Of a stretch of 64,000 bases of DNA, positions 1 through 64,000 are shown piece after piece. The position numbers were made by a program, and so were the translations under genes. This DNA is from Methylobacter tundripaludum SV96. Lineage in GTDB: Bacteria > Pseudomonadota > Gammaproteobacteria > Methylococcales > Methylomonadaceae. The notes under the pieces are model-generated. The model was not told where the DNA came from and did not search any database. It saw only the letters and a list, made by a program, of their open reading frames with translations. Position 1 is the first letter of the stretch, and every line of letters begins with the position of its first letter. The stretch lies in assembly GCF_000190755.2 (NCBI RefSeq), contig NZ_JH109152.1:1342167-1406166 (forward strand), read 5' to 3'.

Positions 1-1067
1 ACCGTCTTCAATGATTCTTGAAATTTCTCGGAAAAAAGCCGGTTGAATGCCTGCACAATCGCATCAACTTCAGGCTCGCAATGAATCACGCTGTCCGCGC
101 AAAGCCGCCCTTTTTGCCTGTCGCCGATATTGATCGTGCCAATTTTGAAAGCCGGGGCTTCTATCAAGCCGCTGGATGAATTGCCTACGACAGCATCCAT
201 ATATTTCAGCGCGGAAAGATAACGTAACGACCCTAGCGATACAAAAGACGCTATTCGTTCGGGAAAGCGCTGCCGGTATTGTTCAATCATATCGATAATC
301 ACGCGACCATCAGCATCCGCATTTGGCTGAGTAAAAATAATGTGGCTATCGTCAAAGCAATCCAGGGCTTTCAGAAGATTGCCAAATTGCGATGCCGCCG
401 TGGCATTTTCCAAGGTGACAGGATGAAAAGTGACCAGCAAATTACGCTTGCCCAGCTTGAAACCAATGGCTTGTTCAAGCTGCGGTTTATCCAGCAGTTG
501 CAAACGAAAAATATTATCCAGACCCGGCGCACCCGCATTAAAAACACGTTGCGGCTGCTCGCCCAACTGAATGACCCGCCGCCGATAACTTTCCGTTGCA
601 GTAAAATGCAAATGGGACATTTTGGTAATGGCATGGCGGATGGCATCGTCAACCGCGCCTTCTGTTATTTCGCCGCCGTGAATATGAGCAATCGGAATGC
701 GATGCGTCATAGCCGCCTGACACGCCGCAAAAATCTCGAAACGATCGCCTAAAACCACCAGCACATCCGGCTGCAAACATTCCAGCGCATCGGCAAAGCC
801 GATGACGCCCAAGCCTATCGATTTACTGATGCCGACCGGCGTATCCGATGACAGCAGCATCTCCACTTTGCGATGGATAATAAAACCATCCTGCTCTACC
901 TGCTTCCAGGTTAAGCCGAATTCCGGCGAAAGATGCATACCGGTAACGATAATCTGCAATTCCAAAGCCGAATCGTCCTGGATCTCCTTCATCAGCCAGT
1001 ACAACAGACCATATTCAGCGCGGGAACCGGTGACTGCGCAAATTTTACGCTTTGCCTGCTGCTGCAT
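1..1067 (-). CDS. legG: Hydrolysing UDP-/GDP-GlcNAc-type 2-epimerase, LegG/NeuC family (3' end cut off)
   Basis: The reading frame starts at an ATG at 1067 and stays open to the left window edge, giving about 355 residues without a stop; the family is usually about 370-390 residues, so only the C-terminus is missing. The N-terminus has the family motif TGSRAEYGLL, and further on are LGDRFE and HIHGGE followed by TEGAVDDAIRHAITKMSHLHF, as in hydrolysing 2-epimerases that make N-acetylmannosamine or its 6-deoxy-4-amino analogue (LegG, NeuC). The start overlaps the stop of the preceding aminotransferase gene (TGATG), so translation is probably coupled. Context with legB, legC and legF favours LegG over NeuC. 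The exact nucleotide-sugar substrate (UDP or GDP) cannot be read from the sequence. Confidence 0.88.
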   Translation of the reverse strand, partial: MQQQAKRKICAVTGSRAEYGLLYWLMKEIQDDSALELQIIVTGMHLSPEFGLTWKQVEQDGFIIHRKVEMLLSSDTPVGISKSIGLGVIGFADALECLQPDVLVVLGDRFEIFAACQAAMTHRIPIAHIHGGEITEGAVDDAIRHAITKMSHLHFTATESYRRRVIQLGEQPQRVFNAGAPGLDNIFRLQLLDKPQLEQAIGFKLGKRNLLVTFHPVTLENATAASQFGNLLKALDCFDDSHIIFTQPNADADGRVIIDMIEQYRQRFPERIASFVSLGSLRYLSALKYMDAVVGNSSSGLIEAPAFKIGTINIGDRQKGRLCADSVIHCEPEVDAIVQAFNRLFSEKFQESLKT

Positions 1068-2215
1068 CAGATTACACTGCTCGGAATATTCACAATCCGC
1101 TCAGCCGCCCATTCCGTGTTGACTAACGCACCTTTCCGGCAATGCCGATACATAGGTAATCGGTGCATGGGTTCCCAAATTGGCCGGGTCATTATGCCCT
1201 GTTCATTGGTTGCCTTTAAAAAAGCATCCCGCTCGGAGAGATTCTCAAGCACTACCGCATTTAACCAGTAATTCGAATATGCGGCTTCCGGCTCAATAAA
1301 GCACTGAAATCCATTTTGTTGACTCCACTCAATGTACCGTGCCGCCAACTCGCGCTTTTTGGTGACGAACAGCGGCACACATTCAAGCTGCGCCACGCCT
1401 AATGCGGCATTAAGATTGGGCATCCGGTAATTAAAGCCCACTTGATCATGTATGAATTGCCATGAGTGCGGTTGTTTTGCTGTCGTGGTCAAATGCTTGG
1501 CCTGTTTGGCCAAGGTTTCATCGTCGGTCAAAATCATTCCGCCGCCGCCGGTAGTCATGATTTTATTACCGTTAAAACTTAAAACGCCTACTCGACCGAA
1601 GGTTCCGCAATGCTGTTTATTCAACGTGCTGCCCAGCGCTTCTGCGGCATCTTCAACCACCGGGATATGATATTTTCCACACACTTCGACAATCCTGCCC
1701 ATGTCGGCAGGATGCCCGAACGTATGCATGGGCAGACAGGCGGCAATCCGTTTGCCGGTTTGTTTATTCCAGGCCTCACCGTTGCGGTCTTCGGCAAACT
1801 CACCCAAATAATCTTCCAAAGCCTGAGCGGAAAGCCCCAAGGTCGTTCTGTCCACATCGACAAAAACCGGCTCGGCGCCGCAATAATGAATGGCATTGCA
1901 GGTTGCGACAAAGGTTAATGCCTGGGTAATCACTTCTTCATCCCGCTTAACACCGACCAGCAACAATGCCGCATGCAAAGCCGCGGTGCCGTTAACCGTA
2001 GCCACTGCATATTTTGCCCCGGTATATCTGGCGCAATCCGCTTCAAACCGGTCAACGTATTGCCCGACACTGGACACAAAAGTACTGTCTATGGCATCAA
2101 TCAGGTATTCTTTTTCCCTACCCTGAAACCGGGGCTCATGTAAGGGTATTAATTCATCAGTCTGATAAATTTCCCTGACACAACGAATGAAATCCTCGAC
2201 AATCGCTCCATGCAT
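1067..2215 (-). CDS. legC: DegT/DnrJ/EryC1-family aminotransferase, LegC-like
   Basis: PLP-dependent sugar aminotransferase of about 382 residues. It should convert the 4-keto sugar made by the LegB dehydratase into a 4-amino-4,6-dideoxy sugar for nonulosonic acid synthesis. Visible family features are the ALTFVATCNAI segment, VEDAAEALGS, and SFNGNKIMTTGGGG, which carries the PLP-binding lysine. I chose the ATG at 2215 because AGGAGG lies 8 bases upstream; a longer in-frame start at 2251 has no comparable site and would overlap legB. It follows legB by 28 bases and overlaps the epimerase gene at its end. The length and the 30-residue lead before the aminotransferase core fit LegC better than generic DegT enzymes. 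Confidence 0.88.
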   Translation of the reverse strand: MHGAIVEDFIRCVREIYQTDELIPLHEPRFQGREKEYLIDAIDSTFVSSVGQYVDRFEADCARYTGAKYAVATVNGTAALHAALLLVGVKRDEEVITQALTFVATCNAIHYCGAEPVFVDVDRTTLGLSAQALEDYLGEFAEDRNGEAWNKQTGKRIAACLPMHTFGHPADMGRIVEVCGKYHIPVVEDAAEALGSTLNKQHCGTFGRVGVLSFNGNKIMTTGGGGMILTDDETLAKQAKHLTTTAKQPHSWQFIHDQVGFNYRMPNLNAALGVAQLECVPLFVTKKRELAARYIEWSQQNGFQCFIEPEAAYSNYWLNAVVLENLSERDAFLKATNEQGIMTRPIWEPMHRLPMYRHCRKGALVNTEWAAERIVNIPSSVI

Positions 2216-2243
2216 TGTTCTACCTCCTGCGTCCTTGCAGTCG

Positions 2244-3224
2244 TCATACATTGTAGATACCGGATTTGTATTTTTTCAGGTTTTCCGGATTTAAAAACCA
2301 GTCCACCGTTAACCGCAAGCCCTCTGTTATATCAATCCTTGATTCAAAACCGGTTAGCGCTTTAATTTTTTTATTATCACACCAGAGCCGGTTCACTTCG
2401 GACTTTTCAGGTCGTAAACGCTGCTCATCGACAATAAACTCCACATCGCTATGCATGATGTTTTTAATGATATTAAGGGTATCGCCTATCGATATTTCAG
2501 AATTGGAGCCGATGTTCACCGTCTCGCCAAGGGTTTTATCCGACTCGGCAAGCGCAATAAAGCCGCGACAGGTATCTTCCACATAATTAAAATCCCGCGT
2601 CGGCGATACATCGCCTAATTGGATTTGTTTTTTGCCGCCGGCAATCTGGGTAATGATAGTAGGAATGACGGCTCTTGCCGATTGCCTCGGCCCGTAAGTA
2701 TTAAAAGGGCGCGCTATAGTCAGCGGTAATTCAAAGGCATTGTAAAAACTCATCGCCATCGCATCGGCGGCAATTTTACTGGCGCTATACGGCGATTGCG
2801 GCTGCATGGGGTGTTTTTCATCGATAGGCACATACTGGGCAGTGCCATAGACTTCGCTGGTTGAGGTGTGTATCACCCGCTGAACCTGATTATCCAAAGC
2901 GGCCTGGCAAATATTTAAGGTGCCTTTGATATTGGTATCGACATAGCTGTCGGGGGCTACATAGGAATACGGAATCGCTATCAGCGCCGCCAGATGATAA
3001 ATGACATCGATACCTTTGGTAATATGTTTGCAGTAATGCGGGTCTCTTACATCGCCATTCAGTACTTCTATCTGATCCAGGCAATCGACTTCTTCCAGCC
3101 AACCCCAATGGTTAAACGAATTGTATTGAGACAATGCTTTGATTTGATGCCCTTGTTTGGCAAGCATTTCTGTAAGATGCGAGCCGATAAAACCATCAGC
3201 CCCTGTCACTAATATATTTGCCAT
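2244..3224 (-). CDS. legB: NAD-dependent 4,6-dehydratase, LegB-like
   Basis: A 326-residue extended short-chain dehydrogenase. The N-terminal nucleotide-binding motif is TGADGFIGSHL, and the catalytic YxxxK appears in SPYSASK with TSTSEVYG just before it, where the dehydratase active-site Ser/Thr and acid residues lie. The segment ALSQYNSFNHWGWLE is characteristic of the LegB branch of GlcNAc 4,6-dehydratases. The enzyme should form the NDP-6-deoxy-4-keto sugar that LegC aminates. It is 15 bases downstream of legF in the same direction. An alternative is a generic GDP-mannose or UDP-GlcNAc dehydratase, but the neighbours make the LegB reading strong. Confidence 0.88.
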   Translation of the reverse strand: MANILVTGADGFIGSHLTEMLAKQGHQIKALSQYNSFNHWGWLEEVDCLDQIEVLNGDVRDPHYCKHITKGIDVIYHLAALIAIPYSYVAPDSYVDTNIKGTLNICQAALDNQVQRVIHTSTSEVYGTAQYVPIDEKHPMQPQSPYSASKIAADAMAMSFYNAFELPLTIARPFNTYGPRQSARAVIPTIITQIAGGKKQIQLGDVSPTRDFNYVEDTCRGFIALAESDKTLGETVNIGSNSEISIGDTLNIIKNIMHSDVEFIVDEQRLRPEKSEVNRLWCDNKKIKALTGFESRIDITEGLRLTVDWFLNPENLKKYKSGIYNV

Positions 3225-3239
3225 AACTTTACGGTGTCA

Positions 3240-3944
3240 TCATTCGACTAATTTTGCTTTTATAAAAGCTTCGGCCATTGCCCAATCGGTTAATGTATCA
3301 ATATCCAGACTCATAACAGCATCCATCACCAGCGGTACGGTACGTTCGGAATAAAACGATTTCTTTTCCTGTAAAACCGATGTCTTGCAAAGATACATGG
3401 CGCCATTGGGTGTCAGTAACGGCTCTACTTCCTGCCGTCGGGTTTGAATAGCTTTGTCATTGGAAAGAGCCGTTAAAAAACCATCATTACTTTTAAACAA
3501 GGTAGTCAGGTCCCGGTGTATTTCTTTACAACCGATCACCCCATCCGCTTGCCGCCTTTCCATCAATTCTAAAGCCTGCTCAATTATAGCAGATGACCGA
3601 AAAGGGGAAGTTGGCTGCAACCACATCACTTGTTCAGGCAAATAATGATATTCGTCCTCAAACCAGTGCAGAGCATGTTCTACAACAGCAAGCGCTGAAG
3701 CCTTGTCATTTGAGCATTCAACTGGACGAATAAAAGGAACGCGCAAACCGGCATCACATCCAACTTTTGCATAGTGATCGGAATCTGTCGATAAAACAGC
3801 AATATAGTTATTCAAATCTGCTTTTTGTATTGCCTGAGCCGTCCAAGCAATCAAAGACTTATCACCCAGCAATTTTATGTTTTTGTCGGGTATTCCTTTT
3901 GAACCGCTTCTGGCCGGAACAATAATTAATGTTTGAATTGGCAT
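3240..3944 (-). CDS. legF: CMP-nonulosonate (legionaminic-type) cytidylyltransferase
   Basis: A 234-residue acylneuraminate cytidylyltransferase-family protein that should activate the nonulosonic acid as its CMP-sugar before transfer. The family signature is at the N-terminus (IIVPARSGSKGIPDKNI), followed by STDSDHYAKV, LQPTSPFR and an acidic C-terminal SLDIDT metal-site segment. The ATG at 3944 is preceded by AAGAAG at a suitable distance and begins the conserved motif within ten residues; an in-frame ATG at 3986 would add 14 unconserved residues. It is the first minus-strand gene of the nonulosonate cluster and diverges from the glycosyltransferase at 4133. The 188 bases between them hold no promoter I would call with confidence. 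NeuA or PseF activity is a less likely alternative. Confidence 0.86.
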   Translation of the reverse strand: MPIQTLIIVPARSGSKGIPDKNIKLLGDKSLIAWTAQAIQKADLNNYIAVLSTDSDHYAKVGCDAGLRVPFIRPVECSNDKASALAVVEHALHWFEDEYHYLPEQVMWLQPTSPFRSSAIIEQALELMERRQADGVIGCKEIHRDLTTLFKSNDGFLTALSNDKAIQTRRQEVEPLLTPNGAMYLCKTSVLQEKKSFYSERTVPLVMDAVMSLDIDTLTDWAMAEAFIKAKLVE

Positions 3945-4132
3945 TATCTTCTTTAAAATAGTAAATTCAACTTTGTAAAGTAACAACGTGCTAGACTTCC
4001 CACCCGAATTTAGTACAGAATTTTATTTATAGTTATTCAAATATATACCGATAAACAGATACGGCCTGCTTTTTTGGTCGCCATACAAATTACACACGAC
4101 TATATCAAAATAGGGATTGAAACGCCTCATTT

Positions 4133-5284
4133 ATGACTTCACAACCATTACGCGTCGCGATATTCATGCCACACGCCAACACAGTTTATTTATCTATACT
4201 GTTTGGATTAAAAAGAGGCTTTGAAAAACACAATGTCGAGGTATTTGCCTCAGTCAGTCACTACGATGAAACCTGCCTGCTGGCGTTTTGCCAGCAGTTC
4301 AAACCCGATCTGATTTTTGAATTGAACCGTTCGCGCAGCCAACTGCCTAATCTGCCGAAACACATTATGCATATCGCCTGGATCGTCGACTCACTGGGAC
4401 AGCCCGTCGATTATTATCACGGCAGCGATATTACCTATTTTTTCGGGGGTCCCTGGAAACGCGCTTTTACCGCAAACGGCGGACTGGTCGACTGGCTACC
4501 GCCCGGCGCCTGCGAAACCGCTTATGACTTCAAATCCCAACAGGCGATATCTGATTTCTCCTTTGTCGGCCATATTCCTGCGCCATGGACGGAGAAAGAG
4601 CTGTCTCGTGAGATTTGCCAATACCAAGGCCAGACAATCACCTTCGGCCGGTTGCATGACGAACTGTTAGACTACTGGAAAGCCTTCAGTTTCGAAAATT
4701 TTGAAAACTTTACCTACCTTAACTCGGTCTACGAGCTGATTGAAGAGCGTTATGCGCAAAAAATAGAAATCCAAGACCAGCAGCTACGCTACGATCTGGG
4801 CTGCCGGATGGTGCGACTGAGGAACCGTCATCAACTCATTTCTCCGGTGCTCGAAAGCTCCGACTCGTTACGAATCTACGGCTCCAAAAATTGGAAAAAC
4901 TGGGAACAATACCGCCCCCATTACCATCATTTTGTAGATCATCCCCAGGAGTTGAAACAGATTTACCAGTCGACAAAACTTAACCTGCACGAAGGAGTCG
5001 GCCCGCACTTTCGGGTATTTGACGCCATGTCCGCAGGTGGGCTGATATTCGCGAAACGGACACCGGATGACCACACAGAAGGCGGTATGTTGGAAATTTT
5101 TGAACCTTTCGTCCATTACGTTCCATTTTTAGAAAATGATTTTGCAGAACTTGCCGACAAATATCTTGGCGATGATACGGTAAGACAAAAAATCGTGACA
5201 ACAGCAGCCGAGCATGTGCGCGCCCATCACACCTGGGCCCACCGCGCAGAGAAAATCATTCGGGATTACTACAGTGTCGTCTGA
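4133..5284 (+). CDS. CgeB-like glycosyltransferase (GT group 1, C-terminal domain type)
   Basis: A 383-residue soluble glycosyltransferase-like protein with an N-terminal Rossmann-like half (VAIFMPHANTVYLSIL) and a C-terminal donor-binding half. Typical C-terminal signals are IYGSKNWKNW, LNLHEGVGPHFRVFDAMSAGG and HTWAHRAEKI. It is the same length as, and clearly homologous to, the protein encoded at 14134-15285 (shared SDITYFF, DWLPPG, GHIP.PW and NLH.GV blocks). It heads a plus-strand cassette and its end overlaps possible upstream starts of the methyltransferase gene. Donor and acceptor are unknown; the location in a nonulosonate and modified-sugar locus suggests surface-glycan or protein-glycan assembly. 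Confidence 0.8.
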   Translation: MTSQPLRVAIFMPHANTVYLSILFGLKRGFEKHNVEVFASVSHYDETCLLAFCQQFKPDLIFELNRSRSQLPNLPKHIMHIAWIVDSLGQPVDYYHGSDITYFFGGPWKRAFTANGGLVDWLPPGACETAYDFKSQQAISDFSFVGHIPAPWTEKELSREICQYQGQTITFGRLHDELLDYWKAFSFENFENFTYLNSVYELIEERYAQKIEIQDQQLRYDLGCRMVRLRNRHQLISPVLESSDSLRIYGSKNWKNWEQYRPHYHHFVDHPQELKQIYQSTKLNLHEGVGPHFRVFDAMSAGGLIFAKRTPDDHTEGGMLEIFEPFVHYVPFLENDFAELADKYLGDDTVRQKIVTTAAEHVRAHHTWAHRAEKIIRDYYSVV

Positions 5285-5309
5285 CCGTATCGCGCCCCAA
5301 GCTTTGCCT

Positions 5310-6362
5310 ATGACCACGTTTTATGCCGAACATGTTCACAGCCATATTCACACCGACCATCAGCAAACCTTACAAAAATATCGCAACAGAATTCAGGCAG
5401 AACTGGCGAAATTCGGTATCTCCGAAAACCAGTTACACGACAAAACCATTCTTGACGTCGGCTCAGGATGGCAAGCTATCGTGTTTCAGGAACTGGGCTG
5501 TCGACAGGTTTATCATCTGGACATCAATCGCAAACATGTCGAGTTTTTAAATCATTACATCACTGAAAACCAGATTGACAATATCAAAAGCGAACAAGTT
5601 GATATCAGCCAATCTCTGGGCTCCGCCAAGCACATCGACCTGGCTTTCATCGCCGGGGTTTATCACCATTTGCAGAACCGCGAAGACTTTATTAAAAATT
5701 TGCTGCCCAACATGACAGCAAACAGCGACATTTTATTTAGAGTTTATCGTTCAGGCACATGGAGCCGCTGGCTGGTTTCAGCTTTAAGAATCGCTACCAT
5801 TGATAGACTAACCCCGGCGCAACTGCTCGTCGCTTACCGGCTGCTGCATCCGTATGGTTTGGACAATCAGTTTGTCGGCGACATGATCGACGATTTGTTG
5901 ACCCCTCAGTGGCTGGCGTTTCATCCTCGCGAATTCATCGCCGATGCCGAACAGCTCAAACTGCAATGTCAGTGCTCGGCAGAACCTTTTGCAATCGACT
6001 TTTCCAGTCAGGATGAAAATTTTCGGGTGAAATGGCATATCACCGATTATGTTGACTTGGATTGTCTACATCAGCCGCTGGCAACCGGCCAAGCTCATGT
6101 TGCTGAAATATTTGATACATCCCCGGAAATAATCGATCTGCGCCGACAATTAATCGATCTGCTTAAAAGCCTTCACGACCATGCTGACCGCGATGCGGCA
6201 CTGGTTATCGTATCGCTATATTTTTTAGTCAGGAAACATACCAACATTGATGTATTTAACGGTCAAATTTTACATGCAACGCCAAACCGGAATCTCGCCG
6301 CTTGGCGTATCGAGCATCTTAGAAAATCGGTAATTCATTTCCGCGACTGGTTAAGCCAATGA
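5310..6362 (+). CDS. Class I SAM-dependent methyltransferase
   Basis: About 350 residues with a methyltransferase core in the N-terminal half. Motif I is ILDVGSGWQA with LDIN at the end of strand 2 and AFIAGVYHHL as the motif IV region. The C-terminal 180 residues have no feature I recognise. The ATG at 5310 is used because it starts just before the conserved part; a GTG at 5274 inside the preceding gene would add 12 residues and give an overlapping, coupled start, so the start is uncertain. The stop overlaps the carbamoyltransferase start by four bases (ATGA), so both are translated together. A sugar O- or N-methyltransferase role is inferred from context only. Confidence 0.75.
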   Translation: MTTFYAEHVHSHIHTDHQQTLQKYRNRIQAELAKFGISENQLHDKTILDVGSGWQAIVFQELGCRQVYHLDINRKHVEFLNHYITENQIDNIKSEQVDISQSLGSAKHIDLAFIAGVYHHLQNREDFIKNLLPNMTANSDILFRVYRSGTWSRWLVSALRIATIDRLTPAQLLVAYRLLHPYGLDNQFVGDMIDDLLTPQWLAFHPREFIADAEQLKLQCQCSAEPFAIDFSSQDENFRVKWHITDYVDLDCLHQPLATGQAHVAEIFDTSPEIIDLRRQLIDLLKSLHDHADRDAALVIVSLYFLVRKHTNIDVFNGQILHATPNRNLAAWRIEHLRKSVIHFRDWLSQ

Positions 6363-8062
6363 ATATCTTAGGCATTACCTCCGGCAGTGAAAGCGGTGCC
6401 TGCCTATTTCAAAACAGCCAAATAAAACTGGCCGTCAGCGAAGAGCGTTTAAGCCGGAAAAAATTCGACGACGCATTTCCGACACAATCGATTAACTGGA
6501 TTCTTAAGGAAAGCAATTTATCAGCTGGTGATATTGATCTGATCTGCTATGGATTCAGTCAGGATTTTACCGACAGCGCCGCCGAACAAGCCTATATCAA
6601 CGCCTTATTGTCAGCAGAACCGGCCCTGAATGCGACAGCCAGTGCTATCATTGAACAGCGCATCGATACTGAGCGAGAAATTGACGGCGCAAAACGCCGG
6701 GAGTTCTTCGACGCTATCCGCCAACGATTTCCAGACAAGATAATTTACAATTGCAGTCACCATCAGTCGCATCAAGCTGCGGCTTTTGCCCCCTCACCCT
6801 TTCAGGACGCGCTGATTATCACCGCAGACGGTCGTGGCGATTTCAAATCATTGACCATCAGTCGCGCGGGTAAAACCTCCGGAATTCAAGAACTTTATGC
6901 CAGCCCCAGCTGGCGTAGCCTCGGTTATTTTTATGGTCGCATCACCCATTTATGTGGTTTTACCCCCAACCGCCACGAAGGCAAAATCACCGGATTGGCA
7001 GCTTACGGCAATCCCGAAGCGGCACAAACCTTAATCGAGAAAATCATCCACTTGGAAAACGGCTTGATTTGCCCGGCCTTTGGTGAATTCTATACCCCAT
7101 TTTTCACCAACTACTCGACTGCATTAACCGAACAGTCCGAAATCTATTCACGCAACGATCTATCCGCCGCCGCTCAACAGCAGTTAGAAAATATTGTGTG
7201 CAATTTAATTGAAAAACACGCTACAGAAACAGGATTGCGCCAGATTTGCTTGGCTGGCGGCGTGTTCAGCAACGTCAAGCTTAACCAGAAAATACGTCAG
7301 CTTGATTGCGTAGACGAGGTTTTTGTCTATCCGGCGATGAGCGATGGCGGCATCTGTATTGGCAGCGTTTATCATTATCAGCTGAGCAAGGCTGAACAGG
7401 TTGCTGTGATCGACCATGTGTATCTTGGACCGACCTGCGAATTATACACAGCAGCTGCCGACGATTTTCAACGGCATTGCATTCAGACCACTGTCGAATC
7501 ACAACCTATTGATAAATTAATAACTTTGCTTGAGAAACAAGCCATTGTGGGCTTAGTATCAGGCCGGAGCGAGTTCGGCCCCCGCGCGCTGGGCAATAGA
7601 AGCATTATCGCTTCGGCGTTTGATAAAAACATCACCGCACAAATTAACCGTAAACTGCAACGCGATGACTTCATGCCGTTTGCTCCCAGTATTGCAGAAG
7701 ATTTTGCCGGGCATTGCCTAAAAAATTACCAATCGTCCTGTGTATCCGCTAACTTTATGACCCTAAGTTTCCCTGTTACCGAAGAATTTGCATTAAACTC
7801 GCCGGCAGCGATACATGTTGATAATACCGTCAGACCGCATATCGTTACCCGAAAAAGTAACCCCTTCTTTTATGACTTATTAATCGCTTGGCACGAAAAA
7901 ACCGGGGGATTGTGTCTGCTGAATACCTCATTCAATATTCATGAAGAACCTATTGTTAACAGTGTCCACGATATAATCCGCGCACTTGAGAAAAATGCGG
8001 TTGACTTGGTATTTAGCCCCCCTAATTTATTCTTAAATAAATCACAAAAGACACTTTTATGA
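6359..8062 (+). CDS. Carbamoyltransferase, NodU/CmcH/TobZ family
   Basis: A 567-residue protein that should transfer a carbamoyl group from carbamoyl phosphate, through carbamoyl adenylate, to a hydroxyl of a sugar. The N-terminal Kae1-like domain shows metal-binding histidines in NCSHHQSHQAAAF, then ITADGRGD and HEGKITGLAAYG. The middle has GGVFSNVKLNQ and PAMSDGGICIGS. The C-terminal YrdC-like domain has GRSEFGPRALGNRSI and LLNTSFNIHEEPIV. All are diagnostic and the length is normal, so the enzyme looks intact. It is coupled by four-base overlaps to both neighbours (6359-6362 and 8059-8062). The substrate is unknown; carbamoylated sugars on surface polysaccharide are the natural guess. Confidence 0.9.
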   Translation: MNILGITSGSESGACLFQNSQIKLAVSEERLSRKKFDDAFPTQSINWILKESNLSAGDIDLICYGFSQDFTDSAAEQAYINALLSAEPALNATASAIIEQRIDTEREIDGAKRREFFDAIRQRFPDKIIYNCSHHQSHQAAAFAPSPFQDALIITADGRGDFKSLTISRAGKTSGIQELYASPSWRSLGYFYGRITHLCGFTPNRHEGKITGLAAYGNPEAAQTLIEKIIHLENGLICPAFGEFYTPFFTNYSTALTEQSEIYSRNDLSAAAQQQLENIVCNLIEKHATETGLRQICLAGGVFSNVKLNQKIRQLDCVDEVFVYPAMSDGGICIGSVYHYQLSKAEQVAVIDHVYLGPTCELYTAAADDFQRHCIQTTVESQPIDKLITLLEKQAIVGLVSGRSEFGPRALGNRSIIASAFDKNITAQINRKLQRDDFMPFAPSIAEDFAGHCLKNYQSSCVSANFMTLSFPVTEEFALNSPAAIHVDNTVRPHIVTRKSNPFFYDLLIAWHEKTGGLCLLNTSFNIHEEPIVNSVHDIIRALEKNAVDLVFSPPNLFLNKSQKTLL

Positions 8063-9174
8063 AAAAGCCACCTAACTTTTCCGAATTACTTGATAGCCAT
8101 TGTGTGCATCCTTGGGCGTATGTTTTGATCAATGCAGTCGGCAAGGTGACTTGCTGCACTCAAAATAGAACTCGACTCGGGAATATTCACGAAGACAGCT
8201 TGGAGGATATGTGGAATTCCGAGGCCGCTCAATCGGTTCGAAAACTCATAGGCGAAAATAATTATATGGCCGCCGGTTGCGCACCCGAGTGTCCTTTTTT
8301 GCGTGGCGCAAAATCAGAAGACGCCGTGCAACCCCCCGCCAAAGAGCGTATCAATCTGGACTTTACAATTCCCGTAGACTCATCTGCACTGGCAAAAAAC
8401 ATTGAAACCGTCATCAGTGAATATAAGAACAAGCAACTGCAAGTTTCCGGCCTCCCTATTTATGTGGATTCCCAACCGATACTTCGATGCAATTCCGATT
8501 GCTTTATGTGCAATCAAGAGCACCTCAGCAATTTAGAACATTCTGACGACGTACTCAATAAAATTGAACCTTTAAAAGCGACCGCAAAAGTTTTTAGATG
8601 GCAAGGCGGTGAAATTTTCAGCAGTAAACGGTTTTTCAATTACCTGGAAAAATTCGATTCAAGCATCAATCCTGACCTAATCAAATATGTAATTACCAAT
8701 GGCAGCTTACTAACTAAAGAGAGAATTAAGGCGCTTACAAACGTTGAAAACCCGGTCTATTTTTTAGTTTCAATAGACGGCGTAACAAAACAGACTTTTG
8801 AAAAAATTCGGGTCGGATTAAATTATGAACGAGTCATGGAGTGCTTATTTACGCTGGCTGAAATCCAAGCCAAGTCCGAGACAAATCGAATATTGGTATG
8901 CTGGAATTATGTAGTAATGAGCTGCACGCTAGACGAAATGTATGACGCCATCGATTTAGCTTCAAATCTAAAGGTAGATTTAAATTTTGCGGCATTACAA
9001 GGTGAGTTTCCCGAAGAAAATATTTTTCTTTACCCCTTGTTTGACCCAGCAACATTGATCAGTAAATTCACTGAAATGCAAGCTTACAGCGACACTAAAA
9101 ACATCGCGGTCAGCGGTTTAGACGGATTGATCTACAGAATAAAGCAACGCAACGATTATCAAATACCCAATTAG
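8059..9174 (+). CDS. Radical SAM protein with N-terminal SPASM/twitch-like domain
   Basis: A 371-residue protein. The radical SAM cluster motif CNSDCFMC is at residues 144-151 (C144, C148, C151), unusually far from the N-terminus. Before it, residues 15-80 look like a SPASM/twitch auxiliary-cluster domain: CVHPW, GKVTCC, RLGNIHEDSLEDMWN and a final CAPEC pair. In most SPASM enzymes this domain follows the radical SAM barrel; here the order is swapped, as in the known class of N-terminal-twitch radical SAM proteins. The last 200 residues form the barrel (WQGGEIF, VITNGSLL, LVSIDG). It overlaps the carbamoyltransferase by ATGA and ends the cassette. The reaction is unknown; a sugar epimerisation, dehydration or C-H modification is possible. 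Confidence 0.78.
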   Translation: MKKPPNFSELLDSHCVHPWAYVLINAVGKVTCCTQNRTRLGNIHEDSLEDMWNSEAAQSVRKLIGENNYMAAGCAPECPFLRGAKSEDAVQPPAKERINLDFTIPVDSSALAKNIETVISEYKNKQLQVSGLPIYVDSQPILRCNSDCFMCNQEHLSNLEHSDDVLNKIEPLKATAKVFRWQGGEIFSSKRFFNYLEKFDSSINPDLIKYVITNGSLLTKERIKALTNVENPVYFLVSIDGVTKQTFEKIRVGLNYERVMECLFTLAEIQAKSETNRILVCWNYVVMSCTLDEMYDAIDLASNLKVDLNFAALQGEFPEENIFLYPLFDPATLISKFTEMQAYSDTKNIAVSGLDGLIYRIKQRNDYQIPN

Positions 9175-9177
9175 AAG

Positions 9178-9216
9178 TTGTTATCGAACCCAGTAAAGTA
9201 TTGGGTTCGATAACAA
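9178..9216. terminator. Perfect 15-bp hairpin between convergent genes
   Basis: Arms 9178-9192 and 9202-9216 are exact reverse complements around a 9-base loop. The hairpin starts three bases after the stop of the plus-strand cassette and precedes the convergent end of the minus-strand cassette at 9300. There is no clear U-tract on either side, so it may block read-through, stabilise 3' ends, or be a repetitive palindrome instead of a classical intrinsic terminator. Confidence 0.5.
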
Positions 9217-9299
9217 ATCCCGATACATTATTAAACTTCAAAAGTCTGAAAGACTAACAAAGGATTTAATTCATAATAAAATAGCTTTTTGTTACAAGC

Positions 9300-10217
9300 T
9301 TAAATTCCCGATAATCTGCACAATTCCTCCCTGAGACTGACTTTAGGCGAGAACTTCCACTCCTGATAACTGAAGTTTATTTGCTGCATGGTTTCATCGG
9401 ATTCGCGAGGCACATAATCAATTATTGAATTCGATTTAAAACTCGATACTACCAAAGTCGCCAGCTCTTCGGCGGTATAAGATTCTTCGGACCATATTTC
9501 AAAAAATTTCTTCATATTGCCGGACTTTTTCAATAATTCGGCAATTTCCAGTATCGAAACAATGACATCTTGAATATGGGTAAAGTGAAAGCGGGTTTCG
9601 CTATCAAGAACCCGAACCAGCTTGTTTTGCTTGGCTCGTTTTACGAAAGTCGGCAATAACTTGTTAACATGGTCGCGCTTGCCACCATAAACATCGGATA
9701 GGCGACAAATAGCCAACGGAATATTAAAACTGTTTGAAAAAGCCAGTATCAACTGCTCAGCGCTTTTTTTGGAAATCGCGTAAATATGATCGATAGATAT
9801 TTGACTGTCGTCCAATCTGTCGTAAAAAGAGACTTCCCTAGTACTCAAATAAATAAACAGCGGTTTTCTTGCCGTAGCAGATTCCGTTTGGCTAGCCACA
9901 ATTTCAATCAGATTGGTTGTCGCCAAAATCGTAGAATTTATACACTCTAAGGGGTTGGCTCTCGCATCGCTAACCCGTGAAACCCCAGCCGCATGAATAA
10001 TGATATCGACATCATGTAATAACGGAGTTAATCGTTCTTTATCCAGCAGATCCAGATTGACATATTCGATGCCCAATTCGGCAAAATCTCCAACCGTATC
10101 GTCATGCGGATAAACCCTGTCCACGCCGACGACAATATGGCCTAATTTGGCCAAGGCAATTGCCAATTCGCTACCGACAAAACCCGATATGCCGGTGATG
10201 AAATACTTAGCAGCCAT
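9300..10217 (-). CDS. NAD-dependent sugar epimerase/dehydratase
   Basis: A 305-residue extended short-chain dehydrogenase. The Rossmann motif is ITGISGFVGSELA, IIHAAGVSRVSDAR follows strand 4, and the active-site pair is in YAISKKS (YxxxK) after YLSTREVS. The ATG at 10217 has AAGGAG upstream at good spacing, so I prefer it to a start 24 bases earlier. It overlaps the end of the aminotransferase gene by 11 bases. Together they look like a keto-sugar forming or reducing step paired with transamination. It could equally be a 4-ketoreductase; the substrate cannot be told from the sequence. Confidence 0.8.
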   Translation of the reverse strand: MAAKYFITGISGFVGSELAIALAKLGHIVVGVDRVYPHDDTVGDFAELGIEYVNLDLLDKERLTPLLHDVDIIIHAAGVSRVSDARANPLECINSTILATTNLIEIVASQTESATARKPLFIYLSTREVSFYDRLDDSQISIDHIYAISKKSAEQLILAFSNSFNIPLAICRLSDVYGGKRDHVNKLLPTFVKRAKQNKLVRVLDSETRFHFTHIQDVIVSILEIAELLKKSGNMKKFFEIWSEESYTAEELATLVVSSFKSNSIIDYVPRESDETMQQINFSYQEWKFSPKVSLREELCRLSGI

Positions 10218-11334
10218 TAAAAAACTCCTTAATAGCGGCAATCACATATTCACACTGCTCGTCATCAAGAAACGGGTGTATCGGTAAGGATAATACCTCT
10301 CTCGATACTTGCTCGGTAACCGGCAAATCAAAATTACCAAGCTTAATAGACTCGTTGAGGTGCAATGGCTTTTCCCAATGAATGAAGCATTCAATATTCT
10401 TCTGCCGGAGATGACGAAGTAATTGATCCCTTTTTAGACAACGAATCGGATAGGAGCTAAATGTATCGAAATAGCCACTATCTTTCGGTGGCTGTGGCAA
10501 TTTTAGATCAACACAATTCATTAAGCCTGTATGGTAGCGCAAGGCAATTTGCCTTCGCCGTTTTATATCGCTTTCGAAGTATTTTAAATTAACGTTTAAT
10601 AAAGCCGCCTGTAAATTATCCAGCCTGGAATTAAAGCCAAAAGCCACCAGCTCTTTATTTTGGTTCTGTCCATGATTTCTTAATAACCTGACTTGCTCAG
10701 CCAAACACCGGTCATTGGTAGTAACAAGCCCCCCATCGCCATAACAATGCAGACTTTTCATTGGATGCAGGCTGAACGCATTAATAATCCCAAAATTCCC
10801 GGCATATACGCCATTAATATGCGCGCCCAGCGATTGCGCGGCGTCTTCAATAACATGTAAACGATATTTGCCGGCAATTGCCAATAATGCGTCCATATTG
10901 CAACAACGACCATTCATATGTACCGGAATAATCGCCCGTGTCGAAGCAGTAACGGCTTGCTCCAGTTTTTCAACCGCCAAATTAAAATCATCGGCTATAT
11001 CGATTAAAACCGGTTTCGCACCGCAATGCACTATCGTGGACACAGTGGCAACAAACGTATGGGCAACGGTTATTACTTCGTCGCCTTTACCAATATCCAA
11101 GGCTTTCAGCGCTAAAAACAGTGCATCGGTGCCGCTATTTACGCCGATGGCATATCGCACCCCCAACATTTTGGCAATCGATTCTTCAAACAGCTCGACA
11201 TCTTCCCGCAAAATGTAACTGGCGTTAGCGGCAACTGTGCTGAACGCGGCCAGTAGTTCTTCTTGTCGCTGCCCAAATTCTTGTTTCAATCCAACGTAGG
11301 GCACTTGAAATGAATCATGCTGTCCCAAAACCAT
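10207..11334 (-). CDS. DegT/DnrJ/EryC1/StrS-family sugar aminotransferase
   Basis: About 375 residues of PLP-dependent aminotransferase that should aminate a keto sugar. Visible motifs are GVNSGTDALFLAL, VITVAHTFVATVS, VIEDAAQSLGA and SLHPMKSLHCYGDGG with the presumed PLP lysine. The start is uncertain: the ATG at 11334 begins shortly before the conserved PYVGLKQEF motif, but GGAG abuts it directly; an upstream TTG at 11379 keeps the frame open. It is not a close copy of LegC at 1067-2215, so two different amino sugars are probably made in this locus. It overlaps the downstream epimerase gene by 11 bases. Confidence 0.83.
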   Translation of the reverse strand: MVLGQHDSFQVPYVGLKQEFGQRQEELLAAFSTVAANASYILREDVELFEESIAKMLGVRYAIGVNSGTDALFLALKALDIGKGDEVITVAHTFVATVSTIVHCGAKPVLIDIADDFNLAVEKLEQAVTASTRAIIPVHMNGRCCNMDALLAIAGKYRLHVIEDAAQSLGAHINGVYAGNFGIINAFSLHPMKSLHCYGDGGLVTTNDRCLAEQVRLLRNHGQNQNKELVAFGFNSRLDNLQAALLNVNLKYFESDIKRRRQIALRYHTGLMNCVDLKLPQPPKDSGYFDTFSSYPIRCLKRDQLLRHLRQKNIECFIHWEKPLHLNESIKLGNFDLPVTEQVSREVLSLPIHPFLDDEQCEYVIAAIKEFFNGC

Positions 11335-11662
11335 CTCCAAATAACTTTTTACTATTCCAACAAGCAATAAACGACACAATATACCGGCAGGATGGCATCT
11401 CCTGATTCGACATTTGGATGCTAGGCTGATACCTATAGCCGTGTTGCGTCAACACATTGCCTTCAACCCCTTCGTACTTACGTATCGTGGTTCCGTGCTC
11501 GAACATTTGTAACGCTGCCTTTTTCAAGGTTTCACCTGACGCATCAGCTTAAATACTCCATACGCGTTTTTCTGTCCGAAAAATCTATCATGCTCACAAA
11601 ATATATCTCCATACGAGAAAGCACTACATTTAGTGGTTTGGGCTGTCAACTGCATAGCCATG
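11335..11662. other. 328-base intergenic stretch, no confident gene
   Basis: This stretch separates the C-methyltransferase and aminotransferase genes. On the minus strand a 70-codon frame (11315-11527) opens at a TTG and runs into the aminotransferase start; it resembles nothing I know and overlaps a better gene, so I do not call it. A small perfect hairpin (six-base arms 11441-11446 and 11450-11455) is visible. No promoter or terminator is clear. It may be a degraded insertion or an untranslated leader. Confidence 0.4.
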
Positions 11663-12835
11663 TTAGTTATTTAATGCATCTTCTGGCGGCAATATAAACT
11701 CACATTGATGTGGATTTAAACGCTCTCGGATTTGACATGCAATATCTCTAGGGAGCGGCATTAAAACTTTACTTCCTTGCGGTATATCTTTCGGGCTATA
11801 AACATAACGCCCTCGATACTCTCGCCCATAGCGCAAAGGATCTTCATCCACAAAAAATGCAATACGATCATGTAAGATTCCATAAAGCCAATTAGCACCT
11901 ATCGACGTTCCAAAAACCCCAAGTACATCAGTTTTTGTGGTAAGAGCTTGCTCCTGAAGAGCTGAAAGCCAGGCAATACTAGCTTCAACAATGGCACTTT
12001 GCTGTGAAAGCAAGTTATTATCTTGATTTCTTTGTATTACATCCTCAGTTCGACGCGCAACAATACTAATTTCCTTTGGGAGTAATTGCGTATCCAGGTA
12101 TTCAATTTGCAAGCCTGCACGCGCCAATAATATTTCAATACTCTGTTTCGAGAAGTGAGAGCAATGATCAAAAATGGAAATATCAAAAGGCGAATCTGGA
12201 AAATGCGGAACCTGTAGTATCGCAAGACTGTTCTCATGCATACGATCACGCATACTTCTCAAAAAAGAAAGCGGGTTAGTTACGTGTTCAAGCACATGAA
12301 CGGCTGTTATAAGGTCAAAAGTATTTTCGATGTCAGCCAACTCCCCTTCATACACATCGCAAACATTCGGAATTTTTAGGACGCGTTCCCGGTCGGGAAG
12401 ATGGGGATCGAAACCAAATAAACTCCAATTTTGTACTTGCGCTGAAAACGCCTTCAATGTGGGTCCTGTCCCACAACCTAAATCCAAGAAACGTCCACTC
12501 TCGGGTATCGTAAATTTCCCGAAAAAATTGCGAAACATAACTTCCGATCTAGGTAATGCAACGCCTATATCTTGGTCAAATATTAGTTGCTCACTCCGAT
12601 CTACACTTTGGTGATAAAGATCATAGGATGAATAAATACGTTTAGTGGATTTACTCCAGGATTCATCTACGACTTTTTGAACTAAACCGCATTGAGGACA
12701 AACCCCTACTAAGAATTTATCTTCCCATGACCGACAATCCGAAGTCACTGCCAGAAGATTTCCCGCTTTCTCAAAACTGCGAAGCCCCTCGAATTCACAT
12801 GAGTGACACTTATGTATAGGTTGTGTAGATGCCAT
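11663..12835 (-). CDS. C-methyltransferase with N-terminal zinc-binding and C-terminal Methyltransf_14-like domains
   Basis: About 390 residues. The N-terminus has two CxxC pairs (C10/C13 and C46/C49), as in the zinc-binding domain of sugar C-methyltransferases. The SAM-binding motif is RFLDLGCGTGPTLKAF with FDLITAVHVLEHV after it. The C-terminal part (GVFGTSIGANWLYGIL, FFVDEDPLRYG, VLMPLPRDIA) resembles the C-terminal domain of that family. The ATG at 12835 has AGGAAG eight bases upstream; the longer frame to 12946 would overlap the oxygenase gene. NDP-sugar C-methylation is the family's best-known role (TylC3, NovU type), but substrates vary. Expression is probably shared with the oxygenase gene 58 bases upstream. 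Confidence 0.78.
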   Translation of the reverse strand: MASTQPIHKCHSCEFEGLRSFEKAGNLLAVTSDCRSWEDKFLVGVCPQCGLVQKVVDESWSKSTKRIYSSYDLYHQSVDRSEQLIFDQDIGVALPRSEVMFRNFFGKFTIPESGRFLDLGCGTGPTLKAFSAQVQNWSLFGFDPHLPDRERVLKIPNVCDVYEGELADIENTFDLITAVHVLEHVTNPLSFLRSMRDRMHENSLAILQVPHFPDSPFDISIFDHCSHFSKQSIEILLARAGLQIEYLDTQLLPKEISIVARRTEDVIQRNQDNNLLSQQSAIVEASIAWLSALQEQALTTKTDVLGVFGTSIGANWLYGILHDRIAFFVDEDPLRYGREYRGRYVYSPKDIPQGSKVLMPLPRDIACQIRERLNPHQCEFILPPEDALNN

Positions 12836-12893
12836 TATGAGCTTCCTGATAGTTCTTTTCGCATAAATGAAAACATATTTAAAATATACAATG

Positions 12894-13748
12894 TTAAACA
12901 AGGGGAAATGAGGGACTATTAATAATCTCGCCAGGAGCGACTCCAACTTGAATATTCATACTTGAGGCTGTACCTTGCCGAGGCGCATATCGAGTCTGCC
13001 CCACAAGGTAACGCAAAGAGATGGCGCGACGTTGTCGATCCATCGAATTATTGGGCAATGAACGATGCCAAGTTCGACCATCATGAGCAGCCACTCCACC
13101 AACGCGAAGCTTAATACCACAAACCTCAAAACTTTTATTAACAAAATCTAAAGGTGACAAACAGCTACTCCCATCACTCAAATCTTTTCCTGAATGAAGA
13201 TCATAAGGACCGCCAATAATACCAGACTTATGACTACCCACCGCATACTCAAGACCGCCATTCAAAGAATCCACATCATCAAGCGGAATCCACAGCGCAA
13301 TCTGATTTTGAGGCTCAAATGGAAAAAATGCAGCATCTTGATGCCAACTCAGCATTTCACCTTCACCCGGCGGCTTTGAAAACATAATAGTTTCAAGAAG
13401 CCTTAGTTCTGTTTCACCCAGACTAACATGAGCAAACTGCCTAGCAAGATGACTTGCTTGCTCACCCAAAGCAAATTCAGAAAGCGTATCGAATTCCTCA
13501 AGTGGCCTAATACGCTTCGTATCACCCCGCACATGCCTCCAAAACACAGCTGCGGGCTTATCTTCCGGCAAAAATGAAGTTATAGTGCTTTGAGTAAACT
13601 GTAAGCATTCATCTGCTATGCGAGCGAGCAAATTAGTATCAAAATAGTTTTCAATGGCAACAAATCCCTGCTCACAGAAGAGTTTCGTATCTAAATTGGA
13701 TAATGACCCAGGTATTGGCTCTATTAGAGAAGGAGCTTTATCTTGCAT
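12894..13748 (-). CDS. Phytanoyl-CoA dioxygenase (PhyH)-family Fe(II)/2-oxoglutarate oxygenase
   Basis: A 284-residue protein with the metal-binding HxD in LSWHQDAAFF (H136, D138) and a distal histidine in GRTWHRSLPNNS (about H228). Arginines in RRAISLRYL are placed to bind 2-oxoglutarate. The GGLEYAVGSHKSG block is typical of PhyH-family hydroxylases. The start at 13748 follows an AAGGTG ribosome-binding site. It sits between an unknown small ORF and the C-methyltransferase gene, in AT-rich DNA. Hydroxylation of a sugar or acyl chain of the glycan is plausible; the family is broad and I cannot name a substrate. Confidence 0.85.
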   Translation of the reverse strand: MQDKAPSLIEPIPGSLSNLDTKLFCEQGFVAIENYFDTNLLARIADECLQFTQSTITSFLPEDKPAAVFWRHVRGDTKRIRPLEEFDTLSEFALGEQASHLARQFAHVSLGETELRLLETIMFSKPPGEGEMLSWHQDAAFFPFEPQNQIALWIPLDDVDSLNGGLEYAVGSHKSGIIGGPYDLHSGKDLSDGSSCLSPLDFVNKSFEVCGIKLRVGGVAAHDGRTWHRSLPNNSMDRQRRAISLRYLVGQTRYAPRQGTASSMNIQVGVAPGEIINSPSFPLV

Positions 13749-13763
13749 AATTTCTATTCACCT

Positions 13764-13973
13764 TTATTTTATAATTATATAACGCTTATTTCTAATAATA
13801 AAATGTAAGCCTTGTTGGATGGTATTAATAAGTTCATTACTGAGTAAAATAAAATGATCTAGAATACTATTACTTATAAAAAATTGTTTATTATGCCATT
13901 GACAAACAGTCCGCATTGGCATTAAAACTTGATCTTTTAGCATTCCTGTCATGCCATGTCTTATACTCAACAT
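13764..13973 (-). CDS. Small hypothetical protein (69 residues)
   Basis: I do not recognise this frame. It opens at an ATG, is AT-rich, encodes a basic, hydrophobic-rich peptide (central segment with LDHFILLSNELINTI), and ends 15 bases before the oxygenase start. No strong ribosome-binding site is evident. Its position fits a small gene co-transcribed with the oxygenase gene, but it may be a chance frame or the tail of a decayed gene. The 160 bases upstream (13974-14133) are very AT-rich and show no gene. Confidence 0.3.
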   Translation of the reverse strand: MLSIRHGMTGMLKDQVLMPMRTVCQWHNKQFFISNSILDHFILLSNELINTIQQGLHFIIRNKRYIIIK

Positions 13974-14133
13974 ACAGCAGAATGCCTAATATTTTTCCTT
14001 GATAAAAATCCCTGAGCAATACATATCATCATAAAGAAATAAACATAAGCCAACCTAACGAAAAATAGAAAACATTCACTTCCTAAAAATAACCGGGTAA
14101 TATATAAAATATACTTATGAAAAACATCTAAGT

Positions 14134-15285
14134 TCAAATAAGTTTAATATCATTAATAATCTTATTAACTCTATGATCCCACGTATGATGGGAGTTTATT
14201 ATACTTATAATGTCATTTTTTATTTTATTTACAGACCCACTATTACGTTTAAAATTCTCATAAGCTTCATCAAAGTTATCTTCCCGGAACGTATAAAAAT
14301 GACATTGATCATCAAAAAAATCATATAAGCCTCTCACCCTTTTTTGCTCTTTATAGACGACAGTATTATCATACCAAAAAATAACCCCACCGGAAGCCAT
14401 GCAATCGATAGCCCGAAAATGAAAACTAACACCATCATGCAAATTAATTGCTGATGATTGATGGGCAATATTCATTTCGGATGGACAATTTATAAAATAT
14501 TTATAATATTTTCGATAAGCAGGCCATTCTTTCCAGTTTAGAGAGCCATAAATAGCAATGGAATCTGATCTTTTTAATGCAATGCCCAATAACTCCGCTC
14601 TGTTGTTTAGTCGTTTTGTCTTTTCCATTAAATCGTAATATACATTCCTTTCAACATAACTTTCATTAATAGATATTTTTTTACAAATATTTTTAATAAT
14701 ATTTTCGAGATCTTCAAGCGTTTTCATTTCAAATTTCGTATTCGCCAAATGTTCCTCATAACCATTCAGCAGCATCTCGAATGTCGATTCAGACTCCAGG
14801 TCTATCTTCCTGTTCAATTCTTCATCAGACCATGGCTTTGGAATATGTCCAATAAAATTAAATTCCGTATAATTACCAAGATTTAACTGAAGCGGAGAAA
14901 ACGTCTTAGTACATGTGCCTGGCGGTAGCCAGTCTTGTATACCCCCAGCATCAAAATTTGCATCCGCGTTCGGGTCAAAAAAATAGGTAATGTCGCTGCC
15001 TTTAAGATGATTTTGGGTTCTACCTTGAAAATCAACTACCCAGGTAATATGTGGAATGCCGAGATCATGTAATATTGGAATTTCATCTTTAACACGATTC
15101 ATCTCAAAAACAGCGTCAGGTTTATTCTGCTGAATCCATAAATACATTTCCGATTCGGCCAATAATCTGAGGCAACCAGACACCTTAATACCCGCCTTAA
15201 CAAACGATTTTTCCAAACAACTAAATAACGTGCGATAAAGATTGGTATCATTGGGTAGAAAAATTGATATATGAGTAATTTTCAT
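14134..15285 (-). CDS. CgeB-like glycosyltransferase, paralogue of the 4133-5284 protein
   Basis: A 383-residue protein homologous along its whole length to the glycosyltransferase at 4133-5284: the shared blocks include GSDITYFF, QDWLPPG, GHIPKPW, IYGSLNWKEW, NLHDGVSFHFRAIDCMASGG and HTWDHR. The N-terminal half should bind the acceptor and the C-terminal half the nucleotide sugar. It starts three bases after the stop of the 1286-residue glycosyltransferase gene, so the two are probably co-translated. Its DNA is much more AT-rich than its plus-strand paralogue, which suggests separate acquisition more than recent duplication. Confidence 0.78.
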   Translation of the reverse strand: MKITHISIFLPNDTNLYRTLFSCLEKSFVKAGIKVSGCLRLLAESEMYLWIQQNKPDAVFEMNRVKDEIPILHDLGIPHITWVVDFQGRTQNHLKGSDITYFFDPNADANFDAGGIQDWLPPGTCTKTFSPLQLNLGNYTEFNFIGHIPKPWSDEELNRKIDLESESTFEMLLNGYEEHLANTKFEMKTLEDLENIIKNICKKISINESYVERNVYYDLMEKTKRLNNRAELLGIALKRSDSIAIYGSLNWKEWPAYRKYYKYFINCPSEMNIAHQSSAINLHDGVSFHFRAIDCMASGGVIFWYDNTVVYKEQKRVRGLYDFFDDQCHFYTFREDNFDEAYENFKRNSGSVNKIKNDIISIINSHHTWDHRVNKIINDIKLI

Positions 15286-15288
15286 TGC

Positions 15289-18200
15289 CTATCCCAATAA
15301 CCTCCCCCTGATCGAGGAGAGTATGGTTGTAGAAATGGCTTTATATGAGAATATTTTCTGTAACTGGCTTAGTGCTTTTTGAGCAACCTTATTACGCTCA
15401 TTTTCATTCTCAAGATAAAATTTAGTTTTATATAGAAAATCATCTTCGTCATCGTAAAGTACGGCCTGTTCGTCAGAAAAATAACTGGAAAGCGGCGAAC
15501 AATCATACTCATTTTTACGCGACAATATAAACGAACCCGATGCCATGATCTCTAAGGCTCTCATATGCAAAGTAACCCCTGGGCTAACATTCAAACATAT
15601 CCTGGCATTATTCATTATTCTGTTAATATATTCCCCATTATCAGCTACGCCTCTGGCGAATTTTTTAAACGCAGGGTAACGATCCCAGTTTTTTCCATAC
15701 AAATGAATATTGATATCCAATTGCGACTCAATTAGCAAGGAAACCGGCCAGGTTTTCATTTTGCTAAGGCATTCGCAATGCAGTCGACTTCCAGTCAAAG
15801 GAAACAAAACCTCCATAACCTGTGGCTCTAATACAATGTTCTTTTTATAAAAAACAGCATTAAAGTCATCTACAGTGATGTCACTAACGTCATATACGGA
15901 ATTTCCACCGCGCATTGTGCAAAACTTATTAAATTCGTTCATATTCAGAGAAGATAAGTGCTCATCCAAAATATGATAGAGTCCAACCAGATCGACTTCA
16001 GATATTGCTCCCGTATTAATAAGCTTCGTCTCGCTTTCATTTAATAGCAATTGAAACTGTTTCGGGTTTCTAATTGGATCGAACGTTCTCTCGGGTTCTT
16101 GCAAATGCGTTATCACCAACACATCGCAATCGTAATTTTTCTCTTCAAGAGGGAAATAAATTTTGTCATTATAGCCAAGCGGCAAAAACTCGATGGGGCT
16201 GTTTTTATATGTCGGAAACTCATTCAAACCCAACCATGCTTTGGCAAAAACAAAAGTAAAGTCTTTAGCCTTTAAAGCTTGTTTATTGCCGGTTATATTA
16301 GGCAACATATCCTGAATCCAATTTACAAAAGGAACAGATTCAGGCACGCCATCAAATTCATGACGAAAATGGTCAATCGTTAAGATAATATCCGGTTTAA
16401 AACGATTTATCTCATCGATAAAATGCTCAATACTACTCAGGTAATAATTTTCTTCTTCAATGCAGACGGTAGTCATAGCGCCGCTTCTATCAAAGCCGTC
16501 CATCAAATCACGCATACAATATTTCAGAAAACTCGAAAACCGGGATATAAACCCCATTACCCGTAGCGAAGCAATATTTTCGGCCTTGAATTTATCCCGC
16601 CATTCGGAGTCGGTTATTCGGCCATAATATTTATTGATTTCCTGTAAATTGGCGGCATGACGTTGATTGCGCTGCAGCTCGGCCCGATTAACAAACTCAA
16701 GCACTTGCCCGGCCTTTAAATCACCCTGCGCTTTCATATCCAGCAAAACGGTGGGCAATGCCGCTTGGTTTTTTTGTAGCTCCAGATAAAATCGATCTAT
16801 AGCGTTATCATAAAAAAACTGAATGCGTTTTGACGTGATTATCTGTTCCCAATCATGAAGCAGCATATTCAACACAAATAGTCCGAATTCCTGCTCTATT
16901 ATATAAACAGGCACCTCGAATTCCGCCATCTCCGGGATTGGCCGCTCGGTATTGTTAAAAGCCGCTAATAATTCATAACCGGAACCCAGGCTTAGCAATA
17001 CATAACAACTGGTATTTTCCCGCTGATAGTAAGTTGAATTATCACGAATAAGCCAGCAATTACCCAGTAACGCAACATTATCCAATTGGTAATAATTGTT
17101 GCCGTTTATAACTAAGGATACTTCCCAATATTCCGATTCGATTAATTTGTCGATCGCAATGTCGATCTTTTTACCTTGTATTCCCTCAATTAGTCGGTTA
17201 TATAATTCATGACGATTATTTTTTAAAATCGCCATGTTTTTTAGTAATCTATCCCGGCATGTCTGTATTGTGTTTGGCGTTCGACTATGCAAAATCACGT
17301 TATCGCCAAACAACTCAAATAAAACCGACTCAGTTTGGGTTGCAACCGCGTCGACGGCAGGGGAACTGATTAACGTCTTTATCGCCGATTTCTCAATAAA
17401 ATGATCGATTGCAGCATCGTAGGTAAAATGCTGCGCCAGCGCTATTGGCGATTTAGCTGGCCGCAAGCGGTTATCGATAATATTTTTTAAATCGTCTTCG
17501 GTTTTGAAGAACAGGCAATAATCGTCCCAATGCGGCTTTTCCGCGACATCCCGGCAATCGTAAACCACCGGAATACAGCCGCATGCAGCAACCTCGGCAA
17601 GACGCTGTGAGTTAATTTCAAACGGATGGGAAACAATCGCATAGGTCGCAGAACGATACACGTCGGCAACCTCGACGCCATGCACTAGCTCACCCCGAAA
17701 AAAAGGCGCAACCAGCGGTTCCTGATCCCAATAACGCCCGTAAATCTCCACCGGCAATGTTGAATGTTGACAAAGCCACTGTATCGAATAATCCCTGATC
17801 ACATAATGCAACAGCTTCCAAAATACAAATTCATAAGTCAAAGATGAGCGCTCAGCAATACGCGTTACCGTCTGCTCATCAAAACATCCGCCCCGATTTA
17901 ATATTTCAACCAACTGTGCAATGGCTTGCCGTTGCTGATCGTCAGCAACATCAACATTCGACAAGTAGGAAGTGCCGACAAAAATAATTTTCTGCTGCCG
18001 TTGCCGATTATCATCCGAATAAAAGATGTCTTCGTCGATGACAAAATGTTGGCGTTCCACGTTTTCGGCGCCGCACTGCTTAAGATACTGATCGAAAATC
18101 GGCGAAATGGAAAAATTAAAATCATTCTCCCGCCAGCTTAACAACTGTTGATTTTTTATTTCCGGCATCGGATCCTGCCACCAAACAATATTGATGACAT

Positions 18201-19149
18201 CGTCATGATAAAACGTGTTACGCAAGCTATTAATGTAGACGACGACATGCGGATTGAAATCGATAAATCTATTCAGGAAGTCGATGTAATTATGGACTTC
18301 CATATCATTCGCTTCGATATACAAGAAAACTTGATAGCCTCTTTTTTCAAATGCTTTCGCCAAGCCCTGGGAACAATACTGCATGACAGTTGTTAAGCGA
18401 CGACTAGGAATGGCTATCCGTATCGGTTCGCCATCAACAACGACCGGTTTTTGCGCTTTTACTTTTAGCGTTAATAGCTCGGTAATCTCCCGCCGTTTTT
18501 TATTGATGGCATCCATAGCATTGGTCACATCCTCCTGCAAAGCGAGTTTCAACTCTTCTTCCAAATCATAGGGCATTTCAACCTTTTCAGGCAGCCGCAG
18601 TTTGGATAGGGTAAAAAAGTCGACAAAATCATGTAACTCGACGTGAACCAGGTTTTCAATGCCATGCTCCGGCAACTCGCCCCGGTAATAACACACTTGC
18701 AGGCCGTCTATGGTTGGATGCTTGCAATAAACCCGGTTTTTTTGCTTTGCGGCATTGAGCGCCAATAAAGGGTCGATAAAATAGGTATCGACATGAATAG
18801 ATTCGTCTATCCTGTATTTACTGCGATATTGTTTAATTTCTTCAATAACATCGGCAGGCATCTCATTGAAATGCACTATGCCATCCTGGGAAATGGCAAT
18901 GACTTGCGGTATCGGCAACCGGTTATGCGAAAAAAACATCACAAAATCGTCAGCCGGTACCTGAACAAAATTATCCAGCACTATATCGCTTAACGGCCCA
19001 TCGTAATAACAATACGCTAAGCGCTCGCCGCCTTGTTCATCGACGATTTTATTTTGTTTTGCCGCTGCCGAATAAGCGTCTTCTATATTAAGGAAAAAAA
19101 TGTCCTTAACTGAATTATCTTGCCGATCTTCTCTGCCTGCTTGAACCAT
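15289..19149 (-). CDS. Double glycosyltransferase, 1286 residues (tandem copy A)
   Basis: Residues 1 to about 590 match the two neighbouring 606- and 605-residue proteins almost throughout. They contain two similar N-terminal modules (about 16-81 and 121-187, each ending in CYY.G.L, a DF(V).FF run and L.LP), a charged helical linker (about 190-240), and a glycosyltransferase domain with EIYGRYWDQ and HPFEINSQRLAEVAACGCIPV. After about residue 600 the sequence is unique to this copy: a linker and a second CgeB-like domain (LYGKNWDRY, RICLNVSPGVTLHMRALEIMASG). The protein therefore carries two putative catalytic domains, possibly adding two sugars in turn. Substrates are unknown. The fusion probably arose when the tandem array was formed or rearranged. 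Confidence 0.75.
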   Translation of the reverse strand: MVQAGREDRQDNSVKDIFFLNIEDAYSAAAKQNKIVDEQGGERLAYCYYDGPLSDIVLDNFVQVPADDFVMFFSHNRLPIPQVIAISQDGIVHFNEMPADVIEEIKQYRSKYRIDESIHVDTYFIDPLLALNAAKQKNRVYCKHPTIDGLQVCYYRGELPEHGIENLVHVELHDFVDFFTLSKLRLPEKVEMPYDLEEELKLALQEDVTNAMDAINKKRREITELLTLKVKAQKPVVVDGEPIRIAIPSRRLTTVMQYCSQGLAKAFEKRGYQVFLYIEANDMEVHNYIDFLNRFIDFNPHVVVYINSLRNTFYHDDVINIVWWQDPMPEIKNQQLLSWRENDFNFSISPIFDQYLKQCGAENVERQHFVIDEDIFYSDDNRQRQQKIIFVGTSYLSNVDVADDQQRQAIAQLVEILNRGGCFDEQTVTRIAERSSLTYEFVFWKLLHYVIRDYSIQWLCQHSTLPVEIYGRYWDQEPLVAPFFRGELVHGVEVADVYRSATYAIVSHPFEINSQRLAEVAACGCIPVVYDCRDVAEKPHWDDYCLFFKTEDDLKNIIDNRLRPAKSPIALAQHFTYDAAIDHFIEKSAIKTLISSPAVDAVATQTESVLFELFGDNVILHSRTPNTIQTCRDRLLKNMAILKNNRHELYNRLIEGIQGKKIDIAIDKLIESEYWEVSLVINGNNYYQLDNVALLGNCWLIRDNSTYYQRENTSCYVLLSLGSGYELLAAFNNTERPIPEMAEFEVPVYIIEQEFGLFVLNMLLHDWEQIITSKRIQFFYDNAIDRFYLELQKNQAALPTVLLDMKAQGDLKAGQVLEFVNRAELQRNQRHAANLQEINKYYGRITDSEWRDKFKAENIASLRVMGFISRFSSFLKYCMRDLMDGFDRSGAMTTVCIEEENYYLSSIEHFIDEINRFKPDIILTIDHFRHEFDGVPESVPFVNWIQDMLPNITGNKQALKAKDFTFVFAKAWLGLNEFPTYKNSPIEFLPLGYNDKIYFPLEEKNYDCDVLVITHLQEPERTFDPIRNPKQFQLLLNESETKLINTGAISEVDLVGLYHILDEHLSSLNMNEFNKFCTMRGGNSVYDVSDITVDDFNAVFYKKNIVLEPQVMEVLFPLTGSRLHCECLSKMKTWPVSLLIESQLDINIHLYGKNWDRYPAFKKFARGVADNGEYINRIMNNARICLNVSPGVTLHMRALEIMASGSFILSRKNEYDCSPLSSYFSDEQAVLYDDEDDFLYKTKFYLENENERNKVAQKALSQLQKIFSYKAISTTILSSIRGRLLG

Positions 19150-19173
19150 CGCTTGTCTCGCGTTACAACCGCA

Positions 19174-19224
19174 TCAAATAAAATTAATATGTTCCTGCGG
19201 ATTTTTAACATCCCTCAGAAAACC
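19174..19224 (-). pseudogene. Remnant of a radical SAM gene 3' end upstream of copy A
   Basis: Read on the minus strand this encodes a tail ending KNPQEHINFI followed by a stop. The intact radical SAM gene at 23245-24639 ends KNPPEHINFI just before copy C. The nucleotide similarity covers about 17 codons and stops at a REP-like palindrome. It is most simply the 3' end of the gene that preceded the ancestral glycosyltransferase, carried along in the tandem duplication. Confidence 0.6.
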
Positions 19225-19263
19225 GTTCGTGCGGAGTCCTTCGATCACGCTCAAGTCGAACGG
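19223..19263. repeat. REP-like palindrome in the A spacer
   Basis: Outer arms CCGTTCG (19223-19229) and CGAACGG (19257-19263) flank an imperfect stem rich in TCGA-type steps, of the kind common as repetitive extragenic palindromes in proteobacteria. It abuts the radical SAM tail remnant and recurs at 21266-21306. Confidence 0.55.
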
Positions 19264-19371
19264 AATTTTGGAATGCTCAATAACTACTTTTTTCAAGATT
19301 AACACCCGCTGTTCGTCGTATAAGAAATATTGTGTAATCGCCTATAAAAATAGGTATTTTGATTAGTTTGG

Positions 19372-21192
19372 TCATGCCGAAACTTGACAGTCGCCGAACG
19401 CTGATTTACCGAGTAAGGACTTTAGCGCCGATTTCTCAATAAAATGGTCGACAGCCGCGTCGTAAGTAAAATTTTTCGCCAGCGCTATTGGCGATTTAGC
19501 GGGCCGCGAACGGTTATCGATAATATTTTTTAAATCGTCTTCGGTTTTGAAAAACAGGCAATAATCGTCCCAATGCGGCTTTTCCGCGACATCCCGGCAA
19601 TCGTAAACCACCGGAATACAGCCGCAGGCGGCAACCTCGGCAAGACGCTGGGAGTTAATTTCAAACGCATGGGAAACAATCGCATAAGTCGCCGAACGAT
19701 ACACATCGGCAACTTTATCACCATGTTGTAGCTCACCCCGAAAAAAAAGCGCAACCAATGAATCCTGCCCCCAATAACGACCGTAAATTTCTACCGGCAA
19801 TGTTGAATGCTGACAAAGCCACCTTACCGGATAATCCCTGATCACATAAAATAGCAACTTCCAAAACACAAACTCATAAGTCAAAGATGAGCGCTCAGCA
19901 ATACGCGTTACCGTCTGTTGATCAAAACACCCGCCCCGATTTAATATTTCAACCAACTGTGCAATGGCTTGCTGTTGCTGATTGTTATCGAAGTCAACTT
20001 GCGTCAAATAAGAAGTGCCGACAAAAACAATTTTCTGCTGCCGTTGCCGATTATCATCCGAATAAAAAATGTCTTCATCGATAACAAAGTGCTGGCGTTC
20101 CACGTTTTCGGCGCCGCACTGCTTAAGATACCGATCAAAAATCGGCGAAACAGAAAAATTAAAATCATTCTGCCGCCAGTTTAACAACTGTTGGTTTTTT
20201 ATTTCCGAGATCGGATCCTGCCACCAAATAATATTGATGACATCGTCATGATAAAAAGTGTTACGCAAGCTGTTGATATAGACGACGACATGCGGATTGA
20301 AATCGATAAATCTATTCAGAAAGTCGATGTAATTATGGACTTCCATATCATTCGCTTCGATATAAAAGAGAACTTGGCAGCCTCTTTTTTCAAATGCTTT
20401 CGCCACACCCTGGGAACAATATTGCATGACAGTTGTTAAGCGACGACTAGGAATGGCTATCCGTATCGGTTCGCCGTCAACAACGACCGGTTTTTGCGCT
20501 TTTGCCTTTTGAGTTAATTGCTCAATAAGCGCGACCCGCTTTTTAGTGATCGCATCCAGAGCATTCGCCATATCCTCTCGTACAGCGCGTTTTAACTCGT
20601 CTTCCAAATCATCGGGCATTTCAACCATTTCAGGCAGCCGCAGTTTGGATAGGGTAAAAAACTCGACCAGATCATGTAATTCGACGTGAACCAGATTTTC
20701 AATGCCATGCTCCGGCAACTCGCCCCGGTAATAACACACTTGCAGGCCGTCTATGGTCGGATGCTTGCAATAAACCCGGTTTCTTTGCTTTGCGGCATTG
20801 AGCGCCAATAAAGGGTCGATAAAATAGGTATCGACATGAATAGATTCGTCTATCCTGTATTTACTGCGATATTGTTTAATTTCTTCAATAACATCGGCAG
20901 GCATCTCATTGAAATGCACTATGCCATCCTGGGAAATGGCAATGACTTGCGGTATCGGCAACCGGTTATGCGAAAAAAACATCACAAAATCATCAGCCGG
21001 CACCTGGACAAAATTATCCAGCACTATATCGGTTAACGGCCCATCGTAATAACAATACGGTAAGCGCTCGCCGCCTTGTTTATCGACGATTTTATTTTGT
21101 TTTGCCGCTGCCAAATAAGCGTCTTCTATATTAAGGAAAAAAATATCCTTAACTGAATTATCTTGCCGATCTTCTCTGTCCGCTTGAACCAT
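19372..21192 (-). CDS. Glycosyltransferase, 606 residues (tandem copy B)
   Basis: Same architecture as the first half of copy A: two N-terminal repeat modules, helical linker, and a C-terminal glycosyltransferase domain with EIYGRYWGQD and FEINSQRLAEVAACGCIPVVYDCRD split across short segments. It is intact, with a normal stop after a short CQVSA tail shared with copy C. In the first hundred residues it differs from copy A at only about five positions, while the linker and the last 30 residues are closer to copy C, so it looks like a recombination mosaic. The wide 222-base spacer before copy A may allow separate regulation or simply be duplication scar. Donor and acceptor unknown. Confidence 0.78.
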   Translation of the reverse strand: MVQADREDRQDNSVKDIFFLNIEDAYLAAAKQNKIVDKQGGERLPYCYYDGPLTDIVLDNFVQVPADDFVMFFSHNRLPIPQVIAISQDGIVHFNEMPADVIEEIKQYRSKYRIDESIHVDTYFIDPLLALNAAKQRNRVYCKHPTIDGLQVCYYRGELPEHGIENLVHVELHDLVEFFTLSKLRLPEMVEMPDDLEDELKRAVREDMANALDAITKKRVALIEQLTQKAKAQKPVVVDGEPIRIAIPSRRLTTVMQYCSQGVAKAFEKRGCQVLFYIEANDMEVHNYIDFLNRFIDFNPHVVVYINSLRNTFYHDDVINIIWWQDPISEIKNQQLLNWRQNDFNFSVSPIFDRYLKQCGAENVERQHFVIDEDIFYSDDNRQRQQKIVFVGTSYLTQVDFDNNQQQQAIAQLVEILNRGGCFDQQTVTRIAERSSLTYEFVFWKLLFYVIRDYPVRWLCQHSTLPVEIYGRYWGQDSLVALFFRGELQHGDKVADVYRSATYAIVSHAFEINSQRLAEVAACGCIPVVYDCRDVAEKPHWDDYCLFFKTEDDLKNIIDNRSRPAKSPIALAKNFTYDAAVDHFIEKSALKSLLGKSAFGDCQVSA

Positions 21193-21216
21193 CGCTTGTC
21201 TCGCGTTACAACCGCA

Positions 21217-21267
21217 TCAAATAAAATTAATATGTTCCGGCGGATTTTTAACATCCCTCAGAAAACC
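21217..21267 (-). pseudogene. Remnant of a radical SAM gene 3' end upstream of copy B
   Basis: Near-identical to the remnant at 19174-19224; here the tail reads KNPPEHINFI, exactly as in the intact radical SAM protein encoded at 23245-24639. It ends at the same palindrome boundary. Confidence 0.6.
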
Positions 21268-21306
21268 GTTCGTGCGGAGTCCTTCGATCACGCTCAAGTC
21301 GAACGG
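21266..21306. repeat. REP-like palindrome in the B spacer
   Basis: Second copy of the CCGTTCG...CGAACGG element (arms 21266-21272 and 21300-21306), identical in layout to 19223-19263. Confidence 0.55.
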
Positions 21307-21414
21307 AATTTTGGAATGCTCAATAACTACTTTTTTCAAGATTAACACCCGCTGTTCGTCGTATAAGAAATATTGTGTAATCGCCTATAAAAATAGGTAT
21401 TTTGATTTGTTGGG

Positions 21415-23232
21415 TCATGCCGAGACTTGACAGTCGCCGAACGCTGGTTTACCGAGTAAGGCCTTTAGCGCCGATTTCTCAATAAAATGGTCGACAGCGG
21501 CATCGTAAGTAAAATTTTTCGCCAGCACTATTGGCGATTTAGCGGGCCGCAAGCGGTTATCGATAATATTTTTTAAATCATCCTCGGTTTTGAAAAACAG
21601 GCAATAATCGTCCCAATGCGGCTTTTCCGCGACATCCCGGCAATCGTAAACCACCGGAATACAGCCGCAGGCGGCAACCTCGGCAAGACGCTGGGAATTG
21701 ATTTCACACGGGTGGGAAACAACCGCATAAGTCGCAGAACGATAGGCCTCAGCTACTTCAACGCCATGCACTAGCTCCCCCCTAAAAAAGGGTGCAACTA
21801 GCGGATCCTGATCCCAATAACGTCCGTAAATCTCCACCGGCAAGGCGGAATTCCGACACAGCCACTTTATCGAATAATCCCTGACCACGTAATGCAACAA
21901 CTCCCAAAACACAAACTCATAAGTCAAAGATGAACGTTCGGCGACACTTGTTACCGTCTGCTCATCAAAACGTCCGCCCCGATTTAATATTCCAACCAAT
22001 TCTGCAATGACTTGCTGTACCCAATCATCAGAAAAATCAATCCGCATCAAATAGGAAGTACCGACAAAAATAATTTTCTGTTGCCGTTGCCGATTATCAT
22101 CCGAATAAAAGACTTCTTCATCAATGACAAAAAGTTGGCGTTCCACCGTGCCTGCCCCGCACTGCTTAAGATACTGATCATAAATCGGCGAGATAGAAAA
22201 ATTAAAATCATTCTGCCGCCAGTTTAACAAAACTTGGTTTTTTATTTGCGGCATCGAATCCTGCCACCAAATAATATTGATAACATCGTCATGAAAAAAA
22301 TTGTTAAACAAGGCATTAACACAAAATACAGCATGCGGATTGAAGTCGATAAACTGACTAAGACAATCAATATGATTATTGATTTCCATGTCATTCGCTT
22401 CGATATAAAAGAGAACTTGGCAGCCTCTTTTTTCAAATGCTTTCGCCACACCTCGGGAACAGTACTGCATAACTGTTGTGAAACGGCTGGTATGAATAAC
22501 TATCCGTATCGGTTCGCCGTCAACAATAACCGGTTTTTGCGCTTTTGCCTTTTGAGTTAATTGCTCAATAAGTGCCGCCCGCTTTTTAATGATGTCATTC
22601 AGGGCATTCGCCACATCCTCCCGCACAGCGCGTTTTAACTCGTCTTCCAATTCATCGGGTATTTCAAGCATTTCAGGCAACCGAAGTTTGGATAGGATAA
22701 AAAACTCGACCAGATCATGTAATTCGACGTGAACCAAGTTTTTGATACTATGCTCCGGCAACTCGCCCCGGTAATAACACAGTTGCAGGCCGTCTATGGT
22801 CGGATGCTTGCAATAAACCCGGTTTCTTTGCTTTGCGACATTAAGTGCCAATAAAGGATCGACAAAATAAGTATCGAAATGAATATATCCGGCTAAGTAT
22901 TTAGTTCGATATTGTTTAACTTCCTCGATAACATCGGCAGGCATCTCATTAAAATGCACTACACCATCCTGGGAAATGGCAATGATTTGCGGTACCGGCA
23001 ACCGGTTATGCGAAAAAAACTTAATAAAATCGTCAGCCGGCACCTGAATAAAATTATCCAGCACTATATCGGTTAACAATCCGTCATAATAGCAATACTG
23101 TAAGCGCTCGCCGCCTTGTTCATCGACGATTTTATTTTGTTTTGCCGCTTCCGAATAAGCGTCTTCTATATTAAGGAAAAAGATGTCCTTAACTAAGTTG
23201 ACTTGCCGATTTTCTTCGCTTCCCTGAGTCAT
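21415..23232 (-). CDS. Glycosyltransferase, 605 residues (tandem copy C)
   Basis: The most divergent of the three tandem copies, differing from A at about one in five of the first hundred residues but with the same layout: N-terminal module pair, linker, and C-terminal group-1-like domain (EIYGRYWDQ, INSQRLAEVAACGCIPV). It lies only 12 bases after the radical SAM gene stop, without the long spacer seen before A and B, so this is likely the ancestral arrangement. It is intact. Function as a glycosyltransferase is inferred from the C-terminal domain; the N-terminal modules are of unknown role, perhaps acceptor binding. Confidence 0.78.
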   Translation of the reverse strand: MTQGSEENRQVNLVKDIFFLNIEDAYSEAAKQNKIVDEQGGERLQYCYYDGLLTDIVLDNFIQVPADDFIKFFSHNRLPVPQIIAISQDGVVHFNEMPADVIEEVKQYRTKYLAGYIHFDTYFVDPLLALNVAKQRNRVYCKHPTIDGLQLCYYRGELPEHSIKNLVHVELHDLVEFFILSKLRLPEMLEIPDELEDELKRAVREDVANALNDIIKKRAALIEQLTQKAKAQKPVIVDGEPIRIVIHTSRFTTVMQYCSRGVAKAFEKRGCQVLFYIEANDMEINNHIDCLSQFIDFNPHAVFCVNALFNNFFHDDVINIIWWQDSMPQIKNQVLLNWRQNDFNFSISPIYDQYLKQCGAGTVERQLFVIDEEVFYSDDNRQRQQKIIFVGTSYLMRIDFSDDWVQQVIAELVGILNRGGRFDEQTVTSVAERSSLTYEFVFWELLHYVVRDYSIKWLCRNSALPVEIYGRYWDQDPLVAPFFRGELVHGVEVAEAYRSATYAVVSHPCEINSQRLAEVAACGCIPVVYDCRDVAEKPHWDDYCLFFKTEDDLKNIIDNRLRPAKSPIVLAKNFTYDAAVDHFIEKSALKALLGKPAFGDCQVSA

Positions 23233-23244
23233 CGCTTAAAACCA

Positions 23245-24639
23245 TTAAATGAAATTAATGTGCTCAGGCGGGTTTTTTAAATCCCACAGGAATTTGTTGA
23301 CATAATCCTGCCGACAGCCAATCGCGCAATCCTTATGCACATCCACCGATTCGGAGACATCCTTATGCACCTGCCAGTAACGCTCGCCATGGGTAATCAA
23401 ATCGTATAAGGAATCCTGATGTAAATCGCCGATATAAAAGCGTTCTTTATTAAAGAAAGGCCCACAGGGATAGATTTTGCCATTGCCGGAAATTTGCAAT
23501 AAAAACGGCGTACCGAAACATTGATCGTATTTTCGGTAACCGTCTTTATACAGATTGGTTTCACCGGCAGCGTTGATTTTGTTCCATTTCACCTGCACAA
23601 CATAATTGTCGTTGCTGAATTTTTCGGCCTGTTTCAAAACATCGCCGATTTTCAAATAAGCGTCATAATCGATGCCTATTTCCTTGTATTCGGAATCCGA
23701 GCACTGCTTGATCACGAAATAATCCACACCCAATTCGGCGCCCAATTCGGCTTCCGCCAATACCTCATCGAAACATTCGGGGATCAGCACCATTTGCAAG
23801 CCCAGCGTGCATTTGTAGTTATTTGCCTTTTTAATTTTCACCAGCTCCCGGATGTTATCGATCAACAAGCGGAAGTTGTTTTCGCTGGACTGATGCACGC
23901 GGCGAAAGCCTTCCGGTGTACCTGCGGACAGATTGAAACGAATATAGCTCATGTTTTTCAGCAAATCGTGCGCCCTGTCCATATCCAACAACAGGCCGTT
24001 GGTGGCCATCGAGGTATCGATACCGAACTCGGCGGCCAGCACCGTGGCATCGTAAAGAGCGGGATTGAGCGTGGGTTCGCCATCACCGATAAAGCCCAGC
24101 GACTTAACCCCGAGCTTGCCGCAATCCTCAATGAATTGCAGTAGCGCTTCGCGGCCGATCATGGTGCCTTTGGTCATGTTCTGCACGACTGCATAGCAGT
24201 ACAGACAGGCCGTATTGCAGAATTTGGTCAACCCCATGTCGATATGCACAGGCGCGAAACGCTGACCGTTTTGCCAGGCCTGAATTCGATCCAGGTGATG
24301 AAGCATTTTATGACCGTCGAAACGGAAACGTTCCTTCTGGGTTCGGAAGCTGGGCCCGGTAAATTGATTCGGCACCGATTTATCATACTCACTATTTTCT
24401 TCCAGTCTAACAATGCCCTGCTGGTCATCATGCACAACGGTTTCCAGCTTCTGACCCGGCAGCTTAGTCAGCTGACTGGTGTCGATCACCTGGTATTGGC
24501 TGTTCGGCAAGGCACTGCGGTCAACAATCCGGTTGGAGGTGCGTAACTTGTGCCCAGGCTGGCTGAACATTGGAACGTTATCGGGTATTGAGGTTACAAC
24601 GGAGTTGCCGAAACGGTTGGTTGGGTCGTCTTTAGCCAT
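23245..24639 (-). CDS. Radical SAM/SPASM protein (464 residues)
   Basis: The cluster motif CNTACLYC is at residues 141-148 (C141, C145, C148), after a long 130-residue N-terminal extension of unknown function. The barrel shows GFIGDGEPTLNPALY, SMATNGLLL and RFNLSAGT. A C-terminal SPASM-like domain follows (CFGT, GKIYPCGPF, GDLHQDSLYDL, then CAIGC), able to hold further iron-sulfur clusters. The protein ends in HINFI, a tail shared with the radical SAM protein at 29897-30997. It lies 23 bases after the E1 beta gene and 12 before glycosyltransferase copy C. The reaction is unknown; sugar or peptide modification in glycan assembly is possible. Confidence 0.82.
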   Translation of the reverse strand: MAKDDPTNRFGNSVVTSIPDNVPMFSQPGHKLRTSNRIVDRSALPNSQYQVIDTSQLTKLPGQKLETVVHDDQQGIVRLEENSEYDKSVPNQFTGPSFRTQKERFRFDGHKMLHHLDRIQAWQNGQRFAPVHIDMGLTKFCNTACLYCYAVVQNMTKGTMIGREALLQFIEDCGKLGVKSLGFIGDGEPTLNPALYDATVLAAEFGIDTSMATNGLLLDMDRAHDLLKNMSYIRFNLSAGTPEGFRRVHQSSENNFRLLIDNIRELVKIKKANNYKCTLGLQMVLIPECFDEVLAEAELGAELGVDYFVIKQCSDSEYKEIGIDYDAYLKIGDVLKQAEKFSNDNYVVQVKWNKINAAGETNLYKDGYRKYDQCFGTPFLLQISGNGKIYPCGPFFNKERFYIGDLHQDSLYDLITHGERYWQVHKDVSESVDVHKDCAIGCRQDYVNKFLWDLKNPPEHINFI

Positions 24640-24662
24640 GATCTAATATTTTTCTCTGTTAG

Positions 24663-25733
24663 TTAAAAAGGACCGGCGAAACTGCGGTCAGGCAAGTCTT
24701 TTGCCAAATCGGATTGCAATTCCATTGTTACTATCTGTTTTAGCGGCTGTTTATCCAACATCTCCAGCACCGCAGCCGCGATTTCTTCCGCACCGGGATA
24801 ATAATGATTGGCCATAAAGTGTGAGGTCGGCACCGGGTGATTGGGATAGGCGATCAACCGCGGCGGTTGTCGCAAATGTTGTCCATGCGACTGAAACAGT
24901 TCGGAGAGCAGCTTATGCGCCATCGACGCTGTTTCCGGCGCACAATCCGCCACCAGCAACAAACCGGTCTTGCTGATTGACCGGGCAACGCTATCGACAT
25001 CCAGCGGCGTCAGACAGCGCATGTCTACCACCTCGGCATCGACGCCGTGTTTTGCCAACACGGTCGCCGCTTTCAGCGCTTCTATACTCATGTGCGAAAA
25101 CGCCGCCAGGGTAATATCGCCGCCTTGCCGCAACAGCGCCGCGCCGGTCAACGCAGTGCGCGGGCTATTTTTATCGACCTCGCCTTGGATATGGTGTAAC
25201 CAGCGATGCTCAATATACAGTACCGGATTATTATCGGCGATAGCGTCCAGCATGAAGTGATAAGCATCGCCCGCTGTAGTCGGCATCACCACTTTTAAGC
25301 CCGGCACTTGCGCAAACATGGCTTGCAAACTCTGCGAATGCTGCGGTCCCTGCCCCCAACCGCGACCGACGATGACTCTGATCACTAGCGGCACCTGCTG
25401 CTGTCCGTCGAACATGTAACGCCACTTGGCGGCGTTGTTAACCAATTGATCGACCGACAGCAAGGCAAAATCGATGCGCTGATGCACCAGCACCGGCCGC
25501 ATACCGGCCAGCGCCGCACCGATGCAGATACCGGTCATGCCGTTTTCGGCCAACGGCATGTCCAATACCCGCTCCGCGCCGTACTTCTCGCGCAAACCCT
25601 GGGTGGTGGCAAAAATGGTTTTCGGGTCCGGTACGCCTTCGCCGATCAGGATCATCTCAGGATATTGGGTCAAGCCATCATCCAAAGCTTCGCGTATCGC
25701 CTCGCCATAACTCATTACCGTAACATCACGCAT
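24663..25733 (-). CDS. Thiamine-diphosphate 2-oxoacid dehydrogenase E1 beta-like subunit
   Basis: About 356 residues of the transketolase-like E1 beta family (pyrimidine-binding and C-terminal transketolase domains). Signals are MSYGEAIREAL, GEGVPDPKTIF, MPLAENGMTGICIGAALAG, GRGWGQGPQHSQ and VVDMRCLTPLDVDS. The ATG at 25733 lies inside the end of the alpha gene (8-base overlap), so the subunits are translated together. No E2 or E3 gene is nearby, which argues against a full dehydrogenase complex. In a sugar cluster the pair may instead transfer a two-carbon unit to a sugar carbonyl; that is inference. Confidence 0.83.
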   Translation of the reverse strand: MRDVTVMSYGEAIREALDDGLTQYPEMILIGEGVPDPKTIFATTQGLREKYGAERVLDMPLAENGMTGICIGAALAGMRPVLVHQRIDFALLSVDQLVNNAAKWRYMFDGQQQVPLVIRVIVGRGWGQGPQHSQSLQAMFAQVPGLKVVMPTTAGDAYHFMLDAIADNNPVLYIEHRWLHHIQGEVDKNSPRTALTGAALLRQGGDITLAAFSHMSIEALKAATVLAKHGVDAEVVDMRCLTPLDVDSVARSISKTGLLLVADCAPETASMAHKLLSELFQSHGQHLRQPPRLIAYPNHPVPTSHFMANHYYPGAEEIAAAVLEMLDKQPLKQIVTMELQSDLAKDLPDRSFAGPF

Positions 25734-26802
25734 ACAGATGCAGCCCCATGCTGTCGATAGATGGACGACTGCCTCGCAGCGCCCACTGAAAAGCCTGTTC
25801 AATTTCATCGGCAAGCGACGCTTCCATTGCCGTCAGCTCCGACTCGTCGCTTAACCGCTTATCCAGCAAAGCCTGCCTCGTTTGCAACAAGGGACAACGC
25901 AGCTTCCAGTCCGCCAGTTCGCCCGGACTGCGATAGCCCAGCTCATCGTCTTCGTTGGGTCCGCAATGTTCCGGCCAGCGGTGCGTGTGCAATTCCAGGA
26001 ACTGCGGCCCTTGCCCGGTACGGGCATTGGCAACGGCGGCTTGCGCCAGTGCATACACCTGTTCAACGCTGTTGCCGTCGCCACTGGCAGCCTGTAAGCC
26101 GTGAGCGGCCGCTATCTTATAAATGTCGCGCTCGGGCTGGCGTTCCGCTAACGGCGTCATCACCGAATATTGATTGTTTTCGCAAACAAACAGCAACGGC
26201 AATTTTTTCAACGCTGCAAAATTCATGGTTTCGTGCATCACGCCTTCTTCAAAACAGCCGTCGCCGAAAAAAATCACCACCACATTGGTCGCTTCCGGCG
26301 TCCTCGGCTCTGGCCTCCTGCTTCGCTCTACCTCCTCCATCCATGGAGTCGTGCCTCCCGCGACACTGGCACATCCCTGTGCGGCGCCGGATTTTTTCAT
26401 CTGTTCGGCCCAGGCATAACCGCCCGCCAATGGCACGGTACCGCCGACTATCGGCGTGGATGCGATAAACCCGGCGGCCAAATCGGTCAAATGCATCGAG
26501 CCTCCGCGACCGCCGCAGCAACCCTCGGCAAAACCGTACAACTCGGCAAGCAATCGACGCAAATCGCCGCCCTTGGCCAAATAATGACCATGCCCCCGAT
26601 GGTTGCTGAACACTTTGTCTTGCGTCGTCAAATGCGCGCTGATGCCGACCGCGATGGCTTCTTCGCCGATACAAAGATGAGTCGGGCAGCGCATTTCCTG
26701 CTGCTGATAACGTTCGGCAATCGCCTGTTCGACTCGGCGAATACGGAGCATTTGGTAGTAGAGTTGCTTTAAATCGGCACCGGCTGAGTTCATGGCAGTC
26801 AT
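25726..26802 (-). CDS. Thiamine-diphosphate 2-oxoacid dehydrogenase E1 alpha-like subunit with in-frame insertion
   Basis: A 358-residue E1 alpha. Visible are THLCIGEEAIAVG, SNHRGHGHYLAKG, GRGGSMHL and the thiamine-diphosphate motif GDG (180-182) to NN (209-210). Residues about 140-171, just before NVVVIFFGDG, are an Arg/Glu/Pro-rich stretch that the family lacks; the DNA there is exactly 96 bases and looks like an inserted element. The frame is preserved, so a protein can still be made, with an extra loop before the cofactor site. The start overlaps the HldE-like gene stop by ATGA. Partner is the beta subunit encoded immediately downstream. Confidence 0.83.
   Translation of the reverse strand: MTAMNSAGADLKQLYYQMLRIRRVEQAIAERYQQQEMRCPTHLCIGEEAIAVGISAHLTTQDKVFSNHRGHGHYLAKGGDLRRLLAELYGFAEGCCGGRGGSMHLTDLAAGFIASTPIVGGTVPLAGGYAWAEQMKKSGAAQGCASVAGGTTPWMEEVERSRRPEPRTPEATNVVVIFFGDGCFEEGVMHETMNFAALKKLPLLFVCENNQYSVMTPLAERQPERDIYKIAAAHGLQAASGDGNSVEQVYALAQAAVANARTGQGPQFLELHTHRWPEHCGPNEDDELGYRSPGELADWKLRCPLLQTRQALLDKRLSDESELTAMEASLADEIEQAFQWALRGSRPSIDSMGLHLYA
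26290..26385. repeat. 96-bp in-frame insert inside the E1 alpha gene
   Basis: Encodes about 32 residues absent from normal E1 alpha proteins, between MKKSG and TNVVVIFFGDG. It contains a CCATGG palindrome at its centre and purine-rich/pyrimidine-rich arms, unlike the flanking gene. Length divisible by three keeps the frame. It could be a small repetitive element; other copies cannot be seen in this window. Confidence 0.5.
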
Positions 26803-28319
26803 TTCAACAAGGTGGTGATGTATTTGAACAAGGCGACCGCCCTGACCGGCTCGCGGTTGCAGACAATCTGCACATCCAGCGCCGCGGCAACGCTACCGGC
26901 AAACAAGGCCTGCTCCGGCTCCAAACCGCCGGCCAGACACAGTCCGGCTACCGATAAAAACGCATCGCCGGCCCCTATTCTGTCCACCACTTGCGAGGAC
27001 AGCGCCGGAATTTTATAAGCGGTTTTGTCATTATCCAGCATCAATGCGCCTTTGGTGCCTCGGGTAATCGCGACATGCTTGGCTTGCAGCTTGTCGGCCA
27101 ATTGCCCGGCAAGTTCCTCAATCGCGCCGTTTCTGTCATGCACCGCCAGCCGTAATTCCGGCTCGTTTAGCGATAAGAAATCGGCATTGGGGTAACGGGT
27201 AATCAGATGGTAACCGCGATTGCCGCTATTGACCTGGGCATTCACCGCCAGGTATTTCGCGCCTTTAGCCAGCGCCTCCACCATTTCATTAGAGATGAAG
27301 CCGTTGCCGAAATCGGGCACGATCACCGCGTCGTAGTCGCCAAGATGCCGATCCAGCCAAGCGACGATCTTGCCGTTGGTTTCCTCGGGTAGCGGCGCAT
27401 CGTTATAGAAATACACTTCAAACAGCTTGGCGATGTCGGCATCGACATAGCGGCGCTTGACGATGGTTGGTCGATCCTGGCTGAAGAAAAATACCGGTTC
27501 GATGGCCGGGTTCAGATTGCTGCGGATAAAATCCTCATGACTTTGGGTCGCACCCAAGCCGGTCAGCAAAGTCACATTACCGGCAAATTCGGCGACATGA
27601 TTGGCCACCGCAATTGCGCCGCCGGCAAAACGTTCATAATCGTTGTATTTGACTGCGAACACATTGCCCTTGCCGGTCTGGCCCAGCGGCGAGGTGTAAT
27701 GATATTCGTCGATGATCGCTTCGCCGACCACCAGCACCTTGAGTCCGCTTAAGCCTTTCAACTTGCCGATAATGTCCGCACCCCCAACCGTTCCCTTGAA
27801 TTGATCGAGATAGGCGGAAATTTCCGGCGAAAACACCTCGAAATATTCGTTCAGCAGGCGGGTCGAGCTGGAGGTCAGCTCATCGGTAAATAAAATCCGG
27901 CCTCCGTGACGTTCAACGGCGTCTTTTTCATGCTGGATATTGCCGGTGATGTCGTCGCTGGTGCTTTTGTAGTCGCTGCCTTTCACATACAGATCGGGTT
28001 TGACCTGATCCAGCACCTCGACCGCAGTCACTGCATGATTAATCGCCACTCGGTCGACACAGGCCAACGCGGCGATGTTTTCGGCGCGCAGATGTTCGTT
28101 GAACACCGGTCGTCCCGGCCCTTTGTTGACGAACTCGTCGGCGGTAACGCTGACCAGCAAGCTGTCTGCCTGCCTGGATCCGCTTTGCAAATGGCGGATA
28201 TGGCCGATGTGCAACAGATCGAAAGTGCCGTGACACAAGGCCACGGTTTTGCCTTGGGCTTTTAACTCGGCGGAACGTTGCGCCAGTTGATCAATAGATA
28301 CGATTTTTTCCGTGGACAT
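26799..28319 (-). CDS. Bifunctional HldE-like protein with nucleotidyltransferase first and PfkB kinase second
   Basis: A 506-residue fusion. Residues about 25-150 are a cytidylyltransferase-like domain (CHGTFDLLHIGH with H37 and H40, VKGSDYK, TDELTSSST), as in the adenylyltransferase half of HldE. Residues about 180-506 are a PfkB/ribokinase-type kinase (VVGEAIIDEY, RFAGGAIAVANHV, DRIGAGDAF at about 447-455). In classical HldE the kinase comes first, so the order here is reversed. It probably phosphorylates and activates a heptose-like sugar phosphate, using the GmhA-like product from the next gene upstream. It lies 6 bases after that gene and overlaps the E1 alpha start by four. Confidence 0.85.
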   Translation of the reverse strand: MSTEKIVSIDQLAQRSAELKAQGKTVALCHGTFDLLHIGHIRHLQSGSRQADSLLVSVTADEFVNKGPGRPVFNEHLRAENIAALACVDRVAINHAVTAVEVLDQVKPDLYVKGSDYKSTSDDITGNIQHEKDAVERHGGRILFTDELTSSSTRLLNEYFEVFSPEISAYLDQFKGTVGGADIIGKLKGLSGLKVLVVGEAIIDEYHYTSPLGQTGKGNVFAVKYNDYERFAGGAIAVANHVAEFAGNVTLLTGLGATQSHEDFIRSNLNPAIEPVFFFSQDRPTIVKRRYVDADIAKLFEVYFYNDAPLPEETNGKIVAWLDRHLGDYDAVIVPDFGNGFISNEMVEALAKGAKYLAVNAQVNSGNRGYHLITRYPNADFLSLNEPELRLAVHDRNGAIEELAGQLADKLQAKHVAITRGTKGALMLDNDKTAYKIPALSSQVVDRIGAGDAFLSVAGLCLAGGLEPEQALFAGSVAAALDVQIVCNREPVRAVALFKYITTLLK

Positions 28320-28325
28320 TTAACA

Positions 28326-28889
28326 TTAGTTCCTGATGAGATGATCGGTAATATGGTGCAACACGAACAAATGCCCCAGCTCGACCATGCCGTAATGGTC
28401 GCTGTCCAGCCAGCAGTTCCAACGCCCCAACTTGCGGAGCGGATTATCGGCCTTAAAACCGCTCAGCGTCATAACCGCCAGACCTTTGGCATTGGCGGCC
28501 TGCACGGCATTGATAATGTTCAGCGATTGCCCGGAGCTGCTGATAGCAATCAGTAAATCGTCGGCATTGGCAAAGGCGGCGATTTGTTTGGCGAAGGCCT
28601 GCTCGTAACCGAAATCGTTGGTAAAACAGGTCAACGGCGCTGCTTCGTGCAAGGTCAATGCGCACAAACCGCCGACATTGCGCAGGTCGGTAATCACATG
28701 ACTGGCAATCGCCGCGCTGCCGCCGTTACCCAGTACCATAATCTTGGCCTGCTGTTCGCGCACTCTGGCTAACTCGGCCAGCATCTGTTGAATCACCGCT
28801 TCGCCGTCCAGCGTTTGTCCCTGGTGATCGGTAAAAATGCTGTTCGTCAGCAACTGTGCGAATTGTGACGCCGCTTGTCCTATAGCCAT
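28326..28889 (-). CDS. SIS-domain phosphoheptose isomerase, GmhA-like
   Basis: A 187-residue SIS-fold protein. GNGGSAAIASHVITDL and ISSSGQSLNI are the phosphosugar-binding loops, and ELGHLFVLHHITDHL carries the glutamate and histidine of the C-terminal metal/active site. It should isomerise sedoheptulose 7-phosphate to a manno-heptose 7-phosphate or a related sugar. AAGGAGG precedes the ATG. Together with the HldE-like fusion it makes a near-complete NDP-heptose route; a GmhB-type phosphatase is not visible in the window. Confidence 0.85.
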   Translation of the reverse strand: MAIGQAASQFAQLLTNSIFTDHQGQTLDGEAVIQQMLAELARVREQQAKIMVLGNGGSAAIASHVITDLRNVGGLCALTLHEAAPLTCFTNDFGYEQAFAKQIAAFANADDLLIAISSSGQSLNIINAVQAANAKGLAVMTLSGFKADNPLRKLGRWNCWLDSDHYGMVELGHLFVLHHITDHLIRN

Positions 28890-28900
28890 CTGCCGCCTCC

Positions 28901-29887
28901 TTATTTGTCGAGATATTTAAACCAATCGGCCGTGGCATCGGCGATCGAAGCCGAAGTCCACAGCGGCGCGTTTTCCCAGTAATCGATATGGGCCATCATG
29001 TTAGCGACGCCCTGCTCGAAACTGACTTGCGGTTGCCAGTCCAATTTTTCCTTGATCTTGCCGGTATCGGCAAAGGTGCAATCCGGCTCGCCTGGCCGCT
29101 TGGGAATGTATTCGATAGCGCCGCCCAGAAGTCCGACCAGATGGTTAACGCTGTAAGTGCCGCCGCTGCCGACGTTCATGATTTCGCCGCAAATATCCGA
29201 GTTGGCCGCTGCGATAAACGCATTGGCGACATCGGTAACGTAGGTAAAGTCGCGGGTTTGCGTGCCGTCACCCACCACGGTAAACGGCTTGTTGTTGATC
29301 TTTTGCGCCAAAAACACCCCGAACACTGCACCATAAGCCCCGGTAGTGCGCGCATGAGGGCCATAGACGTTGAACAACCGCAGCGACACGACCGGCAGTT
29401 GATACAGCTGCGCCCAATGCATCACCAATTCCTCGCCCAGATATTTGGTCAGCGCATAAGGATATTGCGGTTTGATGGCGGCGGTTTCAGGCGTAGGAAA
29501 TTGCTCGGCCAGTCCATAGCAGGACGACGATGCGGCATAGACGAAGCGCTTGACGTTAGCGTCCCGTGCCGCTTCCAGCACGTTAAACGTGCCGCTGACA
29601 TTGGTTTCGTAATAGGCGCGCGGTCGCTCGATAGACGGCACGATGTCGGCCAAACCGGCCAGATGAAACACCCAATCGACATCGGCGAATAACGGCATGA
29701 TCGCTTCGGCATCGCGGATGTCGAGTTGGTGAAACTCAAAGTTGGGCTGATCGAGCAGGTCGGCGATAGTCTCCTTGCGGCCTCCTGAAAGATTATCGAT
29801 CACCTTTATTTCGTGACCTTGCCGCCACAATTCGCGACTTAAATGGCTGCCGATAAAGCCCGCACCGCCTGTAACCAGTACTTTCAT
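28901..29887 (-). CDS. NAD-dependent epimerase/dehydratase of the UDP-glucose 4-epimerase type
   Basis: A 328-residue extended short-chain dehydrogenase: VTGGAGFIGSHL at the N-terminus, YAASSSCYG and YPYALTKYLGEEL (YxxxK) at the active site, RLFNVYGP and GDGTQTRDFTYV as further family marks. The ATG at 29887 follows AGGTGGGG; a GTG nine bases earlier in the same frame is less likely. It lies nine bases after the radical SAM stop and 11 before the GmhA-like gene. It may act on the NDP-heptose-like product of its neighbours; a standard hexose epimerase is the alternative. Confidence 0.82.
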   Translation of the reverse strand: MKVLVTGGAGFIGSHLSRELWRQGHEIKVIDNLSGGRKETIADLLDQPNFEFHQLDIRDAEAIMPLFADVDWVFHLAGLADIVPSIERPRAYYETNVSGTFNVLEAARDANVKRFVYAASSSCYGLAEQFPTPETAAIKPQYPYALTKYLGEELVMHWAQLYQLPVVSLRLFNVYGPHARTTGAYGAVFGVFLAQKINNKPFTVVGDGTQTRDFTYVTDVANAFIAAANSDICGEIMNVGSGGTYSVNHLVGLLGGAIEYIPKRPGEPDCTFADTGKIKEKLDWQPQVSFEQGVANMMAHIDYWENAPLWTSASIADATADWFKYLDK

Positions 29888-29896
29888 GTTCCCCAC

Positions 29897-30997
29897 CTAG
29901 ATAAAGTTGATATGGGCAGGTTGCTGCGCCGTTAATTTGTCGAGATATTGATTGACCGCTTCCATCCGGCAATTTTTACGGCATTGGCCTATGTCCAGTT
30001 CCTGGGTGATGTATTGCCAGTTTTGCTGTCTTTTCTCGCCTTCCCAGATTTCTTGGAACGACTGTTGATGGATATTGCCGTAAGCGAAGCGTTTATCGGT
30101 CAGATAGGCGCTGCAACCGTAAACTTCGCCGTCGGCCATAATGTAGGCCCAGAAATACGGGGTGGCGTGACAGGTTTTATAGCGTTCAGTCTCGGATGTG
30201 GAATAGTTTTTCATACTCTGTTCGCGAAAAATCACGTTAAAGCTGTCGCTGTTGAATGTTTCCAGCTCTTCGGCCATACCCAGCAGATTGTCGTAACGCA
30301 GGCTTTCGTAGCGGCGGGTTTCGCTGGACAGATGCTGGGAATAGGGTTTGACCACCAGATAATCCAGGCCGATGTCGCGGCAGATGGCCGCCAGCGCCGT
30401 CACTTCCTCCCGGTTTTCCGGGAGCAGCAGGATTTGCGCGCCCAGAGTGCATGACAATTGCTCGGCTTTTTTATGAGCGACGGCCCGGCGCAGATTGTTC
30501 AGCACCAAATCGAAGTCCGAAGCTTTGGTCTGATGAATCGCGGCATAATTCTCGGCGCTGCCGGCATTCAAGGACACCTTGATCCACGACACCAACGGCA
30601 GCGACTGCTCGACAAAACGCGAGTTCATCAAGGTGCCGTTAGTGGTGAAGGAGACGTCAATGCCGGCGTCGACGGTCAGCCTGACGATCTCGTTGATCTC
30701 CTTATGCAACATCGGTTCGCCTTCACCGGCGTACATGATGCTCTTAACGCCCAACCGGCCCATTTCGGCCAGACGATCGGCCAGAATTTTTACGTCCAGC
30801 CGTTGCGCCTTGTAGCCGATATAATCGACCGCGCAAAATGTGCAACGGTGATTGCAGGCGCCGACCGGCGATACCTCCATATAGATGGGATACACGGCTT
30901 TGGCGTGCTGCCAGTCGTGCTTACTGTCCAACCACTGCGCCACTCGCTGCGGGTGATACACCAGTTTGTGGCTGTCTACGCCGTAATTATCTGCCAT
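29897..30997 (-). CDS. Radical SAM/SPASM protein (366 residues)
   Basis: The cluster motif CNHRCTFC is at residues 48-55 (C48, C52, C55). The barrel has MYAGEGEPMLHKE, SFTTNGTLM and WIKVSLNAG; a SPASM-like domain follows (CHATPYFWAYI, GEVYGC, YGNIHQQSFQEIWEG, CRKNC). It ends in HINFI, like the longer radical SAM protein at 23245-24639, but lacks that protein's 100-residue N-terminal extension. It is the first gene of the long minus-strand run; I see no confident promoter in 30998-31174. Its substrate is unknown; a sugar intermediate of this cluster is the obvious candidate. Confidence 0.83.
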   Translation of the reverse strand: MADNYGVDSHKLVYHPQRVAQWLDSKHDWQHAKAVYPIYMEVSPVGACNHRCTFCAVDYIGYKAQRLDVKILADRLAEMGRLGVKSIMYAGEGEPMLHKEINEIVRLTVDAGIDVSFTTNGTLMNSRFVEQSLPLVSWIKVSLNAGSAENYAAIHQTKASDFDLVLNNLRRAVAHKKAEQLSCTLGAQILLLPENREEVTALAAICRDIGLDYLVVKPYSQHLSSETRRYESLRYDNLLGMAEELETFNSDSFNVIFREQSMKNYSTSETERYKTCHATPYFWAYIMADGEVYGCSAYLTDKRFAYGNIHQQSFQEIWEGEKRQQNWQYITQELDIGQCRKNCRMEAVNQYLDKLTAQQPAHINFI

Positions 30998-31174
30998 GTT
31001 TTTGTCGTTTTCAGTAACTCTAAATTTAAAAAGTTTATTTTATCGAACTCTTACAATGAACCTTCATAACTTCTCACTACTTTCGGGGCATAGGTCTCTA
31101 ACCCGGGTCAATGCAGGACTGAAGCCTGATTGCTTATTTCAAACTCTGCTCATTACAAAGAAACATCGTAAAAC

Positions 31175-32263
31175 TTACCTTTCTGATGCTTTTTCAATGA
31201 CTTGAACTCTCTGAGTAACACCACACACCAAAGTATACGGTATGGTATCGGCACATCGGGCAATTTCTTCAACCGGCAAGCCCTCGCCCCACAAGGTCAC
31301 CAAGTCACCGGGCTTTGCATGCCCCTCAGTTTCCAGATCGACTGTAATCATATCCATTGAAACCCTGCCAATAAGCGGGACGCGGCGGCCATTAACCAGC
31401 ACCGGCGTTCCGACTTTGGCATAACGGGGATAACCGTCGCCATAACCTATCGCCACAACGCCCAGTGTTGTAGGCTTCTCACAGATCCAGCTGCCGCCGT
31501 AACCGACTGTATCGCCCACTTCGATTTGCTTGACCGCAATTAACCGTGAATGCAGTTCCATAACCGGCCTCAGCCCCAGCTGTCGGCCTGTTGAATCAGG
31601 AAATGGCGATATGCCGTGCAGCATAACACCGGGGCGCACCCAATCGGTTAACGATTGTTCCCAACCCAATATACCTGCCGAGTTAGCCATGCTCCGCTCA
31701 CCGGAATACCCGCTAATCGTTTCATTGAATAGATTGATTTGCCTTAAGGTTTTATCGTCATTGATGTCGTCGGCACTGGCAAAATGCGTCATCAGACTGA
31801 TCGGCTGTTTTACTAAAGCGCACTGCGTTAAACGCTGATAGACAGAATCAAACTCTTTTGCCTTAAAACCCAGCCGGTTCATGCCGGAGTCGAGCTTTAA
31901 CCAAACCGCACAAGTCCCGGATTTTGTTTCGGCTTCAAAAATTTCCAACTGGGTTAAGGAGTGCACCACGGCATCCAGTTGGTAATGCAGCAATTCGTCT
32001 AACTCTTCGGCGCAGGTAAATCCTTCTAACACGGCAATCCTGTGTTTGAATCCCGCTTTACGCAACCGAATGCCTTCATCAACTCTGGCGACGGCAAAGG
32101 CATCGGCCTGTTGCAAGGCTTCGGCAATACGCAGCATGCCATGTCCGTAACCGTTGGCCTTGATGACCGCCATAACCTTGGCATCCGGCGCACAGCTGCG
32201 TACTTTGGATAAGTTATGCTGAACCGCATCCAGATTGACTACCGCATAAGCTGCCGGGGTCAT
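31175..32263 (-). CDS. alr: Alanine racemase
   Basis: A 362-residue PLP enzyme that makes D-alanine for peptidoglycan. The PLP lysine is K35 in AVIKANGYGHG; MTHFASAD, RPGVMLHGISPF and GYGDGYPR with RVSMDMI are further family marks. Length is normal. Its ATG overlaps the dnaB stop (ATGA), an arrangement common in proteobacteria. It is the last gene before the glycan locus; the 177 bases after it contain no gene. Confidence 0.96.
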   Translation of the reverse strand: MTPAAYAVVNLDAVQHNLSKVRSCAPDAKVMAVIKANGYGHGMLRIAEALQQADAFAVARVDEGIRLRKAGFKHRIAVLEGFTCAEELDELLHYQLDAVVHSLTQLEIFEAETKSGTCAVWLKLDSGMNRLGFKAKEFDSVYQRLTQCALVKQPISLMTHFASADDINDDKTLRQINLFNETISGYSGERSMANSAGILGWEQSLTDWVRPGVMLHGISPFPDSTGRQLGLRPVMELHSRLIAVKQIEVGDTVGYGGSWICEKPTTLGVVAIGYGDGYPRYAKVGTPVLVNGRRVPLIGRVSMDMITVDLETEGHAKPGDLVTLWGEGLPVEEIARCADTIPYTLVCGVTQRVQVIEKASER

Positions 32264-33651
32264 TCATAATCCCCGCCGGTATAGGTTCCCGCAAAATTCT
32301 CAAACCGGGTATATTGCCCCAGAAAGGTGAGCCTGACGGTTCCCAGCGGGCCGTTACGCTGCTTGCCGATGATGACCTCGGCGATGCCTTTGTCCGGGCT
32401 GTCTTCGTTATACACTTCGTCCCGATACACGAACACGATCAAATCGGCGTCCTGCTCGATAGCGCCGGATTCCCGTAAGTCGGACATCATCGGGCGTTTA
32501 TTGGGGCGTTGTTCAAGATTACGGTTAAGCTGGGATAATGCCACCACGGGGACGTTCAACTCCTTGGCCAGCGCCTTTAAGCCCCTGGAAATATCGGAAA
32601 TCTGCTGTACCCTGTTTTCACCGCTGGAAGGCGATTGCATGAGTTGCAAATAATCCAATACGATCAGGCCCAGCTGGCCGTGCTCACGCGCCAATCGCCG
32701 GGCTCTTGAACGCACTTCGGTCGGTGTTAATGCCGGGGTATCGTCGATGAATAATTTGGTTTCGGCCAGCAAATTGATGGCCGAGGTCAAGCGCGGCCAC
32801 TCATCATCCTCCAGCTTGCCGGTTCTGATTTTATGTTGGTCGATACGACCTAGCGACGACATCATCCGCATCGCCAGCGAGTCTCCCGGCATTTCCATAC
32901 TGAATACCGCGACCGGTTTATCGCCTTTAATCGCGATATTTTCCGCCATATTCATCGCAATAGTGGTTTTGCCCATCGAAGGTCGACCGGCCACGATAAT
33001 TAAGTCGGCCGGTTGCAGGCCGGAGGTCAATTCATCAAAATCAGTAAATCCTGTGGCCGCTCCGGTTATAGAGCCCTCCTGTTCAAACAGCGTTTCAATC
33101 TTATCGACGGCGCGTGCCAGCAGGGACTTGATGGTTGAAAAACCACCCTGCCCCCGCTGCCTTTGTTCGGCGATTTTAAATACTTCACGCTCGGCGTTTT
33201 CAAGCAAATCGGCGGTCTCGCGGCCTTCTGTATTGAACGCAGAATCCGAAATCTCGGTGCCGACATGAATCAATTGCCGCAGCACCGATCGATCTCTGAC
33301 GATATTGGCGTAAGTGACGATATTCGCGGCGCTGGGCGTGTCTTTTGCCAGCATGCCTAAATAAGATAGTCCGCCGGAATTTTCCAGCTCCCCTATCGCT
33401 TCCAGCGCTTCCGATATGGTAATCACATCGAAAGGAATCTGTTTTTCGGCGAGTTGCTCAATCGTCTTGAAAATCAGTCGGTGATCTCTTCGATAAAAAT
33501 CGCTTTCCACCACCTTGTCTGACACGGAATCCCAGGTTTGATTATCCAGCATTAATCCGCCCAAAACCGATTGTTCGGCCTGAATGGAGTTGGGAGGAAT
33601 TTTTAAAGAATCCAGCGAATAATCACGATCAAACGAATAATTTTCAGACAT
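32260..33651 (-). CDS. dnaB: Replicative DNA helicase DnaB
   Basis: A 463-residue hexameric helicase that unwinds DNA at the replication fork. The N-terminal domain (PPNSIQAEQSVLGGLM) is followed by a RecA-like motor with Walker A GRPSMGKTT (about 222-230), Walker B LIVLDYLQLM and the GAIEQDADLIVF segment. There is no intein. In many gammaproteobacteria rplI and rpsR lie just upstream; here they do not, and 511 bases without a gene precede it. Confidence 0.97.
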   Translation of the reverse strand: MSENYSFDRDYSLDSLKIPPNSIQAEQSVLGGLMLDNQTWDSVSDKVVESDFYRRDHRLIFKTIEQLAEKQIPFDVITISEALEAIGELENSGGLSYLGMLAKDTPSAANIVTYANIVRDRSVLRQLIHVGTEISDSAFNTEGRETADLLENAEREVFKIAEQRQRGQGGFSTIKSLLARAVDKIETLFEQEGSITGAATGFTDFDELTSGLQPADLIIVAGRPSMGKTTIAMNMAENIAIKGDKPVAVFSMEMPGDSLAMRMMSSLGRIDQHKIRTGKLEDDEWPRLTSAINLLAETKLFIDDTPALTPTEVRSRARRLAREHGQLGLIVLDYLQLMQSPSSGENRVQQISDISRGLKALAKELNVPVVALSQLNRNLEQRPNKRPMMSDLRESGAIEQDADLIVFVYRDEVYNEDSPDKGIAEVIIGKQRNGPLGTVRLTFLGQYTRFENFAGTYTGGDYE

Positions 33652-34162
33652 AGTTCACAGTGATAAAGACATTAATCATAAAATACTTCCAAAAAAGTCC
33701 AGCAAGATTATTAAAGAAGATACAACACAAGGGGAGTAATGTGAGGAACGGTGTCAAGCATCTGAATTGATTGCACTCTGCATGCAGGCGAATTATTATA
33801 ATCTAATCAATATGATTCAACATTTATTGAGCGACATCAACCCTGTTGCACAATAACTATAGAATACCGTGTAAGATTATAAACTAACTTACGCCCACTA
33901 ATCTCGATACTCTTATCAACAAATAAATCAGCGGAAATATAATATCCGTTAATTTTCGCGCCGTGGGATAGCCTTGCCTTACAAGAGCCACATCTGATTA
34001 TTCCATAATCAGATGTGGCTCACTCTATTCAAAAATTCCCAGCAATAGTAGAATCAAACTGCGTCCAGTTGACGGTAGAATGCGTATTTTTCCTCGTTTT
34101 TATTACCGACAAACTACTAACCTACTGATTTTAAATGCAACGACCTTCGAATCTGGAATTAA
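33652..34162. other. 511-base divergent intergenic region
   Basis: It lies between dnaB (minus) and the small secreted protein gene (plus). It is AT-rich and holds one striking perfect palindrome (33985-34021, listed separately). I see no gene. A TTGACG hexamer near 34068 could be a -35 box for the plus-strand gene but lacks a convincing -10 partner. Confidence 0.5.
33985..34021. terminator. Perfect 17-bp inverted repeat with 3-base loop
   Basis: Arms 33985-34001 and 34005-34021 are exact reverse complements around TCC. The stem would be very stable as RNA or as a cruciform. Neither side has a U-run, so intrinsic termination is uncertain; it may be an operator-like or protein-binding site or a decayed element end. 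Confidence 0.4.
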
Positions 34163-34558
34163 ATGAATATTTTTTTATATCACCATGTAGCCGGATTAGC
34201 TCGCCACGTTTTTTTAATGTCTACAATCAGTTTGGTTTGCTATTCAGGTAATGCACTGGCTCAGGCAACTGAAATTCAAGAATTGAGGTTGGAAGTTGAA
34301 GCGCTTAAAAAACGGGTGCAAGAATTACAATCAACCAACCCCGTCAAAGCCCCTAACGTAAAAACAAAAAAAGTCACCGGTAATCCATGGCATGCGTTAC
34401 AAGTAAACATATCAAAAGCTGAGGTCACTTCACTACTCGGAAAACCCGGTAAAATTCATAAGTGGAAAACAGGCGAGGCATGGTACTTCCCGAATTCTAA
34501 AGGTGGCGAGGTTGATTTCGACGCAAATGATAAAGTATCCGGTTGGTTGGAACCATAA
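34163..34558 (+). CDS. Small exported protein with coiled coil and BamE/SmpA-like C-terminal domain
   Basis: A 131-residue protein. The first about 32 residues form a signal peptide with a hydrophobic core (VFLMSTISLVCY) and a likely cleavage at ALA|QA. Next is a short coiled coil (IQELRLEVEALKKRVQELQ), a Lys/Pro-rich linker, and a C-terminal domain with ISKAEVTSLLGKPGKI, WYFPN and GGEVDFDAN, which resembles SmpA/OmlA-BamE folds. No lipobox cysteine follows the signal, so it is probably periplasmic rather than a lipoprotein. It stands alone; its role is unknown. Confidence 0.7.
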   Translation: MNIFLYHHVAGLARHVFLMSTISLVCYSGNALAQATEIQELRLEVEALKKRVQELQSTNPVKAPNVKTKKVTGNPWHALQVNISKAEVTSLLGKPGKIHKWKTGEAWYFPNSKGGEVDFDANDKVSGWLEP

Positions 34559-35961
34559 ACCATTAGACTTACCTTACATGCAAATTCAACGCTGAAGGCG
34601 GCTACTAAATTTTTATATACGATTAATATAGCTTTCGAGATTGCCTTACACCCAACTTGCCAAACCAGGAGAAAGCCATTTTTGATACCATTAAAAAGCA
34701 AGATTAACCGCGCGAAACAATATTTTTTTCGCCTCTTTGGGGCGCTTCTTGACCGGCACTTTTTTAACACTCCGCCAGCCGTTTCCTTACTTCCCTCAAG
34801 ATCACATTTTAATGCCAAGTAGCTAAACTGTTTCCCCCGCATTACTAAGAGGAATGGCATTTCAGATGAAAGACAACATATAGCGCCGATCATCTCATAC
34901 AAGCAACCAGCCACTACCCAACATTCCTGTTTCTTTATTCATCGAACAGATTATGACAAACTATATAGAAGGCATGTTTTTTGACAGGGGGGGATACCCA
35001 GGCTTGACGCAAAAGTGATTTGAATAAGAGTTTTATTGTGGACAAACAGCATAGCGCCATTGAGTATCGATGCATGCAAACTACCTAACAGTCCTATGTA
35101 TCTCACAGCAATAGGACCAAGTTACTCGCTTAGCATGGAACAAATATATGATATTGTCAGTACCGGTTACATCAAAGTGGGTCCATCCATCCTCACCCGG
35201 AGATATGGTCTGTACATTGACTTAATTGACTACCAGCCTTGTTTATTTATCACATATTCCAAAATACAATGCCCGATAACTTATCCGCACTCATTGTAGA
35301 AAACATAAAAGCAGACATACCACCGCTATTTTTTACCATATCGCCATCCAAACAATTATTGAACAGGATTATTTACCTCATTCAGCATCTGTCTTTCAAA
35401 CTCGCTATCTACCTTCCAATATTTTTGAACGAAAAATGGCAGGCAAAATACCTATTTTGATGACCGAAAAAATTGACTGCACATCAAAAGATTTTTATGA
35501 GCGGTCACTTACAGCCCATAAAAAGAACTAATCTAGCCGACCCGACCCAGAACACGCAGGTCATAAGCACTGCCACTATACAAAGATTATTAGGCATGGA
35601 TAACGCAGTAATATTCTATAATACGCAGTTATGGAGACATAAAAATACCTCCCACTAGGCTTTAGTAGTTGTATTGCTGAATATTTTGTTACTGAATGGA
35701 GAAATCGATAAACATTGAGTTGGCAAGGTCTTATAGTAGCCCGCCAAATTGAATAGATGGATATAAGAAAACGTTTAGCCTCTCTATCACAGTCTACATG
35801 ATTTTTTATAATGACTATAATCCAGATTAAAATCTGGAGTTATGTATTTAAGATTAGGATTTGAATTTTATAAATTCAGCCCCTAATCATAAACGCAATA
35901 TTTCAGGTTTTAGAGGCTGATTATAATATTTAAAATTATTTTTTGCAGTCGAAAAACTGAA
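34559..35961. other. 1.4-kb gene-poor stretch
   Basis: No frame here looks like an intact gene. A minus-strand 152-codon frame (34456-34914) overlaps the exported-protein gene and is compositionally odd; plus-strand frames at 35036-35299 (TTG start), 35239-35460 and 35473-35658 overlap or follow each other as broken pieces. It may hold one or more decayed genes that I cannot identify. The last 140 bases contain hairpins that probably end the ribosomal transcript. Confidence 0.5.
35821..35887 (-). terminator. Two hairpins after rplQ, probable end of the ribosomal operon
   Basis: The first (outer arms 35853-35858 and 35882-35887, inner GAATTT/AAATTC stem) is imperfect; the second (arms 35821-35828 and 35831-35838) is a perfect 8-bp stem. 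They lie 75-140 bases after the rplQ stop in the direction of transcription, with AT-rich but not strictly U-rich tails. Confidence 0.45.
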
Positions 35962-36339
35962 TTAATCTTCTATCGTAGCGGTAGGTCTATCAACAAGCTC
36001 TACATAAGCCATCGGCGCATCATCACCGGGTCTAAATCCGCACTTCATAATACGCAAATATCCACCCGCTCTATTCTTGTAGCGAGGACCTAGCTCATTG
36101 AAAAGCTTAGTGACTACGTCACGATCACGCAACCGAGCGAAAGCAAGACGTCTTTTAGCGACGCTATCTTCTTTAGACAAAGTAATTAATGGCTCAGCAT
36201 AGCTTCTTAATTCTTTGGCTTTTGGTAAAGTTGTTTTTATTAATTCATGTTTGAATAATGAACTAACCATGTTACTAAATAGCGCCTTGCGATGGCTGCT
36301 ATTCATATTGAATTTTCTTCCGGATTTACGATGTCTCAT
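35962..36339 (-). CDS. rplQ: 50S ribosomal protein L17
   Basis: A 125-residue L17, starting [10 protein letters not shown] and containing [11 protein letters not shown] and the [21 protein letters not shown] block that ends the bacterial family. It binds 23S rRNA near the exit tunnel. It is the last gene of the alpha operon, 17 bases after rpoA, and the last of the whole ribosomal run; hairpins follow it. Confidence 0.97.
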
Positions 36340-36356
36340 TGTAAGAAGACCTAATG

Positions 36357-37370
36357 TTAGTGTGTTATTGCGTGAGTTTGATCTGCAAGGTTTTCAGGAG
36401 GCCAGTTTTCCAACCGCATACCTAAAGATAAACCTTTTAAAGCAAGAATGTCTTTTATTTCTGTTAAGGACTTTTTGCCAAGATTCGGAGTTTTTAATAA
36501 CTCAACTTCAGTACGTTGAATTAAGTCTCCAATATAAAAAATATTCTCGGCTTTTAAGCAGTTAGCAGAACGTACTGTTAACTCAAGATCATCTACTGGG
36601 CGAAGAAGAACGGGATCGAATATTTCTTCGACTTCAACTTCTTCCTCAGCAAGCTGATCATTTACTTTTTCAAAATCAACGAATACAGATAACTGATCAT
36701 GAAGTATCGTGGCAGCAAGCTTAATAGTCTCTTCTGGGTCAACTGTTCCGTTTGTTTCCAGTTCGATTACTAATTTGTCTAAATTAGTACGCTGCTCAAC
36801 ACGAGTACTTTCAACCTGATAAGCAACTTTGACTATCGGGCTATATGAAGCATCAAGCTGAAGCGCTCCAACAACAAGGCTATGCTCGGAATTTAATTTA
36901 CGAACACTTACTGGTTCGTAACCTCTTCCGCGACGCACCCTGATCTTCATATTTAAAACGCCAACCTGTGTCAGATTAGCGATTACCAAATCAGGATTAA
37001 TAATTTCCACATCATGCGGAAGTATAATATCGGCGGCGGTAACACAACCCGCCCCATGCTTTGAAAGAGTAAGTTCAACTTCATCTTTAGAATGAAGCAC
37101 AACCGCTAATTTTTTAAGATTCAGCAAAATATCAATCACATCTTCTTGAACACCCTCTATAGTGGTGTACTCATGAAGAACGCCTTCAATTTCAACGTCT
37201 GTAACTGCGCATCCAGGAATTGTAGACAACAACACTCGGCGCAATGCATTACCAATAGAATGACCAAATCCTCTTTCAAGAGGTTCAATAACAATCTTAG
37301 AATGATTAGGTGTTTTGCTTACAACCTCAACTAATCGGGGCTTCAGCAAGCCAGAAATAGAATTCTGCAT
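36357..37370 (-). CDS. rpoA: RNA polymerase alpha subunit
   Basis: A 337-residue alpha subunit. The N-terminal assembly domain has [21 protein letters not shown]; the C-terminal DNA- and activator-binding domain has [14 protein letters not shown] (the conserved UP-element-binding arginine region) and [13 protein letters not shown]. It dimerises to seed polymerase assembly with RpoB and RpoC, also encoded in this window. The gene lies 21 bases after rpsD, as is usual in the alpha operon. Confidence 0.98.
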
Positions 37371-37391
37371 TTATATCCCTCAAAACTACGA

Positions 37392-38012
37392 TTATTTAGA
37401 GTAAAGCTCAACTACCAACTGCTCATTTATATCACTACCCAAATCTACACGATCTGGCAGAGAGCTAAAAGTACCTGACATTGATTTAGAATTAACTTCA
37501 ACCCAAGAAGGGAATCCATACTGCTCAGTTACAACTAAAGCATCAACAATTCTTTGTTGCTTTTTCGCTTTCTCTCTAACGGTAAGAACATCACCTGGAG
37601 AAACCTGATAAGAAGGGACGTTGATCAAAACATTATTCACCTGAATAGATTTATGACTAACCAACTGACGAGCTTCTGCCCGAGTCGAAGCAAAACCCAT
37701 ACGGTACACAACGTTATCTAATCTTGACTCTAAAAGATTTAACAAATTCTGACCTGTTGCACCTTTCTTCAAATCTGCCGTTTTATAGTAGTTTCTGAAT
37801 TGTTTTTCTAAAATGCCGTATATTCTGCGTAAGCGCTGCTTAGCTCTCAACTGAATAGCGTAATCCGAACTTCTTGCGCGCTTAGTACCATGCTGACCAG
37901 GGCGCTGATCTAATTTACACTTATTTTCTAAAGACTTCCCTCTGCTTTTTAAAAACAGATCGGTGCCTTCTCTTCGACTTAATTTACAGGTAGGCCCAAG
38001 ATATCTTGCCAT
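37392..38012 (-). CDS. rpsD: 30S ribosomal protein S4
   Basis: A 206-residue S4, a primary 16S rRNA binder in body assembly. The N-terminus is [19 protein letters not shown] and the S4 RNA-binding fold includes [23 protein letters not shown] in consecutive segments. In enterics S4 represses translation of the alpha operon; its position between rpsK and rpoA allows the same here. Confidence 0.97.
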
Positions 38013-38031
38013 AACAAACTACTCCAGATTT

Positions 38032-38418
38032 TTATACGCGGCGTTTTTTCGGCGGACGACATCCATTATGAGGAATTGGCGTCACATCAACAATATTATT
38101 TATTTTGAATCCCAAATTATTCAGAGAACGCACTGCAGATTCGCGCCCCGGACCAGGACCTTTAATCATGACATCAAGGTTTTTCATGCCAAACTCCAAA
38201 GCAACAGAACCCGCCTTTTCAGCCGCGACTTGCGCAGCGAATGGCGTGCTTTTTCTGGACCCACGAAAACCAGATCCTCCTGATGTTGCCCAAGAAAGAG
38301 CATTACCTTTTCTATCTGTGATAGTTATGATCGTATTATTAAAAGAAGCATGTACATGCACTATGCCATCAGCAACTTCTTTTTTTATACGTTTTCTAGA
38401 ACGATTTTGACTCGCCAT
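38032..38418 (-). CDS. rpsK: 30S ribosomal protein S11
   Basis: A 128-residue S11 of the platform. It contains [21 protein letters not shown] and the conserved C-terminal [18 protein letters not shown]. It lies 19 bases before rpsD and 26 after rpsM in the alpha operon. Length and motifs are normal. Confidence 0.97.
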
Positions 38419-38444
38419 TTACTTCAACCTCTTAAAGGAATATC

Positions 38445-38801
38445 TTATTTTCTAATTGCCTTACGCGGGCCTTTTCGAGTACGAGCATTAGTTCTCGTTC
38501 TCTGCCCTCTTAAAGGCAATCCTCTACGATGTCTTATTCCGCGATAGCAACCCAGATCCATCAAACGCTTGATATTCATTGAAACTTCACGACGCAGATC
38601 ACCTTCCACTGTCATCTTCGAAACCACATTACGAATGGCTTCTAATTGCTCTTCAGTCAGCTCTTTTATTTTAATCGAAGGCGTTATACCCACTTCAACA
38701 CAAATTTCACTTGCAGTTTGACGACCAACACCATAAATAGCAGTCAACGCAATCACCGCATGTTTATGATCTGGTATATTTATCCCGGCAATACGCGCCA
38801 T
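38445..38801 (-). CDS. rpsM: 30S ribosomal protein S13
   Basis: A 118-residue S13 of the 30S head, contacting tRNA and the 50S subunit. It starts [13 protein letters not shown] and has the helix-two-turn-helix region and the basic C-terminus ([15 protein letters not shown]). It opens the alpha operon, 75 bases after rpmJ; that gap is AT-rich and could hold an internal promoter or regulatory leader, but I see no clear signal. Confidence 0.97.
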
Positions 38802-38876
38802 CTAGATACTCCCCTTGATATTGCTCTAAAGTTAAGCGCCAAATTATAACATGTATAAAAAATGACGCAACAATTA

Positions 38877-38990
38877 TTATCCTTGTCGTTGCTTATGTTT
38901 TCCGTCTTCACAGATAACCCTGACAACACCATTTCTTTTTACAACTTTACATTTTCTACAAATCTTTTTTACAGAGGCACGAACTTTCAC
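38877..38990 (-). CDS. rpmJ: 50S ribosomal protein L36 (GTG start)
   Basis: A 37-residue protein read from a GTG at 38990, with AGGAG upstream. The sequence begins [14 protein letters not shown] and ends [10 protein letters not shown]. Cysteines 11, 14 and 27 and histidine 32 make the zinc-binding (C+) form of L36. The gene is small and starts with GTG, so simple ATG-based calling misses it. It lies between secY and rpsM, the standard end of the spc operon. Confidence 0.95.
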
Positions 38991-39022
38991 AACTAACTCC
39001 TAGACTGCTCTTGTGCAATAAT

Positions 39023-40345
39023 TTATTTTTTTAGATTGGCTTTTTTCATTAAGCCATCATACTGCTGGGACATAACATGAGTTTGCATCTGAGAGATGAA
39101 ATCCATTACAACCACTACAATAATCAATAAAGATGTTCCTCCAAAATAAAATGGAACATTCCAGTAAACAATCAAAAACTCAGGCAATAAACATACAAGT
39201 GTAATATAAAATGCGCCAGTTAATGTTAGTCGGGTCATCACTTTATCGATATAAGAACTCGTTTGAAGACCAGGCCTTATTCCAGGTAAAAATGCACCCG
39301 ATTTCTTTAAATTTTCAGCAGTTTCTTTTGAATTAAACACCAAAGCGGTATAAAAGAAACAAAAGAAAACAATAGCCGTCGCATAAAAAATAACGTAAAC
39401 AGGCTGACCAGGAGACAACATGGTGGCGACGTCCTGAAGCCAAGTAAAGCCTTCGCTATTTCCAAACCATCCGGCAATAGTCGCAGGAAATAAAATTATA
39501 CTGGATGCAAAGATAGGCGGTATTACACCAGCCATATTAAGCTTTAAAGGCAAAAAACTACTTTGCCCAGCATACATCTTACGGCCTTGTTGCCTTTTAG
39601 GGTAATTAATAAGAATCCTTCTCTGCCCTCTCTCAACAAAAACCACCAACGCGGTTACGGAAATTGATAACAAAAACAATAATATGATAAATGCCCCATT
39701 CATTTCACCGGTTCTTGCCAACTCTAAAGTACCGCCAATTGCTTTTGGCAAGCCAGAAACTATACCCGCAAAGATGATGAGAGAAATACCATTACCAATT
39801 CCCCGCTCTGTAACTTGCTCACCCAGCCACATCAAAAAAACAGTACCGGCAACCAAAGTAACGGTTGTAATAACGATAAAACTCATACCTGGACTCAAGA
39901 CCACAGAAAGCCCACCAGCCGTTTGATTTTGCAATGCTAGAGAAATACCAATCGCCTGAAAAGTCGCTAAAACGACAGTACCAAATCGAGTGTACTGTGA
40001 AATCTTACGCCGACCCGACTCCCCCTCTTTTTTTAGCTGCTCCATTGCAGGAATAACAACTGTCATCAATTGCATAATAATTGATGCTGAAATATAAGGC
40101 ATTATGCCCAATGCAAATAAGCTTAAACGCATCAAAGCACCACCCGAGAACATGTTAAACATATCCAAGATTGATCCGCTTTGCTGCTCAAACATTACAG
40201 CAAGTGCCTTAGGATCTATTCCAGGCACAGGAATATGGGCACCGACTCTGTATACAAAAAAAGCTCCCAAAACAAAAAGCAACCTAGCTTTAAGCTCTGA
40301 AAAACCGCCGACCTTCCCAGACACCTGCGCTCTTGATGTACTCAC
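39023..40345 (-). CDS. secY: Protein translocase subunit SecY
   Basis: A 440-residue inner-membrane channel protein with about ten transmembrane segments. Signals are [11 protein letters not shown] at the first helix, [15 protein letters not shown] and the cytoplasmic loop [16 protein letters not shown]. It forms the pore of the Sec translocon with SecE and SecG, encoded elsewhere. It starts immediately after the rplO stop, at the end of the spc operon, as usual. Confidence 0.98.
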
Positions 40346-40780
40346 TTAAACCTCTACTTTGCCGCCAGCAGCTTCAATAGATTCTTTGGCACCACCGGTT
40401 ACTTTTATTCCTTTAATCGTAACAGCCTTACTCAACACACCAGACTTTATTATTTTAGCTTTCTTTGTAAACGCAGGAACAATATTGGCGTCAATCAGCG
40501 TCTTAAGATCAATTACATCAGCATTTAAACCATCGAGCTCGTTCAGCCTAACCTCGGCCGAATATTTGCTAATTAATGAAGTGAATCCAATCTTAGGTAA
40601 TCGACGCTGCAAAGGCATCTGACCACCTTCGAAACCAACTTTATGAAAGCCGCCACTACGAGCCTTTTGCCCTTTATGCCCTCTTCCACAAGTCTTACCA
40701 AGCGTGCAGCCAATACCCCGACCTACTCGTTTAGATTTTTTTCGAGCCCCTTCACTTGAACGGATTGTATTTAAAAACAT
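40346..40780 (-). CDS. rplO: 50S ribosomal protein L15
   Basis: A 144-residue L15, a late-assembly protein of the large subunit. The glycine- and basic-rich N-terminus ([24 protein letters not shown] in short blocks) and [15 protein letters not shown] are typical. Its start overlaps the rpmD stop by one base (TAATG). Confidence 0.97.
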
Positions 40781-40965
40781 TACACTTCCTCGAATTTTAG
40801 CATGTACGATACTTTGTTTATCATACCGCGGTTTTCAGGCGTATTGAGCACCACAACCGTCTGGTTGATTTTACGCAATCCCAAACCTTTTAGACAGGCT
40901 TGGTGACGTGGTAAACGTCCAAATCTGCTTTTTATCATCGTAACACTTATTTCATTGCTAGCCAT
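40780..40965 (-). CDS. rpmD: 50S ribosomal protein L30
   Basis: A 61-residue L30 with the family core [20 protein letters not shown] and [15 protein letters not shown]. It has the short bacterial form. It sits between rpsE and rplO with a one-base overlap to the latter. Confidence 0.96.
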
Positions 40966-40970
40966 TACTA

Positions 40971-41477
40971 CTACCCAATAATCTGTTCAACTGATAAGCC
41001 GCGTTTTGCAGCTATTTGGTTAGCACTATGCATTCCCGTAAGACCATTAATAGTTGCCCTAACGACATTAATAGGATTACTAGTTCCGATGCATTTAGCT
41101 AATACGTTATGAACTCCAACTACTTCAAATACCGCTCTCATTGCCCCACCAGCAATAATGCCTGTACCTTCCGAAGCGGGCTGCATATAAACTTTAGCAG
41201 CTCCAGTTGTATTCATAATAGGATATTGCAACGTGTCGCCTTTCAAAGAAACTTTACGCATATTTTTACGCGCTTGCTCCAAAGACTTCTGGATTGCAAT
41301 AGGCACTTCGCGGGCTTTGCTAACACCGTATCCAACTCGACCCTCACCATCACCAACTACTGTTAGCGCTGTGAAGCCAAAAACCCTACCGCCTTTTACA
41401 ACTTTTGCAACACGCCTTACATTAACTAACTTTTCTTGCAAACCATCTGCACTAACCTGAGAAGGTGCTGTAGACAT
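40971..41477 (-). CDS. rpsE: 30S ribosomal protein S5
   Basis: A 168-residue S5, important for translational fidelity and helicase activity at the mRNA entry. It has [20 protein letters not shown] and [18 protein letters not shown], and the C-terminal [10 protein letters not shown]. It is five bases before rpmD in the spc operon. Confidence 0.97.
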
Positions 41478-41486
41478 TTTATTCCC

Positions 41487-41840
41487 CTAAAATTTCAAAC
41501 CGGCTTCACGTGCCGCATCAGCCAATGCCTTAACGCGACCATGATATTTAAATCCTGAACGATCAAAAGCAACTTCGGAAACCCCAGCAGCAATTGCTTT
41601 TTGTGCAATAAATTTCCCTACCTCAGCTGCAGCGATTACATTTCCAGTGTTTTTTAATGTCGATTTAATTTCAGCCTGAGTTGTTGATGCACTTGCTAAA
41701 GTCGTCGTTCCATCAGCACTAATAACTTGAGCGTAAATATGTTGCGAAGTTTTGTGAATTGACAATCGTGTTGTGCTTAATTTCTTAATTTTGCTACGCA
41801 ATTTTAATGCGCGCTTCATACGAGCTTGTTTCTTATCCAT
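41487..41840 (-). CDS. rplR: 50S ribosomal protein L18
   Basis: A 117-residue L18 that binds 5S rRNA. The family core ([43 protein letters not shown]) is intact. It lies nine bases before rpsE in the spc operon. Confidence 0.97.
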
Positions 41841-41849
41841 TTCGCTACC

Positions 41850-42383
41850 TTACTTCTTCTTAGCTTCTTTTCTTGCAACATGTTCATCAGCGTATCTGAC
41901 ACCCTTACCTTTGTATGGCTCAGGTGGACGATATGCTCTAATTTTCGCAGCAACTTCACCTACCAACTGCTTGTCGCTTCCCTTAATTAATATTTCCGTT
42001 TGACTAGGCGTTTCAACAAAAACGCCAGCCGGAACTTCAAAATCAACTGGATGGGAAAAACCAAGGGCTAGATTGAGTATATTTCCCTTAGCCTGCGCTC
42101 TATAGCCCACGCCAATCAGGGTTAATTTCTTTTCAAAACCTGCGGAGACACCAATAACCATGTTGCTTACGATTGCTCTAGCTGTTCCAGCTTGAGCAGT
42201 AGCTTTTTTATCATCTTTATCCCACTGAACCTGAATTACGTTATCCGTAATACCAAGACTAACAGCTGAATTAATATCATAAGATAATTGACCATTGCTT
42301 CCTTTTACGGTCACATTATTACCCTCTAGCTTTATATCCACACCACTTGGGATAATTACTGGAGCCTTAGCAATTCTTGACAT
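41850..42383 (-). CDS. rplF: 50S ribosomal protein L6
   Basis: A 177-residue L6 near the factor-binding site. It starts [16 protein letters not shown] and has the family signature [14 protein letters not shown] near the C-terminus. It lies nine bases before rplR. Length and motifs are normal. Confidence 0.97.
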
Positions 42384-42398
42384 AACCTGACCTACACT

Positions 42399-42794
42399 TT
42401 AACAAACAGTACAAATGACTTCACCGCCATGTCCAATTGAACGAGCAGCTCTATCGGTCATAACACCATTCGATGTTGATACGATAGCAATCCCTAGCCC
42501 GCCAAGAACTTTTGGCAATTCATCCTTAGATTTATAAATACGTAAACCAGGTTTACTAATTCTTTTAATATTTTCAATTACAGGAGCTCCCTTATAGTAC
42601 TTCAACTCAATAGTCATTTCTGTATGACTGCCGACTGTTTCCATAGAATAACCTGTTATAAAACCTTCTTCTTTTAACACCTTGGCAATAGACACTTTCA
42701 ATTTTGACGAAGGCTGCTTAACGATTTTTTTGCCAGCAGATTGACCGTTTCTGATTCGGGTCAGCATATCTGCGACTGGGTCTGTCATACTCAT
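42399..42794 (-). CDS. rpsH: 30S ribosomal protein S8
   Basis: A 131-residue S8, a primary 16S rRNA-binding protein and, in enterics, the translational repressor of the spc operon. It starts [17 protein letters not shown] and ends with the [20 protein letters not shown] region. It lies 15 bases before rplF. Confidence 0.97.
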
Positions 42795-42827
42795 CTTATA
42801 ATCTCTCTAAACTTGATCTAAAAGATC

Positions 42828-43133
42828 TTACCAACTTGCCTTTACCAAGCCTGGCACATCGCCACGCATTGTTGCTTCTCTTAGCTTATTTCGACTAAGG
42901 CCAAACTTACGGTAATAACCATGCGGACGTCCGGTTAAATTACAACGGTTACGAACTCTTGATGCACTAGAGTCTCTCGGTAATTTTTGAAGTTGTAAAT
43001 GAGCAGATTCTTTATCTTCAAATGTGGCACTCGGATCTCTGATAATTTCTTTCAAAGATTTACGTTTGACATCATATTTTTGTACTAATTTTTTACGCTT
43101 GTCTTCTCGCGCAATCATTGATTTTTTTGCCAT
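42828..43133 (-). CDS. rpsN: 30S ribosomal protein S14 (zinc-free form)
   Basis: A 101-residue S14 of the long form: there is no CxxC pair, and the C-terminal [19 protein letters not shown] is typical. It binds the 30S head. It lies between rplE and rpsH. The long, zinc-free form supports a gammaproteobacterial source. Confidence 0.97.
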
Positions 43134-43146
43134 TTTAACGCGCCCT

Positions 43147-43686
43147 TTAGTTCTTAAATGGAAAATTAAAAAGCTTCAACAAAGCCAAACCTTCTTCGTT
43201 AGTTTGAGCCGTTGTTGTGATAGTTATATCCATGCCGCGCAACGTGTCAATTTTGTCATAATCAATTTCCGGGAAAATGATTTGCTCTTTAACACCCATA
43301 GAATAATTACCACGCCCATCAAAGCTTTTAGGGCTCAATCCTCTAAAATCACGGATTCGAGGAATAGAAATACTTATTAAACGATCTAAAAATTCATACA
43401 TCCTATCGCTACGCAAAGTAACCTTGCAACCTATTGGCATATCGTCACGAATTTTAAAACCCGCGATTGATTTTCTTGCCAGCGTAACAACTGGTTTTTG
43501 ACCGGAAATTTTTTCCATGTCGCTAACTGCGGATTGCAAGACTTTTTTATCAGCAACGGCACCACCAACACCCATATTGAGTGTTATTTTTGTAATTCGC
43601 GGCGCCTGCATAACAGAGTTATAAGCAAATTGCTCTACTAATGCTGGAAGGATTTTTTCTTTATATACGGTTTCTAGTCTAGCCAT
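43147..43686 (-). CDS. rplE: 50S ribosomal protein L5
   Basis: A 179-residue L5 that binds 5S rRNA and contacts tRNA in the P site. It has [36 protein letters not shown] and [10 protein letters not shown]. It lies 15 bases after rplX in the spc operon. Confidence 0.97.
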
Positions 43687-43701
43687 GATTTTTATCTACA
43701 C

Positions 43702-44019
43702 CTATACATCAACAACTTCATTTGTTGACTTAAAATATCTGACTTTTTTTCCATCTTCTAGAAACTTAAAGCCGACACGATCCGCTTTCTTGGTCTCAGG
43801 ATTATATAATCCTATATTGGAAATATTAATCGGCATATCCTTGACAATAATTCCACCTGAAACACCAGCATTTGGATTTGGTTTTTGGTTCTTTTTAACC
43901 TGGTTGATTCCCTCAACTAAAACCTTATTATCCTTTAAAACCTTGCTTACCCTACCACTTTTACCTTTATCCTTACCGGTACGAACGATAACTTCATCGC
44001 CTTGCTTAATTCTTTGCAT
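43702..44019 (-). CDS. rplX: 50S ribosomal protein L24
   Basis: A 105-residue L24, an assembly initiator. The KOW motif region is [20 protein letters not shown], and the C-terminus has [18 protein letters not shown]. It lies 14 bases after rplN. Confidence 0.97.
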
Positions 44020-44033
44020 TTTTAAACCCTACC

Positions 44034-44402
44034 TTATAAAACTTCAGGAGCTAACGAGATGATTTTCATAAATCTCTCGCCTCTGAGCTCACGTGTTACA
44101 GGGCCGAAAATGCGTGTACCAAGTGGCTGTAAATTATTATTCAGAATAACTGCTGCGTTACCATCAAAGCGGATAACTGAACCATCCGGTCTGCGAACGC
44201 CTTTACGAGTCCTAACAACCAATGCGTTATAAACTTCGCCTTTTTTAACCCTTCCTCGTGGTATAGCGTCTTTAATACTGACCTTGATGATATCACCAAT
44301 GCCTGCATAGCGCCTATGAGACCCACCCAACACTTTGATACACATGACCCTTTTTGCACCGCTATTATCGGCGACGTCAAGGTTAGTTTGCATCTGAATC
44401 AT
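44034..44402 (-). CDS. rplN: 50S ribosomal protein L14
   Basis: A 122-residue L14 that contacts the 30S subunit. It starts [19 protein letters not shown] and ends with [14 protein letters not shown]. It opens the spc group, 42 bases after rpsQ, with no visible promoter in that gap. Confidence 0.97.
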
Positions 44403-44444
44403 GATTTATTCCTAATTATCTGTTTATTAAATAGCCTAGTGATG

Positions 44445-44708
44445 CTATTTGTTGGCGCTTTCTAAGACCTGAACCAACATGAAGGTTTTATTCTTAGACA
44501 TAGGTCTGCATGATGTAATCGATACTACGTCGCCTTCATGGCAAATATTTTGTTCATCATGAGCCATCATTTTAGTTGAACGCTTAATGTATTTACCGTA
44601 AACAGGGTGCTTTACAACTCGCTCAACCAAAACTGTAATGGTTTTGTTCATTTTATTACTAACAACCCGACCAGTGATAGTCCGCAATTTAGGTACATTT
44701 TCACTCAT
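44445..44708 (-). CDS. rpsQ: 30S ribosomal protein S17
   Basis: An 87-residue S17 with the OB-fold signature [20 protein letters not shown] and [11 protein letters not shown]-like C-terminal loop (here [14 protein letters not shown]). It is the last gene of the S10 group, one base after rpmC. Confidence 0.96.
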
Positions 44709-44709
44709 T

Positions 44710-44901
44710 TTATGCGCTCGCCATTTCGTTTAATATGGTATGGATACGTGCCACATCACGCCTAACCTTTTTCACTTGATCCGGTTTAGACAGCTGACCT
44801 GTACCTTTTTGCATTTTAAGATTAAATTGTTCACGCGACAATTCGAGCAACATTGATCCTAATTCGTCTTTAGATTTTTGGCGTAATTCACTTACTTTCA
44901 T
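44710..44901 (-). CDS. rpmC: 50S ribosomal protein L29
   Basis: A 63-residue helical L29 at the tunnel exit. It contains [20 protein letters not shown] and [12 protein letters not shown]. Its start overlaps the rplP stop by one base. Confidence 0.96.
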
Positions 44902-45314
44902 TACATTATTGTCCGAGCAGTAAAAAGTGTTTTCAAAGGTAACTTGGCAGCACCTAAAGCAAATGCTTCACGAGCCAACTCCTCAGAAACACCCTGTATT
45001 TCATACAACATAGTTCCAGGCTTAACCTGAGCAACCCAGTATTCTACACTACCTTTTCCTTTTCCCATACGAACTTCTAATGGTTTTTTGGTAATTGGCT
45101 TGTCTGGGAAGATTCTAATCCATATTTTACCGCCACGCTTGACATGCCGGGTAATAGTTCTACGGGCTGATTCAATTTGACGAGCAGTAAGTCTGCCACG
45201 CTCGACTGATTTAAGGCCAAAATCACCAAAACTTACTGATGAGCCACGTACGGCAGTACCGTTATTTCTGCCTTTATGTTGTTTACGGAACTTGGTTCTT
45301 TTAGGTTGAAGCAT
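44901..45314 (-). CDS. rplP: 50S ribosomal protein L16
   Basis: A 137-residue L16 near the peptidyl-transferase centre. It starts [17 protein letters not shown] and has [20 protein letters not shown] and [14 protein letters not shown]. It lies 17 bases after rpsC and overlaps rpmC by one base. Confidence 0.97.
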
Positions 45315-45331
45315 TTTCTCTATCCCTTCAA

Positions 45332-46003
45332 CTATTTTTTAGATTCTGAATTAATGGAGGCTATATGAGCATCCATATCGAATACCTCACCTTTGAATAT
45401 CCACACCTTAATGCCGATAATTCCGTAGGTAGTATGTGCTTCAGCGGTTGCGTAATCAATGTCTGCCCGTAATGTATGCAGAGGAACCCGTCCCTCCCTA
45501 TACCATTCGCTTCTAGCAATTTCAGCGCCATTTAACCGACCGCCAACATTGATCTTTATACCTTCAGCACCTAATCGCATTGTATTAGTTACAGCGCGCT
45601 TCATTGCTCGACGATACATAATTCTTTTTTCGAGTTGCTGAGCAACACCTTCAGCAACTAACTGGGCATCCAGCTCAGGCTTTCTAATCTCTTCAACATT
45701 AAGCTGCACAGGAATGCCCATTATCTTCGACACTGCCTGTCTTAACGCTTCAATATCTTCGCCCTTTTTACCAATTACAATACCTGGCCTTGCCGTATGT
45801 ATTGTAATATGCGCATTATTCGGTGGACGGTTAATCTGAATACGACTTACAGAAGCATGAGCTAATTTTTTCTTGATATAGTCTCTGACTGTCAAGTCTT
45901 GGTGCAGGAAAACAGAATAATCCTGACTACTCGCATACCATCTTGAATTCCAATCTTTTACAATACCAAGGCGTATACCTGTTGGATGTACCTTTTGACC
46001 CAT
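45332..46003 (-). CDS. rpsC: 30S ribosomal protein S3
   Basis: A 223-residue S3 at the mRNA entry channel. It starts [20 protein letters not shown] and has the KH-domain motif [14 protein letters not shown] and the C-terminal [20 protein letters not shown]. It lies nine bases after rplV. Confidence 0.97.
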
Positions 46004-46012
46004 TTTCTGCCC

Positions 46013-46348
46013 CTACTCGTATTCTGCGACTTTAACTGTAATATGGCAGGTTCTTTTAAGGATATGATTTGCACGTCCTTTAGCTCTTGCCTTGAATCTT
46101 TTCATGGTCGCCCCTTCATTTACATAAACGGTTGACACTTTTAATTCGTCAATATCTGCACTTTCATTATGTTCCGCATTAGCGATAGCAGATTCAAGAA
46201 TTTTTTTTATAATCGCAGCAGCTTTTTTTGAGCTAAACTTCAATAAGTTTAGCGCCTTTTCAACTGGCAAGCCACGAATCTGATCGCCTACTAACCGCGC
46301 CTTTTGCGCAGACAGCGGAGCATTTTTTAATTTTGCTGAAACTTCCAT
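46013..46348 (-). CDS. rplV: 50S ribosomal protein L22
   Basis: A 111-residue L22 lining the exit tunnel. It has [20 protein letters not shown] and the tunnel loop [15 protein letters not shown]. The loop has no duplication or deletion of the kind linked to macrolide resistance. It lies eight bases after rpsS. Confidence 0.97.
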
Positions 46349-46356
46349 AACACAAC

Positions 46357-46629
46357 CTATCTAGATTTCTTATCAGCCACGTGGCCTTTATATGTGCGAG
46401 TTGGCGAAAACTCACCTAATTTATGCCCGACCATATTCTCAGAAATAAGAACAGGTATGTGCAGGCGTCCATTATGGATTGCTATAGTCAAACCCAGCAT
46501 ATCAGGAATAATCATTGATCTTCTTGACCATGTTTTAATCGGTTTCCGATTATTAGTACTTACAGCATCTTCAACTTTTTTCAGCAGATGATGATCAATA
46601 AAAGGACCTTTTTTAATTGAACGCGGCAC
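46357..46629 (-). CDS. rpsS: 30S ribosomal protein S19
   Basis: A 90-residue S19 of the 30S head. It starts [18 protein letters not shown] and ends with [20 protein letters not shown]. It lies 12 bases after rplB. Confidence 0.97.
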
Positions 46630-46641
46630 GCTAATTCCTCT

Positions 46642-47469
46642 CTATTTAAGCTTACGACGCCTGATAATCATATTATCAGTACGTTTGTTATTTCTGGTTT
46701 TATAGCCTTTGGTTGGCATGCCCCAGGGTGATACCGGATGTCTACCGCCAGATGTTCGGCCTTCACCACCACCATGCGGATGGTCAACCGGATTCATTAC
46801 AACACCACGCACAGTAGGTCGAACACCTCGCCATCTTGAAGCACCAGCCTTTCCAAGAGATATCAAGCTATGTTCTGAATTTGAAACCTCACCAATTACG
46901 GCGCGACAATCAGCCATAACTTTACGCATTTCACCAGATCGTAATCTAAGGGTTGCATGAGCGCCATCTTTAGCTACCAATTGTACAGATGTACCGGCAC
47001 TTCGCGCAACTTGAGCACCTTTGCCCGGTTTCAATTCCACGCAATGAACCGTCGTACCCATTGGTATGTTTCTCAACGGCATACAGTTACCCGGCTTAAT
47101 AGCCGTAGTTTCCGAAGAAAGAACTTCCTGCCCAACTTCAAGACCCTTAGGGGCAATGATGTATTTTCTCTCACCATCTTTAAATAAGATCAAAGCGATA
47201 TTAGCGGTTCTGTTTGGGTCATATTCAAGACGCTCAACAACAGCAGGAATATCGACTTTATTTCTTTTAAAATCAATGATCCGGTAGTGCTGCTTATGAC
47301 CACCACCTATATGGCGCGTTGTTATACGCCCATTATTATTACGCCCGCCACTTTTGCTCTTTTTACTAAGCAAAGGCGCATATGGCTTGCCTTTATGCAA
47401 ATCATCATTTTTGATCCGCACTACAAACCGTGAACCCGGTGACGTCGGTTTAGACTTTACAATAGCCAT
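46642..47469 (-). CDS. rplB: 50S ribosomal protein L2
   Basis: A 275-residue L2, needed for subunit joining and peptidyl transfer. It has [37 protein letters not shown] and the conserved histidine in that last block. It lies 41 bases after rplW. Confidence 0.98.
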
Positions 47470-47510
47470 GCTTTCTACCGTTTCCTATTGATCTTTTAAA
47501 ACTTAAATTA

Positions 47511-47810
47511 TTAAGCAGCAGAGAAATCTATATCATGACCGGGCTTTAGTTTTACATAAGCCTTTTTCCAATCAGATCGCTGTCCCAATGAGCCGCCAAA
47601 TCTTTTCTGTTTGCCTTTAACGTTTAAAACTTGAACTGAATCAACCTCAACGCTAAACATTAGTTCCACTGCACTCTTTACTTGTTTTTTAGTTGCATGT
47701 TTCTGCACTTTAAAAACAAATTGATTATTTTTTTCTGCAGCAATAGTGCTCTTCTCAGACACAATCGGAGCCTGTAGCACACCTGCTAAGTGGTATTTAT
47801 TTAAACTCAC
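47511..47810 (-). CDS. rplW: 50S ribosomal protein L23
   Basis: A 99-residue L23 at the tunnel exit, the docking site for SRP and trigger factor. It has [20 protein letters not shown] and the long loop with [10 protein letters not shown]. It overlaps the rplD stop by four bases. Confidence 0.97.
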
Positions 47811-48427
47811 GCCAAGCGCTCCTCTATTTGCTTCAACGCACCAGGTGTAGCAATAACTTTATCGGCCGAAACCAATAAAACTGGGCTTAAATTAATAGCC
47901 TCAATCACCTCTACATAAGGTATGTTTCTTGACGCCAAAGCTAAATTTGCATCCACATTCTCGACTACAATCAGAATGCGTTTTGCGTCAATATTTTTTA
48001 TTCTTGCATTTAATTCTTTGGTTTTGGGACTGGAAGGCAAAATATCATTACTAACCACCAACCGATTCTGCCTAAGTAACTCAGACAAAATTGACCGAAC
48101 ACCAACCCGAAACATTTTTTTATTTAGCTTTTGCTCATAATTTCTTGGCCTTGCAGCAAAAGCAACACCACCCGTTCTCCATACCGGGCTACGTGTTGTA
48201 CCAGATCTTGCTCGACCCGTTCCTTTTTGTCTCCATGGCTTTGCACCACCACCGCTCACATCAGAGCGCGTCTTCTGAGCTTTAGTTCCGGCACGAGCGC
48301 CTGCCAGATGCCTAACAACTAATTGGTGAACTAAAGTTTCATTAAATGACTGCCCAAAAATAGCCTCTGCTACTTCTAAGCTTCCAGAAGAGTCTTGTTC
48401 GTTTAAAGCAGGTATTTGCAAACTCAT
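47807..48427 (-). CDS. rplD: 50S ribosomal protein L4
   Basis: A 206-residue L4. The tunnel-reaching loop is [19 protein letters not shown], followed by [17 protein letters not shown]. In enterics L4 represses the S10 operon through a leader; here no such leader precedes rpsJ, so that control may be absent or different. It lies three bases after rplC. Confidence 0.97.
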
Positions 48428-48430
48428 AGC

Positions 48431-49081
48431 CTAACCTTTATTCCGCATTTTCATAGCGGGCGTAATAACTACATCACCGCCTTTAGCACCAGGCACAGCG
48501 CCTTTTACTAAAATTAAATTTCTTGCTGTATCAATTGAATGAATAGTCAGATTCTGAACTGTAACTTTTTCAGCCCCCATATGACCCTCCATTTTCTTGC
48601 CTTTAAATACACGTCCAGGCGTTTGACACATACCGATAGAACCCAAAACCCTATGTGAACGTGAGTTACCATGAGTTGCATCTTGCATACTGAAATTGTG
48701 ACGCTTTATGCCACCAGCAAAACCTTTACCAATACTTTTACCCTGAACATCAACAACTTGACCGGCAGAAAAAACATCTAAAGACAATTGAGAGCCAACA
48801 GATAAATCCTCACCCTCACCATCTTCGAGCCTAAACTCCCACAGGCCACGTCCAGCTGTCACATTAGCTGCTGCGTAATGACCTGCCATTGCTTTATTGA
48901 CTCTAGAAGATTTTTTATCGCCCGCTGCTACTTGAATCGAACGATACCCATCAACTTCAATACCTTTAACCTGAGTAACTCTGTTTGAGTCAATCTGGAG
49001 TACAGTAACTGGTACTGACGAACCATCTTCACAAAAAACTCTGGTCATACCACATTTACGACCTATAAGACCTATTGACAT
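48431..49081 (-). CDS. rplC: 50S ribosomal protein L3
   Basis: A 216-residue L3, an assembly initiator. It starts [15 protein letters not shown] and has the methylatable-Gln region [18 protein letters not shown] and the [16 protein letters not shown] block. It lies 19 bases after rpsJ. Confidence 0.97.
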
Positions 49082-49100
49082 CTGCCAATTCCCCTGCTTC

Positions 49101-49412
49101 TTAATTCAATTTTATTTGAACATCAACACCAGCTGCAAGATCCAACTTCATCAATGCATCTACGGTTTTTTCTGTTGGTTCAACGATATCCAATAATCTT
49201 TTATACGTTCTCAACTCATATTGATCTCTCGCATCTTTATTAACATGCGGAGAAATCAAAATAGTGAAACGCTCTTTTTTAGTAGGCAATGGAATAGGAC
49301 CCTTAACTTGAGCACCCGTTCTTCTTGCTGTTTCTACTATCTCACCAGCCGATTGATCAATCAATTTATGATCAAATGATTTCAAACGGATTCTGATAGT
49401 TTGATTAGACAT
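49101..49412 (-). CDS. rpsJ: 30S ribosomal protein S10
   Basis: A 103-residue S10, also the NusE partner of NusB in antitermination. It starts [20 protein letters not shown] and has [20 protein letters not shown]. Only five bases separate it from tuf, so the S10 group has no leader or promoter of its own here. Confidence 0.97.
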
Positions 49413-49417
49413 ATATA

Positions 49418-50608
49418 TTACTCGATTATTGATGCAACGACGCCCGCACCTACTGTACGACCACCTTCACGGATTGCAAAACGCAAACCATCTTCCATGG
49501 CGATCGGTGAAATCAGCTTTACTTTGACTGAAATATTATCGCCAGGCATAACCATTTCAACACCTTCCGGCAACTCGACAGCACCTGTCACGTCAGTTGT
49601 TCTGAAATAGAACTGCGGACGATAGCCATTGAAGAATGGAGTATGACGACCACCTTCATCTTTAGACAAGATATAAATTTCTGAGTTGAAGTATGAATGC
49701 GGCTTAATCGTGCCCTTGTGCGCCAATACCTGACCACGCTCGACATCATCTCTTTTTGTTCCTCTCAGAAGGATACCGACATTGTCGCCAGCCTGACCCT
49801 GATCCAGTAATTTACGGAACATTTCTACACCGGTACAGGTTGTTGATACGGTAGGCTTAATGCCGACAATTTCAATTTCCTGGCCAACTTTAACAATGCC
49901 TCGCTCAATACGACCGGTCACTACGGTGCCACGACCGGAAATTGAGAATACATCTTCAATCGGCATCAGGAATGCACCATCTACCGCTCTTTCCGGCAAA
50001 GGAATGTAACTATCTAATGCATCAACCAATCTGATTACTGAAGGAACGCCGATTTCACTGGTATCACCTTCCAATGCTTTTAAAGCCGAACCAACAATAA
50101 TAGGCGTATCATCACCTGGAAATTCATACATATCCAGCAGCTCACGAATTTCCATTTCAACCAATTCGATCAGCTCTGCATCATCAACCATGTCCGCTTT
50201 ATTCAGGAACACCACAACGTAAGGCACACCCACCTGTCTTGATAACAGGATATGCTCTCTTGTTTGCGGCATTGGGCCATCAGCTGCCGAACATACCAAA
50301 ATAGCGCCATCCATTTGCGCCGCACCGGTAATCATATTTTTTACGTAATCAGCATGGCCCGGGCAGTCAACGTGCGCATAATGGCGTGTTGCTGATTCAT
50401 ATTCGACGTGCGATGTTGATATAGTAATACCACGCGCACGCTCTTCAGGTGCATTATCAATCTGATCAAAGGCTTTAACTTCTCCACCTTGGAGCTCAGC
50501 CATTACTTTTGTTAAAGCAGCAGTTAAAGTAGTTTTACCATGATCGACGTGACCGATTGTGCCGACGTTTACGTGGGGCTTGCTACGTGAAAATTTTTCT
50601 TTGGCCAT
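49418..50608 (-). CDS. tuf: Elongation factor Tu
   Basis: A 396-residue GTPase that delivers aminoacyl-tRNA. G-motifs are [18 protein letters not shown] and NKAD; domains 2 and 3 follow with [13 protein letters not shown] and [12 protein letters not shown]. It lies 32 bases after fusA and five before rpsJ, joining the str and S10 groups. A second tuf copy is common in gammaproteobacteria but would be outside this window. Confidence 0.98.
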
Positions 50609-50640
50609 GAGTTAATACCTTTAAATTATATTCAATTTTT

Positions 50641-52737
50641 TTATGAAGATTTTTTAATAATCGCTTCTGCAATATTCGCAGGTGCTTCATTATATTTTTC
50701 AAACTGCATACTGTATGTAGCTCGCCCCTGTGTTGCCGAACGCAAATCAGTTGCATAACCAAACATTTCCGCCAACGGTACTTCGCAGCTAAGCGCCTTT
50801 CCTGACGGAGTATCCTCCATTCCCTGAATTATTCCACGCCGCCTATTGATATCGCCAACCACATCACCCATGTACTCTTCAGGCGTAGCAATTTCAACTT
50901 TCATTATAGGCTCAAGCAATACGGGGCTTGCTTTCCTAGCCCCCTCCCTAAAACACATGGAGCCAGCAATTTTGAAAGCTATTTCACTCGAATCAACATC
51001 ATGATACGAACCATCAAATAAAGACACCTTTACATCCAATACAGGATAGCCAGCTAGGATACCACTCTTCAACTGCTCTTGGATACCTTTATCTACAGCG
51101 GGTATAAATTCTTTTGGAACAACCCCACCAACAATCTCATTAACAAACTCATAACCGGCACCAATTTCTTGCGGCTCAATGCGCAACCAGACATGCCCAT
51201 ACTGCCCGCGCCCACCGGACTGCCTTATAAACTTGCTCTCTTGCTCTACTGTCTTTCGGATTGTTTCCCTGTATGCAACCTGCGGAGCCCCAATATTAGC
51301 CTCAACATTAAATTCCCTCTTCATGCGATCGACAATTATCTCGAGATGCAATTCCCCCATTCCGGAAATAATTATCTGACCTGACTCCTCATCCGTATGC
51401 ACCCTAAAAGATGGATCCTCTTGGGCCAATTTACCCAATGCCACCCCCATCTTTTCTTGGTCGGCTTTCGTTTTTGGCTCCACCGCAACCGAAATCACCG
51501 GATCAGGAAACTCCATGCGCTCAAGTACAATAACTTCTTTGAGATCACATAGTGTATCGCCCGTCGTCACATCCTTGAGACCAATTGCAGCCGCTATATC
51601 CCCAGCACATACCTCCTTAACTTCTTCGCGACTATTGGCATGCATTTGCACTATTCGCCCAATGCGCTCTTTTTTCTTTTTTACCGGGTTATAAACACTA
51701 TCCCCAGAATTAAGCACACCTGAGTAGACCCTAAAAAAAGTCAACGTCCCTACAAAAGGATCCGTAGCAATCTTAAATGCCAATGCCGAAAAAGGAGCGC
51801 CATCATCAGCAGGACGAACCGCTTCAATAACATCATCCTCAAGATGCCCTTTTATAGCTTCGACATCAGTGGGAGCCGGCATATATTCAACAATCGCATC
51901 CAGCATAGCCTGAACACCCTTGTTCTTAAAGGCTGAACCACAAAATGCAGGAACGATCTCATTCGCTATTGTCCGAGAACGAATTCCCAGCCTAATCTCT
52001 TCGTCTGACAAACACCCATCTTCAAGGTATTTCTCCAATAAATCTTCGCCTGCCTCCGCAGAGGCTTCAACCATATGCTCTCTCCATTTCTCACAGAGAC
52101 CTAACATACCAGCCGGAATTTCCTTTTCTTTAAAAGTCATACCCATATTGGCGTCATCCCAATATATGGCCTTCATTTTAATAAGATCAACAACACCCTC
52201 AAAACCATCCTCTGCACCAATCGGCAACTGCATTGGAACAGCCTTGCCACCCAATCGCGCCTTAATCTGCTCAATTACCCGAAAAAAGTCAGCACCAGAG
52301 CGATCCATTTTATTCACAAAAACCAATCGCGGCACACCGTACTTATCCGCTTGACGCCAGACCGTTTCAGATTGCGGCTCAACCCCACCAACAGCGCAAA
52401 ACACCGCACACGCCCCATCCAAAACCCGTAATGAGCGCTCAACCTCTATAGTAAAGTCCACATGCCCAGGCGTATCTATGATATTTATACGATGCAAAGG
52501 GAATTGACCTTCCATTCCAGCCCAAAAACAGGTTGTTGCGGCCGAGGTAATGGTTATTCCCCGCTCCTGCTCCTGCTCCATCCAATCCATTGTTGCAGCA
52601 CCGTCATGAACCTCACCTATTTTGTGAGAAACGCCGGTATAATAAAGAATGCGCTCTGTAGTCGTGGTCTTGCCCGCATCAATGTGCGCCATGATGCCGA
52701 TATTTCGATAAAACCCTATGGGAGTTTTACGTGCCAC
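50641..52737 (-). CDS. fusA: Elongation factor G
   Basis: A 698-residue translocation GTPase. The G domain has [28 protein letters not shown] and [10 protein letters not shown]; domain II onward includes [14 protein letters not shown] and the C-terminal [16 protein letters not shown]. Length and position between rpsG and tuf are standard for EF-G. Confidence 0.98.
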
Positions 52738-52767
52738 AACTATACAGTCTTCTATACAATTCGTTAA

Positions 52768-53238
52768 TTACCAACGATAATGAGAGAAAGCCTTATTTGC
52801 CTCTGCCATTCTATGAGTATCTTCACGTTTTTTGGCCGCAGAACCTCTGCTTTCAAAAGCATCCATCAACTCACCAGCCAACTTAGCAGGCATATTTCTT
52901 TCATTTCTCTTACGCGAAGCATCAATCAACCAACGCATCGCTAAAGCCATACGCCTTGAAGGTCGAACTTCAACAGGCACCTGGTATGTTGCACCACCAA
53001 CACGGCGAGACTTAACCTCAACCCTGGGCTGAACATTTTCCAAAGCCTTAGACAGTACTTCCAATGGCTCGCTATGACCTTTGCTCTCAATCACATCCAA
53101 AGCGCCATAGACAATTCCTTCCGCGATAGATTTTTTGCCACTCTCCATGATCATATTCATGAACTTAGTTAGCATTATGCTACCAAATCTTGGATCTGGA
53201 ATGATTTCTCTTTTTGTAGCGACTCTTCTTCTAGACAT
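52768..53238 (-). CDS. rpsG: 30S ribosomal protein S7
   Basis: A 156-residue S7, the head-assembly initiator and, in enterics, repressor of the str operon. It starts [19 protein letters not shown] and has [18 protein letters not shown]. It lies 30 bases before fusA and 19 after rpsL. Confidence 0.97.
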
Positions 53239-53257
53239 TTATCTCACCAACCAACGT

Positions 53258-53632
53258 TTAGCCTTTAGGCCGTTTTGTTCCATATTTAGAGCGACCACAT
53301 TTTCTGTTAGTCACACCTGAGGCATCCAAGCTACCACGAACAACGTGATATCTCACACCAGGCAAATCCTTAACACGACCGCCCCTTATCAGAACCACGG
53401 AATGCTCCTGAAGATTGTGTCCCTCACCACCAATGTAGCTACTAACCTCAGCTCCATTCGTCAACCTAACCCTAGCCACTTTTCGTAACGCGGAGTTTGG
53501 TTTTTTAGGTGTTGTCGTATAAACACGAGTACATACACCCCTACGCTGAGGACAAGCCTCCAATGCAGGAACATTGCTTTTTTCTATTTTTTTAGCACGA
53601 GGCTTACGAACCAATTGGTTGATCGTGGCCAT
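53258..53632 (-). CDS. rpsL: 30S ribosomal protein S12
   Basis: A 124-residue S12 of the decoding centre. It starts [14 protein letters not shown] and has [16 protein letters not shown] and [13 protein letters not shown]. The lysines in these blocks are the ones whose change gives streptomycin resistance, and both are present. The ATG at 53632 gives the standard length; a frame open to 53734 is only leader. Confidence 0.97.
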
Positions 53633-53755
53633 AACTTGTTTACTCCGATATACAATTAAACTGTCAGATAATAAATTAACCGTCGCACATATTAAACGTC
53701 GACGGTTAATTGCAACTCGACCCGACCCAAGCACGTTAGCTCATTTGAGCAGAGT

Positions 53756-53784
53756 ATAATACTTGCTAATACCCCTTAGGTCAA
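53756..53784 (-). promoter_or_regulatory. Sigma-70 promoter of the str operon
   Basis: On the minus strand a -35 box TTGACC (53779-53784) and -10 box TATTAT (53756-53761) are separated by 17 bases. This lies between the rpoC stop and the rpsL start and gives a leader of about 110 bases. It is the best promoter-like match I noticed in the window. Confidence 0.75.
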
Positions 53785-53818
53785 GTCCATATTTAAAAAT
53801 GATCTATATAATAAATCC

Positions 53819-56800
53819 CTAAATATTCAAAGCCTGCTTAAGGGCTTCTTCCACATCTCCCGCATCTACAGCTAGAGGCGCTTCGTTTTCTACTATCTCA
53901 TTCTGAGCAAATCTGTTCTTTCTGCTTTCATGATAAGCCAACCCCGTGCCTGCCGGGATTAACCGACCAACGATAACGTTCTCTTTTAACCCTTGCAAAC
54001 TATCGCTTAATCCGCGAACCGCTGCATCCGTCAATACACGGGTTGTTTCCTGGAATGACGCCGCCGAAATAAATGACTCTGTCGCCAACGATGCCTTAGT
54101 AATACCAAGCAGCACCGAATTGTAGCTCGCAGGAATCTTCCCCTCAGCCTCAACCTTGTCATTTTCTTCCCTCATTGCCGCACGCTCAACCTGATCTCCT
54201 TTCAGGAATCCTGTATCGCCGGATGCAGTAATCTCGACCTTCCTGAGCATTTGACGAATGATAGCTTCAATATGCTTATCATTAATTTTCACACCCTGCA
54301 AACGATATACATCCTGAATTTCCTTAACCAAATAGTTCGCTAACTCCTCAATTCCTCTTAACCTAAGGATATCGTGCGGCGTTAACTCACCTTCTGCTAT
54401 GGTTTCTCCCTTTTCTACATACTCCCCCTCAAAGACCGTAATATGGCGCCATTTGGGGATCAATGTTTCAATTTGCTCGCCAGCAGGATCTGTAATTATG
54501 ACCCGTTGCTTACCTTTTGTTTCTTTTCCAAAGGAGATGGTGCCACTAGTTTCTGCAAGAATTGCCGGATCTTTTGTTTTTCGCGCTTCAAATAAATCTG
54601 CAACCCGCGGCAAACCACCGGTAATATCTCTTGTTTTACTAGACTCCTGCGGAATTCTCGCTAAAACGTCACCAACCTTTACTTCCCCACCGTCTTTGAT
54701 TCCGGCAATCGCCCCTGCAGGCAAGAAATATTGCGCTGGTATCTCAGTCCCCGGCAAATAAATTGCATTTCCTTCGCTATCAAAAAGCCTAACCATTGGA
54801 CGCAATTCCTTACCCGCACTTCCCCGCTGTTTCGGATCAGTGACAACTAATGAACTCAAACCGGTAACTTCGTCGGATTGCTTTTGTACGGTAACGCCAT
54901 CGACAAAATCGATTAACTCGACCACACCATCAACCTCAGTGATAACAGGATGCGTGTGCGGATCCCAGTTAACAATTATATCACCCGCATTAATTCGCGA
55001 ACCTTCCTGCACGGAAAGCACCGCTCCATAAGGGATTTTATAACGCTCCTTCTCCCGACCATAATCATCAACTACGCCAACTTCACCTGATCTTGAAACT
55101 GCAACCAGATTACCTTCGCGATTAACCACTGATTTCAGATTATTAAGGCGCACAGTACCCGCAGATTTAACCTGAACATTACTGATTGCAGCAGATCTGG
55201 ATGCAGCACCACCGATATGGAAAGTCCGCATAGTCAACTGCGTACCTGGCTCACCGATTGATTGCGCAGCAATAACCCCTACCGCCTCACCAATATTAAC
55301 CAGATGACCGCGCCCTAAATCACGCCCATAACAGGCGGCACAAACACCGTGTCTGTTTTCACAGGTAATAATTGAACGGACCAGAACCTGATCAATACTA
55401 TGCGCTTCGAGGACAGACACCCAGTGTTCATCTAATAACGTGCCTCTAGGTGCTACTATAATGTCACCGGCAGGATCCATGATGTCATTGACTGCAACAC
55501 GACCTAATACGCGCTCCGATAAAGGCTCTACAACATCACCACCCTCAATAATTGGAGTCATGATCAAACCATTAGATGTACCGCAATCATCACCATTAAT
55601 TACCAGATCCTGCGCCACGTCGACCAGCCTACGCGTCAAGTACCCGGAGTTCGCAGTTTTCAACGCAGTATCCGCCAGACCTTTACGAGCACCATGCGTA
55701 GAAATAAAGTACTGCAATACGTCCAAGCCTTCTCTAAAATTAGCGGTGATAGGCGTTTCAATAATGGAGCCGTCAGGCTTTGCCATCAAACCACGCATAC
55801 CGGCTAACTGACGAATCTGAGCAGCAGAACCCCGCGCCCCTGACTCGGCCATCATAAAGATAGAGTTGAATGATTTTTGTTTTACCGTCTTACCTTCAGC
55901 ATTAACAACCGACTCTTCACCAAGCCCGTCCATCATTACCTTAGCTATTTGGTCATTGGCATGCGACCAGATATCGACAACCTTGTTGTATCGTTCACCA
56001 TCAGTTACCAAACCGGAAGCATACTGACTTTGAATTTCGTTAACTTCAGCATCGGAAGCCTTAATAATATCGACTTTTTTGGCCGGTATTACCATATCTT
56101 CGATACCGAACGAAACTCCGGAAATCGTTGCATATCTAAAACCCAGATACATCAACTGATCGGCAAGTATGACGGTGTCTTTGTTACCCAAATAGCGATA
56201 ACTGTAATTAATTAACCGCGATATGTTCTTTTTGGTCATATCGCAGTTAACCAACTCGAATGGCGTACGGTCTGGAACCACTTCCCAGATTAGCGCACGG
56301 CCCACGGTAGTTTCTACGCGATGAGTTTTATCTTCAGTTTCGCCATTTTCATTTACCACTTTTTCCGTGATACGCAATTGAATTTTAGATTGTAATTCAA
56401 CCGTCTTAGTTAACAGCGCCTTATGAATTTCGCCGACACTGACAAATATATTGCCATCGCCTTTTGCATTAATTTTTTCACGGCTTATGTAATAAAGCCC
56501 CAATACCACGTCTTGAGATGGATTGATAACAGGTTCACCGTTTGCCGGAGACAAGATGTTATTTGTCGCCATCATTAACGTTCTGGCTTCCAGTTGCGCT
56601 TCAATAGACAACGGAATATGCACGGCCATCTGATCGCCGTCAAAGTCGGCGTTAAACGCGCTACAGACCAACGGGTGCAACTGGATCGCTTTACCTTCAA
56701 TCAACGTGGGCTCAAACGCCTGAATGCCAAGTCTGTGCAATGTAGGTGCGCGGTTTAACAAAATAGGATGTTCGCGGATAACTTCTTCAAGAATATCCCA

Positions 56801-58024
56801 GACTTCAGCGCCTTCCCTTTCAACCATTTTTTTCGCAGCTTTAATGGTTGTGGCCAGACCGCGAAATTGCAGCTTGCTAAATATAAATGGCTTGAATAAC
56901 TCCAATGCCATTTTTTTCGGAAGTCCGCATTGATGCAGCCTTAACGTAGGGCCCACAACAATGACTGATCGACCTGAATAGTCAACGCGCTTGCCCAAGA
57001 GGTTTTGTCTAAAACGCCCTTGCTTGCCTTTGATCATATCCGCTAATGATTTAAGCGGTCTTCTGTTAGTACCGGTAATCGCACGACCACGACGACCGTT
57101 ATCCAGCAACGCATCAACAGATTCCTGCAGCATACGTTTTTCGTTACGAACGATAATGTCTGGCGCATTCAAATCCAACAGCCGATTTAAACGGTTGTTT
57201 CTGTTGATAACGCGACGATAAAGATCATTCAAATCAGAGGTTGCGAATCGACCGCCATCCAGTGGCACAAGTGGCCGTAATTCAGGTGGCAATACCGGCA
57301 ACACTTTCAAAATCATCCATTCCGGGCGATTTTTTGAACTCAATAACGCATCCATAACTTTCAGGCGTTTTGAGTACTTCTTGATCTTGGTTTCTGAATT
57401 GGTCGAGTTAATTTCTTCGCGCAGAATCTCAACTTGCTCTTTTAAATCGATTGATTTGAGCAAATCATAGATCGCTTCCGCACCCATTTTTGCGACAAAA
57501 TCATCTCCATGCAATTCAACCGCATCCAGGTAATCATCATCAGTAAGCAGCTGGCCTTTATCTAAAGGCGTCATGCCTGGATCTAAAACGACGAACGATT
57601 CAAAATATAATACGCGTTCAATTTCGCGTAGCGTCATATCCAACAACAACGCAATTCTGGAAGGCAGTGATTTTAAGAACCAAATATGAGCAACAGGACT
57701 GGCTAAATCAATATGCCCCATTCTTTCACGACGAACCTTGGACAACGTAACTTCAACGCCACATTTTTCGCAAATAACGCCACGATGTTTCAGTCTTTTA
57801 TATTTACCGCAAAGGCACTCATAATCACTGACCGGGCCAAAAATCTTGGCACAAAACAAACCATCCCGCTCAGGCTTAAACGTCCGATAGTTAATCGTTT
57901 CCGGTTTTTTTACTTCGCCATATGACCAGGAACGAATCATATCCGGTGATGCCAAACCAATGCTAATTCCGTCAAAATCATCGGCACGACCTTGACGTTT
58001 TAAGAAATTCATTAAATCTTTCAA
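53819..58024 (-). CDS. rpoC: RNA polymerase beta-prime subunit (TTG start)
   Basis: A 1401-residue catalytic subunit. The N-terminal zinc site is in [12 protein letters not shown] and [11 protein letters not shown]; the catalytic Mg-binding motif is NADFDGDQ. I place the start at the TTG at 58024: it is preceded by AGAGGA and aligns with the usual MKDLLKFLK beginning (here LKDLMNFLK). An upstream ATG at 58105 would run through an intergenic repeat, and the next ATG at 58012 would be four residues short. It lies after rpoB with a 160-base gap. Confidence 0.96.
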
Positions 58025-58073
58025 GAGCTTGTCCTCTTTAAATGCTTTCTGGCGTATACCAGAACAGGCTATA

Positions 58074-58140
58074 GGTTGGGTTAGGCACGTCTTTTTGCAT
58101 CGCAACCCAACGGGTACGGCATTGCTTTGCCGGGTTGCGC
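58074..58140. repeat. Palindromic repeat element between rpoB and rpoC
   Basis: Two nested inverted repeats lie in the 160-base gap: GTTGGGTT (58075-58082) with AACCCAAC (58104-58111), and CGCAACCC (58101-58108) with GGGTTGCG (58132-58139). The GGTTGGGTT/AACCCAAC pattern is typical of dispersed intergenic palindromes in some gammaproteobacteria. It could form alternative RNA hairpins within the rpoBC transcript. Confidence 0.55.
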
Positions 58141-58184
58141 CTCACTACCAACAGCAGGCGCTTTAGGAGACCCGACATACACAC

Positions 58185-61100
58185 CTAATCCCGCTGCAAT
58201 TCTATATTGACAGCCAATGAGCGGATTTCTTTAATTAAAACATTAAATGATTCCGGCATACCGGCTTCCATTTTATGATCGCCATCGACAATGTTTTTAT
58301 ACATGCGCGTTCTACCGGTCACGTCATCAGATTTAACCGTCAACATTTCCTGCAAGGTATAGGCGGCACCATAAGCTTCAAGCGCCCAGACCTCCATTTC
58401 CCCGAAACGCTGTCCGCCGAATTGCGCTTTACCGCCTAATGGTTGCTGCGTAACCAAGCTATAAGGCCCTGTTGACCGCGCATGCATCTTGTCATCAACC
58501 AAATGGTTCAACTTCAGCATATACATATAACCAACCGTAACTTCACGCTCAAACGGTTCGCCTGTCAAGCCGTCATAAAGCGTAACCTGTCCATGTTCTG
58601 GCAAATCAGCCAACTTCAACATGGTGCGAATTTCTTCTTCGCTTGCACCGTCAAATACAGGAGTCGCCATAGGCACACCGCCGACAAGATTTTCAGCCAT
58701 TTCCAAGATCTCTTGATCGGTAAATGAATCCAAATCTTCTTTATGGCCGCTACTGTTATAAATTTTGTCCAGATATTCTCTGATAGCGGTAACTTTAGCT
58801 TTCTCAGCATCATATTTAGCCTCAAGCATTTTACCTATCTTGATGCCTAAACCTTTTGCTGCCCAGCCTAAATGTGTCTCCAACACCTGTCCGACGTTCA
58901 TCCGCGAAGGTACGCCTAATGGATTAAGGACAATATCAACCGGATTGCCATCAGCGGTATACGGCATATCCTCAATCGGCCTAATCATAGAAATAACACC
59001 TTTATTTCCATGACGACCAGCCATTTTATCACCGGGCTGAATACGCCTTTTAACCGCTAAATAAACCTTGACCATCTTCAGAACACCTGGCGCCAAATCA
59101 TCACCCATGGTGATTTTCTTGCGCTTGACTTCGAATTTTTCATCAAAGTCTTTTCTTTGCTGCTCTACCTGGGTGACAACCGTTTCCAGCTGAAGATTGA
59201 TATCTTCATCCTTCATGCGAATTTTCAGCCACTCTGAATGCTTCAAGCCATTAAGGTAAGCTTGCGTTATCTCAGTTCCCGCTTTTAACTGACCGGGACC
59301 TGATTGGGCAACTTTTCCAACCAAAAGCCTGGCAACACGAGCAAAAATATCTTCTTCAAGAATTTTCAGCTGATCATCAAGGTCTTTTCTGTAACGCTTG
59401 ATTTCTTCCTGCTCAATATCCAGAGCACGCTTGTCTTTCTTGACTCCATCACGGGTAAATACCTGGACATCAATAACCGTACCCTCAATGCTTCCAGGTA
59501 CACGTAACGATGTATCTTTCACATCGGCCGCTTTCTCGCCGAAAATTGCTCGCAGTAGCTTTTCTTCCGGTGTTAATTGGGTCTCGCCTTTTGGCGTTAC
59601 CTTACCTACCAGAATGTCACCGCCTTTTACTTCGGCGCCGACATAAACTATTCCGGACTCGTCGAGTTTGGACAACGCTTCTTCACTGACATTAGGAATA
59701 TCCGCAGTAATTTCTTCCGGGCTATGTTTGGTATCACGCGCTACGCAAGTTTTCTCTTCAATATGAATCGTAGTGAAACGATCTTCCTTGACGACACGCT
59801 CCGAAACCAGAATCGAATCTTCAAAGTTGTATCCATTCCAAGGCATAAACGCAACCAGCATGTTTTGCCCTAAAGCTAACTCGCCAATATCGGTAGATGG
59901 ACCGTCTGCCATAATGTCGCCGGCATTAACGATGTCACCCGGTTTCACCAATGGTTTTTGGTTGATGCAGGTATTCTGATTCGAACGGGTATATTTAATC
60001 AGGTTGTAAATATCAACACCTGGCGTACCTGTTTCAGTCTCAGTATCATTTACTCGCACTACGATTCTGGCCGCGTCAACTGCTTCAATCTTGCCGCCAC
60101 GCGCTGCAACCACGGTTACGCCTGAATCTTTTGCAACCGTTCTTTCCATGCCTGTACCTACCAATGGCTTTTCAGCCCTTAGCGTAGGAACAGCCTGACG
60201 CTGCATGTTTGAACCCATCAACGCACGGTTAGCATCATCATGCTCCAGGAACGGAATAATGGAAGCCGCCACCGATACAATCTGCTTGGATGACACATCC
60301 ATGTATTGCACGGTGTCTGACATAGCCAAAGTAAATTCATCTTTATGGCGACATGATACCAACCCTTCAACCAGCTTTCCGCTTGCATCGACAGCAACAC
60401 TGGCCTGAGCAATAACAAACTCGCCTTCTTCAATAGCTGACAAATAATCGACATGGTCGGTTACCTTGCCATCGATTACTTTTCTATAAGGCGTTTCCAG
60501 AAAACCATAATTATTGGTACGCGCATAGACCGATAACGAATTTATCAAGCCGATGTTGGGTCCTTCAGGTGTTTCAATTGGACATACGCGACCATAATGC
60601 GTTGCATGTACGTCACGAACCTCGAATCCGGCGCGTTCTCTTGCCAAACCGCCAGGCCCTAGAGCCGATACGCGGCGTTTATGCGTCACTTGGGATAATG
60701 GATTATTTTGATCCATAAATTGCGACAGCTGGCTGGAGCCGAAAAATTCCTTTACCGCGGCAGAAACTGGTTTCGCATTGATAATTTCCTGAGGCATCAA
60801 GCCTTCTGAATCAGCCAATGTTAAGCGTTCTTTAACCGCTCTTTCAACGCGAACCAAGCCTACACGGAATTGGTTCTCGATCATTTCACCAACAGAACGA
60901 ACCCGCCTGTTACCTAGATGATCAATATCGTCAACATTGCCGTTGCCGTTACGAATATCTATTAATTCTTTAAGTACATCAATGATGTCGTCTTTAGTTA
61001 AAGTGCCCGAACCTGTCGTTTCTTGGCGACCTAAACGACGATTAAACTTCATTCGTCCAACCGTAGACAAATCATATCTTTCATCGGTAAAGAACAAGTT

Positions 61101-62279
61101 TTGAAACAAATTCTCAGCAGAGTCTTTAGTCGGTGGTTCGCCAGGACGCATCATCCGGTATATTTCAACCAATGCTTCAAGACTATTGGTAGTGGTATCC
61201 AGTCTCATGGCATTAGACATGTACGGACCTTTATCCAAGTCATTGACGAACAAGGTATTCAGATCGGTAATGCCGCTTTCAATGCATCGATCTATTATTG
61301 CTACAGTCAGTTCGTCGTTCACATTAGCGACCAGCTCGCCTGTAGATCGGTCAATCAGGTTATGTCCTAATATCTTGCCAACCAAGTAATCCTTGGGCAC
61401 TTCTACTTCGGTTAACCCGGACTTTATCATTTCACGGATATGCTTAGCCGTAATCCGACGTCCTTCTTCAACCAATACTTCACCTTTTTTACTCTTAATA
61501 TCAAAGGCTGCAATTTCTCCACGCATGCGTTCAGGCACGATATGGAAAATGCATTTTTGAGCATCAACAGTAAATTTATTCATTTCGAAGAAAATCTTTA
61601 ACATTTCTTCGTTATCGTACCCTAATCCCCTAAGCAAGATAGTTGCGGGGATTTTTCTACGCCGATCAATTCGAACAAAAACGCAATCTTTATGATCAAA
61701 TTCAAAATCTAACCACGAACCACGATAAGGGATAACCCGCGCATTAAATAACAACTTTCCTGACGAATGGGTCTTTCCTTTATCATGATCAAAGAAAACA
61801 CCTGGTGAACGATGTAACTGGGAGACAATGACCCGCTCCGTCCCATTAATGACAAATGTTCCATTGTCAGTCATTAAAGGCAACTCACCCATGTAAACTT
61901 CCTGCTCACGGATATCCTTAACTACTTTAGCATTCGCAGAGGCTTCTTTATCATAGATAACCAAGCGAACCAATACCCTTAAGGGGGCCGCATAAGTCGC
62001 GCCTCTTTGTTGACACTCTCTTACATCAAAAACAGGCTCCCCCAATCTATATTTCACATACTCCAGCACCGCATATCCGGAATGGCTTTCAATTGGAAAA
62101 ACACTGGAGAATGCAGCATGCAATCCACTGTCTTCACGCTTTTCAGCTGTAACACCTGATTGCAAAAAGCCCGCATATGAATTAATTTGCGTTGCCAGAA
62201 GATAGGGAACATCAAGTACCTCAGTACCTTTCCCAAAGTTATTTCGAATACGCTTTTTTTCTGTAAAAGAGTAGGACAT
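58185..62279 (-). CDS. rpoB: RNA polymerase beta subunit
   Basis: A 1364-residue beta subunit. It has [20 protein letters not shown] and [10 protein letters not shown] in the rifampicin-binding region with no obvious resistance change, plus [10 protein letters not shown] and [19 protein letters not shown]. The ATG at 62279 ([12 protein letters not shown]) matches the usual N-terminus and follows GGAAG; another in-frame ATG 24 bases upstream is less likely. It follows rplL. Confidence 0.97.
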
Positions 62280-62375
62280 ATCGCTTCCAAACCTTTTCGT
62301 CATAGATAATTTTCTACCGTGCGGTTATTGCAAACAGTAAAAGGCCGATGACAAGGTTGCCACCAGCCGTACTTG

Positions 62376-62403
62376 GCAGGGACGTCTATTTCAACGTCCC
62401 TGC
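62376..62403 (-). terminator. Hairpin between rplL and rpoB
   Basis: A perfect 10-bp stem (62376-62385 with 62394-62403) and 8-base loop just after the rplL stop, without a U-run. In enterics the rplL-rpoB gap carries a partial terminator and an RNase III site that adjust the ribosome-to-polymerase ratio; this hairpin is placed to play such a role. Confidence 0.5.
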
Positions 62404-62417
62404 AATTGAGTCAAAAT

Positions 62418-62786
62418 TTATTTTATTTCGACAGTAGCGCCTGCATCGACAAGCTGCTTTTTAACATCTTCTGCTTCGGCTTTAGAAACAGCTTCTTTCA
62501 CGGTTGTTGGAACGCCTTCAACAGCGTCCTTAGCTTCTTTCAAGCCCAATCCAGTGATGCCGCGAACTGCTTTAATAACCGCAACTTTGTTCTCACCGAA
62601 AGACGTCATAATAACATCAAATTCAGTTTGTTCTTCAACAGCAGCCGCTGAAGCCGCTGGCGCAGCTGCTACAGCAACCGCTGCAGATACGCCAAATTTT
62701 TCTTCCATCGCTGAAATCAAGTCAACGATTTCCATAACGGTCATGTTTGAGACCGCTTCCAAGATATCTTCTTGCGAAATTGCCAT
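62418..62786 (-). CDS. rplL: 50S ribosomal protein L7/L12
   Basis: A 122-residue stalk protein. N-terminal dimerisation domain, Ala-rich hinge ([13 protein letters not shown]) and C-terminal factor-binding domain ([15 protein letters not shown]) are all present. The ATG at 62786 follows AGAGGAA; the frame open to 62846 is intergenic. It lies 69 bases after rplJ. Confidence 0.97.
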
Positions 62787-62855
62787 TGTGTATTCCTCTA
62801 AAATAATAAGTTTTAAACTGGTTGTGGTGGAAACGTTACACTGCAACGCTCGCTA

Positions 62856-63350
62856 CTATGCCGCTTCTTTTTGGTCTCTAATTGCAGCAAGAGTACGCAC
62901 AAATTTCTCTGTAGGCGCCTTCATTACTGACATCAACATACCAATACCTTGATCGCGAGTAGGTAGACTGGCTAGTCGAGCAAGCTCAGATCCACCAAAT
63001 GACTGTCCGCCAATAGCAACTATCTTGGTAATTAACTTGTCGTGAGTTTTGGCAAAATTGCTGATTAATCGCGCTGCAGAACCTGGATCTTCCATAGAAA
63101 ATGCGATCAATAACGGACCTACCAGTCCACTTTGCATACATTCAAATTCAGTCCCGGCTATCGCTCGTTTTGCCAGTGTATTTTTTACCACACGCAGATA
63201 TACGCCTGTCTCTCTCGCAGTTTTACGCAGCTCGGTTAATTCCGTAACTGTTAACCCACGGTATTCTGCTGCAATTGCAGAATGAGCTTTAGCGGCGAAT
63301 ACAGCGACTTCTTCTACGACAGCTTTTTTGCTATCTAAATTTAGTGCCAC
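62856..63350 (-). CDS. rplJ: 50S ribosomal protein L10 (GTG start)
   Basis: A 164-residue L10 that anchors the L7/L12 stalk. It starts with GTG at 63350, preceded by GGAGG, and reads MALNLDSKKAVVEEV. SAIAAEYRGLTVTELTELR is typical. In enterics L10 bound to L7/L12 represses its own leader RNA; a 180-base leader region precedes the gene here. Confidence 0.96.
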   Translation of the reverse strand: MALNLDSKKAVVEEVAVFAAKAHSAIAAEYRGLTVTELTELRKTARETGVYLRVVKNTLAKRAIAGTEFECMQSGLVGPLLIAFSMEDPGSAARLISNFAKTHDKLITKIVAIGGQSFGGSELARLASLPTRDQGIGMLMSVMKAPTEKFVRTLAAIRDQKEAA

Positions 63351-63530
63351 AGCTTACCTCCGGAATTTATCCCCAGAATTAATAAAAAGCATTCAGCTGA
63401 ACGCCCCTTACGGTCCCTTTCCCCAGCTTTTAGGTCCAGCTTCCGTCTACGCAGGAATAATTAAGTTTTACAACACCTGCGGTCTTTGACGGTTGCCGAA
63501 CGGGTCGGCAACCCAAAGTCTTTTATAACG
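63351..63530 (-). promoter_or_regulatory. rplA-rplJ intergenic region, possible L10 leader
   Basis: A 180-base gap between rplA and rplJ at the place where the L10 leader and rplJL promoter lie in other gammaproteobacteria. A strong hairpin with 9-bp arms (63491-63499 and 63505-63513), extendable by CTTTG/CAAAG, follows the rplA stop. I did not fold the whole region, so the leader assignment rests on position. Confidence 0.45.
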
Positions 63531-64000
63531 TTAAATTGAAATACTGCTTTGATCCAGCCACAAACCAGGGCCCATAGTCGAAGATAAGGTTATCTTCTTA
63601 ATGTAAATACCTTTAGCTGCGGTCGGTTTTAACTTTCTTAAATCTGCAAGCAACGCTTCCAAATTACCTTGAATAGCAGCCGCATCGAATGCAACTTTAC
63701 CAAGCGTGCAATGAATAATTCCTGACTTATCAGTCCGGTAACGCACTTGTCCTGATTTTGCATTTTTTACTGCAGTGGCAACATCAGCAGTCACAGTTCC
63801 AACCTTAGGGTTAGGCATCAAGCCTCTAGGTCCCAATATCTGACCCAACTGACCAACTACTCTCATGGCATCTGGAGAGGCAATGACCACGTCAAAATTC
63901 ATTTCACCTTTTTTTACCAGCTCGCCCAAGTCATCCATACCCACTATATCTGCTCCGGCTTCTCTCGCCGCATCAGCGTTAGGACCCTGAGTAAAAACCG
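63531..64000 (-). CDS. rplA: 50S ribosomal protein L1 (5' end cut off)
   Basis: The frame is open to the right window edge and covers the last about 156 residues of L1, including [19 protein letters not shown] and the C-terminal [13 protein letters not shown]1 is a stalk protein and, in enterics, repressor of the rplKA transcript. The first third of the gene, and presumably rplK, lie outside the window. Confidence 0.95.

Follow-up and report, generated by a model that had tools for sequence, protein, structure and literature searches.

Sugar branching, mainly in antibiotic pathways, has been shown or proposed for two types of ThDP enzyme, E1 and split transketolase (PMC12247030). Precedents for both the sugar-branching alpha-keto-acid-dehydrogenase (alphaKADH2) type and split transketolases in branched antibiotic sugars are found in that review, PMC4425429 and PMC10338323. 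KbDH-alpha/beta of kibdelomycin and the aldgamycin pair are such alphaKADH2 or E1-like pairs, while AviB1/AviB2 of avilamycin, Pau11/Pau12 of paulomycin and EvdU5/EvdS3 of everninomicin have been assigned or proposed as further ones. Split-gene transketolases (proposed for miharamycin and amipurimycin) and Rif15 of rifamycin are likewise two-subunit transketolases recruited for C2 transfer in a biosynthetic cluster, and PMC12247030 lists 13 sugar-branching transketolases, all from Streptomycetes, and terms a transketolase branching reaction uncharacterised. For a surface glycan, the same review describes YerE of yersiniose A biosynthesis (lipopolysaccharide), a ThDP enzyme that puts an acetyl branch on a nucleotide keto sugar.

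Here we describe seven genes (Table 1) in a window of 64,000 nucleotides—the whole stretch of DNA analysed—from Methylobacter tundripaludum SV96. On balance, we favour the reading that they form a single pathway dedicated to a sugar nucleotide for a glycan on flagellin, in which HldE- and GmhA-type enzymes would make a heptose-like sugar and an E1 pair would add two carbons. Like the alphaKADH2 pairs, the locus places an E1-type ThDP enzyme of two subunits among sugar genes. Unlike them, it lies in a flagellin/surface-glycan island, has a heptose-type activation module (swapped HldE and GmhA-like isomerase) and has no clear 4,6-dehydratase or 4-dehydrogenase among its seven proteins (no dehydratase cut-off was reached in NCBIfam). 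In contrast to the split-gene transketolases of the review, the split transketolase here replaces the E1 pair beside the swapped HldE, and does so in many phyla; YerE belongs to a different ThDP superfamily, the decarboxylase type. We found no description of the seven-gene set in the open-licence papers searched, and a literature search for an azoxyalkene precedent yielded nothing useful.

Table 1. Cassette genes, the repeat within E1 alpha and the downstream glycosyltransferases, in window positions.
Feature	Position	Strand	Size	Basis or remark
rSAM1, radical SAM/SPASM	29897..30997	-	366 aa	Pfam PF04055 and PF13186
Epimerase, NAD-dependent epimerase/dehydratase family	28901..29896	-	331 aa	Pfam PF01370
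GmhA-like sugar-phosphate isomerase, SIS domain	28326..28889	-	187 aa	Pfam SIS_2
Domain-swapped HldE	26799..28319	-	506 aa	N-terminal nucleotidyltransferase, C-terminal PfkB kinase
E1 alpha, ThDP-dependent E1-type subunit	25726..26802	-	358 aa including in-frame repeat insert	Pfam E1_dh, 190.7 bits
Interspersed repeat inside E1 alpha, in frame	26290..26388	-	99-base query	
E1 beta	24663..25733	-	~356 aa	Pfam PF02779 and PF02780 (Transket_pyr, Transketolase_C)
rSAM2, radical SAM/SPASM, N terminus extended	23245..24639	-	464 aa	Pfam
Glycosyltransferase, tandem copy 3	21415..23232	-	605 aa	Pfam Glyco_trans_1_2
Glycosyltransferase, tandem copy 2	19372..21192	-	606 aa	Tandem repeat
Large glycosyltransferase, first half tandem copy 1	15289..19149	-	1286 aa	Pfam Glyco_trans_1_2 in two stretches; tandem repeat

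The preliminary description of this DNA had proposed a tightly packed, partly overlapping gene set, and this holds: the seven genes follow one another in the order rSAM1, epimerase, GmhA-like, swapped HldE, E1 alpha, E1 beta, rSAM2, neighbours overlapping by up to 8 bases or lying up to 23 bases apart, and Pfam domains exceed the gathering score in each of the proteins. None of the seven reached an NCBIfam equivalog cut-off among the best 25 families compared per protein. The gene order is kept in 9/9 close relatives and dN/dS is 0.03–0.16 across 13 gene comparisons involving two relatives, in which synonymous sites are close to saturation; this argues that the cassette is not a chance assembly; a tenth fetched locus (L025, 28% match) is without it. 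The start of E1 beta is more probably the ATG at 25733 than that at 25814. Scans for promoter-like sites (17 versus 24.6 in shuffles) and terminator-like sites (23 versus 21.4) were uninformative.

The canonical GmhA/HldE ADP-heptose pathway is the obvious reference for two of the genes, which by domain homology provide the same isomerase, kinase and nucleotidyltransferase activities. The GmhA-like protein has phosphoheptose isomerases as its closest solved chains (1.3e-17), and it scores 87 bits against the 209 of the NCBIfam gmhA cut-off. In the HldE-like fusion, CTP_transf_like (residues 29–137) precedes PfkB (194–484), the reverse of the HldE order, so the domain swap claimed initially is borne out by Pfam; the score of 173 bits with NCBIfam HldE is far under the curated cut-off of 521. 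The closest solved structure to the kinase part is the heptose-7-phosphate kinase 4e84, and the N-terminal part is closest to ethanolamine-phosphate cytidylyltransferase (3elb, 5x9q). Since a canonical HldE (673 bits) is encoded elsewhere in the same genome, the swapped copy is an extra one, and we do not favour a duplicate canonical heptose pathway. The cassette also differs from the canonical pathway in its E1 and radical SAM partners.

The E1 pair has features of the alphaKADH2 type, namely separate, adjacent and overlapping alpha and beta genes with conserved ThDP and catalytic residues. In E1 alpha, GD and NN are invariant in 17 aligned rows, the third position of GDG being G or A, and E1 beta, whose closest solved chains are 2-oxo acid dehydrogenase E1 beta subunits, aligns with 1um9 and 3duf through its Glu and His regions; we take these residues to be ThDP-binding and catalytic. 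Intact-looking catalytic residues, together with top NCBIfam names that are pyruvate dehydrogenase (PDH) E1 alpha and beta, would also suit an ordinary 2-oxo acid dehydrogenase E1 whose E2 and E3 are encoded elsewhere. However, the scores fall under the PDH cut-offs (268 versus 394 bits for the E1 alpha equivalog; 251 versus 321 for the E1 beta subfamily model and 233 versus 454 for the equivalog), and 16/20 outgroup E1alphas form a separate clade with support of 100/99. The cluster E1alphas are not a single clade, a point against our favoured reading. The motif H[CV]GP is present in 18/18 cluster E1alphas, and four ordinary outgroup E1alphas have GHSMSDP at that place. There is no E2 or E3 in the operon, as first described. 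Of the two E2 genes found in the genome, one follows AceE and the other lies next to a SucA-like gene; with no third one found, the pair has no visible cognate E2. The placement of E2 and the AceE-type PDH, along with the linkage of the pair to hldE, led us to reject service in a standard complex, which we regard as extremely unlikely. Counting the copy inside E1 alpha, the repeat matches at least 41 places in the genome, with 40 of 110 candidates scored. It is also present in L018, is shorter in L016 and L019 and is absent in L022; residues 142–169 of the predicted E1 alpha structure mostly have pLDDT <50.

Swapped HldE is linked with a ThDP enzyme both genome-wide and locally. In 398 genomes of the phylum, 47/49 with a strong swapped hldE also have the matching subfamily of E1alpha or TktN (split transketolase), against 3/349 without swapped hldE, at the cut-offs used and with profiles made from hldE neighbours and 3–6 candidates scored per genome. 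The partner is kept in 38/49 at stricter cut-offs (400 bits each), and at looser ones 7, 17 and, with the loosest tried, 33 of the 349 genomes score; best scores per genome leave a gap from 431 to 375 bits for E1alpha and a small one from 376 to 357 for TktN. The Fisher value of 6e-55 is not a probability because the genomes are related. Among 45 named hldE loci, the DNA fetched for 35 includes E1a, TktN or both (12 E1, 21 transketolase, 2 both, 10 neither), versus 0/35 control loci, even though these profiles do pick up ordinary genes: the E1alpha profile matches 20/20 ordinary E1alphas, and the TktN profile gives 185 bits with the transketolase-like gene of this genome. Of the 10 loci with neither, several are short-flanked, but L100 and L106 are not. 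For 26/51 hldE places, no ThDP gene is present on the same contig, it being elsewhere or absent; the assemblies are fragmented. Swapped HldE was found in none of 50,697 phage records at E<=1e-20; two plasmid records have hldE (E<=1e-40) and one has E1alpha (E<=1e-60, a limit that missed the E1alpha on one hldE plasmid). The linkage of swapped HldE with E1 or split transketolase is well supported. Conserved co-occurrence, which had been suggested as a check for all seven families, extends to relatives, other families and other phyla, though the complete set of seven is confined to the close family and 5/15 other E1-type loci. Neither this check nor the one for a partner complex refutes the initial proposal; in the fetched DNA of E1-type loci, the GmhA-like gene is absent at 7/16 and the epimerase at 3/16.

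The E1 pair and the split transketolase alternate beside the same swapped HldE, which fits two-carbon transfer. The preliminary description overlooked both this transketolase alternative and the antibiotic-pathway precedents for sugar branching by either enzyme. The interchangeability would also fit chain extension before activation. Here the ThDP enzyme (E1 with hydroxypyruvate, or split transketolase) would make a long ketose phosphate, to be isomerised by the GmhA-like protein and activated by swapped HldE, and the outcome would be a long linear sugar such as an octose. Such an isomerase would naturally act on the kind of product that a transketolase makes, and transketolase-type loci often add an APH-family kinase (20/30) and a HAD-like protein, so named from sequence reading (17/30), each of which is found at 0/16 E1-type loci. 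With pyruvate as donor, however, the E1 product would be a 1-deoxyketose, which an aldose-ketose isomerase cannot convert to an aldose. Moreover, the genome's transketolase-like protein (669-aa frame) could supply sedoheptulose 7-phosphate, and the E1-type sugar enzymes in PMC12247030 add branches; we consider chain extension unlikely, though worth keeping in mind. Alternatively, the E1 pair might make an acyl or acyloin building block that is joined to the sugar through, for example, an amide or ester rather than as sugar carbon. This would suit an island shared with methyltransferases, DegT aminotransferases, a carbamoyltransferase and a PhyH oxygenase, the paired DegT genes at some E1 loci (L078, L091, L097, L118 and L164), and a Streptomyces plasmid whose E1 pair lies beside condensation-domain and acyl-carrier genes and not sugar genes. 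We find such decoration quite improbable, as the pair is tied to HldE and is replaced by a split transketolase, which yields no free acyl donor.

The initial assignment of an epimerase and two radical SAM/SPASM proteins is supported by Pfam domains above gathering scores, both of the latter having Radical_SAM and SPASM domains and a CxxxCxxC motif, in which all 12 rSAM1 rows and all 7 rSAM2 rows keep the three cysteines. rSAM2 is a paralogue of rSAM1 (~28–32% identity), and rSAM2-like proteins (35–74% identical) occur at 8/15 E1-type loci beyond the close family; likewise outside that family, copies of the epimerase (56–67% identical) are present at 27/66 hldE loci; the epimerase had no PDB match at 1e-50, a limit too strict to mean much. 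The two radical SAM proteins could instead act on a protein or peptide, for which flagellin or some maturase target might be candidates, with the sugar genes as a separate neighbouring function: their top NCBIfam names are maturases, far under cut-off, and in a Foldseek search with the rSAM1 AF2 model (pLDDT 75.7) the peptide maturases SuiB and SkfB come right after DesII. Against this, rSAM1 orthologues are 56–62% identical at hldE loci of other families, of both E1 and transketolase type, and sugar enzymes are among the best neighbours in both sequence and fold, BlsE being the top match among solved sequences (6e-9; DesII lower, 7e-4) and 13th in Foldseek, where DesII is first. The DesII fold match is only a hint because its rmsd is ~9 and its identity 17%. 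We view peptide modification as decidedly improbable.

The operon is part of a larger glycan island. Three glycosyltransferases lie downstream, as reported, in a tandem array with a unit of ~2043 bases and copies 89–97% identical in the 300-base stretches compared. The flagellin context had been overlooked at first: flagellin, FlaG, FliD, FliS, FliT, NeuB and a PF01973 protein (Pfam name MptE-like), probably a Maf, are encoded within ~9 kb left of the window (L196). Islands for flagellin glycosylation that carry Maf and nonulosonic acid genes are a known kind, and this one has flagellin and a probable Maf beside sugar and transferase genes; what sets it apart is a further sugar pathway, as yet uncharacterised, that includes radical SAM enzymes and an E1 pair. 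Flagellin lies <=43 kb from hldE in 7/8 family genomes showing both on one contig, and outside the family the hldE locus is mostly not near flagellin.

In the dedicated pathway that we favour, the GmhA-like isomerase and swapped HldE would start from a ketose phosphate and yield a heptose-like sugar in activated form. E1 alpha and E1 beta, acting without E2 or E3 as an acyl-anion transferase of the alphaKADH2 type, would use ThDP to decarboxylate a 2-oxo acid, pyruvate being the simplest choice, and pass the two-carbon unit to a sugar carbonyl; elsewhere, the split transketolase would perform the equivalent step, with hydroxyacetyl as the unit added. Oxidation state or stereochemistry would be tuned by the epimerase and both radical SAM/SPASM enzymes, and the downstream glycosyltransferases would transfer the sugar to flagellin or to a Maf-added nonulosonic acid. 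The original proposal of a two-carbon extension by the E1 pair is supported in part, by the lack of a visible partner complex and by the alternation with split transketolase. We infer the substrates (acceptor included) and the timing, the preference for a branch over a longer chain, the product, what the radical SAM enzymes do and how the sugar is attached to the glycan. A keto-sugar acceptor is a guess, because the seven enzymes include no clear 4,6-dehydratase or 4-dehydrogenase; the epimerase-family SDR and the two radical SAM proteins could perform the sugar oxidation.

In our analysis, one nucleotidyltransferase-kinase family is tied to both types of ThDP enzyme, E1 and split transketolase, not only in a flagellar glycan island but also at loci in many phyla. 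Bradyrhizobium loci carry the transketolase version; the genes for bradyrhizose are stated to be unknown in PMC4743980, in whose text a word search for transketolase, as a possible link to bradyrhizose, found no mention. More tentatively, there may be a widespread, undescribed class of surface sugars, in which swapped-HldE heptoses are branched or lengthened in an acetyl (E1) or hydroxyacetyl (split transketolase) version and changed further by radical SAM enzymes; methanotrophs would carry them on flagella, and other bacteria on other surface glycans. If so, bacterial surfaces would quite generally bear higher sugars with C2 modifications, swapped HldE with E1 or split transketolase would offer a sequence handle for finding them, and a transketolase branching reaction termed uncharacterised in PMC12247030 would be open to direct assay.

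The swapped HldE of the Methylobacter cassette, a fusion with an N-terminal nucleotidyltransferase and a C-terminal kinase and thus opposite in domain order to canonical HldE, belongs to a tight set of seven genes, as the preliminary description had proposed. Each cassette junction is an overlap of at most 8 bases or a gap of at most 23 bases, a glycosyltransferase gene starts 12 bases past the cassette end, and a Pfam match backs every one of the seven genes; among the best 25 families for each protein, none of the seven reaches an NCBIfam equivalog cut-off. The nearest solved sequences are phosphoheptose isomerases for the GmhA-like protein and heptose-7-phosphate kinase plus cytidylyltransferases for the swapped HldE, so that CTP and ATP are both possible as its nucleotide. 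For the radical SAM protein rSAM1 they are BlsE (6e-9), then 8wm2 and 7wzv, then DesII (7e-4), and a Foldseek ranking with its predicted model has DesII at the top, followed by peptide maturases, with BlsE in 13th place. This order of predicted similarities leans towards a sugar as the rSAM1 substrate and leaves the point unsettled.

Location and content of the features in the window and in one plasmid locus
Feature	Location	Strand	Content
Ten searched ORFs	window 2244-15285		SDRs, GTs, methyltransferases, carbamoyltransferase, third SPASM/radical SAM protein, DegT aminotransferase, PhyH oxygenase
Third radical SAM/SPASM protein	window 8059-9174		SPASM precedes radical SAM domain, opposite of rSAM1 and rSAM2
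Three glycosyltransferase genes	window 15289-23232		recent tandem copies, period about 2043 bases
Seven-gene cassette	window 30997-23245	minus	rSAM1, epimerase, GmhA-like, swapped HldE, E1alpha, E1beta, rSAM2
E1beta start (probable)	window 25733	minus	ATG; ORF drawn from 25814
Repeat in E1alpha	window 26290-26388		interspersed repeat, in frame inside conserved E1alpha
E1 alpha/beta pair	L165 13998-16044		Streptomyces griseofuscus plasmid; H[CV]GP motif

The claim that the E1 pair stands apart from a standard dehydrogenase complex is supported by the rest of the genome, in which both E2 genes have other neighbors: one follows AceE (1506 bits) and the other beside a SucA-like frame of 958 amino acids. 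That frame is one of four places with PF00676, together with the cassette E1alpha and two weak matches, a transketolase-sized and a DXS-sized protein (these names, like SucA-like, are inferred from size and context). The nearest solved sequences are human PDH E1alpha for E1alpha and 2-oxo acid dehydrogenase beta subunits for E1beta. In a 39-row tree of E1alpha, 16 of 20 outgroup rows, taken from the better matches to our E1alpha profile, form one clade (100/99), and 13 of 18 cluster rows fall in another (97/88). Outgroup rows L201, L205, L207 and L216, a Streptomyces plasmid row and five cluster rows are placed elsewhere, so the tree does not demonstrate a single origin of the cluster E1alpha type. 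The motif H[CV]GP is present in all 18 cluster rows, the Streptomyces plasmid row and L216; four outgroup rows have GHSMSDP at this position, where the loop in PDH contacts E2, and 15 match neither form of the search pattern. Open frames of at least 690 amino acids, which we read as alpha-beta fusions, contain 11 of the phylum's best 25 E1alpha places. The plasmid E1 pair of S. griseofuscus has genes for condensation-domain, acyl-carrier and regulator proteins as neighbors rather than sugar genes. The repeat within the cassette E1alpha, whose loop is predicted to be disordered, has at least 41 matching places in the SV96 genome when its 99 bases are used as query (itself included); it is present in L018 of the same genus, with shorter inserts in L016 and L019 and none in L022.

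The swapped HldE is usually accompanied by one or other of two ThDP enzymes, an E1 pair or a split transketolase (TktN and TktC; the nearest solved sequence to the L064 proteins is the split transketolase 6yak/6yaj). A swapped HldE match at E<=1e-30 is present in 50 of 398 genomes of the phylum; 49 score at least 400 bits. Profiles for E1alpha and TktN, built from hldE neighborhoods, were run on the same 398 genomes with 3-6 candidates scored per genome. At cut-offs of 380 bits (E1alpha) and 370 bits (TktN), the E1alpha type is found in 22 genomes, the TktN type in 32 and both in 4; one or other is present in 47/49 hldE genomes (exceptions G295 and G307) and in 3/349 of the other genomes (G306, G315 and G319). 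Other cut-offs give 38/49 and 2/349 (400/400), 47/49 and 7/349 (380/350), 47/49 and 17/349 (360/340), and 47/49 and 33/349 (351/302). Best scores per genome show a gap at the cut-off for E1alpha (431 to 375 bits) and a small one for TktN (376 to 357 bits). The ThDP gene is on the hldE contig at 25 of 51 hldE places, within 5 kb at 23 of these, and on another contig or missing at 26. A Fisher value of 6e-55 overstates the strength of the association, since the profiles come from hldE neighbors and the genomes are related.

The same alternation is seen in named genomes, where a scan returned at least 80 loci, 45 encoding the swapped HldE family (L075-L119) and 35 controls with only a partial match (L120-L154). 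Their titles, mostly of metagenome bins, span gamma-, beta-, alpha- and deltaproteobacteria, Magnetococcales, Elusimicrobia, Omnitrophota, Planctomycetota, Verrucomicrobia, Nitrospirae, Gemmatimonadetes, Anaerolineales and Bdellovibrionaceae, plus one Nanoarchaeota and one Parcubacteria bin, both of which may be binning errors. In the fetched DNA of the 45 loci, among the matches listed, 12 have E1alpha, 21 TktN, 2 both and 10 neither; neither gene occurs in the fetched DNA of the 35 controls. Ordinary genes are detected as well: the E1alpha profile recovers 20/20 ordinary E1alphas fetched, and the TktN profile picks up SV96's own transketolase-like gene at 185 bits. With the window, L025 and 20 phylum loci (hand-picked among swapped-HldE matches for long contigs and variety) included and the nine close relatives left out, there are 67 full-length loci, of which 16 are of the E1 type, 30 of the Tkt type, 2 have both and 19 have neither. 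An APH-family kinase (a name confirmed by one RefSeq annotation) is found at 0/16 E1 versus 20/30 Tkt loci, and a protein we read as HAD-like at 0/16 versus 17/30; the corresponding counts are 9/16 and 14/30 for GmhA-like, 10/16 and 8/30 for radical SAM, and 13/16 and 25/30 for epimerase. Each type has one plasmid-borne locus, in Azospirillum oryzae (E1) and Solidesulfovibrio carbinolicus (Tkt). One Tkt version is common to three Bradyrhizobium loci (L081, L087, L112) and L069-L071: besides an APH kinase and a HAD-like protein it has two epimerases and paired DegT genes. L088, from Bradyrhizobium too, is truncated. Bradyrhizose is a sugar of Bradyrhizobium O-antigens whose genes were called unknown in a 2016 paper (PMC4743980). 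Deltaproteobacterial, Nitrospirota and other loci (L089, L091, L092, L099, L100, L102, L111, L116, L118, L163, L228) have, close to swapped HldE, a protein that we read as deoxyhypusine synthase-like.

The same two enzyme types are described or proposed in antibiotic pathways. According to a 2025 review (PMC12247030), two-subunit alphaKADH2 enzymes put an acetyl branch on keto sugars, and one of them has been assayed in vitro using pyruvate and ketones; 13 split transketolases, all from Streptomycetes and none characterized in vitro, are proposed to add hydroxyacetyl. In other papers, branched sugars of paulomycin, avilamycin and everninomicin are assigned to E1-like pairs or proposed to involve them (PMC4425429, PMC10338323), and a two-subunit transketolase is shown to move a C2 unit onto rifamycin S (PMC6002545). 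The simplest reading for both versions is that the GmhA-like protein and HldE would make a sugar to which the ThDP enzyme would transfer a C2 unit, either as a branch or as a longer chain, and before or after activation. In the Tkt version, the additional kinase and HAD-like protein hint at the importance of a phosphorylated intermediate. Since our search of open-licence papers found no description of the gene set, we regard it as a new pathway setting for enzyme types already known.

Within the order, a swapped HldE match at E<=1e-30 is found in 11/151 genomes, 10 of them (own included) at 85% or more and all in one family, the eleventh (L015/L025) at 29%. Of the same-genus genomes among the matches listed, 3/9 have it (own included), so the gene comes and goes. 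The expected co-occurrence of the seven families is seen: their order is intact in 9/9 close relatives fetched, and outside the close family all seven occur at 5/15 E1-type loci (L055, L059, L075, L109 and L116, although the L116 epimerase is just 31% identical). Against two of the close relatives (L016 for seven genes and L022 for six, epimerase left out), cassette dN/dS lies between 0.03 and 0.16, and synonymous sites are almost saturated. The tandem glycosyltransferases are 89-97% identical over the compared stretches; one is fused to a second GT module, and copy number and layout differ among relatives.

PF02461 (particulate methane/ammonia monooxygenase family) has two matches in SV96, which we infer to be a gammaproteobacterial methanotroph. 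About 3 kb beyond the left edge of the window, at 30 kb from hldE, there is a flagellin gene. The locus containing it (L196) has an 838-amino acid protein with PF01973 (MptE-like in the Pfam listing), which we read as the flagellin glycosyltransferase Maf, followed rightward by FliT, FliS, FliD, FlaG, flagellin, a CBS-nucleotidyltransferase, a hexapeptide transferase, NeuB, one further gene and a DegT gene running into the window. Flagellin and hldE share a contig in 8/10 cassette-bearing genomes of the family, at a distance of 12.5 to 43 kb in seven and of 386 kb in G115. In 20 other genomes searched, the distance is about 9 kb in G251 and G313 and 56 kb in G214; in the remainder the two genes are distant from each other, on separate contigs or not among the matches listed. 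These distances limit the flagellar link, which does not extend to the pathway generally; it holds for this family, and in SV96 we read L196, the ten ORFs and the cassette together as a flagellin-glycosylation island.
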